Of a stretch of 57,474 nt of DNA, positions 1 through 57,474 are shown piece after piece. Within the stretch, counting starts at the first letter, position 1, and every line of letters begins with the position of its first letter. The DNA lies in assembly GCF_000003605.2 (NCBI RefSeq), contig NW_003140313.1:199798-257271 (forward strand), written 5' to 3'. This DNA is from Saccoglossus kowalevskii (lineage: Eukaryota; Hemichordata; Enteropneusta; Harrimaniidae). The notes under the pieces were generated by a model. That model made no database searches. It saw nothing but the letters and a program-made list of their open reading frames with translations, and was not told where the DNA came from. The position numbers were made by a program, and so were the translations under genes.

Positions 1-463
1 TGTCTACACCAAAATAAGTCTAAAATATTTGTCCATACATTTATTCTCTCAATTTAACAACTTGTAATGGTGTAAAATAATTAAACGAGAGCTGTCTACA
101 CCAAAATAAGTCTTAAATATTTGTCCGCACATTTATTCTCTCAATTTTAACAACATGTAATTGTGGGAATTAATCAAACGAGAGATGTCTACACCAAAAT
201 AAGTCTAAAATATTTGTGCGCACATTTATTCTTTCAATTTAACAACCTGTAATTGTGGGAATTAATCAAACGTGAGTTGTTTACATCAAACTAAGTATTA
301 AATATTTGTTGAGACATTTATTCTCTCAATTTAACAACTTGTAATGGTGTAAAATAATTAAACGAGAGTTGTCTACACCAAAATTAATCTCAAATATTTG
401 TCCACACATTTATTGTCACAATTTAACCACTTGTTAATAGTGGAAATTACTTAAATGCGACTT
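1..463. repeat. Tandem repeat, ~92-93 bp unit, five copies
   Basis: Five head-to-tail copies begin near positions 1, 93, 186, 278 and 370, each opening with TGTCTACACC or a close variant and ending near AAACGAGAG. A sixth start at about 463 is degenerate. Copies differ by scattered substitutions and 1-2 bp indels. The array is AT-rich, has no conserved reading frame, and starts at the window edge, so it probably extends leftwards. It is a satellite or minisatellite block with no coding role visible. Confidence 0.9.
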
Positions 464-541
464 GTTTAATCAGTTGACATCAATGCAACTTACCCGCAGA
501 CAGTGCACAACAGAGTATGGTATCATTATTGAGCAATTATA

Positions 542-649
542 AACAGGAACGTGTCTTGGCATTAGGGTTAGGTCAGGTATGGGCAACGGAATTATTAACA
601 GGAACGTGTCTTGGCATTAGGGTTAGGGTCAGGTCAGGTATGGGCAACG
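542..649. repeat. Short direct duplication with telomere-like hexamers
   Basis: A segment of about 47 bp beginning AACAGGAACGTGTC is present at 542-588 and again at 597-649. The second copy has an extra GGTCA-like insertion. Both copies contain TTAGGG-type motifs. This is a simple local duplication and there is no sign of a gene. Confidence 0.75.
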
Positions 650-845
650 CAAATGGCAAACACCCAATTGGCAAGATGTACACTAACGGGTTATGGCATG
701 CATATAGTTTACACAAGTAAAAACACAAAATTGGCAATTTTTTGGACAATTGTAACTCAATAATAGAAATATGTTGTATTTCTATATATATACACACTAT
801 ATAGTCTTATCAAATGCAAACACATCCAGTCAATCCATTGTGGTC

Positions 846-907
846 TTGTGGGTCAGTTCTCTACATAGTGATCAGGAGGACCTGGGTTCAATTCCCTTGC
901 CTGCCCA
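846..907 (+). repeat. tRNA-derived SINE-like segment 1
   Basis: The segment reads like the 3' half of a tRNA. An anticodon-arm-like stretch (AGTGATCAGGAGGACC) is followed by a B-box-like GGGTTCAATTCCC. The 5' half is poorly preserved and no full cloverleaf forms, so it is a tRNA-derived repeat rather than a working tRNA gene. A related stretch lies at about 12,725-12,757. Confidence 0.5.
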
Positions 908-974
908 TCTTTTTCTCGCAAACACCATTTGGAAAGAAAGCTAAATATGACAACAAATTATTTAATTTGCATGA

Positions 975-1058
975 CTACCCACATAGCTCAGTTGATTTGT
1001 ACTATTTCAGCAATGTGAGCAATGTGAGCGATCGCTGGTTCGAATCCAGTATGTTTAG
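975..1058 (+). repeat. tRNA-like pseudogene or SINE head 2
   Basis: TAGCTCAGTTG (A-box/D-arm-like, near 983) and CTGGTTCGAATCCAG (a good T-arm with B box, near 1036) lie about 50 bp apart, as in a tRNA. A duplicated AGCAATGTG disrupts the anticodon region, so a functional tRNA is unlikely. Confidence 0.5.
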
Positions 1059-1121
1059 TTAGATTTTTGAATGCTAGTGAAGACAGTGCTCCTATAAATA
1101 GGACTTAAATCCTAACTCCTG

Positions 1122-1204
1122 TGTGAAGACACTCGTGGTACAGTGGACAAGACAGTGCGCTGGGAACTCAAAGATCGCAAGTTTGAATCATGGATTGGAC
1201 ACTC
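1122..1204 (+). repeat. tRNA-like pseudogene or SINE head 3
   Basis: An A-box-like GTGGTACAGTGG (about 1135) and a B-box-like AAGTTTGAATCATGG (about 1179) are followed by GGACAC, which can pair with the GACAC-like start near 1126. This is the third tRNA-like unit in 360 bp. The cloverleaf is imperfect. It is best read as a tRNA-derived repeat. Confidence 0.45.
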
Positions 1205-1627
1205 TACAAAAGACATGAATGACGTTAAAAACATAAACAGCGGATTCAAAAACTCAAGTCAGGAAAACAGAACACAAGAATACTACCCCACATCGAAGCC
1301 AGTCGATGTCGTCGAAGAACGAACACAGTTGACAGCTGTAGGTCACGTGCAACAACAGACACGAGGAGCATGGCTGCTCTCCAAATGGGTCCCTTCTTTT
1401 GTATTGACCCCCTAAGGATTGCTAATCCTCCTTTCTAACTCTTCCCCCAAAAATAATATATCGCCCCTTTTAAAATGTATTGACCCACAAATTAATGAAT
1501 ATTCATGAGCACAGAAACTGCTACGTCATGAATAAATTAGCATAATTTTAAAAAAATTTGCATAAAGTGTAGGTACTCCTTCTGGAGCTCTGCCTTGTTT
1601 CCTTATATAACCATGCATAGCAATTAA

Positions 1628-1787
1628 CAATTCTGGTAAGAGTTCCTTAAGACCCCCTCACCCATAACTTTAATCCTAACCTTGCCCCCCCCCAATTTAA
1701 TTGTATGTACTCCTTTGCAGGCTGGGGAGTTACGGTTAGGGTTTAGGTTAGGGTGAGGAGGCCTTAAGGAACTCTTTCCGCAATTCT
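1628..1787. mobile_element. Small inverted-repeat transposon (MITE) with target duplication
   Basis: A 145-146 bp element (1635 to about 1780) is flanked on both sides by CAATTCT (1628-1634 and 1781-1787), the likely target-site duplication. The ends are inverted repeats: GGTAAGAGTTCCTTAAG on the left matches GGAAAGAGTTCCTTAAG on the reverse of the right, and the similarity continues into CCTCACCC and CCTAACC-like telomeric hexamers. A 7-8 bp duplication fits a hAT-like non-autonomous element. That class call is inference. The element encodes no protein. Confidence 0.75.
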
Positions 1788-2084
1788 ATTCGCAAAATAT
1801 CCAAACATGTCTAAAGACTTTCATGAAACTTGTATTCAGCAAGCAAGCATCGTCTGAAAATACAATCATGAAGCCAAATCACAAAGCCAAAGAAAATGGC
1901 TAATGTCATATATTTTATTTTTAATATCCTAGTTTTGTTGCATGCTTGTTTAAATTCAAGCAAATTATATTATTTTCATACTATGCACACACACTTGTTG
2001 AAGTGACCACAATAGAATTCAATGATAATTTGAATGTCAGTGGTCTAGAGGCTCGATTGTCTTAGAAACACACACAAAACTTAC

Positions 2085-2188
2085 TCATAATAACGGTTGC
2101 CACACCGGCGGTCTTTCGAAGATTTCCCTTCACCAATCCATTTTGCACGGAAGGTTTCCTCCTTTTGAAAGTAAACTTTTTTAACCAT
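2085..2188 (-). CDS. ORC1: Probable ORC1 first coding exon (partial gene, leaves window to the left)
   Basis: Reading leftwards, ATG at 2188-2186 opens 34 codons that run into a strong donor (GTAAGT) with the exon ending at 2085 in phase 2. The encoded N-terminus is basic and aromatic and contains WIGEGK followed by a charged run and RYYE. Origin recognition complex subunit 1 has a similar short basic stretch with a TYxWVG-like core and an aromatic pair just before its BAH domain. The exon sits head-to-head with PRPF38A, and in human ORC1 and PRPF38A are also divergent neighbours; that synteny is what suggested the name. No further exon is visible between 1 and 2084, which would be intron. 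The exon is short, so identity rests on weak similarity plus position. It could be another gene that starts here. Confidence 0.5.
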
Positions 2189-2494
2189 CTTGCAGATGGC
2201 TCACATGTGCAAACCGAGCGAATGACAAAGTTTTGACGAGTCGCGGTTCTTACAATGCATTGTGGGACAAAAGGATTCCCTGACTTCTTTAAAGAATTGG
2301 TGTCTGATTAATTTATATTATCGGAGTAATTGGGATTATAATGCTACTATTTCATGATAGTTAATAAAATCATATGAATGAGGCTAATCAGTAGAACAAG
2401 TATATAGCAGCAAACATTTGAATACAAACAATTAAATTGCTGTGTACGAGGACGGTGGCTGGGGTTAAAGGTTTCATATCCGGCGTGTCAGAAA
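2189..2494. promoter_or_regulatory. Divergent promoter between probable ORC1 and PRPF38A
   Basis: Only 306 bp separate the two opposed start codons. The interval has no TATA box, contains several CpG dinucleotides (for example GACGAGTCGCGG near 2236) and a TACAATGCATTGTGGGA motif at 2251-2267. That motif resembles the ZNF143/THAP11 (SBS-type) site found in housekeeping and bidirectional promoters. It is the only space in which transcription of either gene could start unless further 5' exons exist. Confidence 0.6.
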
Positions 2495-5400
2495 ATGGCG
2501 AATCGCACGGTGAAAGATGCTCATAGTGTGAAGGGGACGAATCCACAATATTTAGTGGAAAAGATAATCAGATCACGAATATATGAGTGTAGATACTGGA
2601 AGGAAGAATGTTTTGCTCTAAGTGGTGAGTTTATATTACCGTCGTTTATCAGAAAGTGACTTCACTTATCGTTATTATGGTTGGGACAAGATATACACAC
2701 AAACATTACAATAAATTACATTGTATTGTTGTGCTCGGCTTTGAAGTTTTGAGGATGATGGCCTGTATCGCTGCTTCGCCGGGTCACAAAAATACGGATA
2801 TGGAAATTGTATCAACTTTCACTGACTAAAAATATATTGTTGTTTGCCTTTCAATATCACAGCGAGTTGATGTCCAATTATAATTATAATTTATTACAGT
2901 AACAGTGACCTGGAGTTGTATACGTACATGCAACGTTAGGAAGAGGGTGCTTGGCTGGAGTGATTTCTAGACATCTCGACCCAACAATTTCTCGACCCAA
3001 GACACTTCGACCCAAATTGGACATCTCGACCCAGACACCCTGGGCAGCTTGACCCACCGCATCGACCCGACCCTATCTAAGTGTGGCGGCGCGAACCTCT
3101 ATCTAGTTCAACGTTGATAATGTTGCCCTTCGAAAAAATATAAAATTCTCGCGATCCTGTGTATCATGCTGTATATGAATGCTGTGTTTGAATGAACGAC
3201 ATCTTTGTTACGTGTCAATATTAGTGGCAACACATTTCGGTGTCACCTCCTTGAAGAATAACTTATCACCCATTAAGCGCAATGGATCAATCCAAAAATT
3301 ACGTCACTTTCAGGGGTCGCATGCTGTGAAATGAACAGCAAAAGCAGCAAAAAATAATAAATCAGTGAAACAAACACTGTGGTCCACGCGCACTGGGAAA
3401 AGTACGACGCTATTGTGATTGGGTCAAGGCGGCGGGTCGTCTGAAATAGGTGGGTCGAGATGTCTAGGGGTCCTGGGTCGAGTTGTCCAATGAAAAATGG
3501 GTTGAGATGTCCAGCACCCGCTGGAGTAATTTTTTCTTGCATATATGTTATTCAAATGTGCCTGGCTTCTGACTCAGGGACTTTGAAGCTTCTGATGCGA
3601 CTGTTTGAGCACTGTGAACACTTGTTTTTCTGCCATTGACGGTGGTTTTCCAACGCAACCAACACCCACCCCATCGCTAAAAACCTCAAAACTGTGAAAG
3701 ACGAGCAATATGTTTCTGTTGCCAGTCGCTAATGTACTTACGATACCTAGTATGTGCGTTATTGATTAGATATATTACTGGAAAGAGACAGCTATTTTAT
3801 ATCATTTGACATGTCAAAAACACTGTGAAATGTAGAAAGACCAATGGTACTCTAACGTTCAAGTATGGAAAGTTGAATTTTTTCCATGCCTTTTCCACGC
3901 TACATTGTATTGAACAAATATTTATATTTACAAATCACATTTTTTTTATTTTCATTTTGTATTGATTTGTATTACTACATTCTGTTCTCAGCCGAACTTC
4001 TTGTGGACAAGGCGATGGCGCTCACTTTTGTTGGAGGAATTTATGGAGGCAATGTCAAACCAACGCCATTCCTGTGTTTAACTCTTAAAATGCTGCAGAT
4101 TCAGCCAGAAAAAGATATTATCGTAGAATTTATTAGAAATGAAGACTTTAAGTAAGTTTATGTTAAAATTACTATTTTCAATATAAATGTAAAAAATAAA
4201 AATAACACCTACATCATTTTTGTTTTTCAATGGCCTTACTAGTCTGAGGAAAAGCTCACCATACAGAAAACAGAAAAAAAAAACTAACATTGATGGACGT
4301 TCACTGGCACAAACAATATGCGTAGTAGATGCTGTGAACATCATCCCATGAATTCATTTACATCACGAAAGTGTTTTGCCGCAAGAGAGCAATTGAGAGT
4401 ACAGACTATATTTGCCAGGCAGCTACTTTGCTGTTGTGGTCAGCATATTTTCTTTCAGGTATTTAAAACTGTATCTATTTGTGTGACACATGAATGACAC
4501 CCAGAGGTAATCAATGACATTGACAATGAAATATTGTCTATACACTAATTACCTGGAAGCCATATTCTCTTATAAATGAGGTGTTCAATTTGGATCAACG
4601 ATAGAATGTGGTTCATTGAACTGTAATTCTATTTCTAAATACAGCATGAAACAATGTGAATTCTTGTGAAAGGTAGGATTGGACATCCTATTGTTTTCTC
4701 ACCCCACCCAAAAAAGTGAAATTTTGTTGCATGTACTGTCGTATTTCTGAAAAAAAAAATGCTTCCAGTTAGTACATGTACAGGATAGTTGCAACAATAA
4801 ATATTTAGCCAACTGCCTTTTAAAGTTGTCTGGTACTACATGTACATATACCAGTTGGTGGTCAAATTTTTGGCAATTTATTCCAGTATGGCTGCTTGGT
4901 GGCCATTTTCTCTAGAAACTGGATTTCATTCTTGGCTATTTAAACATCAGGAATTCATCATTAACTGATTTGTGTCAAATTGCACATAAACTTTTGTACT
5001 GGACAATAACTGTGTCTTTTTGCCACCCTAATAGACTTTTTTTACATGTTTGTTCATTCATTATAGATATGTCAGATGTCTTGGAGCACTTTACATGAGA
5101 CTAGTCGGCAATGCATTAGACTGTTTTAAGTATCTTGAACCACTTTACAATGACTACAGAAAAATTAAAATCATGAATCGTTCTGGAAGTAAGTACATGT
5201 ACAACGTCATAACAACCACTATGTTAACATGGAATGGAACTGGTTTAGTAACACATAAAACGTTGTCAATAGCAGCAAGAGGATCTATTGTTTTATGAAT
5301 ACACTATTATAATTATTACTCCACAGAAGTTACCTTCAGTTGTGTGTTCTAAGGCAGAGCTTGAACTTCATAGTGTTATCAACCTTGATGCCCAATAAGT

Positions 5401-8400
5401 TTGTCTTGATATTTCCTATATTATTCCTATATTATGCCAAGACAATTTTTTTAATTTTTGTTCCTGAAAATGGATGCTCTCTAATCCCCAAAGCTCAAGC
5501 CAACCAAGGGGTGACAGTGTATGTAGTGGCTGTATTAAAATGTTTTGAGTAGACTTAGGAGTTGTTTGGTTGCTGAGTAGCTGCTAAAAAAACAGGGCTT
5601 CATAATGTTTTGTTTGTGGGTCAGTTTGATGCTATTTTAAAAAAAAATTTGTTGATGTTGTTTAATAGAATATGAATTATCCCATGTTGATGAGTTTATT
5701 GATGAATTACTTCATGAGGAAAGACTCTGTGATATCATTTTGCCAAGAATTCAAAAGAGATACGTGCTTGAAGATACCAATCAGCTGGAACCAAGGGTAA
5801 GTGTTTAGGAAACAATAATATGGCCATGCTAGAGACTAAGACTTCTTTCTTTGAATGAAGTCAACTCCTGTCATTTTTCACAAATTAAAACCTGCATATT
5901 TATTTTGTTCTGACTGTGACCTGTTGCCAAATAAAAATTATACCTTTTGGGTTTAAAATTAACAAATTACAAAAAAATATGTAAAAATGTCATTCAAATG
6001 CTCATTAATTTGTTCTTTCAAAAAGCACCATATATATAATAATAGTTGAACGGGGCAGGTGAGAGCGCTAATCAAGTTAAAATTGAACCAGACCTTATCA
6101 TAAAATGATCTACACATGTGTATGTTGACAATATTCCATAGGGCAGTGAAATAGGTATTTTCAAGGATAGGAGTGGTGTAATATACAATAAATATCTCGC
6201 AAACTGAAGAAGTCAATGCAAATGGCAAAATACAACCACAAAATCGTGAGACAAATGTAGATTTCTAGAAATACTAGTGCTAATGGGTGGATCTGTTCAA
6301 CTAGTTAGTTGCTTATTCACATGCGCATTTTTTTTTTATTTTCAAATACAACTTGCATAATCATTTGATTACATGGATATTAAGTTGTATATCCGTATCT
6401 TATAAAGCCGATTATTATACATAGGACATTAAAAACAAAAAAATTAACCCTTTTGTAAAGTACTGAATGTGCGTGTCTGAATGTCTTCTTTATTTGATTA
6501 TTATACATCACAATTACGCTACATTCAAACATTTTCCTTTTTTTACACAAGACACTGAAGCACTGTTACTGCATGATGGTAATGCAATCATGTCAAACGT
6601 CCGTCAATGCGGTCACTGTATTGTGTTCGTGTATATGTTGAGTTTTCTCAAAATAAACTCATATTATTATTACACGATAAAAATTGAATATCGTTTATAT
6701 TTTGTGATGCCAAATAAATCCTAATCCAACTCAATTTTTAGATTAGTGCATTGGAAGATGACTTAGATGACATTGAAGAAAGTGAAGATGAAATAGAAGC
6801 AGATGTAAGTGTTGCAACTTGCTATATTCATCACTAACACATCATCACCATGGCATTGCATTAAATCAACTCTTTATGTGTACTGTATTTGCTCCATTAG
6901 AAGTGCAAATAGACCAAAAATAAAATTTGTTGTATACTGAAATGCAAATCATTGAAATATGACTTAATTTTTACCACAGAACCACTCATAATTTACATGT
7001 GATACAATCTGCTTATGCTTAGTTGTTTGCTTTAATGTTTTGATTCAATGCTCATGCTACTATTTGTAAATTTATTATTGAAAATCATAATTTTGAAAAC
7101 AGTTTACTAATTTTTATAACAACTCCAGTGTGGCTAGCCATCTAGGTTAAGTGTTAACTCGTCCATTGTTGTAAAAAAAAAATAAAGATGATAGTTGCTA
7201 ATTAAGAGTGGAAAACTGATACTGAAACCATTTAAATATCAAAACTAATTAAATTAATCAGGTATTGTTTACCTGTATACAAATCTAATTAAAATAAAAT
7301 TTTGGTTTAGTTTAACGAGCATTTTAATTTTAAAAAAGAAAACACGCATCTTTTTTTAATTAACTTGCTTGTACATGTATACTTGATCTCAAGACCTTAG
7401 TTTGTAAAGCAGTTAATCATTCAACTCTCTCACTTGCCAAAATTAACTCACAGGGGAGCTAATATGTCTCAATCCATATCAGTTTGAAGAGATTTTAATA
7501 GAAAAGCTCTTCCCTCATTACCGGTACTTATTTTACTGCATTCAGAGGAGCCATTCCCAGCTCCAAGGTCATTTTCAACAGACATGGCCTGGATCACTGT
7601 TATGAACTTCTACCTCCATTACTATTTTCTACTTGCAGGAAAAACGAAGTCCGTCACCAGAAATCCATCATAGCTATCGTGACTTAGATAAACCGAAGAG
7701 AAGTCCGTCTCCTAAATACAGAAGAAGTAGATCACCACACAGGAGGTTTGTTTTCTTATAGTTGTGGTACTGTAGAATACTTTATTTTCGCTGGAATTAA
7801 TTTTCACTGAAAAGGCTTTTAGGGCGTTTTGTATGGAATTTATTTTCACTAATTTTTGATAGGTTTGATGAGAAACATAGGAAAAAAAAAGTATATTCGC
7901 TGGATTTTATTTTCACTGAATCATCCCTTCAGCAAAAATAGCGAAAATAAATTCCAAGCGAAAATAAAGTATTCTACAGTTTTTCCAGTATTTCTGTTAC
8001 TGACAGTAAAAACTCTGCATCACCTGGCAGTGTTCGTCCTAGACATCTATTAACATGGAAGTTTTACTGTGCTCAAGCTTTCAGAAAATATTCAGAAGTT
8101 ATTATTATGGTAATAATTGTTCCAAACTATATTATGTAAATTTGTTTCTGTTGTTATGCAAATGTGGCATCTGTTGTTTAAAATTCATGGAAACATTGGT
8201 CTTAGGGTAATTTATAATTTTTTTAATATTAACTGGAGTTTCATTATTTAAATGTGAATAATTTCATACTATAAAGTTACTGCTATACATCCAGTACCGA
8301 AAAAATGTGCCGTTTCGTTCAAAATTATTAAAATTTTCTTTTATATAAGATAATCCACATCACCATCATTGACACTCTCAGGGGTATTGACATCACTTTC

Positions 8401-10322
8401 GACCACTTTCGTTTGTTCACATGGAGCGCAAAGGCTGTAGCGTGATGAAAATAGAATTCGTCACTGAACCAAACATTAGCAAAGCTACACATCGGTCAAT
8501 ACGATCATTGCCATTCTTGACTGTTGTAAACACGTCTTTATAGGCTTTTCATGGATTGCTAAATTGAATTGTTTGCGTAGCCAAGTGTATGTATTAATCA
8601 AGTTGAAGTTGAAGGGTTATCATATGAAACTGAAATAATACTATTGAGTATGTTTGTAACATCACAGGAAGAGCAGAAGCTTATCACCGAGAAGAGATAG
8701 TCATCGTCGTCGTAGTCGAAGTCCTCGAAGACGACGTAGTAGATCAAGGGAAAGAAGACACAGATCACCTGGTAGCGGATTCTTCTTCTTCTCAGCTCAT
8801 TCCTATTTAACGAGTCGAAAACACAAACAAAATTTCAAATCCATTATCCGTGCAAAAATATCAGGAGCAGTAACGGAAAACTGTTTTGCTTTGTTATCTA
8901 ATTAAATGGATACCTAGAGGTTTCGTTAAATTTGCATTAATACATGAATGTGTCTGCAGCCAGTTCTCAACAGTTGTTAACAAGTCACTGAATACTGTAG
9001 TTTTTATATAAAACTATTTTGTTATTGTATCTTATGATCTTGCAGGCCACAGACATAGAGATGAAGACCGCCATAGAGATGATGACCGTCATCAACGTAG
9101 TCGTCATCACCACTCTCCATCACCAGAAGACAGGTATGCTTATCAACTTCGCAACTTCTCACAAAACTCTTTTAAGGTAGCGAGACTATTATTTGTGTTA
9201 CGATTTTCACATTTATTTATTATTTGGTGAAATGCACTATAAACTTTCATCTGATAAAGTCAACGTAACCTAGAATGTCATGTAAGTTGGTTAAAATATA
9301 GATTTTCTGAAGGGAAGCAATGTAGCTTCAGTCATGTTTTCCAAAATCAACAACACAGGTTTAATCTGTGTGCCTATAAGTTTCAAAGATAAACTCAAGA
9401 CAAAGCAATGTTAGGATGTGTTATCAGTAGCTATCTGACACACAATTAGTGTTTCCAAACATTTGAGTGGTTTGTCTCCGCCCCTGTTTATTTCACAGAT
9501 TAGTCATTTGCATATGAATGTGTCAGACACAAGGTCACACAGCCACTGAAAAAAATCATTGATTTTGGTGTTTTCATCTGTTGATTTTATTGAACTATAG
9601 CTATCCTATTCTTTTATTTTGTTGGTTTCCAATAGCCTTACACATTTGGATGCCCCTACACATGTTAAAACAGACTTTGATGGGAAAACAAGTCGCTTAT
9701 GCAGATAAACAAGCTTGAAAATCTTTGCTGTCACTTCATCGACGTTTTCTAAGAGTTTATTTTTTTCAAAATACAAGGTCTTTAACAAAAAATAACGTAT
9801 ACTTATTGTCGTCGGATTAACACCAAATTTTCACAGCTTTAAGGTGACAATGAGAGGAACTTGAATGTGTCCAGACAAACTATTTCATGGATTATTTACC
9901 AATGTGTTGTGGTTTGAGTTGGGGGCAATGCGACTAAAACAGAAATTAAAATTCAGGACACTACTTTAGTGTCAGAGGTTTAGATAAAAGGTAGTTAGTA
10001 AAATTTCTTCATATTTGAATTTATTTTTTTCAAGATTCAAGAAGTGAGGGGAACACCTGTTTTTTAATTTTGTCCAAATACTAATAATGAACCAAATTAT
10101 TCTTTTGCTGCAAATTCTCAAGGAATGAATGTCAATCTATTTAACTGCTGTCCCAGATTCTGAATTATTTTCTCTCTTGACAGACCTCGAAAACACAAGA
10201 AAAAGAAAAAGGAGAGAGACCGTGATAGAGAGCGAGACAGTCGAAGACTATCCGATAAAGATCCTGATGTTGCAGAGGCTAATGCTTTGAGAGCTTCTCT
10301 TGGACTACCGCCACTGAAGTAG
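2495..10322 (+). CDS. PRPF38A: PRPF38A, pre-mRNA-splicing factor 38A (nine exons)
   Basis: Exons 2495-2624, 3992-4151, 5067-5188, 5669-5796, 6742-6804, 7639-7745, 8668-8771, 9046-9133 and 10184-10322 join in phase to 1,041 nt, 346 aa. All introns are GT-AG; the donors after exons 6 and 7 (GTTTGT, GTAGCG) are weak. Residues ~1-180 are the PRP38 domain, nearly collinear with human PRPF38A: it starts MANRTVKDAHS and contains GTNPQYLVEKIIRSRIYE, TPFLCLTLKMLQIQPEKDI and an LLHEERLCDIILPR stretch. An acidic linker (exon 5) leads into an Arg/Ser-rich tail, and the protein ends EANALRASLGLPPLK, an ending I associate with invertebrate orthologues. PRPF38A is a nuclear component of the spliceosome B complex, needed for activation. 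The start is the first ATG of the conserved domain. Introns hold a foldback element, a MITE and a decayed transposase piece. Confidence 0.97.
2969..3519. mobile_element. Foldback element with reiterated CTCGACCCA motif in PRPF38A intron 1
   Basis: The left arm (about 2969-3075) repeats ACATCTCGACCCA-like units (at least six), and the right arm (about 3418-3519) carries the same units inverted (GGGTCGAGATGT). The arms can fold on each other around a ~340-bp centre. Flanking it are near-identical 15-bp direct repeats, GCTGGAGTGATTTCT (2954-2968) and GCTGGAGTAATTTTT (3520-3534), a possible long target duplication. There is no transposase, so it is non-autonomous. Confidence 0.7.
7769..7980. mobile_element. 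MITE, ACTGTAGAATAC family, PRPF38A intron 6
   Basis: This 212-bp near-palindrome starts ACTGTAGAATACTTTATTTT and ends with the inverse. The inverted arms continue through TTTTCGCT-GGAATT-like sequence, with a second inverted pair (TTTTCACT) inside. Relatives occur at 20528-20732, 25622-25731 and, more distantly, 33466-33646. It has no coding capacity. Confidence 0.8.
8410..8490 (-). pseudogene. Possible decayed DDE transposase fragment
   Basis: On the minus strand a short stretch reads FANVWFSDEFYFH, then an HVNK-like motif about ten residues on. WFSDE followed by an aromatic-His and VNK pattern is typical of the catalytic Asp region of Tc1/mariner-type DDE transposases. Frames on either side are broken, and only ~30 residues are recognisable. 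It lies in PRPF38A intron 6. It could be chance similarity. Confidence 0.3.
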
Positions 10323-12690
10323 AAAGATGCATACTGCTTTGAATGTCAGTTTTATTTTTGGGATGTCAATCAATGCTATTTTTTACAGTTTACAAAGAGT
10401 AGAAATCACTCCATGTTTTGTTTCTCACATCCATATAAAAGATACATTGTATAGCAACCTGTCATCTGTCATCATACTTTGAGTTCCCAGGATTGTGACC
10501 ACGTTGTCTCACCAGGGTGCCAGTTTTTGTTTGACTGATATGTGGTGTCACAAGTGGGGCATTCCAAAACAGTTTTTACTGCCACTGCTCGCAGTGCTGG
10601 GGAAGTTTGGGGACAAATAGCGAACAACAAAATTGATAGGTAAAAAGGTGTTTAGGTAATTTTTTCAAACATATAAAATGCAATTGGGTGTATTTTTAAA
10701 ATACATTTTACATGAGTTTAGCTTGCATAGCAATGAAACCAATACGATCACATGACACTACTCCCCCAGATTACGTTTGTGTAAACTACGTCATTGGGGA
10801 GCCTTTTCATTGCCACGGATCACTATGACCACATCACTCGGGGCACCCTAGGTGGCGATGCGAATGCACTCTTGGTTTCTATATTACTGAACATGAGCCA
10901 GTCGTTTGTAAGATGATTTGTCAGTTTTTATCAAGTTGAATATACATCTGTTGTCCCCTAGAGATGTATTGCTATGTTCCTGTAGGTACCAAGATAAATC
11001 ATATATTATATTTTGTTCTACTTTATCACTGTGTACTTGTATGAGGGGAGGCAAGGGGGGTAGCTGGTACGGTTTTACGGGAAATAAAAAGGGCTTTTCA
11101 CAATGTACGAAGAAAAAAAAGACGTTTTTTTACAGTTTACAGTGTTAACAAATGGAACATTGAATGGTTCAAAAGCTCTCCGACTCAAATTCTCCGCCAT
11201 TGCTGCGCCGTGTGAAGAGACGCATGCGCATATTACCCTCGTAATGCTCTTCATTCGGCTAGAGGGCCTTTTACGTCTTGACATTCAATTTTGTAGTGAA
11301 TTGTGTCATCTAGTCGTTTTACAGTTTCTAAAATGTAATTTCCCTGGATTATTCTTTACGATTTTTTATTTGGATGTGAATTTTTGTACGTACGAGAAAA
11401 ATGACACATTTTTACAGTGTACGAACAAAATATTTGATTGATTGCGTTGTACGTCTAGCCTGTGATTACAGAATTACGGAATTTATTTTTTCTATTTACG
11501 TTGTACGAACAAAAAAATATTGCAATTACGTTGAACGAAAATAACCCTTGCCCCCCCTCTTGTATGGATGAAAAAAACACAGTAAACTTTCAACATGGAT
11601 GCCTACACCACAAAATCAATGTTCAGTATAAAACTGAGGCTCATTTACTAAAATATCTACGGATAAAAAAATTACATATTTCTGATGACAAAAAGTGTAT
11701 CAATGTAGATTGATCCCTTCTTTGCTTGTGTTACATTATCACCTCTCAAAAGCTATCATCTCCCAGACTACAACCATGTTAATTTGAAGCGATATTATTC
11801 CTGTTTATTAGCTCCTTCTGTATATTTGTCCCACTGCCAGTCCTTTGATACCACGACCACATTGGTGCGTACTGTAACTGTTTGTTTACCAGGTCAAAAT
11901 CAGACAAAATCATATTCATCAATTCTATTTATTGATGAATATGAGATTTGTTAAAAAAAAAACATATAGCTCAACAATGTATGAGGGAAATGCATTATTT
12001 GCACATTCAAATTCCTCCCAAACTGTTGACGTATGAAAAGAATATTCATGTGATAAACATCATGGTAGGTTTGTTTTTAACATCGTTAATTCACAATTGA
12101 GATTTTTTTAATTATAAATGAGGTTAAAGACTCTATATCTTGATCTGAACGCATGCAATGCGATTTTTACCCTTTTTTTGGCACCAAAATGAATATGCTG
12201 GCAGTCATTGCGCCGATACCATGTAAAACAGATGGTGTTTTTTTGTGCACCTCTTGAAACATTGGGAGAGTAAACATTGGCTTGTCTGAATTAAAGACAC
12301 TCCACATCATATTGGAACTTTATTTTGAATAATTACATCCAAGATAGGGAACAATTCTGATTTTTGTGGGGGTAAGTTGCTTGCTACTCCTTAATTCCTA
12401 CCGCCTGAATGCTAACACATGGTGTTCAAAACTGTATTTATTTCTGATATCATGTGCCAATGAGTACTTTGTTATGAGATGTAGATCATTATTTCCTTTT
12501 TACAATTAAACAATTCAAATAAACTTGGTTGGTGAGACTGTATGATTGGTATAAATGCGATTTGTTATTGTAAGAGCTATCTGTCATCACCTTTATCCAG
12601 AACATGTTAATTAATCTGCTCTCTCGTATCTGATGAAGTAGGCTATTCAGAATTAGACTAGCCGGTCAACTTCTAGTGTAATTGGACGAG
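10323..12690. other. PRPF38A 3' flank, no gene seen
   Basis: The first part should be PRPF38A 3' UTR, but I see no AATAAA close to the stop; the clearest AATAAA in this flank is at about 12,517. Around 11,040-11,565 GTACGAA(C/G)AAAA-like motifs recur, and the two edges carry inverted G-rich/C-rich blocks (GGCAAGGGGGG and CCCTTGCCCCCC), suggesting another decayed foldback element. GACGCATGCGCAT near 11,221 is an NRF1-like palindrome without an attached gene. Reading frames here are short and unlike any family I know. Confidence 0.5.
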
Positions 12691-12699
12691 ATTTTATTT

Positions 12700-12902
12700 T
12701 TTAGTCTTGGTATTAGTGGTTGTTGTTGGTCTCCTAATCAGGGGGACCTGAGTTCAACAGGCGAGTATGCCAGACTCTATGGAGAGGCCAAAGCCACCGA
12801 TGAAAGTAAATACACTAATAAATACAAACTTTGGTTAAAGTGCGGTGGTTGTTGCGCAGCACGTGTTCGAATTTCATGTAAATAAACAATGTATATTACA
12901 CG
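12700..12902 (+). repeat. tRNA-derived SINE-like segment
   Basis: TCCTAATCAGGGGGACCTGAG followed by TTCAA near 12,731-12,757 matches the tRNA-like unit at 850-905 in its anticodon-arm and T-arm region. The right part (12,843-12,902; GTTGTTGCGCAGCACGTGTTCGAA) recurs in diverged form at 24,780-24,840. The pieces look like the head and body of a dispersed SINE. Confidence 0.4.
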
Positions 12903-13499
12903 CGTTGTATACGTCGCTATGAGTCCCATATCGAACAGGACGCGGCACGACGACTGCCGTCCTTTAAGGTTCTCTTGTGTGTGATCATGCATGATTGACA
13001 CTGAATGTGTTACAATAATGTAGTGATATATACAATTATGATATGCACAATAGGCTACTGGTCCAAGTGCATAAATTACTGCAGTGATAAATAAACTTTT
13101 TGGAAATACAAGGGTTAATTGAACCATACTAGTCATTTTCAAACTGGGCAGTAGTCTACTGTTTTATAGTATTGCATCTATAGCGTTGTTGTGCCTACCT
13201 TTAACGGTCTATTCTCTGTTATACAATGTTGTCGCAATGAAAAATAACCTTTTTCACACCTACACTTGACTGTTTGTATAGCAGTTATGCACATAAATTT
13301 CTAATAACCAAAGTTGTATCCTCAATGTTTTTGCAGTCAAAATGAGTGTATGCAACAATGTCAGCCGAGACTTTAACAAAACTTTTTTTTATGGAATGGT
13401 AAAATGATCCTGTAGCAAATAGGGGTATTTCTGATACTTACACTAAATAGTTTTAAAACTACAATTCGCAGTGAACATGCACGTCATCCAGATGCGAGG

Positions 13500-13690
13500 A
13501 AAATTCCAAGTAAATTCTGAAAGTGAGCCCTCTAGTGATATTCTTTGGGTTTTGATTGACTATAGTGGTTTGAAAGTTTGCATTAGTGTTGTTTACATTT
13601 CTCTTCGGCGGGTGGGGTCGAGTGTTTTTTCGGAAGACAATAACCTCCCGACTTTGAGTGATGAGATGTCTATAAAACTAGCGAGATATC
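13500..13690 (+). pseudogene. Possible LINE endonuclease fragment
   Basis: The plus strand encodes a stretch with DILWVLID, then VCISVVYISLRR, then SEDNNL and LSDEM. This spacing resembles the middle of the APE-type endonuclease of CR1/L2-like LINEs, which has LWVxI, a VxVVYxPP-type strand and a following LxDEI helix. The downstream GDFN-type motif expected in an intact copy is missing. The open frame runs to 13,794 and then stops. This is a weak, family-level guess. Confidence 0.3.
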
Positions 13691-13794
13691 CACATTTCAA
13701 AGAGATTTATCATGGTGACTCATGGGACTTAGACTTGCATATAGTCTCTTTTTTTTTTATTTGTTGGCGCCTTTTCAATAAAATAACATTATAG

Positions 13795-15425
13795 GAGTGT
13801 ATAAATAAAGTGCAAGTCTAACGGGGTCGTTGTAATGCAATTGATTTTTTTTAGAGAACCAGCAAAGCAGAGCTAAAACTTTCTGTGAAAGAGATTTGAT
13901 TGAAACACTTTTTTTCAATTTCGTGTGCAATATGACCGTCCTGCTCTATGATAGAGGGACTGTGATAATATGAATGCAAATCCAAGTGTTTAATTCTGCC
14001 TTCAGTTGTCAGTCGATTCCCGTAACAGCTTAAATTTATTGCATATGCTTAAGATGTCTCGATTAGAACATTGAACAATTAAATTGCGGTGAGAGACTGG
14101 AAAAACTTTGTTTCAGTGCTGTGTCTATCAGTCATTCGGAAGTGTGAAAATAACAAATAACATGTACATGTCAATGGAATTGGTCACGAGTGTGTTTTTA
14201 CTTTGCACTTACGTTATACAAATTTTAAATAAATTTTAAATAAGTTTAGAAGTTGTAGTTAAAAACAAAATTTTCTGAGTGTAATCCCAGTGAATTTGGT
14301 TGTATCACATGTTTAAGTCCGAATAAAACGCATTGTATCATGTGAGCTATCTGGCTCCGATTTATCATACTATCTTAAAATTTATCTCTCGGTGTTTGTA
14401 TCAAACTCGGCAGCCATGTCGAATGCTACAATGGCGATGACTCCTCAGAAACAAGTACTCTTCTTTTCCACCAGGCGACATTTAGTATCATCTCATTTGC
14501 GACAATTGTGTCGAAAACGTTTCGGAGATGATGTTTTTTTTTCAGGACACGAATACACAATTTGCTATGGAATTGGAAAATTAAATATAGTGATTTTATC
14601 CTACATTTCATACAATTCAGAAGTTAAAACTTTTTTAATCAAAATATAGAATTAATATCTCCATTTCTGGTCAAGTAAATGGCTTTTTTCCCAAAATTTA
14701 GATTTCTCCTCAGAGCATCCATTACATTACCAACATTAAGGTTCAATGCTGCCTGATGTTGGTAAGAAAAGTAAACTCTGAAAATGTTCATTGTTTTTTG
14801 AGGCTAACTAATATTAAGTGGTTTTGGGATCAATACAAACACATTTGCTCCTGGCTCAACATCCTCTACAAAGCAGGTATTTGGTCATTTGTAAATCCTG
14901 CATATTTAATAGACCATTTTCCGTTCACTGCGAGAATCACGCGTTATGCGTGAAATCGAACGTAAAAACAGGACAAACAAAGGTCATAGCGTCGTAGTCG
15001 CGTCAAACATCGCGTGGGATTCGACAAACGCGAAAGTATTCTGGGGGACATTTCCATGCTTAATAATGTGCTGTCCACATTTGATGATAGGCAATTTCGA
15101 TTAAGTAAGGGTATTCGGAAGCAATATTCCTCTGTCGAAGCTGCGAAATAAAGAAATTCTAGTTCAAAATCAAATCGTTCGATTTTTGCGGCAGACGTTC
15201 GACGCGCGTCTTTTATGCATCTCGCGAGATCTCGCAATTGTACGGGAAATCACCTATTTCTATTCTCCCAAAGTGTATGCCCTTGATTTTGACCGCAATG
15301 TGATCAGCAGAATTGCTAAGGCTAATACAAAATGTATCAGTGACATACACTCTCCTTGTTGTAAACCTCTATGCAACTCAAATTATCCAGTGCTGAAACC
15401 TTTATTCATGGCACATTTGTATAGA
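13795..15425. other. Intergenic stretch, no gene recognised
   Basis: Small open frames occur (for example 14,392-14,649 on the plus strand, beginning with a Met/Ala/Thr-rich segment), but none matches a family I recognise and none has convincing splice sites. A short hairpin lies at 14,726-14,763 (TACCAACAT paired with ATGTTGGTA). The stretch 14,940-15,240 is richer in CpG than its surroundings. Confidence 0.5.
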
Positions 15426-15429
15426 AAAG

Positions 15430-16400
15430 TTTAACCCATTTAATAAAACTGCTGCCAAAATTAAAAACACTCACTGAATCGAGTAGGAGCCCCCATTCCA
15501 AGAAATCAAATGCTTTTTGAAAGTTAATTTTAATAACCACCCCAGGCAAATTTGTTTCATCATTGTAATCCATGATATTTTCTTTGAGCCTAACAACATC
15601 TCCTATATTTCTGTTTTTTACAAATGCTGACTCATGAATTATTTTGGCAGTACTTTTTCTATTCGTCTATGGGTTTTTGTAGCAATTTTGTAGTCTACGT
15701 TTAACAAAGTAATCGGTCTCCAGTTGTCCTGTCCTTGTCTTTTTTTCTAATAAAGTAATCATCCCTTGTAAAGGAGAGAATTCTCATTTTCATAAGCAGA
15801 AATGAGAGAGTTCACTACAAGTTTACCTATTTGAGGCCAAAACTGTCAATAGAATTTTGTTGACAAGCCATCATTTCTTTGCTGTTTATTCACAGGAAAG
15901 GACTTTACCACATTATACGATTCTTCTAGTGTAATGAGGCCTTCACATATATCTGAAAATTCACTAAGTAGTTTTGAGTATATTAGGATTTTAAAGAAAA
16001 CTGTTTTGTGCATTGTTTATTTCATTCAATTTGGATGAATATAGCTCATAAATGGTCTTTTATTTATTTATTAATATACTTTGACCGTCTATCACGTTTT
16101 GGTAGTACACCTCATATCTCTGCTAGCTCGTACCAATTGCATCGTGATAGTTCACTATACTGTCATCTGTGTCTATAGTATACTCTTCAACTGTTGTTTT
16201 ACTCTTTTTGTCTGGTCTACATCTGTTGGAAACAGGTTGTTAATTTCACACAAAGTTTTTAATTCTTTTTCTCATTTAGCAATCATTTTAGACTAATGGT
16301 TTTTAGCTTTTTCTTTGCTGTATTTAATGGATGTTTGCTTGATTTTATATTTGATCCAATCCCAGATAAATCTCGAGTCAACCAATTACTATTAGTATTA
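15430..16400 (-). pseudogene. Decayed LINE (L1/Tx1-like) reverse transcriptase fragment
   Basis: Reading leftwards, diagnostic LINE motifs appear in the right order: WDWIKYKIKQ and KYSKEKAK (pre-RT region, about 16,290-16,370), ITLEESYNVVKSF (about 15,920), NDGLSTKFY and QFWPQIGKLV (about 15,830), NWRPITLLNVDYKI (about 15,700), ESAFVKNRNIGD (about 15,620) and FQKAFDFLEW (about 15,515). The NWRPI-LLN-DYKI and F-KAFD-LEW blocks are the reverse transcriptase palm motifs of the L1/Tx1 group. Stop codons and at least two frameshifts break the frame, so it is dead. The FxDD active-site block is not found beyond the left edge. No promoter, tail or target duplication was identified. Confidence 0.85.
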
Positions 16401-19224
16401 TTGCTATATTAAGGTAGACGCAAATACCTCGTGTATCATAACGCAAAATATTCTGTAATTCATGGTGATACAGTGTATAATACAGATAATAATATGATTA
16501 ATATTAGTTTATAAATAATATGGACATTTGTAATACCCATGATACGAACTAACGTAGTGTGTAGGGAACTTTGACTTGGAAGTTAACATTCAGACGTAGA
16601 GATACCAGATTCGACCCAAATGAATACACATTAGTTTATTACAGATAGTCCAGCTTTAATCATCCAAACGGTCAGCTGTGATACTAGTAACCCCTCGCTG
16701 TCTCCGTCTCCCCTTCTCTTACAAACTCCTCCATAAAACTCAAAGGCGTGGCTGAGTACACATGCGATAAGCCAATCGCTGCAGCCGTTGGCATGATCGC
16801 GTGATTACCAGGGATTTGTTTCACGGTTAAAAGCATTGCGAAAATTGCCACTACTGAATACAATTAGTAAACAACTTATTTATAAAATACCTGCAATAAT
16901 AATGTTTCCTTTAAACATGAACGTTGTTGATCCTAAATAATACTGCAATGTTGTGTGAATCAAATGTGCACACGTGGTGTCGTTATGGTAACACAGTACT
17001 TCAATAGATATACAAATTTGATTATTTCACCGGGAAAAAAATAGAAAATGACCGAAGAAGCAGTTCTCGAAAAACTAATCTAGTCTCTGTCTGGCTCTGT
17101 ATTTTACATGTAATTATCAATTACAACATTAAACCATAGGCAATGTAAAATATAATTATTAATCTAAACACTATGTTTAAGACGGTATTTCGGTTTTGTG
17201 AAAGTAACAATACAGCATATGTGTTTTGTCTTTAGCTTGAGATTGGGTCCAGGAGTGCGTCGTACGTGTGTAATACGTCCCCCCTCCGAATACAATACAT
17301 AACATGGAAGGATGGGTTAGTAAGACAATACAAGAATGGCTGACGTAGTCAAATCGTGATGTAATACATAAATGGCTGACGTAGCCAAATCGTGATGTAA
17401 TACATAAAAGTTGTCTAGCTTATTCTTTGACATACCCACGTGCTTGGGGGTTAAGTGTGCCTGAGATAGTCTATATATGACATTGTAAACTACGAATAAT
17501 TACGACTCTCTCCATACTTATTTTCCTCGGAACCGTTTTGAAACCCATAATTTGTTTTATCAGTATTTATAGGTAGTTTATTGGTTTTACAAGCACGTGG
17601 TCAGATTTCCAAGTTCTTAGTTAAAGGAATTTCAATGTACAGTTGTTCATTTTTTTCCAAATAAATGAAAATAGGAAACGTGGCCAGTCACGGCCGATTT
17701 GCTAAGAGGACATTGTCACCGTATAGAAAATCACGCACAGGTTGCTTTTCCACACCGTTTCCCACGATGCAATGAATCGTCAACAGAAAGTATATTATGA
17801 GCGTATATCCTCAGGCTGGCGAACGGTAAACACGTACATTATGTCTATAAATATACTGCAGCAAGCGTTTGCAAGGCTATATACCCGTGAGAGTCGGGAC
17901 CTGAAAACTATATTATTCATCAATGGCTTGCAGCTATTGGTGGATAGTATATAACATACGACTAGATATTTACCAGAGCTACTAGTCTTAGCAATTGTAA
18001 TTTGGAGTTATGAATTGGAAGCTGGGCACTTTGGTGTCCGGCATCGCGGCTAGTAAGAGAGTTGCCTATCTGTGATTATTTGTATTATTTTGTGTCGAAC
18101 CTGGTATCTCTACAGCGTAAGGTTATCTAACAAGCACGCATGATAACAATAAATGTGTCCAAAATTGACATAATTGTTTGTTTGCAAATGATTAAATGAC
18201 CTCAATATGTCTAGATGACATTTGATACTATACTAATTATGCACATGTGTTGTATGCTGTATATCTAGGCACCAGTTTTTAATTTTTCTAACATCAACTT
18301 GTTCGTGCATCACGTGGTTTTTTCACATACTACTCACGTATATAGTAGTGCCCGTTCTCACGGAAATCGTATAGCAATTGTTATTTGTTCCTCGCGACTG
18401 AAGGCAACCTAAACAAACATCTCTAAACTTACATGTAAAGCAGTGTAATCAACTTGTGATTTTAGATTGGCCGGAAACTACGATTTGCTCCGACCCTACG
18501 ACCGGTTTCAAGTCATAAATGTTCAGTCCACGTTATACGGACTTATATCATACTACATAAAACGTCCCACTGCGCAAATACCAAAGCAAAATGCACAATC
18601 GGGGCCAGCAAAAAGATCACACGACCTTTGGCAAACGTGCACGCTAACAAGTGTAGTTTATCAAGAATATACCAGAGTCAACAAACCCCTGTTTAGATTT
18701 CAAAATATTCATAAATCCATAAATATTTTATTTGAAATCAATCGTTTTCATATTCAAACGAGACGATTGTGATTGCATTCATTGGCCAATCCCATACTGC
18801 CCCCACCAGTCGACGAAGTGACCGCGCATCAATCATATGGCCGGCCGATTTTTGACACTTTCCCAATGTCACGATGCTGTTCTGTACTAAGGCCGGGTAA
18901 AATGATTTTTAAGTTGTTTACTCCAGTGTAAATGTTGATCTGATATATGCGAGTTCTGTACCATTTTTAACTTCATTTATTTCTTTTATCAGGAATATTG
19001 TCATATATATATAACATATATAACTCTAATATATAACTACAAACAGTTATTTCGTGGCCCATGCGTTGCATTTCGACAAACTGTATTCGAGTCCAGAAGA
19101 AAATACAACTTCATCTGAATTGGCCAATAAAATCAATAATTCCGAACTCAAAATATTTTTTAATGTTTGACAAGTCAATGTTTTAGAAAAATACACTGTA
19201 TCTTGTATGTGTTTTGTAAGTTTA
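16401..19224. other. Intergenic stretch 3' of the luciferase-like gene
   Basis: No gene is recognised. A GTAGAGATACCAGATTCGAC-like segment near 16,596 reappears inverted near 18,092-18,118, each with a B-box-like core, so they may be two halves of a dispersed SINE in opposite orientation. On the leftward strand an AATAAA (18,981-18,976) lies ~245 bp past the stop of the luciferase-like gene and is a candidate poly(A) signal for it. The open frame 18,467-18,772 resembles nothing known. Confidence 0.5.
17335..17406. repeat. 36-bp direct tandem duplication
   Basis: Two adjacent 36-bp copies (17,335-17,370 and 17,371-17,406) beginning AATGGCTGACGTAG differ at a single base. Each contains a CRE-like TGACGTA. 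The copies are very similar, so the duplication is probably recent. Confidence 0.85.
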
Positions 19225-20253
19225 TCAGTTACTCAGCGTGTTGTCTAGAAAGTCTGCAATAGCTTTTCCGATTTCATTTGGGGAATCTTCCTGCAAGAAA
19301 TGAAGTCCCTTCACAGTAACTTGACGATGGTTCGGCCAATTTTTCGTCACGTGTCTTATAGCATCGCTGAAAAATCCAGGGTCCCCATTGATGTACAATT
19401 TTGGAATGTCTTTCGAATCAGAAAGATACTTCACATATGCGTCAGTTATGTCAATCACGTCTTGGGGGCCATCTTCCCGTACTGGAATCTCCCTTGGCCA
19501 AGTCAGGGTCGGTCTCCTTGACTCTCCCTCTTCGACGTATGGCATGCGGTAAGCGTTCATCTCGTCTTCGGACAAGGTTCGTATGATTGAACTGGGAAGA
19601 AGCCTCTCAATGAAGAGATTCTTTTTCAAAATCATATCTTCACCAGCGTCTGAACGCATTGCTTGAAAATAGCTCCTGGCAATTTCTGGAAATCCTTTCC
19701 ATTCTGCCACAGACACCAGACTCTCCATATGAACGATGGCTTTAACTCTAGAGCGATGTTCGTTGCACCAATGGAGCCCCAGTCCGGATCCCCAGTCATG
19801 GCATACAATAACAAGTTTTTCTGGGAGATTCATAGCTTCAATCCAAGCCTTCAAATATCGGTACTGGTTTTTATAGCTATAATCGTGATTAGGAAGCTTT
19901 GCAGAATTCCCCATGCCAATCAGATCAGGCGCCAAACACCATGCTTTCTTCTGCACGTGTGGAATAATATTTCGCCACAGAAAAGAAGATGTCGGGTTTC
20001 CGTGCAGAAACAAGACTGTGTTGGTTTTGAACCCATTATGTGCAGACGAATCATAATAGCTCATTTTCGAGTCCAACACTTGGACTTGACGGCATTTGGA
20101 CACCCAGTCGTCCCAAGCAGCCGAAGACGTACTTCTCGAAGATACCGTATACATCGCTGGCGAGACATATTTTGCTGAATTTACTTGTGGTCTCGGGAAG
20201 TGGGACGCGAGCACTGTTACTCGATGCATGATTCTGAACGCAATGGAAGCCAT
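19225..20253 (-). CDS. Renilla-luciferase / haloalkane-dehalogenase-like alpha/beta hydrolase
   Basis: This is a complete single-exon gene of 342 aa. The start is fixed by an in-frame stop eight codons upstream and a good ATG context (AACATGG). Residues ~75-340 form a haloalkane-dehalogenase-type fold closest to the Renilla luciferase branch: HGNPTSSFLWRN (84-95, with the halide-stabilising Asn86), nucleophile Asp153 in CHDWGSG with Trp154 next to it, acid Glu177 in VHMES, and catalytic His318 in KGLHFLQED. All five key residues are present. Known relatives are the luciferase of Renilla and of the brittle star Amphiura, plus bacterial dehalogenases. Activity on coelenterazine or haloalkanes cannot be told from sequence. 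Residues 1-46 have no Asp or Glu and are rich in Arg, Ser and Ala, like a mitochondrial presequence. The lack of introns fits the proposed bacterial origin of this animal family. Confidence 0.95.
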   Translation of the reverse strand: MASIAFRIMHRVTVLASHFPRPQVNSAKYVSPAMYTVSSRSTSSAAWDDWVSKCRQVQVLDSKMSYYDSSAHNGFKTNTVLFLHGNPTSSFLWRNIIPHVQKKAWCLAPDLIGMGNSAKLPNHDYSYKNQYRYLKAWIEAMNLPEKLVIVCHDWGSGLGLHWCNEHRSRVKAIVHMESLVSVAEWKGFPEIARSYFQAMRSDAGEDMILKKNLFIERLLPSSIIRTLSEDEMNAYRMPYVEEGESRRPTLTWPREIPVREDGPQDVIDITDAYVKYLSDSKDIPKLYINGDPGFFSDAIRHVTKNWPNHRQVTVKGLHFLQEDSPNEIGKAIADFLDNTLSN

Positions 20254-20294
20254 GTTGATTAATGTATAACTGGCTTAGGAGAAAAGGTTACTCA

Positions 20295-20304
20295 GTCACG
20301 TGAC
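20295..20304. promoter_or_regulatory. Perfect palindromic E-box GTCACGTGAC
   Basis: This ten-base palindrome lies 42 bp upstream of the start codon of the luciferase-like gene. GTCACGTGAC is the preferred site of MiT/TFE, USF and related bHLH-zip factors. It is the only strong element seen in this short upstream region. A second AGTCACGTGACT is at 48,124-48,135 in an intron of the lipoprotein gene. Confidence 0.4.
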
Positions 20305-20527
20305 AAAATAAAATTAGGTCATGACCCTCATCTAAGGAGCTCTCCAACAGAAATAAACTGAGTGTTGAATACGGTTCTAGTCAAGGTCTGTGCACAGGTT
20401 TTGTTGCTTTTCGATAATTATCTTGTAATTATTAAAAGCAATCTGAGTTACAAAAATAAGCCGATATTTTTTTAGTTTCTTGGTGATATTGATGGCGATG
20501 ATAATAACTGTAATGAGGTCTAGAAAG

Positions 20528-20732
20528 TGTAGCAAAATACTTTATTTTAGCTGAAATTATTTTCGCTGACGTAATAGACTTTTTGGGTGTTTTGTATGGT
20601 GTTTATTTTCACTGATTTTTGAAGAGTTGAATATAGTAAAAACGGTATATTCGCTGGATTTTATTTTCACTGAACTATTCCTTCAGGGAAAATAGCGAAA
20701 ATTATTTCCAAGCGAAAATAAAGTATTCTACA
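20528..20732. mobile_element. MITE, ACTGTAGAATAC family, copy 2
   Basis: Imperfect inverted ends (TGTAGCAAAATACTTTATTT on the left, inverse of TGTAGAATACTTTATTTTCG on the right) and an internal CGCTGGATTTTATTTTCACT shared with the copy at 7769-7980. It lies between the luciferase-like gene and PEX10, so it sits within their shared upstream space. Confidence 0.75.
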
Positions 20733-20869
20733 TTACTCGGCGCTCCAAAGGAAAGGGCTGACTCTTTCCGTTCTGTGACGTTGGAACTGACAGTCCCCTT
20801 TACATTCGAACGCTCCAGCCCCCTATCAATATAAACTTGAGTACTCCCTAATACTAGTGAGCCAATGAG

Positions 20870-20942
20870 TAACTGCATTACGCATGCGCACTAGTATTAC
20901 GAGTTCGTGCATCGTCGCCTGAGATCGCCACAGTTGAATTAT
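20870..20942 (+). promoter_or_regulatory. Probable PEX10 promoter and non-coding first exon
   Basis: ACGCATGCGCAC at 20,880-20,891 fits the NRF1 consensus, common at housekeeping promoters. It is followed by a CpG-containing stretch ending in a strong donor (GTAAGT at 20,943). The next good acceptor before the PEX10 ATG is TTATTTGCAG ending at 22,190. Joining these gives a two-exon transcript whose intron (20,943-22,190) lies wholly in the 5' UTR. This is inferred from motifs; no transcript data were seen. Confidence 0.55.
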
Positions 20943-22298
20943 GTAAGTATGGTTTTTTACGTCCTAATGTTGTTCCAGTGAAATTTCTTCTTGAATTTAC
21001 TATATTTACAGCATTGTCGACTGAAATGAGAAATGCGCCACAATTTGCAACACCGTCGTCCGATCAGCTGTGTGATGTCACAGCGTGCGTGTACATAGCT
21101 ATGTAGAAAACTGACCGATGACTCCCCGATAGGCGAAATAAATATCAGGAGCAGATGTTAGTTGAGTTTAGATGGTCCAGTGGCAAGGAATATTCGTATA
21201 TTCATCTGATCTCGATATTAGAAGAAAAACATGGTACCTGTTCAATCCTTTTCAGTGTGCATTGAGCATTGTCGTTTACCACGCCCTCTTGCGGTCGACT
21301 GCTAAAAAAAATATGAATATTTAACAACCATTTAAAAATAAATAAAAACATGTGTGTATTGATTTGGGAAATCAAATTGACCAAAATCTTTTGATTTCAT
21401 TATTTTAGTGATACTACAGCCCATTCTCATTCCCAGAGTTCCTTGCGATTAAATCACCGAAAGTATCTCTGCCACCACACACCGTCATTTTGTGGTGAAA
21501 TACCACAAGACTTTTACCAAGCGTGTCATTTGCGTATTTTTGTTTTTAGAGGGCTCTCATGTTGATTTACTCCTACTGGAAAACAAGATTTAAAATATTT
21601 TATCAATAGCTGATAACGATTTTTTCGTAAATGTACTGTCACGGGTGAAATAGTTATAATTTACAAAAGAAAATAATTTCATCTCGGAATAACGGTTACT
21701 AAGGTGTTACTCGGTTCATCAAACTGACCGTCCTGTCGTTTGCCAGACAAAGAAATATAAAAAAACGATTGCACTGTCACATCGTTTGTGTTACAGAAAG
21801 GAAAAAAAAAACCTAACTTTGAAAACGGTCAGTATATGCAAACAACGTGTACGCATTCGTCAGGTTCGAAAATCAAACACCTGCATGGCAATGTTTTGGT
21901 GGGCGTCTTTGAAAGTAGTACCACTGTGACGCATCGACAAGCATAAGATCGCGTGGTGGCAGAGATATATTCATAATAGAACTCTGCCTGGGAGATTGAC
22001 TACAGCCATCAGAATTTCATTTTGTTAAATATGATAAGTCGTATCATATTGTTTGCACCAACATAAAATGTTTTACTCAAAATTATTCATATCTCTAATG
22101 TATCTCATTTTTAAAAAAATCTGTAACTTTAATTTCTGTCAAGGAATAATAATTTGTTTACTATTTCTAAATTTTTCTCTTTATTTGCAGCAGCTCATAA
22201 GTGAGAATATAACTGGATGAAACTGGATTTAACTGGTCTATTGTGAAGCTATCGGTCAGCACCAACTGTAACTAGTCTGCTATAGATAAAGCATTGCT

Positions 22299-23216
22299 AT
22301 GGCCCAATCTAGAATCTTCAGGCCATCAGGACCTGCTGAGATTGTGCGATCTAACCAGAAGGATGGGTTTTATATCAGTTACATGCGTGGTAGTCTGGCC
22401 AATATTTTCCAAACTTTTGCTGGTGCTCGTGCCTGGATGCAGTGGCGCAAAGAAATAGATGTATCAGCTGACTTGGCCTATTTCTTACTGACAACAGTAG
22501 CTGGGTACCAAACTCTTGGGGAGGAGTACTGTAATATCGTTCAAGTGGACCACACCGGAAGAGCGATCCCTTCACGTTCCCGAAGACTTGCTCACGTACT
22601 GCTGCAAATTGGAGTGCCTTATGTCATTGACCAAGCACTGAAATTTGTGCACAACCACATCAATACAGTGCGTACCATGCTGGGACTCTCAGACAAAGTC
22701 ACCAACATGATATTACAGTGCATACCTGTCTTGCGTACCAGCGTGACATATGTTCATCGCTTTCATTTAGCGTTATTTTATTTGCAAGGACTATTTTATC
22801 ATGTGGCAAAAAGAGTTGTGTCTGTTCGATACCTGTTAGTACGTGCAGGTATATCCCCCGATGTCTACAGGTCCAGTTACAGCCTTCTTGGCATGCTCAC
22901 CTTAACGCAGTTAACATTAACTTTACTATGGCAGCTGTATACAAACTTCGTAAAACCAGGGGTATTATTTCGAAGCAAAGTCAGTGATTTGAACATCCCA
23001 TCATCAGATAACTCGGAAACTGAGGAAGTGTATTTGGATCCAACAAAACGATGTTCTTTGTGTCTAGAGAGCAGAAAGAGTTCCACTGCAACGCCGTGTG
23101 GACACATGTTTTGTTGGACTTGCATAACTGAGTGGTGCCTGGCAAAACCTGAATGTCCACTATGTAGGGAAACTTTCCAACTCTCAAGACTAGTATGTCT
23201 ACAACATTTTGAATGA
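22299..23216 (+). CDS. PEX10: PEX10, peroxisome biogenesis RING E3 ligase
   Basis: This is a 305-aa frame in one exon; human PEX10 is of similar length (about 326 aa) but its gene has several coding exons. The N-terminal Pex2/Pex12-type domain (about 15-225) contains QKDGFYISYMRG, a RAWMQWRKE stretch and TVAGYQTLGEEY, all matching PEX10, plus hydrophobic helices that anchor it in the peroxisomal membrane. The C-terminal C3HC4 RING has all eight zinc ligands: Cys252, Cys255, Cys267, His269, Cys272, Cys275, Cys286 and Cys289, within TPCGHMFCW and ECPLCRE. PEX10 works with PEX2 and PEX12 to ubiquitinate the import receptor PEX5 so that it can be recycled. It is transcribed away from the luciferase-like gene and converges on the lipoprotein gene. 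Confidence 0.97.
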   Translation: MAQSRIFRPSGPAEIVRSNQKDGFYISYMRGSLANIFQTFAGARAWMQWRKEIDVSADLAYFLLTTVAGYQTLGEEYCNIVQVDHTGRAIPSRSRRLAHVLLQIGVPYVIDQALKFVHNHINTVRTMLGLSDKVTNMILQCIPVLRTSVTYVHRFHLALFYLQGLFYHVAKRVVSVRYLLVRAGISPDVYRSSYSLLGMLTLTQLTLTLLWQLYTNFVKPGVLFRSKVSDLNIPSSDNSETEEVYLDPTKRCSLCLESRKSSTATPCGHMFCWTCITEWCLAKPECPLCRETFQLSRLVCLQHFE

Positions 23217-23591
23217 CTACGAGGCACATAAGAATGCTAACATTTTTCCATAAGATCTCCAGCATAAAAATAGTTATTATTTCTGAGAGTAAAAAAAGTT
23301 GTATTTATTTACTCCAATTAGGATCAGGGAGCATTGCAAAGCATTGTGGGTAAGAATATGCTCAGCAAATATTGTGTCACTGTGTTGCCCAAATTGTCAA
23401 CTTATGAGAGGCAAGTCTGTATTTTAAAAACCGGGATACTAAATTCTTAAAATCATGGTCATTATTATAACAGTAATAACACACAATGCATGGTGGTTAT
23501 CATATTATAATTTTTGATAGTGATTTATTCGAGATTTTTGTATTTCAGAATTTAAAGTACATTATGTTTTTGAAATTTATTTACATAGACA

Positions 23592-23597
23592 AATAAA
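23592..23597 (+). terminator. Candidate PEX10 poly(A) signal AATAAA
   Basis: This is a canonical AATAAA, 375 bp past the PEX10 stop. Another AATAAA occurs about 100 bp further. Either would give a 3' UTR of 0.4-0.5 kb, ending before the tandem repeat at 23,736. Confidence 0.5.
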
Positions 23598-23735
23598 ATT
23601 AATGAGTATTGATCAAACTTTATGCAATTTCTCAAGCTACAAATGATGATATAATATTTTCTACAGTTCTCGGCGCTGTACTTTTTATGAATAAATATCA
23701 ATTTTATATTCAACTTTCTGGGGTTTTGTTTTCCT

Positions 23736-24027
23736 GTAATGAGAATAAGCTACCAATCGGTCTCAATTTTCACTGTCCTAGGGGGTTTGATTCTATTTGT
23801 TTGTAATACATTTGTTGGTCTCACCACACTGTAATGAGAATACTATAAGCTACCAATCGGTCTCAATTTTCACTGTCCTAGGGGGTTTGATTCTATTTGT
23901 TTGTAATACATTTGTTGGTCTCACCACACTGTAATGAAAATAAGCTACCAATCGGTCTCAATTTTCACTGTCCTAGGGGGTTTGATTCTATTTGTTTGTA
24001 ATACATTTGTTGGTCTCACCACACTGT
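23736..24027. repeat. ~96-bp tandem repeat, three copies
   Basis: Three consecutive copies start near 23,736, 23,831 and 23,932 with GTAATGA(G/A)AATA and include AAGCTACCAATCGGTCTC and a CCTAGGGGGTTTGATTC core. They are almost identical over more than 85 bp; the middle copy has a short insertion (ACTAT). Near-identity suggests recent expansion. The array lies between the converging PEX10 and lipoprotein genes. Confidence 0.9.
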
Positions 24028-25501
24028 CCTGGGGATCGAGGTCAGAGTTACACGTGATCAGTTATAATACTGTATATACATGTATTGCTGTTCTGAAAAT
24101 ATACATCCCAAAAATGATGAAAAATGTCTTCTTTCATATTGCTTTCAATGATTTTTATTTTGTCGTCTTTTCTAAAACCTTCCAAAATCAGATTTCTTCA
24201 TTTTGTAACAATATCTGTAGTTTTGTATTTCGGGTGAATATTTAATCCAAACTGATCACAATTTACTTAACCCCTGATGAAATTATTCAAATGAATAACA
24301 ATAAGAAAAGATTTGTTTCGAATGACAGAACTTTCATACTTTGTCACTGAAGTCATGACTTTTATTAATTTGTTGTATTCTGACCGATTCATTTCAAATG
24401 GAAATATGAGTGGGGTACATATACACTGTATGTATAAATGACAGTGGGGTGTTGCGAGGGAATAGCTCAGTCAACAAAGTAGGGTGTTGCGAGTCACTCT
24501 TGTTTCCATGGAAACAAGAATTATTATACTGTTTACCATAGAATTGTTAACTATTCCTGTTAAAAATGCCTAACCTTTTGAGAGACGTAATTTTTCATGC
24601 ATAAAGTTTGTTGCAATGTATTGCGCATTTTTATGTATTTTCCAATAATTTATTTGGTAATTTTGAACCAAATAATCTCTTTGGCTGCAGGTCTTGGTCA
24701 AATTAAAAAAAAAAAACAGAAAAAAAACATGTTTATTCAATGTCAGGTGATATTTCACTGGCATTCATTAGTTTAACGTGTCGTTGTTTTGGTGCAGCGC
24801 ATGTTCGAAAATTATGTAAATGTACAATGTAATGCACAATACAACAGCAAGTGTCGATTTCAAACATCAGCTATCACATATGCTCATGTTCAAATTTCAA
24901 ATTAATAATAACGATTGACAACTATGGCAGGACTTTTAAACAACAAGGAAAGACAAGCACTAGAAATGGGACATATTTTACATTCAGAATTCTATTTATT
25001 GTTATTTCAATAAATAAGTAAGATCAAGTTGTTGTTTTTTTGTATGGATCTTCCAACATAAGGTAAACTAATATATAAGTTAAATAGTAAGACTTAGACA
25101 TGACTTTCACAGTGTTCAAAAATCCTGCTTGTAAGCTTATAAGACTAAAGAAGACAACACAAATTCCAGTTAGTATAATGCTATAGTTGTTGCATAATTG
25201 CATTGCTTTTAATCATAACACCCAAATATCAACAAAAGGTAGAAATAGAACTTTTGTCAGAATAGAAAGTACAAGGAAATCCTAAACTAATTTTTTTTTT
25301 TTTTAATGTTTAGGGGTAGGGGGAATAAAAAAAGTTCTCTAAAATACCCTTTTCCAATTAAACAGAAGAAACTAAATTCCTGAAACAAGTTTCAGTGTAA
25401 ATTTTTTTCAGTTCAAAACTATTTTTTTTTTTTTCAATTTGTGTGTATAACATTGTGCGATGATATTAAACCCAAGTATTGTTCTTTAATTTATAGTGAA
25501 A
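24028..25501. other. Convergent intergenic region and lipoprotein 3' UTR
   Basis: On the leftward strand AATAAA at 25,000-24,995 is the most likely poly(A) signal of the lipoprotein gene, giving a 3' UTR of about 500 bp. Poly(A)/poly(T) runs lie near 24,702, 25,291 and 25,422. 24,780-24,840 carries a diverged copy of the SINE-like piece at 12,843-12,902. No further gene is seen. Confidence 0.5.
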
Positions 25502-28500
25502 TTATAGACGCTGCTTGATGATACCGTCCAATTTCTTGACTGGTCCAACGTACTGGTAGGCTGGTCCCCTTTCACTTGGTCCCAACTAAAAAAATAAAAT
25601 AAATAGAAGCTCTGTTATAACCTGTAGAAAATCACTATGGAATTCACGTTAAATTCATCAAAAATCAGTGAAAATAAATTCCATACAAAACGCTCAAAAT
25701 GCCTTTCCAGCGAAAATAAAGTATTCCACAGTATTATTTTTTTGCATTACATTTATAGCAGTGATATTAAATTTATCTAATTAGTATTGAAAAATGTACC
25801 TACAAATTTACAATCTTGGACAATAATTATGATTTTTTTAATAATACAATTACCACCTTTATTCTATTAGAAGCTCATCTCCAATAAAAACACACGTAAA
25901 TAATCAATGCATATAACAGTAAACTGGATCATTACATCTTTTGATCATAGACACACTTTTGTGTAAGCGTATGCGCTACTAATAGAGCAAATATGGTAAC
26001 ACATTTTAAAATCAAAATGGCTACCACAAGTAGGACTCAATGCTATCGGGAAATCACAAAATTATTGTTTCCAGGGCAACAAGTTCTGGTAATTTATTTG
26101 ACAGAACTTTTTAATCAGCAAAATACAATAATGCTTTTAAATTTTTATTGTCTATCTTCAAGTTTAACCTTTTCACCCTTAGTTCCCTCTTTTCATCACA
26201 AATTCATACAATTGTCCTGTTTATAGTCTGCACTTTCCTTTAGAAGACTGGGAAAAAAAGCCACATTTTTTGACTAAAAACTGAAAATTGACTCAAATTT
26301 TGTCTGTTGACTCCAAAATTAGGGTTCATTTTCAGAAATATTGAAAAGGTAGAAGTATGCAAAACTGGACATGAATGGATATGAAACTCAAGTGTGCTGA
26401 TGAGTTGGACTTACATTGGTTATTCTGATTGGTGTTGGTTCTTCACATGGACGACATACAGAGGTACCCATATCGTGTTCGTCTACAACGCATTCACAGA
26501 TCTGGCATGGAGATGGTTTGCTGGTGAACACCATACGTGGACAGAAAACATCTGAGAAGGATTTCTCTTTCATCATGTTGCTATCAAAGACAGTGCCATT
26601 GGTTTCCTGTGCCAATCTGGTACACTGGTTTTCATCGCCATGGATGAAGTCGCGGAACTCCTTGGAGCCATATGGGTTGTTGATGTCCTTGCTGCTGAAA
26701 ACAGCTCTAACGTCATAACCTGAATTACAAAACCGGAAATTAGTTTACGTTAATCTCAGTAAATATATCCTGTATTACTTGATGTATAAGAAAGTAAATT
26801 AAGTACACTGAAGCAGACATGATTCACAAACTTACCGTAAACCATAGCGGTCATGCTAGCTTTCTTGATACTGAAGCCATTGTCGGACAAAATGTGGAGA
26901 CTGATGCCTTGTTTTTTGAGTATGCTAGAAATCTCATCGTAAGATATGGCAGATGATCTACAGTCGGAGCAAGTCAGGAGGATGATACTCTTGGCAACGC
27001 CGGTACGGAATGGATAACTTGCAGCTTTACGCAGAGCAAGGAATGTATCATTGTTCTTGGAGTTTTCGGAGAAGACCAGACTGTCACTTCCAAGGATGAA
27101 CTTGCGTCCCTTATTGAAGAGCTTGGAATCGATGGTGTGAGAGTGTTCCTTGGAGTGAACGTGATCACCGCCATAACCAACTAAACCAAAACGGTTGTCT
27201 TGAAGACCTATGATAGAAACAAACAATAACATGATATTGACATTTGTATCATGCTCTGAGGATTTATTTCTACATTCTAGCAAGTAGACATGTATTGACC
27301 TTTGCTATATAGTCTATTACAAACTAAATATATCATTTGTCCAAGCATGACTTACCTTGGCTCTTAAATTCAGCTTCAATCTTACGAACCAACTCGTGAA
27401 GATTTTCAGCGCTGTCTTTGTTGCAAGATTTCTCTTCAACTACGAAAACGACATCGGCAGATTTGGGTACATTCATTTCACCCTCAGTCAGCTTAATCTT
27501 TTCGTTCTTGTGGAAGACATCACCAAGAGGTTTCTCGCAGCTAACTGGAATATAAATCAAATGATACCCAGTGACACACTACATTGATGGACCAACTGCA
27601 AATTTAAGAGGAGCTGTATGATCATAACAAACTGAGCTCAAGTTAGATGCAGTAACAAATCTACATTTTCCAATTGATCAGCGAGTTTACCTACCGCAGT
27701 TCTTTGGCATGTAGACAGGCACATTGTTCATCTTGCATTCGTGGATGTAGGCAGCAGCAGAAGTACATGGAACAGATTCAATATCAGCAACGTTCTTAGA
27801 GTCGCACAAGTCATTCATGCACATTTCCATAAATGGTTCTGGGTTAACCTGCAAAGAATTGAATTACCGGTAAACGTGATACTTTCAAATACAGACAAAT
27901 TCTAGAGCAACAGACCGAGAGATCTAGAGATAAAGTGATAATTTCATAATCACTAATTTGATATCTAAGTTTAAAGATGACAGGATGAAAATTGTCTGAA
28001 AAAATGGGCGACAGGCTTAGTATATATTTTACAAATAATGATATAAATTTTCATGTAATTTCACTATTTTGATATTTCTTGCATATTCATCATGTTTTAC
28101 TTTGACGGTTTTGCGAGTTTTATTGTAATATTACATTTTCATTGAAAATTATGAAAATTAGATCAATGAATGAATATTGTATTTACAGTAAGGGCAGTAC
28201 AGTGGAATATATATATACTTACAATTCCGAAGCACAATCTCAGGGGAGAGGTAAGGTTCTTGAACAGATTCTCACACAGTTCTTTCTTTGGATTACGACT
28301 CATGTTCTCACATTTACTGGCCCTATTTCTGTGGCTGCTGCACTGCCTGCCGACTTCCCAGCTACGAGCCAGATCTTCAGCGGTATCAGTAATACTGCGG
28401 TAAGAGGTAAGGAAGTCGTCCACTTTCTCGTTGTTGTAGGTTCCGAAAAGACCTGCTGTCTTTCCGTAGTACCATCCAGAGGTGGTCACAGTGCAGAAGT

Positions 28501-31500
28501 CACGGGGAAGATTGCATACAACAGTGACTCCATGTTCGTTGTGTACACGGACGGTACTTCCTTCACGGGTGATGGTTGTGTTCTTGTGTTGGATTGGCAA
28601 CTCAACTGGGGTATCTGCCACATTCACCTGCCACGAGAATGAAAACAGAGACTTCGTTAAGAGAAATGATTCAGCAAATTAGTGTCGCAAAAAAATTTAG
28701 AAAAAGTTTACAGAGCAGGACTTGAAGCAATTGATATAATCTCTATGTGTAGTGTAAATGTAGATATCAAATATGGTTTTCATGGTTAAAATAAGTAATT
28801 TAATCATCGGACAAAGAGTTAATGTGTGCTCCAATGCACTGAAATAATCATTCAAATATCTATCTGCTGTAAACCTCAAGAAATCACAGGTAATGTCCAT
28901 TTTCAAGTATGGCTAATTTCAGAAAAATTGCTAGTTATTTGGTGCTTGGGATGATGACCAAGCAAACTGAGAACCAACTCTGAAAAGTCTCTAAGTTGAT
29001 AAAAGCCACTGAATTATCATGAAACATCCATACAAAAAAACAGAAAATGTAGTATTATTTGTGAATACTTACAGAGAAGTCTGGGAAGATTTCAATTTCC
29101 TTGCCTTGGGTGATGACTGTTATGGATTTCTTCACTACTTTTGGACTATCGCGGTCATAGTTGACAATAACGGTGAAGTTACCATCAATGAAATCACGGG
29201 CTAAAACGTAGCTACAAGCACCAGCATATTCATAGAACTTCTTGTCGAAAGTCATGTAGTGTTGTTTTCCAACGATCATGGCATGAGCTGTAACAACGAT
29301 TAAATAATCTGGTTAGGCACGATACTTTAAAACAGCAAACGCAGACAGGCAAGTTGGCATGTATATAAAAGAAATTATACACAAGTTTGCACTGCAAATA
29401 CCAAATTTTATTAGTACGGTGCTATAGAACCTGTGCTCACACAATACATATATGATCGCAACAAGTCATTTTTTCATGACCAGTATTCAAAAAATGCTAC
29501 GTTTGTTTTTATATGTGAGCATCTACCAGATATGTGCTTCTGATTGAGCAAATAAAGTTGTCAATTTTGAGGTGTACTTTGTGAATGTATTTAACTCACA
29601 ATTTGATTATAAGCCTGGGAGGTCTGCCATTATAATAAAATTTACATTACAACTTACTTTTGAAGGGTGGGATCCAGTTGAAGACATCTAAAGTTGGCTT
29701 GAAAGTGTAGAAAAATTGATACAAGTCAATGTCACCCAGACCAGATAAATAGCAAGAGGAGACTGCATCGGATAAATCTTCTGGCAAGGTTTCGAATGAA
29801 CGGATTTCTACTGGCAGTGGGATGGTGACAAACAGGTTACCATTCTCTGGCTCAAACTTGATGTATTTTTGTCTGTACTGCTTGATGTCAGTCAACATTC
29901 CCAGACCTTTAGTCAAGGTTTCATTCATTGCTCTCTTGATATTCTCCTCAACATTCCAGTATTTCACGGCCCATTTAGCCTGCCACAATAATAAACAAAG
30001 TAATCTTCATTCAAAGCTCTCTTTCTCAAAAAAAAATCAAATCTATGTTATCGATAGATAACCAACATGTCAAGATCACGATTCAACTCAGAACCAACAA
30101 ATTTTACTTTAATTCTATTCACAAAATAAATGCGTATCATTTTTTTATCATTTTTTTTTACAAAATTTAGATGAGGACTTGTAGCCATTAGAAAAATTCA
30201 TAAATACACAAAAGAATCTGGCACTGAAATAGGCCATATGCATGACCTCCAAAAGGTCACACATCCTGGTACTTTCTAGGGGTACAAATTCACTATCAGT
30301 TCAAATTTAATTATTATTTTCTCACAAAAATGCAAGCAGTTATCTTTGAAATTCAAAAACAGTTAAACATCGTAAAAATTGATGTAAATTATTGGAAATT
30401 GTTGCTGTGAAGGAACAAAATACCCCCTGAAAGTACCAGGATGTGTGACCTTTAGGGGTTATGCATAAGGCAAATTTTGACAGCCAATATAATAATATTC
30501 AAAGGCATATTAAGCAGTTACACGAAAGCTCCTATATAAATATTTACGTACAGAAGTCTAAGTTTCACGCAAGATTTCTGTGAGCAAATATATAACAAAT
30601 TCATTACGATTTACATACCTCCTCAAGAACAATATAAGGCACCTCCTTCAGTTCCAGAAGAGAAACAATTTCTTCATATTCTGGCATTCTCTTGATCTCC
30701 TCAATTTTTCTGAGGGCACTGTAGTAGATTTCGTCATACTTTTCTTTGGATTCATCCACCCAGCTCTTGATGGTGCTTTCTTCCCAGCGACGTTCGATAG
30801 AGTTTCTTGCATCCTCAATATAGTAGTTCCATTTCTGTTTATATAATTGGTAGGTCACCTTTGCGCTTCTCTTGTACTCTTCAAAAATCTCTCTGGCTTC
30901 CTGCTTGAGCTCTTCAATACGAACTGTGAAGACATAGCAACAGTTTGACAGTTTGCACTGGTAAAAAGAGGCCTAAAATGAACTGTTAAAAAAGGTAGCA
31001 CAGATGCATTCGTGTGGATGGGGTGATTAAAATCCCCCAAAGACAGATCGTTCGGGATTTAGCTTTTACACTCTGTTGGAGATGTGCTTCTAATGGAACA
31101 TGTATATGCATATGATTTTCAGCCCCACTTATAGTCTTCTACACAGTGAAGAACAGTGGGAACATACTTGAAATTTGTATGGGTACAAACTGGTCTAAAC
31201 TGGTATATCAAGAATGATTATGCACTTACTAGTCATTCTATTGTATTTATCTTTAATCTGATAAAACTTGGTTCTGTCCAGCCCCTCGTATTTCTCCTTG
31301 AGTGTACGTCTGACATCTTCCCACTTTCTTTCAATCTTTTCTCTAAGCTCGTCCCATTTATCTCCCAATTTCTGTTTATATTCGATGTATCTGATTTTCA
31401 TGTCCATCTTGGTTTCTTCGTATTGACGTCTCATCTTCTCAACCATTGGTTTAACATCACTGTAGTATCTCTCCATCAGATCTCTCTTCACATCATCCAA

Positions 31501-34500
31501 GTATTCCTTCAACTCATCCAACTGTTCTTGCCAGTACTCCCTGATGTCTTCCAAGTCTTTCTTAGCCAGGTAGGAAACATCTTCCCATGCCTCTTTCACT
31601 TCCCCAACCACTGGTCTAATTTCATCGTAGTAGTACTCCTCAGAATTGTCCTTGATGTCACTCCAGGTCTTCTTGAGTGTTTCTTTCAACTCCTCTGCGT
31701 ATTCCCTGCGGAAATCCTCGTATTTTTGTTCCATTTTGTAGAGGATATCGTTGTACTTGTCTTTGACAGTCTTCTGCATCTTCTCAAACTCTTCCTGCAG
31801 TAAGCAAAAACAGTTTTTAAATAAAGCCGTACTCAAAATGTAATAAAAACTTCTTATTATGCCAAGAATTTGAAAAGTTGATAGTCACATAATAATATTT
31901 TGAAATCTATCAATTTTCTGATGCATGGAGCCATAAATATTTGTACAGAACATTATAAACATATGGTATTACATAGGTTTGCGGAAAGAATAGGTAGTCC
32001 ATATGCATTGTGTTACTGAAAATTGAAATCCCAGATAACATATTGAATTTTAAACTTTTTAAGAATAATTCAGATAATAAACCCATACAGAAAGCAGGCC
32101 TGGAACTCTATGGAGATATTCAAGACAACTGCCTTGGTGCCGAAACAGCCTTCGTGGCCTTAGAAAAATGTAGATAATTCCTACATGCTAAGTTGAGTCA
32201 GCTTGATGACTGCCGAGGAGGTTGGTCTTAAAGTACAAAAAAAGAAATTGTATGCGACTGTATTGGTGACTTGAGGCACAAAATGTTGTGGCCCTTGATT
32301 TTTTGGGGTAATTACATTTATTTTGTATATAAAATGTGAATTTCATTTCGCCAAATTCCATGACAAAAGTAAGTGTGAATTTCATATTGCCAAATTCCAT
32401 GACAAAAGTAAGTGTGAATTTCATATTGCCAAATTCCATGACAAAAGTAAGTGTGAATTTCATATTGCCAAATTCCATGACAAAAGTAAGTGTGAATTTC
32501 ATATTGCCAAATTCCATGACAAAAGTAAGTGTGAATTTCATATTGCCAAATTCCATGACAAAAGTAAGTGTGAATTTCATATTGCCAAATTCCATGACAA
32601 AAGTAAGTGTGAATTTCATATTGCCAAATTCCATGACAAAAGTAAGTGTGAATTTTATATTGCCAAATTCCATGACAAAAGTAAGTGTGAATTTCATATT
32701 GCCAAATTCCATGACAAAAGTAAGATATTTTTTTAAGAACATCATAACACTGTATAATTTTCTGTTACATCAATGATGTGCCAGCACAACTACTTGCATT
32801 ACAGGAACCTTTTGCGTGGCGTTGGCACATTACATCTGGCACACTGGTTCTATTTAAATGCCCAACACTTACTCTGTATTCTGGTTTGTTCTCCTCATAC
32901 AGCTCCTTGAGTTTCCTGTTAATTTCACTATACAGTCGCTTCACCTCTTCAATATTATCTTGATTCTCGTAGGTTATTCTACGCACTTCATCGTTAACCT
33001 TGAAATATACGTCCCAGTATTTCTCTTTCAAGACTTGGACGATTTCTTCATTCACAGTACGTTTTACAGACTCAGCCATGCGTTGGACTCTCTCCTAAAA
33101 CATAAATGGTAAAAGTACAGTCATCAGGCTGGAAAACCTTCAACACAAGACACACTCACTCTCGAGCGAGACTACATTATGGCATTTATGCTTATCTATT
33201 TTAAAATAAAAACATACCTTGATTTCATATGGCATTGATGGGCGCCAGTAGAGACGGGTGTGCAGCAATTCGGATGTGTTGAGGCGAGTGTAAATCAGGC
33301 CATCGGTGATTCTTTCACCGTTAATCTTGCGGTGAGCTCTCACTTCAATAGCAGTTTTGTTCAAGAACTGGGCAGTGAAACGAGCATAGTCTTCGGTTCT
33401 CTCTACAGAACATTCAGAAAATAGCAGATATGAAATACAAAACTTGTAAGGATCTAAAAATGAGTACTGTAAAATCATTTATTTTCACTGACATTAAATT
33501 TTAATGTTTTTTATTCACTGTGTTTTAATTTCACGAATTTGTCAATGAAACAATGATTTTTTATTGTTATTTAACAAGTTCACATAGATTTAATTCAGCG
33601 AAAATAGCGAAATTAAAACCCAGTGAATAATTAATGCATTTACAGTCCTGTAAAATCTGTATCAGAAGCAATTGAGAACCAAAAATAGAAATACAAATAG
33701 AAATACAAACCTGGGTTGTGGTGAAGGGTAATTTCAAAAAGACGATCTCTGGTATTGATATCAATGGTATTAATCATTTCCTTGGTCTTATCAATGGTAT
33801 TTTTCAATGTCATAAAATAGATGGAATGCTCAGAAGTAGATCTGTTTTCAAATCTTCCTTCCATTTTTAAGTTCTTCAGTGGATTTTCAGTCTGTGGGGG
33901 TGGTGAACAATCAAGTTACATGTTGGTTAATATCAATAGTTGTTAAAATATCAGTATTTTCATCACTTTTGAATGCTGTCCCTGGTTAATTTGTTAACAA
34001 AAAGATCACAAAATGAAGCTGCTAAGTACACCTCTCAAAGAGAAATTACAAATGAAGTTTCAATTTTATAAAAATTTAGCTGAAATTAAATTTGCCATTC
34101 AATGTGATTCTTGATCTTCCCATCCAAAATTCAAGGTGTGAATATTTTAAAATTTTGTGAAACTGTTAGTTAATTTTATCATCATTTTGGTCCATACAGA
34201 CATTTTCAGATATTGCTTTTAATTTTTTTACCAAAACGTTAAATTTTTATCAACGTTTCATGTGGGAAAAGGAACAGAATGTACACAATTATTTTGCAGA
34301 TGGTGTAAAAAGTTCACAATGACGTTACCAAGGGTTAAATTCCAGTGAAGCATTGGTGCCTCTACAGTATTAAATATTCTCATTACAGTACATACCTCAA
34401 GAATGAAAGTCTTGTCTTTCTTGTTGACTTGGCTGTTGAGTTTAACATTGTTGTACTTGTCCTCTTGTTTGTAAGCCAGATTGATGGAAGCACCATAGAT

Positions 34501-37500
34501 GTCTTCAGACTTGGAAACCTCACTGTTGGCAAATTAACAAAATAGTCATTCAATGCACTCAATGTAACCTTTTCACTACCAGTTCCCTATTTTCACCACA
34601 AATTCACAAAATAGTCCCATTGTGAAAAAATAGCCAAATGTTTGGAGTAAAAACTGAATACTGATACAAATTTTGTCTGTTAGCTCCAAAATTAGGCATC
34701 ATTTCCATAATCATTTAATGATTGGGTAAGTTTGTACAAAATAAGATTGTGAGTTGCATTCATTAATAAATCAGTAGATTAGATTTTACTCACTTATTCA
34801 ATTCAATATCAACGTTGTTGTACAGATGACGAGCCTCAGTGATCAGAGCAAAGCGCATTTCTTTGAGAGAAGATTTGTTTTGAAGTTTGGTCAGGAAATA
34901 GATTTCCTTTTCCTTCTTTGGGCTGTATACAACAGATGTAGCAATGTTGAAGATGTCAGCACCATCCATGAATTTGGCTTCAGTGGTCAGATGGAGATCC
35001 TATTAACAAAACCATAACAGTTGAGAAAAACACATTTTTTTCTTTTTCTTTTTTCATTTATAAGATTAAGATTAATTGAACACTTCTACAAATACCTTTA
35101 AAAAAAATATTTTTTTTTTTATAAATAAAAAAATAAGTTTGAATTTTACTAACCTCTTCCAGTTTTGGATGCTTGAAGATAATGTCAATCAAATGATGTT
35201 TCTTGATAGTAGTAGTGAAGTTGTGATAGACAGTCTCAAAGCTAGTTTCCTTCTTATCATCCCATTTGTAAGTAACCTAGCAACAGAAACACTGACATCA
35301 TTAACACAATATGAACAGCAGACGATAACCTTTAACTTTTTCACCATCGGACTTTCTCACCTAAATTTGTTTGCACTCTTTTATTATATTCTTCAATATT
35401 TTTGGAAATAAACTCTAGACAAAATGCGAGTCAATTTTCAGTTTTTACTAAAAAAAAATTGACTATTTTTATTCCCAAAAAGAAGTGCATACTATAAACA
35501 GGACTATTATGTGATGAAGTCAATGGGGCTGACAGTAGTAAGAAATTTAAAACAGCAATTGTCAAATATCACTGTTCAGATTTTTAAATTACTGTACTTG
35601 CTCTATTTGAAGTGCATAAAACCCCCAAATTGAATTTGTTGTGAACTTATTTGTTTTATTGTGACTTATTTTGATTATAGATAAATTTCAATCCTTATTC
35701 ATACACATGCATTACTAATAGATGGTATGTAATTATTATAAGTTCAGTTTTTTTCATATTTTGTGTATTATTTGGTGAGAAACACACTAGAAATGGAGAT
35801 ACAAAGAAGTAGCTTCTCCTATAGGTTTAATTAATTCAGCTAATGATAGGAAAATGGAACTTAAAGATGCAAGGTGTCTGATGGCTACTACCAGATTCTC
35901 AAAAACAATGTTTATTGCATTATATTAATATCACAAATTGACTGCCACGATATTTACCTTTCCTTGTTTCTTTTCTGACGATCTGAACAAGTTCAATGTA
36001 ATTTCTGGCTCACGTGGGATTAAAGGTAGTTCAACTGGGTGCTTCAGCTTCAGGGTGATATCAAATTCTTTTTCATCAGTGCTGGTAATATGTTTGCAAC
36101 TTCCTTCCAGGGATACTCGCTGGTCTCGTTCTTTACGTCCCCATTGCAGTTCAACATCACCGCTATATTCGTCATTGTTGCGTTCCAAATTACCATCAAT
36201 CGTGATAGATTTCAGAGGATGTTCAGATCTCAGGGGGCTTTCCAATTTGACGATCAGTTCACGGCGGAAGTGATGCTCGGATAAACGTGGGATTGTGTGG
36301 ACAATTTCCATTTCAATCTGAAATGTACAATAAACACATATTAGTTGTAATATTGATAGCAAAACTGTGAATTATACACATGGTCTTGAGAATATCTAAT
36401 TAAATAAAGCCTTTAAAACAACACATCCTCATACAATTTAGAGAATAAATTGGTATAAAATAAAAAATATAAGCAATATTTTCAAGATTAACAAAGTTTA
36501 CCTTCTTATCCAAAGAGTACGAAAGCTTGCTTTCTAAGTTGAAGTTCTTTTCAGCATGTTCAAGGTGGAACTTGTAGTCTACTGGTCTGGTCAGATGTCG
36601 GTCACAGTTAAGATGGAAGGTGGCATCATGTTGCAGTCTACGCTCACTGGTTCCGTTGACATAGTCAACATCAACACTGAATTCGCTATGTCCATCAAGC
36701 TTAATTTCCAACTTGCTGCTGAGGTCGCGTTTTCCTTTCTCACCGTTCAAGGAAACAACAACAGTCTTCTGTGGGTGAGTGATAGTGAAAGTGATCTCAT
36801 GGTGGTTCTTGTCAGCATTAACTGGTGTCTTCTCGTATACTACTTCAGTTCGCATGGTCTTCGTTGGCTCCCATGTCAGATCAAATCTGGTGTTGTAGCG
36901 ACTGGTTGTATTATCATGATGTACAAAGACAGACATCTGACGACTTGGGTGCTCCAGTCTGAAAGTACCTTCTATCTCGGTGTGATACCTTTGGCTCTTG
37001 TTGTTAAGGTTCAGATTCATTCTCAACTTCTTACCATTGTTCCACTGGAAAGACATCTCGGATGATAAATCTTGCTTGGTCTTCTCCACTGTGAATTCAG
37101 ATGTGATGGTACGTCTTGGAGTAGTGATATCCATGGAGATCTCGTGGTGGAAGCTGTCATCGGTGGTGTAATTTCCATAGCCTAAGGCGACAGTCATCTC
37201 TTTCTTTTCTCCGATCAGTGGTGTGTATTTGTATTCAGTCGCAAAAGAATATTCTCTGTCTTTTCTCTGAACAAAGCTAAACAGATGAAGTTGGCGTTTT
37301 GGATGGCGGAAGTTAAACTCCACTTCATGACGAGCATTTCTCTCTTCACCGGCATCTTCATAACGGCTTTCAACTGTGAAAGATTTCTCTGTGGAATATT
37401 GGACAGTAACTTCACTCTGATACAGCTTGGTGGTGTTTTCAAGGTTCACAGTCAGCTGCATGTCACGGAAGAGACGGAATGGTGTGTTGAACTTAACGAT

Positions 37501-40500
37501 TCCTTCATGCTGGGACTTTCTGTTATTGCCTTGGTTGTTGTATTCTGTTTCAAATGTGATGACTCTATTGGGGGCATAGGTAAAGCTTGTTTTGGCATCG
37601 GCGTGGCGACTGTTCTTGTTCACATTGCCTTCGAGAATAATATCACGTCCTGGATAACTGAGCGTAATTCTACTGTCATGCTTCAACTCGTTGCTGTTTG
37701 AGTTGTTGTTGTATTCACCTCGGAGAGTAACTCTCTTGTTTTGTTCCCATTCAAATGTAGTCAAGCAGACATGGTTGAGTGGTCTCACCTCCTCGTACTC
37801 GTGGCGCAAAGATACTTTACGGGATGGGATAGTCACTTCAAATTTGCCGTTCTTCTTCTTCAGTGAACTGGACTCATCTCTCAATTCAAGGAGCATGCCC
37901 AACTTCTTTTCTTGTCTGTATTCAACATTGAATTCAGACTCCAAGTACTGTTTGGTATGTTCATGTTTCTGGGTAATTTTGACGTCAAAGTCGTAAGCTG
38001 GATGTTTAAGTTCTGCATTCAAATCGCCTTTGGTTACATAAACATTGCTTTCATTCTTCATTTCAAAGTTCAAAGTGATCTGTAAAAATGAGAATTAAAC
38101 TGTGAATTTCATGTAAATTATACAAATGTACAATAAAAGCAGACATATATGCCGCCACAATAGCTTTAGCAGAAATGGAGACATTAACATCACCAATTTT
38201 GTTAGTTCTAGTACATCCTTCCCTCACCTTTCTCTCTCCCTCACCTCTCTCCCTCTCAATCCAGTTCCACACATATTCCGATAAAATGAAAATTTGAGGC
38301 TTAAGTAGATTTGGCAATATATCAAATACCATCAACTACCCAGGAGCACCAATTCATGTGCATTTGTAATAGTGTTTGCATAATTACCGTTTTAGATTCA
38401 TCATTGCAGGTTCTGGGACCATAGCACCAAGTCAAATCCAAGCTTCCAAGTTTGCGTTGAGCTCCCTTGATGATTGCTTCACCTTCGTAGTTGTTATTTG
38501 GATATTGAGACATGGACATACTTGTGGTGTACTCATAATGGTTCACTTGCTGTTAAATAAAATAAACAATCTTCATAAATTAAAAGCATTAACATAAAGA
38601 ACTTGGATGTAAAATTTGAACAAATGACATGTAACAGACGTTGCCCAGAACACCCTTCCATTTACTTTGATGTTTGTCGTTTTAGAGTTGATAGTTCATG
38701 TTTAACCTTTTCACTAACAGACTTTCTTGCCCAAATTTTTCAGCACTTTTTTTTGTATTCTTTCATATTTTTGTCCCAATCGTCTGAAGCAAAGTGTAGA
38801 CTATAAACAGGACTATTTTGTGATGAAAAGGGGGAGCTGATGGGGAAAAGGTTAAATTAAACTAGGATTAAGTCAGGAGACACAGCAGCAGAGTTATTTT
38901 ACCTCATCAGTTCTGTCACGGAAGATACTAGACCAGACCAGAGTTTCAGTTCTCTCACTTCTAGGGGTATATCTCAATTCAAAATCGTTTGAGTTGTAAC
39001 GAGAGTTATACTTAAAGACATGGCTCATTTCAAGATTAATCTTGGGATGGCTGAATGTTGCATCAGTAGTGATCTTTTTCTTGTCATCTTCTTTAGATAA
39101 TGATGTGCGACCTTAAAAGAGAAAAGACATATATAGCTCCATTTATCCATCAACAACATTCATATCTCGTGATGATTTATCACAGAATTTTCTCCATTAG
39201 TCCATATAACCTATATACTTGTTTACTGAATCATTCAAATATTATTTATTTTGACAATAGAAACACCTCTGTTTTTAAGGCATTTACAATTTTGCTAGGA
39301 TAACACAGGATAACAAATGTCAATATTGTTAAATAAATGGTGCATTCACATAAGAACAACAAAAATAATTGAGACCAAAATGACCTGTACTGTACTTACC
39401 AACCAAAGTGATCTTAGGTTCATCAGTTCTTTCGAAACTCATATCCACATCTACCATCTGTTCTGGTTGGTGTGTGACGGTTCCTCTCAAGGTGGTATAT
39501 TTCATCATGGGTACGCGGATCTCAACGGTTGGCTGGTACCTGGTTTCATATCTGGTGCTATCAATGGCCACTTCAGCATTGGTGACAAATTCCTTCTCAT
39601 TGTTATAGTTGAGAGTGAATTCTGCTCTCTTCAGAGCATCCTCATTAAGAATCTTATGGTGAAGAGAGGCGGTCTTATCAAGAGCTTCCATGGACATATC
39701 AACAACAAAGCTCTTGAGCTTTTGATGAGCGATTGTACCGCTCAGGGTCATCTTCTTAAAGTCTGTGATCTGGACTGAGAAATCTGGAGTTAATTTAAGG
39801 TAGTTTTCCTCCTTTTCAATACCAACTTCAGCATTGCCGGTGACACGTTTCTCGTTATTATAGTTGAAATCTAGTTCAAACTTCTTTGAGGACTCTCGGT
39901 TGAGAAGTGTGTTCTGCAGAGTAATTCTTTTACCGAAACCAACTGCGGTCAGATCCATATCCAAGCTGCGTTGTTTTTGGTGGGTGATGGTACCACTCAG
40001 AGTAATTTCTTTACTTTCTGGGAGGCGAACCACTACAGATGGTCTCATACGTAGTTGATCTCGTTGTTCTTCGAAGCTAATTTCGGCTTCAGTGCTGTAG
40101 CGTTTTTCGTTGTTATAGTTGAGATCCAATTCAAGTTTCTTCAAACTCTTTTCATAGGTCAATTTGTTCTTCAGATTGACTGACTTGCCCATACCTTCGA
40201 TGTTTGCATCAATGTCTAATCTAAGGTCCTTCTGGTGATCGATGGTACCAGTTAGTTTTATGTCCTTCAGCTCTGGACAGATGATCTCAACGGTAGGTTT
40301 CAAAATGAGACGATTGTCAATTTTATCAATTTTGACTTCGGCGTTTGTAATGTATTCTTTTTTGTCATAGTTGACATTGAACTCCACTCTCTTCAGATCA
40401 TCTTCGTTGACAAACTTGTTTTTCAGAGTAATCTTCTTCTCCATACCTTCTGCAGTTACGTCAATGTCTATGCTGCGACCCTTCTGGTGAGTGACGGTGC

Positions 40501-43500
40501 CAGTCAGAGTTATCTCTTTCATTTTTGGGAGGCGAATCTGTACAGATGGTCTGTAGCGGATCTCGTCATAGTACTTCTCAATAGAAACCTCAGCATTGGT
40601 GAACAGCTGTTTCTCATTGTTGTAATTGATGTTCATTTCAACTCTCTTCAGGTTTGTCTCGTTGGAGACTTTACTTTGAATGTACGTCTTCTTACCAAAT
40701 CCATCCACAGTCAGATCAGCTTCTAGACTACGTCCCTTATTATGGGTAATGGAGCCAGTTAAAGTGACGTCGTTTCTGGAGGGTATACGGATCTCGATGC
40801 TTGGCATGTAGCGTGTCTGCTCAGAGTCTCTATCAATTGAGATCTCGGCATTAGTGGTGTATTCTTTCTCGTCATTGTAGTTGAGTTTTAGTTCAACTCT
40901 CTTCAAGTCGGTCTCATTGACAATCTTGCTTTGGAAGGTTAACTTCTTACTGAGAGACACCAGATCAATGTTGACAGCCTTTTGTGCACGGTTCAACACA
41001 ACATCTACAGAGTGAGTGCGTGGGATGCGAGTTCCTGGGGTACCAATCATGAAGCGAATAATATCACTTACTTCAGTCTTGAAGTTGACACGTTTCTGAA
41101 GATCAAAACACATACACAAAGAGTGAAATTAGAGAAATAGATCAATAATCACAAAGATAATAATCTAGACAATTACAGGATGATAAGAAACACTTGACTG
41201 TTACCTTCTGTACTTGATATTTGGCTTCCATCTCGTAAGACATCAGGGTTCTGTCGACCTTCTCAAGAGTGACTTTAGCACCGAATGGTCCAGTCAGTGG
41301 GAAGAATGGAGCTTCAACCTGTATGGAATGAAAAATTATAACCAAAATATCAAAAATACACGTATAAACTTTTCCTACTTCATACATGTTGTATAGCTCA
41401 GTAATTTTCAATAAGTTTTCTTGGGAAAATGAATGCATACCTTGTGAGAAGCATTTGGGTATCTCAGTTCACCACACAATTTGACACCAGCCCATTTCTC
41501 TACAATCTGTCCAGAGCATTTGTTATGTTCACGGTAGTTTTCTCTGATACCTGACAGTTCCATTGGGTACTCACTGTTCAGTAAGTACAAGGTGTTGCTG
41601 GACAGTGAAAAAATATGATATTAAATTATTTATATTATTACATACTGAAATGAGTTTGTGATGATATCAAAATTTAATTCATACAATATTTTGTGAAAAC
41701 TGTATTACTGCTTCAAACTACCTAAAAATCAGGCAATTATGCAGTAGTGATCTGAATTCCACTGGAATCTTGAGCCAGATAGTGAGAGGCTTTCTCAAAA
41801 TATTGTCCTGACTAATTCCCTTAACTAATTGAATAGTGATAATTCCTTGAAGAGAAAATTAAATTAAGCTTACCTAACATCAATGATATCAATACGGTTG
41901 TCAGGAACATTAAACTTGACCTTGAAACTTTCACCGCTATCCAATGAAATGCTGCCATCTAAGACGGTGGAAGAGTGCATGCGAGTGCGCATTCTCAGAC
42001 CAGTACGTGCAACAAAAGCGTTGATGCTCATTTCGCTGCTGACTTCAATTACTCCACTGTGAATGAAAGATAAACAACAGATATGAAACAAAAGTCGCAC
42101 CAACATTCATCGTTTTTGCAGAGTATTTATCCGTACATTAGAGAAAACCATGTACATAATTATTTCACCATAAAATGCATAATGGCAAATAGTTTGTTTC
42201 AAAGGAAAGTACAAACCTTGGGCGGATCATACCAGTGACATTCAGACTTCTTGGCGCCACTGCAATTTTACGGAGATCGACCTTACCACTGAGTTTCAGA
42301 TTGACGGAGGCAGTGCTGTTGACAGCTATACTCAAGGGGAATCCACAAATAGTTGGAGTGACAAAAGAACTCTCCATAAGGATCATATTCTTAGTGAATT
42401 CTCTGGTTTGTTCATTGGACAACTTGATGAGAAGCTCTAACAGATTGATGGATTCTTTCTCTGGTTGCATCCAGTCGATATCTTGGAAGTCAATGAAGGA
42501 CATTTCATTGCCGAACATTTTCAGATACATACTTCCCTTTGGTTGATCCTCGCGTTTAGCATTAAACTGTAAAAAAAAATATCAGATGACATTTACATAA
42601 ATTGTCATAATAACAAAACTTGAGTATTGATCACAGTTTACAATAATGTCACAAAGTTTTCACAGAAGATAAAGATAACTTACTCTATCATTCAGGTTGT
42701 CTAGTTTGCTTGGTTTGATGGCAGAACGCTTAACAACGCGATTCTCCTTTGCTGGTTTAACCATATCCAACAGGCTGTTATCTGGGAAGTAACCATTGGG
42801 TCCAAAGAATTTCTCCAGAAGATAATCAAGACCTTCAACACGGCCACCAAACTCAAACAGATTGATGGAATATCCAAAAAGATCAGTGGTCATGTTCAGC
42901 ATACCGGAACGTGGAACGTAAGATTTTGGTGAGAAGACAACGTGGCTCTCAATGGTACCTCCAACATTCAGTTTTTCTGTGAATCAAATATACAAGAGTA
43001 TTTTATAGAACCTGTTTTCCAGTTTGTACGAATTACACACCACCCAATGATATATCTGTAAGCATCGTAAAAACTTCATGAGAAATCTTATCCAACAAAA
43101 TCCTCACCAGAAAAGAGAGTTCCCTCTAAAGCGCGTGAGAACTTCCTTGGATCCTTATTGAAATGCTTCATGAGTTTTGTATCTCTGACCATCTTGCGGA
43201 GTTCTTGTTTCATTGGGTCATCAGTTTCATTCAGGTTTGTCAGATGGCTCCATACAAAGGATCCAACTACGGAGAGACACATGGAAATTGTAAATGACTA
43301 CAACCACCATCTCTTCATTATTATTATTTTGGGGTAAGGAAAATAAAATAATAAAAGATTACAGTAGACAATTGAATAAGTAGCACATATTTGTACAGCT
43401 ATCCAATCCTGCAAATTCTAAGCAGTACCTACCCTGGTTGCTGTCTTCCTTCTCAAGAACATTATAGATTCTTTCGAACAGTTCTGGAGTTGGGCATTTG

Positions 43501-46500
43501 ACAATGGAAAGGTAGGTAGCAATGCGTACTTCAGTGTCAACTTCTGTCTTCTCGAAAGTTTTGATCAGCTCTTCACGCTGTGAGATAAGAAATTCATGAA
43601 ATTTACACTTTAAGAGATGGCGATGAGATTCATTTTCAATCCACACAAGTTAATCATCCCTACTAAATCATACATACTAACAGATTATGATAAGTCGTGA
43701 GATTACTTACACCTTTCTTCTCACATGGCATGCGACGGAAAGCCTCAACAGCAGCGAGACGAATCTCAATTGGGTTTTCTTCTTCCTGGAAGCAGCGTGT
43801 CAAGGTGTTAGTGGCACTGCTGATTTTGCCACTGTTTGCAAGTGCTTTCAGAGACAGGATGATCTGAAGAGTGAAAAAAAAAGTAGGCATTCAGTTGTCT
43901 CTTTATTGCAAGTTGCTATGTTAGTATGTAATCATTTGAAACTCTGAAGTGCTGGCAGCGATAGAGATCTACACCTAGTTGGCTGTACTGCATATGCTTA
44001 ATGGCAATATTGACCCATATACCATGCTATAACATAATACAGAATGTCAGTAAAAATATTTTAGTCACCTTGTTATGTTCATCTTCATCACTTGGAGAAC
44101 ACTTGTATCCCAAGTTGTTTTCAAACAGTCTCAGAGCCTCAACAACTTCACTTTCTCTAATACACTCTCTGTTCTCAGTCTTGCAGTATTTGTGAATCAA
44201 TGTAGACAGAGATAGGTAGGTGCTACGGCGAGCTTTGCTGTACTGAACCAATTCCTATTCAGGATAAAAATATCAAACATTAGTATAAGTATTATTCACT
44301 CTTTTCGCTACATTAATTTCTCAATTTTTCCACAAAGTTATTGCCAATGCTGTCTGTCATATTTTGCCCAGTTTTAGGTACTTTTGTATACTTACATTAT
44401 TAATTTTCAAACAAATATAAGTCTACTTCAGAATTTGTAAAAAATATTGATAAGTTTATACAGGTTAATTTTGGTTAAAGATGCCAAAACTAAGATACCA
44501 GTATTCAATGGTAATTTGAGGGTTTCAATTTAATATACTCACTTTAATTTCACCGATCATTTCTTTTGTTGGATGAGAAATGAATGAAAGTGAAGTCATC
44601 CACATATCGGCATCAATGTCTTTAACCTCCTCGGAGCGGATCTTCTCCTTCATAAAGCTTACAGCACCGGTGGTACTCATCATTGGAATGGCATCCATGA
44701 AAAATTTTCTACAGAAAGAAAGTTTGAGGATAAAATAATGAGCGATATTCGGACAACAGACTCTGTAATCTCCCACTTGCCAACACAGACGAAATTTCTT
44801 AAACTTGTCTAATCTTATATTCACAAGATATCAAAATGACAGCACAGTAGACGAGAGTAGGTGAGATATAGAAATCCACAAAAAGGCAGAATTAAACTCA
44901 CTCAATCTTTTTTTGATTCCTTGGACATATTTTTCTGTCTTTGATGTCATTGTGGACATTGCGCAGGCCATTGAAGTTCAGTTTACGCATTCTGAAGACA
45001 AGCTTGGTAAAAAGCTCAGCAACTTCTGGGCGGGTGTCTCTATCAACTTTCTGGCAGATTTCAGTCAAGACATCTCTTACTTGGCTCTGATCAATGTCAT
45101 CAGTGTGTGGTTTAGGTTTGTGCTCAAAAACAAGAGTCTTCTTTTCACGCACCTGTCTTTCCAGTTCTGAAAAAACAAGATAGATAAATTGAACTGAAGT
45201 TTCATAAAAGAAAATCTGTTAAACTCCAAAAGCATACATTTGTGGTTACATAAATTTCACTTCTTAACTTATGGACAGCATGGGTACCGGGGTAAGTGCC
45301 ATCATTGTCAAACTGTACTGTATTTGCTTTATTATTATAGCATTACAGTCAAAATAGGTCATATTTATATGATATATCATACACTAAATGCAAATTGCCG
45401 GTTTATGTATGCTTCTATTAGAGATTCGGTTCTATTAGAGATTTGTTTCTAATGAGGCAAGTAAAGTACATATTTTGCACTCTGAAAAATTAGACATTAG
45501 ACACAAACATGGATTTTATAAGCACAGTATGCTGAGAGACTAATAAAACACAGTTGATGAATCAATGCACGTCGGAGTAGTGTCATTGTACTTGTTTTAT
45601 CTCAGGGGATAAAAATACAACGGCTATAGTGATTAATTGTGTGATTTTAAAAGTGCATACTTACTGTATGAGGAACCACTCCTGTAAGATACATCAACAA
45701 ACTCCAGGGAAGTTCTAACTTTAGTGATAGCACCACTGGTATGGTTGGCAAATGGACGGCTGATATGTCTTTCTTTGCAAACGACACGCTTGACAAGATC
45801 ATCCTGAATTTCTTGTGTGCATGACTGACCACTATTGATGAGAGACTCGGTGGGCTGTAAAAAAAAAAATATACAAATTAAATCAGTAATTTGGGAATCT
45901 CAATTTTAATTCCGTGAAACAAATGCATTAAAATGTACAAAAATCATGAAATTTTGTAACAATGAAAAATTCACAGGGAGCTCAAAGACACAGAGTAACA
46001 GCGCTTGATCAAATCGTGAAAAATTGCTAGCTGAGCAAATTACTAAATACTTACAGCACGTGGATCATAAATGTCACTCTGGATGGAAGATTCAATATAA
46101 TGACGTTCACTACATCCCATGAAGTCCTTGGTCTTCTGGATGGTCAGCTTACCGTAGTAATCGTGTTCTGCCTCATATTTAGTTGGGCATGAACCAGTCA
46201 CATCAGTCTGGCAAAAAAAAAGTCAGAAATTATTAGTTGGAAAAAAAAAAAAATGAGGGAAGCTGTCAATCCTAGAGATCGTACCAGGAAATCGTTAGAT
46301 GCCATTGTTTATGTTGTTTACAGTTATTGATTGTCTTTTGTTTCCCAAGAACTAGGATATCAATCTACATAATCTCTAATAGATACATTCTAAATACAAA
46401 ATTAGCTCTAAAGAACATTTCCTGTTATACCCTGGGGATTAAACAAGTTGATAATTAGTAATGGAAATCCATAAAATATTAGCTACCTTAGCTAATTCTT

Positions 46501-49231
46501 AATTATCGCAAGAATGATAATAACTGTTTTTAACTTTTTCACCAACAGTTTCCAATTTTCATAACAAATTCACAAAATACTCCTATTTACAGCCTGCACT
46601 TTCCTTCAGAAGATTGGGGAAAAAAATAGCCAAATTTTTGGAGTAAAAACTGAACAATGACCTAAATTTTGTCTGTTGGCTCCAAAATTAAGGTTCATTT
46701 CCAGAATTAATGAAGAATACAAGAAAAAAAGTCCAGAAAAATTAGGGCGAGAAATTCTGCGAGTGAAAACGTTAAATTCAAGATAAATATATAAAAGACA
46801 ATTTTTGGGGGAAAAAAATGATGTAATTTTTGACAGTAATGTACTGTTGAAACTAGAATGGTTATCAGTACTGTAGGGAGGTTCATACTACAGCAATGTA
46901 GAAAATTATTTTTAGCATATTAAATAACACTAATATTATTTTACCTCAAAAGCAGACTCCTTTTCTTCTTTCAAGTAAGATGCTTGGAAGTGTGACAGAA
47001 TAGCACGCTTGATGTTCAAGGACCATGTTGGCTCTTCCACATCCGAGCACAACTCTGGGATCTCACCATCTTGGAAAGAGAACATGAGAGGGCGCTCTTC
47101 AAGAGTGTCTCTAAAATGTTCCACTTTCTCACGATGAAGCATTTCATTGCTTGGAGAGTCCTGGTCAAGTCTAACATTTTTAAGCTGTTAAGAAAACAAA
47201 AATAGTTTTAATCAAATGAATTATAGTTTTCACTAAGTTATAAGGTAGTAAATTCAGATGAATCCAAAAAATACATTTTCAACAAAATTACCAAAGAAGC
47301 TTAAACAAGTTTAATAATATCAAATTGTGGTACACACAGTCAACATTTTTCTGATTTTATTTCTATATTTCATTACATCACATTGATAATTAGATTAACT
47401 TACATTTAGACTCAGTTCACATTTGTTGAGAACATCAATTTCAACATCACAGCTGACTCTAAGACCAGACTTGTCTGGAGTAGTGCCATTGATGTAGCTT
47501 GACGTCACGGAATTGTATTTGTACTTGTATGTCCTGTCTTGCACATACCTGAGATTGTTACGCTCTAGAGAGAAAAAAAACAAAAATAACATACCTTAAG
47601 AGATTGAATATTAGATCCGTGGGTGGGTAAACTACTGTTTTCACGATGAGATGTTATTTTTTTCTGCAATTTTCCCAGTATTTTTTTGCATGTAGTCAAT
47701 TTTATTTGTATTATTCAATGCCTCGTTCTTTCAAGTTTGAGTGAAAGGCAATGATTATAACAAGCCATTGTCCTAAACCAACGTCTCGCATTTTTGCAGT
47801 AACTGGTGCTCATCATTTTCGGAGCGAAGCGGACGACAAATTCAATGGCAAATGCCGGCGAGAGTGGCATCGACGGCCAACAACAGAACAGTCAACCCAA
47901 CACGAAACGATGTGATCAAACGACGAGAAAATCGTTTGTGATGAAAAAAACAGTATAGGGATGTTATATATTTCATGTCCATGCGGAGTCTTATCACGGT
48001 CTTCATAGAAGAAAAACTTTCCATAAGTTTTTACACTAGTCCAAGTAAAACAAAGGGACGAATTGAAACACCCGCCATCTTGAATGAATAATTTACCCGA
48101 GATCCTCTGCACGACCCAATTCAAGTCACGTGACTATAACTTGGTCAAACTTTGCTCGATGGCCATTTGTTGATGGACCCATTGTATGCAAATGAGAAGA
48201 ATATGCTTGATGATAAAAGTGCCGATAAAAGAAAGACATGACAGACTTCAATGCAAATAGGAAAGAGATATGTCAATCAAAAGCTAGGCTTTTGTCAACT
48301 CAATTATAAATAAAGTGATTGCGCTTTGGTAAAATGGGAGTGTTTTGAGTTAAACCGATTCAATGCAAATGAGATTGAAATTACACTTTGAACTCGTCTT
48401 GTTTACGGCTTTCATCGTCAAATCTCCAACGTCCCGCTGGGCGATTAAAAAACAGCTGCTCGAAGTAGATAGTTCTTGAGATAAATTGGCAGTGCCCACT
48501 CGGTTGACAGTCCGCTACTATCCCGTCATTGCCCTGGGGGGAAAATGGTCAATCTCAACCAAAATACACTTACCGGTGCATTCTCTTGCGCATTTCTCTG
48601 TTCCTGATCGCAGCGGACCTGAAAGATTGAACGATTACCTGTATTATTATTAGAATAATGTTTCTTTTGCAGTAGATTATCGGTTATTTATGATAAAAAA
48701 TGACATGTACAAGTGTTTTGACAGATTATTACAAGGCCGTAAGTAGGGTCGTGTTTAAAAATCATTTATAAAAAAAAATCATGCAAGACACTTAAAGACA
48801 GCAGATATGCGAGTTCCCAGTGAGCATATGCACAAGGAGGTTGTTTTGATAATCGACACTGGTAATTAATGCGCACAGACAGCGGAGTTGATGACCTGCA
48901 GAGTAGATCGTCTTACAGCACAAAAAATCCAAAACAAACCAAACAGAAAAAATGCACTTCGAAAAAAATTACGATGCAGCTCACACACGTCGACATTAAA
49001 AAACTAAAGATTAAAGAGGAACAGAATTACAATGCAACAAAAGAATGGATAAAAGGGAAGCTATCCTTCGTAGATGATCAATATAGTCAACTATTCTTCC
49101 GAAGTTGAGTGAGGATAAAAATGGGATAAAAGCTAAATGCGTATTTTTTAAATACGTAGACAGCTGCACATTTCCTTACCTGCGAAGGTACCGGCGATGA
49201 CCGCTAAAATCACGACTGTTCTAAGCTCCAT
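25502..49231 (-). CDS. Apolipophorin/ApoB-type large lipid transfer protein, 38 exons, 3,658 aa
   Basis: Exons (5' to 3'): 49231-49180, 48618-48574, 47564-47404, 47184-46945, 46207-46055, 45854-45665, 45166-44902, 44708-44543, 44254-44069, 43863-43711, 43577-43433, 43266-43108, 42976-42684, 42566-42217, 42056-41874, 41597-41441, 41318-41205, 41095-39400, 39111-38903, 38549-38388, 38079-36502, 36317-35958, 35276-35154, 34999-34794, 34522-34396, 33891-33711, 33402-33218, 33094-32873, 31794-31230, 30923-30619, 29979-29658, 29287-29073, 28627-28223, 27848-27695, 27544-27356, 27207-26836, 26719-26415, 25585-25502. All junctions are GT-AG and all phases agree (10,977 nt). The signal peptide starts MELRTVVILAVIAGTFAG, with an in-frame stop three codons upstream. 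Then come the Vitellogenin-N lipid-transfer module (about 28-640, including QVGSFVWSHLTNL), beta-sheet modules (about 640-1000), beta-repeats (1005-2610), a charged helical block (2614-2980), vWD (3085-3290) and a vWA-like domain (3343-3530). Insect apolipophorin II/I is somewhat shorter and has a similar order. The likely role is a secreted lipoprotein carrying lipid in body fluid. Ordinary vitellogenin is less likely: no phosphoserine tract, much longer. Confidence 0.95.
25622..25731. mobile_element. MITE, ACTGTAGAATAC family, copy 3 (shortened)
   Basis: CTGTAGAAAA at the left and the inverse of ACTGTGGAATACTTTATTTT at the right enclose about 90 bp that includes AAATCAGTGAAAATAAATTC, the inverse of the arm seen at 7769-7980. 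It is only ~110 bp, so half the element is lost. It lies in the last intron of the lipoprotein gene. Confidence 0.65.
26164..26350. mobile_element. TTAA-type MITE, intron 37 of the lipoprotein gene
   Basis: TTAA-CCTTTTCACC at the left end; TTGAAAAGGT at the right end, where the TTAA has decayed. It shares a core (TTTTGTCTGTTGACTCCAAA) with the copies at 34.57 and 46.53 kb. Confidence 0.65.
26836..27544 (-). other. vWA-like C-terminal domain of the lipid transfer protein (exons 35-36)
   Basis: Residues ~3343-3530 have the strand/helix order of a von Willebrand A fold: ADVVFVVEE (strand 1), a helix ENLHELVRKIEAEF, NRFGLVGYGG (strand 2), AKSIILLTCSDC (central strand), a helix ISSILKKQG and ISLHILSD. 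The MIDAS metal motif DxSxS after strand 1 is replaced by VEEKS, so metal-dependent adhesion is not expected. My recollection is that insect apolipophorins carry a related region; this was not checked. Confidence 0.65.
27695..29287 (-). other. vWD domain of the lipid transfer protein (exons 32-34)
   Basis: Residues ~3085-3342. Typical landmarks are HYMTFDKKFYEYAGACSYVL in exon 32, then CNLPRDFCTVTTSGWYYGKTAGLFG and the calcium-loop-like TYNNEKVDDF in exon 33, followed by the Cys-rich tail (SWEVGRQC, MCMNDLCD, CTSAAAYIHEC). A vWD near the C-terminus is typical of vitellogenins and insect apolipophorins and absent from vertebrate ApoB. Confidence 0.9.
30230..30472. mobile_element. Inverted-repeat element with ~50-bp arms, intron 30 of the lipoprotein gene
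   Basis: The arms at 30,231-30,284 and 30,422-30,472 are inverted copies, with a 25-bp perfectly matching core (30,254-30,278 in the left arm) that begins AAAGGTCACACATCC. The spacer is ~140 bp of AT-rich DNA. It is a separate family from the TTAA and ACTGTAGAATAC elements. There is no coding capacity. Confidence 0.75.
32335..32724. repeat. 39-bp minisatellite, exactly ten copies, in intron 28 of the lipoprotein gene
   Basis: Ten uninterrupted 39-bp units, each starting TGTGAATTTCATATTGCC and ending CAAAAGTAAG. Copy 1 (TTTCGCC) and copy 9 (TTTTAT) differ by a few bases; the rest are essentially identical. Because 39 is a multiple of three, frames without stops run through on both strands and mimic 13-residue repeat proteins. 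It lies wholly between exons 28 (32,873) and 29 (31,794) and is not coding in the gene model. Confidence 0.97.
33466..33646. mobile_element. MITE related to the ACTGTAGAATAC family, intron 26
   Basis: Ends ACTGTAAAATCATTTATTTTCACTG (left; key bases ACTGTAAA and TTTATTTTCACTG) and the inverse of ACTGTAAATGCATTAATTATTCACTG on the right. The plan matches the 7769 element, but internal bases have diverged. Intronic, non-coding, about 181 bp. Confidence 0.65.
34568..34730. mobile_element. TTAA-type MITE, degenerate copy in intron 24
   Basis: A GTAA-CCTTTTCACTACCAG left end and the shared core (ATAGCCAAATGTTTGGAGTAA, TTTTGTCTGTTAGCTCCAAA) identify it as the same family as 46,534-46,771. The right end cannot be placed exactly. 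Confidence 0.55.
35332..35550. mobile_element. TTAA-type MITE, intron 22
   Basis: TTAA-CTTTTTCACCATCGGAC at the left; a TTAA 3' of GACAGTAGTAAGAAA at the right. The inner sequence (ACTATAAACAGGACTATTAT, GTGATGAAG) matches the 38.7-kb copy, and the central part (TCAATTTTCAGTTTTTACT) is the family core in opposite orientation. Confidence 0.55.
36502..38079 (-). other. Exon 21: second single-exon beta-strand block
   Basis: This 1,578-bp exon encodes residues ~1694-2219 with recurring units of about 45-60 residues: a strand like VTIQYS or DLTWEP, then an aromatic-acidic YE or YN turn, a polar Asn/Lys-rich loop and a hydrophobic FxxxHP(x)R strand (for example FNFRHPKRQL, FRLEHPSRQM, FTITHPQKTV). 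The period differs from exon 18, so the two blocks expanded separately. The predicted role is lipid-surface binding. Confidence 0.8.
38702..38855. mobile_element. TTAA-flanked piggyBac-like MITE, best-preserved copy (intron 19)
   Basis: A 146-bp element (38,706-38,851) flanked by TTAA on both sides (38,702-38,705 and 38,852-38,855), with inverted ends CCTTTTCACTAACAG and CCTTTTCCCCATCAG. A TTAA target duplication and CCYTTT-type termini are hallmarks of piggyBac-superfamily elements. It has no transposase. Confidence 0.8.
39400..41095 (-). other. Exon 18: six ~80-aa beta repeats of the lipid transfer protein
   Basis: This 1,696-bp uninterrupted exon (residues ~1005-1570) holds six repeats of about 80 residues. 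Each has a LKRVE-type strand, an (L/I/F)NYNNEK turn, an (I/T)TNAE strand, a P(S/T)VEIR-like strand, an ITLTGTxTHQK strand and a (L)DxDxxxEG turn. The alternating polar/hydrophobic pattern predicts amphipathic beta-strands of the lipid-belt type known from ApoB and apolipophorin. In the third copy the turn is shortened (VNYDKKEY). Confidence 0.9.
46530..46775. mobile_element. TTAA-flanked piggyBac-like MITE, long copy (intron 4)
   Basis: A 238-bp element (46,534-46,771) with TTAA at 46,530-46,533 and 46,772-46,775, and inverted ends CTTTTTCACCAACAG and CGTTTTCACTCGCAG. It carries the fullest internal sequence of the family and links the 26.2- and 34.6-kb copies with the 35.3- and 38.7-kb copies. 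Confidence 0.75.
48186..48370 (+). promoter_or_regulatory. Cluster of three POU octamers (ATGCAAAT) in intron 2
   Basis: Exact ATGCAAAT octamers occur at 48,186-48,193, 48,251-48,258 and 48,363-48,370, close to the 5' end of the lipoprotein gene. AGTCACGTGACT (48,124-48,135) is just beside them. Clustered exact octamers in a first-kilobase intron suggest an enhancer; function is not shown. Confidence 0.35.
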
Positions 49232-49307
49232 GATAATTCAGGCCTCAGAACTTCAGATCGGCCAAAGAGAAAACTACCAACTGCTTTCCTCTACATACAA
49301 TTGATTG

Positions 49308-49315
49308 CTTATATA
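49308..49315 (-). promoter_or_regulatory. TATA box of the lipoprotein gene
   Basis: TATATAAG on the leftward strand, 77 bp before the start codon. A start site ~30 bp downstream (about 49,280) would leave a 5' UTR of ~50 bases with no upstream ATG evident. A TATA promoter suits a strongly tissue-specific, abundant secreted protein. Confidence 0.6.
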
Positions 49316-49329
49316 CAAAGGAGGACAAT

Positions 49330-52300
49330 AGAAGGTCAAAAGTCGTCGGAATAATCAGTGCCTTTGATAGACCTGATGTAAATTTTGTGCTGACATTTCG
49401 GAAATATCAGCGAATCACAACGCCGCGGTTAGCTCGAATCGATTCATTAGCATATTCGTGTTATCTTCGTCGAAATAAATAGACAGTCTTGCAAATTTAA
49501 GTAATTTCACAATAAGTTTCACCATTACGAGCACGTGTGGGAAAATGTGCATTATCGACAGAATGCAGCCTTCATCAATTTGAAGTGTACTCCCGGGTTA
49601 CCAAGGAAACTTGACGCTCCGACCTTGAGGGTTGTTTTGCTGGGATGGTAATTTGAGGCGCAGTTTACAACAATGGCTACCATTGATGAATATATATGAA
49701 AATACACACTTTTCTAAGCTACGAGCTTCCTAGCTGTGATAAATTCAACCCTCTTACTGAAATCAGAAATACTATTACTTCTTCCCAAATCTACTGACTC
49801 CTAAACTATAATATAACTTTGAAAAGAGCCGTCGATATAAGACATCACTACAACTCGAACTCTGGTGATCATGCCGCGGTCATACCCTACGCAGTGCTTC
49901 ATGTTCGGATAGTCGTTCAGATGTTGTGTGGGGGCAACTTGATCTTGTCATTTCCATTTGGCGGATGTCTTTCTTGATTTGGATAACTTAAGACACGGGA
50001 AAAAGACGTCACATATCATTAATGTCTCATCTACAGCCATGAACTAACGAATATAGGAGATTATGCAAAAGTAACGGAAAAAGTATGTTATCGCACGCTG
50101 TCAACAGCACAGTACATCGTACAATGCATCCAGTACAGCGATCAATTAAACACAATGATTAAAATAAATTTAATACAGTTAGTCAAAACAAATACATTAG
50201 AATCGCATTTCGATTCCAGATAAGCCACTACCTCCAATGCTTACGCAATTATTGTTTTTTTCCTTCAGTGGCATACTTCTATTATTCCCACACGATGAAT
50301 TGTATGACCATTACATAAAAATATAAGTGAAAAATAAAACCGTAAAGATAATTCACTGAATAATAAAGTATAGTTGTCCTTATTATATTAATTCAATATC
50401 GTAGTTTAACCATATACCGATTATTTGATCGGGCCAAAGTCAATAAATAAATGTATCCGGCAAACTGCCACATTTGTAACTTATAAAACGGGTAACGGCC
50501 CGGGTGATATTGCCCTTATATACATTGGATTGCTGGTTGTAAGACAGTGCCTATTTTTGTCTCAATAGTTTAACTGATTGTATACATGTATTTTATCTTG
50601 TTAGTATGCCAATTATAAAACCAAATTCGACGCTAAATCAGATACTAGTACTCCCACCCGGCGGGACTGGCATCTGCGAAAAAGTAGAACTTGAACTTTT
50701 TCTGACTCTTCCACGGCAGTGTCCCGAACATGTTGTATACTGCCCAGATTTCTCTAGTTGTCAGATTTGTATTGAATTTAACAAGAGTTAGTATAGTGTT
50801 CACACCATGATACTTTGAATAACTAAACAACGTGGGCATCACTGATATGTTTTCAAGTTTGGAGTTCGCAGATATACTATAATGGCCGCCATTTTTTTGC
50901 GCGTATAAAGGGGAGACAGAAAAAAAGTCACAGAAACAAGTACTGTGACCCGTCGTTGTTTTGTTAAATTTCAAACTTACGTGACACAGAAAATAAAAGA
51001 CAAACGTATTATGGTAAAACTATAAGTATAGTTAGTTTAAGTTAGTTATGAGTTATTATTTTATGAAATTTCCGACATTTCCATAAAATTGCCTTTGCCG
51101 AGACGCACCAATAATTAGATTAAATACTAAGTATGATTTGGTCGTCAGTGTGTTATCGGTGTTAATTGAGAGGCGTTATTGTTGACATTCATACTTTTCC
51201 CATTAAACAACTTGAAATAAACCATAACCATTATACGAAAACCAAAATTAAATAAACATTACTAATGACCATAGCTAATCAATGATGTACACGTGTGACA
51301 TGGTAAAGTCAGCTACAGACATTCCACCGATGTGGATGTGATTTCATGTTATCGCTACATAGATAAAAACGGGCAAAGTTGAACGAAGGGTGCAATGTTT
51401 TTGACGCACATATCGACATTATCCGGTGACAGCAGGTTTGATAAGAGATTACACCCAACACAAACTGTTGACATTACGTGACATATGTAGATTGCCGATT
51501 AACTGCTAGTACTGGAATTTTCTATCAATATCGATCATTGCCCGTTTTTTTCGATTTTTAATCTCATTTAATTTAACTGTTAAGCTGTGTTTGACCAATT
51601 CATTGGAAGTTAATCACGACGTCACCCCTGACTAGTCTCGCGCAACGTTCCGAATATTTGTATGCCATTGTATGCCATTGAATAAAACAAAAAATATTTA
51701 CAACTTTATTGCAAGATATCAAATGAATGATACAAGATATAGGCTGAGAAATATTTCTCTAAAACTGCTATGCTCGTAACCTAAGTGTCTTCCGAGCTAG
51801 TATGACACTGTACTAGTAATGTATGTAAACGTGCATGCAGGTGAGAAGTGCGAGGTCTGTATTGTATATACAAACTCTCATACTAGAGTCATACGAATGT
51901 CCAATCGTTACATTTGAACATGTTTGTTCAAATCCCCTATTCCGTCATCACTGTTTGACAGTGATCAGCAACCCTACTATGCTAAAGAATTCACGTGACG
52001 TCTCGATAACCCAGCAAATCTGCCGTTTATTTTTTAAATACCGTACAAGCAGCGTCAGGTACGGTTTCTCGGTGAAAGATGGTGATACCGATGTACCGAT
52101 GCAAGTCATACATGTAGAGTAATTTCGAGATTGTCCCATTTCATAAAATCGTTTCCAGTACTTATTTCACTTCACTTAAAGTGAATTAACTTGAAGAAAA
52201 TTAAAAATCATTAACAGAAGCAGTAAATGATTGAATTTAAAATGATTTCAACATGTTGTCTTTGGGACAGTAGCTCTTAACATCCCATGCGCAGCTTCGC

Positions 52301-52720
52301 ACTAGTTTGCCAGTAGCCGTATGGAATCCTAGGACTAAATAAAACAACGCCCTGGATCTGTGATGAGTAAATTTGCAATATAATGTCATAGAATTAGAAA
52401 ATTAATGCAAAGAAGAAGAAAACAAAATTTTTATCGATCACATATTTCATTATTGGTGATGTCACGGTAGCAACTTGATTAAAGTTTTTAAAAAAGCTTT
52501 AGAAGCCACACGTTTTGCTTCACTTAGTATGTTTTAGTCTTCCCTCAGAATAACAACCAGTCACACCCGGAATTGGTTGTTGTTGGACTGTTCCAAACAC
52601 TATTCTGTGACCCTGATGACGGCAACTTTACACTGACCTGAAGATTTCCACTATTGGACGGCGCAAATCACCCCACTAAACTCGCCTGACGGTATCGCAA
52701 TCCATCTCGAACGCCCATTG
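49330..52720. other. Intergenic stretch upstream of the lipoprotein gene, no gene seen
   Basis: AT-rich DNA with only short frames that resemble no family. A doubled TATGCCATTG occurs at 51,661-51,680. CpG density rises again after about 52,560. Upstream regulatory DNA for the lipoprotein gene may be here, but nothing specific is seen. Confidence 0.5.
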
Positions 52721-52729
52721 GCTGATGCG

Positions 52730-52899
52730 ACGATGGGCATGCGCAGATAAGTTTGCGGTCTACTCAAAATTAAAGGGTATTTTCACAGACGTGCTGTGTT
52801 TTGTACGAAGTTCGCTTGGATTTAACTGCAAATGAAACAGAAACTAGTGATTTTTGCCATCATTTTGGATTTATTCAGCTGAATATATTATTATCGACG
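52730..52899 (+). promoter_or_regulatory. Possible promoter and first exon of a rightward gene
   Basis: GGGCATGCGCAGA (about 52,736) is NRF1-like and lies in a CpG-richer stretch. About 100 bp later comes a 16-codon frame (52,832-52,882, MKQKLVIFAIILDLFS) and a donor-like GACG|GTAGGT at 52,900. No coding exon in the remaining 4.5 kb can be tied to it, so the gene would continue past the window. Confidence 0.35.
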
Positions 52900-53984
52900 G
52901 TAGGTAAACGTAGTTGGACGCTTTATTTCGATAGTTTGCAGTACTGACCGTAACGACACTACCGTATCATAGGTTGGTACTGTTGTTATACCTGTTATGC
53001 TAAGAAAATAACGTTAATTTTTCAGTACAGAAGTTATTATTTTATGCATGTATTAATATGCGTTTGCAGAAAAGGCACGTACGTAGTTAAGACACATAAT
53101 TTATAAGTAATGCACGGTCCAGTGTATAACCTGTACTTCCGGTTTCCAGTAACACGTATTTTCTCGCATAACTGGCCAGGAATGAACAGCAAATGACGAC
53201 AAATGTTGTCGGTATGTAAGAATATAATGATTTGTGTATTTCTATGAAAAACGGGAGATGTTAATATCATTTTGAATGACTATAATTGTCACTGTAAATC
53301 TGGTGTCATAATTTGCATACGATAGTAAACATACGCCCCACGTGACCCATATACTTGTCTGAGTTTTGAGCTTTTTACAATACGTGCAGACGCATAAAAA
53401 CTGCGCACGATTATAAAAATATTCAAATATTAAAAATATCGCAATGCGATGTTTTTTTAATTAAATGTACAGTTTTTCTTGGTGGTGAACGATGGCCTTC
53501 ATCCAGGATGACCAGTTGACACAGTTGAGTTGTTTACAATTCTTACTAATAAGAACAGTGCATTTTGTTGGGGGTTGTTGCATGTCTATTAGAGGGGCTA
53601 CAACCAGATTCAGCGTAACTCAATATTGATACAGTAATTTTTCTTTAGTTACAGGGGAATCAGTATACACCCAAAGTTGAAGAATACGTCAGGATTTGGT
53701 ATTACAGATTTAAACAAAAATACATAATGCTAACAAACAAGAGAACTGTTTCTACCAGCTTGTCAGTGAAAGAATATAATAAATGATGGCATTTTTGGGT
53801 GTTTACAGGATGTTCTGTTGGCGTAATCATAATGATGACAAGGTTTAACTGATAAAAAATAAAGTGAACAGTTTAGATCGCTAATGAGAATGTTAAAAAC
53901 ATGCGCATTAATCCTGTATAATACCTGTCTGCTAGTCGCATTAACAACAGATACATATATGCTCAAATCAAGCTAGCAGATAAG

Positions 53985-54371
53985 CTGTGGATGGAAAGCT
54001 GGATAATGCAGGAACCATCGCTACTTGCCATGGATTTATTACTACATGTAGAATTATAATTGGATTTACTAAACTGAACAGTAAGAAACGTTTGAAAGAC
54101 TGTGAAGATTCAACACTTCCAGGGATACCTCATCTCAGTTGCCATGGATACTACTCTTCTTGGATAATCTCATCATTAAATTGTGCGTTGTTTTGGGAAC
54201 TATCTCATGTACAATAAACGACAACTGCTTCTGTATGGAATGTAAAATGCTGCATGAGAAAAGAAGAAAAGATTTGACATGAAGTTTGAAACTGCAAAAA
54301 GATGCATCTATGCATGAATGGATATTATCATCTATTGTGATCTGTATTATCAACAAAAACAACAATAAATG
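53985..54371 (+). other. Possible 5'-UTR exon ending ATG|GTGAGT
   Basis: An acceptor-like AAGCTAG at 53,978-53,984 opens a ~387-bp stretch with scattered stops that ends in ATG (54,369-54,371) directly followed by a consensus donor GTGAGT. An exon whose last codon is the start codon would fit the promoter at 52.7 kb. This is speculative; no protein is visible in the window. Confidence 0.25.
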
Positions 54372-54379
54372 GTGAGTTG

Positions 54380-57010
54380 TTTGATTGTTAAGGTCATCTG
54401 TAATAATTCATTTTTGAGCTGTAAAATATTGTTGATAAATGACTTTGATGAATGGATTTTATATTAATCCACTCAGAAATTTATTTACACCACTTAACAT
54501 AGGTGATGTGAGTCATGACACTTTAAGTTATTTATAATATTATTATTTGATAACAACAGTGTCCAGCAGTGCACTAATAAAACTCTAGAAGTATGTAGCT
54601 CTTCACAGTGAGTGTCTGCTTCAGCTAACCAAACTATCTCACAAACTAGTAGATGTATTCTAGAATTCTGTGGGCAAGTGAGATTTTAAATAGTATTATT
54701 CAGTAGGGTGGCTTAATTTTTATATTGGTATGTCAGGATTTGGTGTTAATAACATAAATCGTGCTTGACATTCAGTTGCCATGACAACTCACTTGAATGA
54801 TGCATACTTTAACAAACCTAATCCAATTCTTTTTCTCAAACTTTCTCAAACAAAACACTACTGAATGCTCGCTATAAAACTATTAAAAAAATTACATGTA
54901 TGCTTTGAAATAAGTGTGCATCTACTTCAGGGTATAAAATATAATTTTTACCATCTTTTAATTTCATTGTTACATTTTGGGATATAATTTATATCATTAA
55001 AATTTAAATTTAAGAAACAAACTATATAGCTTTTAAATTCACAGATCATCTAGAGTTGAAAAGAATGTGTTTAGAAAAGTTACATAGAAATCAAGTTTAT
55101 ATTTACAATAAGCAGAATTGAGTGAATAGTTGATTCACTGTACTGCATGAAAAAATATACGGATTTTAATTCTGCCAATATAATCAGATTTTTTCACCAC
55201 CCAAATTTGGGTAAATTTGTTCAGTTTTTGTAATTTTCACTGGATTTAATCTGAATTTTGAACCAAACAGACAAAATGTCAAGCTTTTGATAGAAAAATT
55301 TGAAATTTTCTGGACAATTTATGTGTAGTGAAAACGAGAAGACTATAAGTAGAACAATTTTGTGGATGGTGTCTGAAGTTGACCTCAAAGGGTGAATTAG
55401 TCTAATTGGCAATAACAGTGATGCAGTTTTGTATTTAAGTAACAGGAAAAATTATTGTAGGTCGTCCTAACAAAACTGGACATTTACTGTCTGTCCACAT
55501 TTATGTACAAAATTTTGGTTTTGACTGCTAAAAGCAGAAAAAGTATTAATTTTCTCAAAGTAGGTGGTTGTTTTGAATGGCTACCAGCTGATATCTAAAG
55601 AACCTTGAGATGCTTCATATGCAAATTATGGAAAGTCTAATTTACATACAATGGGAATGACCTCAACCTGTTTTCTTGGGGTCTGCCTTTCACTTGTAAA
55701 ATAAAATGAATGAATGGGCTGCATACAGAAATTGGAAAAACAAGTTACTTGAATATTTTAGTGAACAATCCTAAAACTTAAGTAGAATGGTGGTGTAACT
55801 AAGCAATTTAAAGTTACTTTTTCAGTTAATGCCTTTGTAATAGTTTCTCAATTTTTGTCTCAAAGAGAGGCTTTGAAAAAAGTGGTGGAAAAAACATCAA
55901 CATCAGCTGAGTACCTACTAGAGAGAAAAAAAACAAAAAATTGCATGATGTTTGCCACATAATATAAAAGATTTGGGAAAAAGTGAACAACAAAACTTGA
56001 ATTGCTTTAGCTCCAGACTTCAAAAGAAACTAACAAATTTAAGGATATATAGATAATAATAGTTATGGAAGACCTACAAACTAGTTTAGATTTGATATTT
56101 CTAAAAAAAAAAAAAAGTATGTTTTGTAAGTGAGTCTGTAGTGCCCCCGCTATTTTTTGAAACGTTGTGAAATTTGAAAAAATGGTATACAAATATAATA
56201 AGACTAAAATAGATATATTGAAATTTTGGTGAAATCATCTGTGTTGAGAGACTGTGGTAAAATTAAATCTGTCAATGCTTATGCATCAATAGATGGGTCA
56301 GGAAATTTTTTGGAAAGATGGATGAGGCTAAAGCCCTACAAACTGATTGAGGTTTGAGTGTTTTCTTTGAACTTTCAAATAGTCAAAAAGAATAATTCAT
56401 CAAAATAGTGAAAATTTCCAATGTGAAATTGTGTTAACCATATCTATTCATAAAATAAAAGTATTAACAGCAAAAATTTATTTATTTATAACGTTCATGT
56501 TATATTCACCAAAAATAAGTAAATAAGGTCTGAAAAAATGCTAAAATAGTTATAGTGACTCCTAGCGGCAACAAACCTTTTGTCAGTAGCTAGATAATGA
56601 AGGTTGACCAGATAGTTTATTCAACCCACATGTGAAATAGAAAGGTCAATCAATATTCGTGTGTTTTAGTAGGTCTTTTATAATTATAATCTCCACTGAT
56701 GTTGGCACAAATAATGTCAAAATTATGAAAGTTGGAAAGTGAATTATTAGTCAGTAAAAGTTGTATCAGTATTATTTGAATTAAATCACCCCCACCAATA
56801 TTTGTGACACTGTAAAAGTTATCTGTGCTTGCGCTAAGGATAAAACAGTTGTCATCACAGTTGTTTTTCCAAGCTAAATTGTTAGGCCACTTTACAAATG
56901 GGGAGAAATGAACACCGAGGAATTTGAAAAGTGCTACTGTGGCATAACCTTTATATCAAGCAATTTATGTTTTCCAGATGTTTAATTTACATTTCTGTTT
57001 CAATCTGACC
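54380..57010. other. AT-rich stretch without recognisable gene
   Basis: Probably intron or intergenic DNA. At 55,190-55,395 a diverged relative of the TTAA-type MITE is visible (TTTTTTCACCACCC at the left, GACTATAAGTAGAACAATTTT inside). Nothing else is identified. Confidence 0.45.
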
Positions 57011-57014
57011 ATTT

Positions 57015-57474
57015 TTAGCTCCGCTGTCGACTTTGAAAACTACAAGCCTGAATGCTTTGATACTTGGTGTATATGTACCTTGGGTAGACCTCTCTTAGGT
57101 TTGTTCATTTCATGTTGATATCTTCAATTCTCTAATTTTGGTGAATATTTTTGTCATTTTTGGTAAAAAGTGATATTTTCGACTTCTTGTTAAAAACCGT
57201 AAGTGCAATTGCTTTGATATTACATATATAGGTACTACATGTGGACCTCTCTCAGATTTGTTCATTTTGTAATGATATCTTTAATTCTCTAATTTTGGTG
57301 AATATTTTTATCATTTTTGGTAAAAAGTGATATTTTCGACATCTTGTTAAAAACCGCAAGTCCAATTGCTTTGATACTACATATATAGGTACTACATGTG
57401 AACCTCTCTCAGATTTGTTCATTTCGTGATGATATCTTCAATTCTCTAATTTTGGTGAATATTTTTGTAATTTT
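57015..57474. repeat. ~152-157-bp tandem repeat, three copies, running off the right edge
   Basis: Copies begin near 57,029, 57,181 and 57,338 with a (C)GAC(T/A)TC-type start. Each contains GCTTTGATA, GTACTACATGTG or a close variant, ACCTCTCT, TTGTTCATTT and TCTAATTTTGGTGAATATTT. The second and third copies are closest to each other; the first is older. No frame is conserved. Confidence 0.85.

Follow-up and report, generated by a model that had tools for sequence, protein, structure and literature searches.

The acorn worm Saccoglossus kowalevskii carries a complete single-exon gene that likely encodes an animal HLD-II haloalkane dehalogenase, one that would give very weak coelenterazine light at most. 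The sequence of the encoded protein is more in keeping with an ordinary dehalogenase of the family than with a functional luciferase, and this is the reading we favour. The gene lies in a stretch of DNA of 57,474 nucleotides (hereafter the window), which sits in a 625-kb contig of the Saccoglossus assembly, and its features are as follows.

19225..20253, minus strand: single-exon coding sequence of 342 aa, a haloalkane dehalogenase / Renilla-luciferase-like alpha/beta hydrolase (frame, profile and structure-sequence matches, alignment)
20119..20253, minus strand: codons 1-45, a basic N-terminal extension without Asp or Glu that appears mitochondrial-presequence-like
19657..19752, minus strand: loop L9 with the beginning of helix alpha4, residues 168-199, an approximate span (alignment; role as given in parts of PMC8203615 and PMC11851775)
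18976..18981, minus strand: likely polyadenylation signal AATAAA, 243 nt 3' of the stop

The initial annotation, made from the letters alone, had described a complete 342-aa gene at this place and named no strand; the gene is indeed present, on the minus strand, as an unbroken ATG-to-stop frame of 342 codons without an intron, and on the plus strand a reading that begins at 19225 runs into stops. When the window was put through 40 simple base shuffles, the longest run without a stop had 181 codons (mean 133.5), and this maximum, together with matches to solved structures down to 1.8e-148, argues that the frame did not arise by chance. The start codon stands in a good context, ATCAACATGG, with an in-frame stop 8 codons upstream. 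Nested inverted repeats lie at 20536-20727, some 300 nt 5' of the start codon; their arms measure 17 nt (94% complementary) and 15 nt (93%), and they perhaps represent a small transposable element.

Several comparisons place the protein in the Renilla-luciferase-type family, as had been proposed from the sequence. The NCBIfam haloalkane dehalogenase profile NF002938 scored 354.3 bits, well above its cut-off of 241, which none of 14 control genomes passed, and the Pfam match is Abhydrolase_1. A search of the PDB matched 200 distinct sequences, and among the best 60 of these the top seven are reconstructed or engineered ancestors, from AncHLD-RLuc (1.8e-148) to Anc238Loc (1.8e-132), followed by chains of Renilla luciferase (RLuc) at about 1e-98 and then by other haloalkane dehalogenases from 2.2e-89, including LinB at 1.1e-82 and DhaA types at 1.7e-73 and weaker. 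In one alignment AncHLD-RLuc was 71.8% identical to the acorn-worm protein (over 291 positions), LinB 48.7%, RLuc 47.7% and a gammaproteobacterial relative 47.6%; the first value may be partly circular, because the ancestor may derive from deuterostome sequences like the acorn-worm protein itself. Plasmid records gave 359 matches, all below 60% identity, with LinB at the top (48.2%) among the best 20 of the 359. On a Paenibacillus plasmid (L011, 1054-1140), an annotation reading 'luciferase family protein' adjoins a haloalkane dehalogenase gene.

For the phylogeny we used 14 rows, namely the acorn-worm protein, RLuc as the sole other animal row, and 12 bacterial sequences (the gammaproteobacterial relative and eleven of the 359 plasmid matches). 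The acorn-worm protein and RLuc form a pair with support of 100/99, apart from the 12 bacterial sequences, and the end branch of the acorn-worm protein (0.33) is shorter than that of RLuc (0.81). Hemichordata are reported to have dehalogenase-like proteins, and all metazoan ones are placed in HLD-II (parts of PMC12059646).

It is highly improbable that the gene is a recent separate transfer from bacteria, or bacterial contamination, instead of an old animal gene. Its single exon and the single copy found are what such an origin would offer in its favour. Against it, the 625-kb contig holds a PEX10-like frame and vitellogenin/apoB-like exons nearby, the nearest bacterial relatives among the matches listed are 46-49% identical to the acorn-worm protein, third-position GC is 47% in the gene compared with 41% in the neighbouring PEX10, and a constrained tree that put the protein among six LinB-side bacteria, leaving RLuc outside, was rejected (p-AU 0.003, for a group chosen post hoc). 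Contamination in particular was rejected, as animal exons adjoin the gene.

The rest of the window holds further features. An unbroken 305-aa frame at 22299-23216 (plus strand) encodes a Pex2/Pex12 domain and, at its C-terminus, a RING finger; it is the PEX10-like frame mentioned above. On the minus strand, exons with Vitellogenin_N pieces, an open beta-sheet and a VWD domain (28163-28627) extend over about 28163-47187 and appear to belong to one large lipid-transfer protein gene; among them lies an apolipoprotein-like helical frame that falls below the family cut-off (31195-31836, minus strand). A frame at 32188-32745 (minus strand), in which the 13-residue unit TFVMEFGNMKFTL occurs ten times, is probably a minisatellite and not a protein. 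Additionally, there is a LINE reverse transcriptase-like fragment at 15406-15666 (minus strand), with a weak RVT_1 match of 16.3 bits against 29.6, and an Arg-Ser-rich frame, RSRSPRRRRSRSRE, at 8660-8905 (plus strand), which resembles an exon of an SR splicing factor.

In the assembly as a whole (572 Mb, 4830 contigs), at least one gene of the family was found, both by protein search and by family-profile search. A candidate second copy on contig C2340 (L018) was rejected, with 45.7 bits against the cut-off of 241 and no Asp-Trp pair; its frame carries a GHSLG motif, which we take to be a form belonging to serine-nucleophile hydrolases. A scan of viral contigs for relatives gave 14 pattern matches and no relatives.

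The catalytic pentad of the family is complete, and the alignment puts N86, D153, W154, E177 and H318, the very residues that had been named at the outset, in register with RLuc, AncHLD-RLuc, LinB and all 12 bacterial dehalogenase rows. Since the pentad occurs in every one of these bacterial rows, it cannot separate a luciferase from a dehalogenase, and as a sign of luciferase it was rejected. The motifs around these residues, HGNPTSSFLWRN, VHMES and KGLHFLQED, begin at residues 84, 174 and 315, respectively. The suggestion that they are nearer to Renilla luciferase than to generic hydrolases holds only in part: VHMES and KGLHFLQED are identical in AncHLD-RLuc and also in RLuc8-type PDB chains, and HGNPTSSFLWRN is more like the HGNPTSSYLWRN of LinB and AncHLD-RLuc than the HGNAASSYLWRH of Renilla. 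The counterparts in wild-type Renilla luciferase are presumably VHAES and KGLHFSQED. Further, C106 of the acorn-worm protein occupies the position of Cys73 of RLuc. This cysteine is said to be present in every metazoan RLuc-like sequence (excerpts of PMC5413902); because 5 of the 12 bacterial rows also have Cys there, it is a weak marker of the animal RLuc-like clade.

The residues that line the coelenteramide pocket, and the cap loop, are more informative in this regard. The difference between luciferase and dehalogenase is reported to be set by the cap loop L9 with alpha4, and by loop L14 (parts of PMC8203615 and PMC11851775); AncHLD-RLuc became a highly efficient luciferase when it was given the L9-alpha4 of RLuc8 (PMC8203615, in part), and transfer of L9 and L14 onto the same protein raised the light more than 400-fold (PMC11851775, in part). 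In the RLuc complex, W156 and K189 contact coelenteramide, as do V146, I150, I159, F181, F261, F262 and I266 (passages of PMC8203615), and a rim aspartate, which we infer to be D162, is described as conserved in luminous species (passages of PMC12040472). In the alignment, W156, D162 and K189 of RLuc correspond to F188, S194 and S222 of the acorn-worm protein. Among the other contacts, I159, F181, F261, F262 and I266 are kept, V146 is replaced by Leu and I150 by Ala. Of the kept residues, I159, F262 and I266 are shared with RLuc but with no bacterial row out of 12, F261 is shared with RLuc and two of those rows, and I159 is absent from AncHLD-RLuc as well. The differences from RLuc need to be read with some care, as Trp at the 156 position occurs in 2 of the 12 bacterial rows and Asp at the 162 position in one, so that neither is a clean luciferase marker. 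At residue 194, LinB, AncHLD-RLuc and RLuc all have Asp where the acorn-worm protein has Ser, a state that also differs from AncFT-type constructs bearing an RLuc fragment, and 11 of the 12 bacterial rows have no Asp there.

The gap pattern of L9-alpha4 speaks for the dehalogenase reading. RLuc and AncHLD-RLuc carry an inserted residue ahead of the loop Trp that is missing from the acorn-worm protein and from 10 of the 12 bacterial rows, and the alpha4 residue that is missing in RLuc alone among 16 aligned rows is retained in the acorn-worm protein. The loop stretch has a total length of 33 in both the acorn-worm protein and RLuc, and it is the placement of the gaps that differs. Because this pattern is that of most bacterial dehalogenases, dehalogenation with at most very weak light is what we would expect of the protein.

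Taken as a true coelenterazine luciferase serving a light system of the animal's own, the gene would have the pentad, the pocket residues I159, F261, F262 and I266 and the pairing with RLuc against the 12 bacterial sequences on its side. This explanation is nevertheless very unlikely, given that the equivalents of W156, D162 and K189 are not kept, that the alpha4 deletion of RLuc is absent, that the pentad is common property of the bacterial rows and that S. kowalevskii is described as non-luminous (in excerpts of PMC5413902). The initial annotation had left the choice between an animal luciferase and a non-luminous dehalogenase relative; the substitutions at these three positions and the description of the animal as non-luminous favour the second, and the pentad, shared as it is, lends nothing to the first. 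A literature search on the light chemistry of acorn worms found no matching paper.

If the protein works as a dehalogenase, as we favour, its chemistry can be outlined from what is known of the family: D153 would attack the halogen-bearing carbon, N86 and W154 would keep the halide in place, and water activated by E177 and H318 would release the alcohol. The outcome would be dehalogenation with at most very weak coelenterazine light, like that of AncHLD-RLuc or of the brittle-star protein DafA. AncHLD-RLuc dehalogenates like modern enzymes and gives almost 7000-fold less light than RLuc8 (PMC8203615, in part), and DafA of Amphiura filiformis is a dehalogenase whose light is weaker than that of AfLuc by four orders of magnitude and than that of RLuc by five (PMC12059646, in part, where the kcat of RLuc is given as about 4 per second). 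The sea urchin protein DspA is described as a dehalogenase giving no light (excerpts of PMC5413902). DspA and DafA are thus animal members of the family with reported dehalogenase activity (parts of PMC5413902 and PMC12059646).

Family membership is nonetheless no guarantee of activity, as 1,2-dibromoethane was not dehalogenated by crude extracts containing the other Amphiura HLD/LUC proteins that were assayed, and afLuc alone among the Amphiura proteins is termed a functional luciferase (in the parts of PMC12059646 drawn on here); by the same token, the acorn-worm protein may have lost both activities. An alpha/beta hydrolase that no longer dehalogenates and acts on another substrate, for example an ester or an epoxide, would fit those inactive relatives and Ser194, although most bacterial rows likewise lack Asp at that position. 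The complete pentad and an NF002938 score far above the dehalogenase cut-off make such a change of substrate unlikely.

Among the known proteins in the alignment, the one most identical to the acorn-worm protein is AncHLD-RLuc (PDB 6g75), which is not a natural protein: the two have in common, besides their identity, the pentad, VHMES, KGLHFLQED and a complete alpha4. They differ in that the acorn-worm protein is one residue shorter ahead of the loop Trp, carries S194-Y195 where the ancestor has D-I, has I in place of T at the 159 position, and extends further at its N-terminus. Renilla luciferase (RLuc8 types, PDB 2psj among others) shares the family, the pentad, Cys73 and I159/F261/F262/I266, but its W156, D162, K189 and L9-alpha4 gap pattern are absent from the acorn-worm protein. 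The bacterial HLD-II enzyme LinB shares the pentad, HGNPTSS-LWRN, F at the W156 position and the L9-alpha4 gap pattern; unlike the acorn-worm protein, it is without Cys73 and the N-terminal extension and has L-T at F261-F262.

The first 45 residues appear mitochondrial-presequence-like on compositional grounds, with five basic and no acidic residues. The chance of 45 residues without Asp or Glu is 0.002 from the protein's own composition, although the folded domain also holds a 41-residue stretch of this kind. Residues 5-22 form an amphipathic stretch with a hydrophobic moment of 0.55, a value exceeded by two windows elsewhere in the protein. No such extension is seen in the alignment in LinB, 7pw1 or L002. 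In two ancestral constructs the N-terminus aligns with part of it, at roughly residues 35-50, so the extension may date far back within the animal family.

The mitochondrial contig indicates what kind of animal the host is. On the mitochondrial contig (17,037 bases), COX1, found by Pfam, is inverted; among the other genes, to which we gave putative names from their translations, the order is ND2-ND1, and the frame of ND5 lies directly against that of CYTB. The stop-to-stop COX1 frame has 10 ATA codons, a single AAA, which stands at a lysine position, and no AGA or AGG; several of the ATA codons lie at positions that we take to be isoleucine in other animals. An inversion of COX1, a transposition of ND1 or ND2, AUA read as Ile and AAA as Lys are reported for S. 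kowalevskii (passages of PMC3121625), and nd5-cob adjacency for two hemichordates (passages of PMC2697986). The early hint of an acorn worm is thus borne out by mitochondrial gene order and code, which point to an animal of the Saccoglossus type, most likely S. kowalevskii. Two RLuc-like proteins of S. kowalevskii, XP002730984 and XP002738321, were listed and used in trees in 2017 (parts of PMC5413902), and the gene described here is probably one of them. They are likewise RLuc-like and from a non-luminous acorn worm, and they amount to two records against at least one gene found in the assembly. The gene is therefore known in kind, and probably also as an individual gene.

As to a physiological role, the clearing of halogenated alkanes would be a guess. 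The substrates of haloalkane dehalogenases are alkyl halides and not aryl ones, so any link between the gene and the halogenated aromatics of enteropneusts is only a suggestion. Accumulation of such aromatics by enteropneusts is reported in parts of PMC6315191. A bolder idea, which we consider doubtful, is that the protein is a natural, little-changed descendant of the bifunctional AncHLD-RLuc, a dehalogenase and latent luciferase with a partly Renilla-like pocket and mitochondrial import, in a non-luminous host with organohalogen-accumulating kin; if true, a pre-luciferase state would still be living in hemichordates. Luciferases are reported to have arisen separately in octocorals and brittle stars from the animal dehalogenase family (parts of PMC12059646), and the acorn-worm gene alone leaves this accepted account unchanged. 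The gene represents a hemichordate data point for the animal dehalogenase family, and its product, with its high identity to AncHLD-RLuc and a branch shorter than that of Renilla, is a good natural protein for testing the function of the ancestor.
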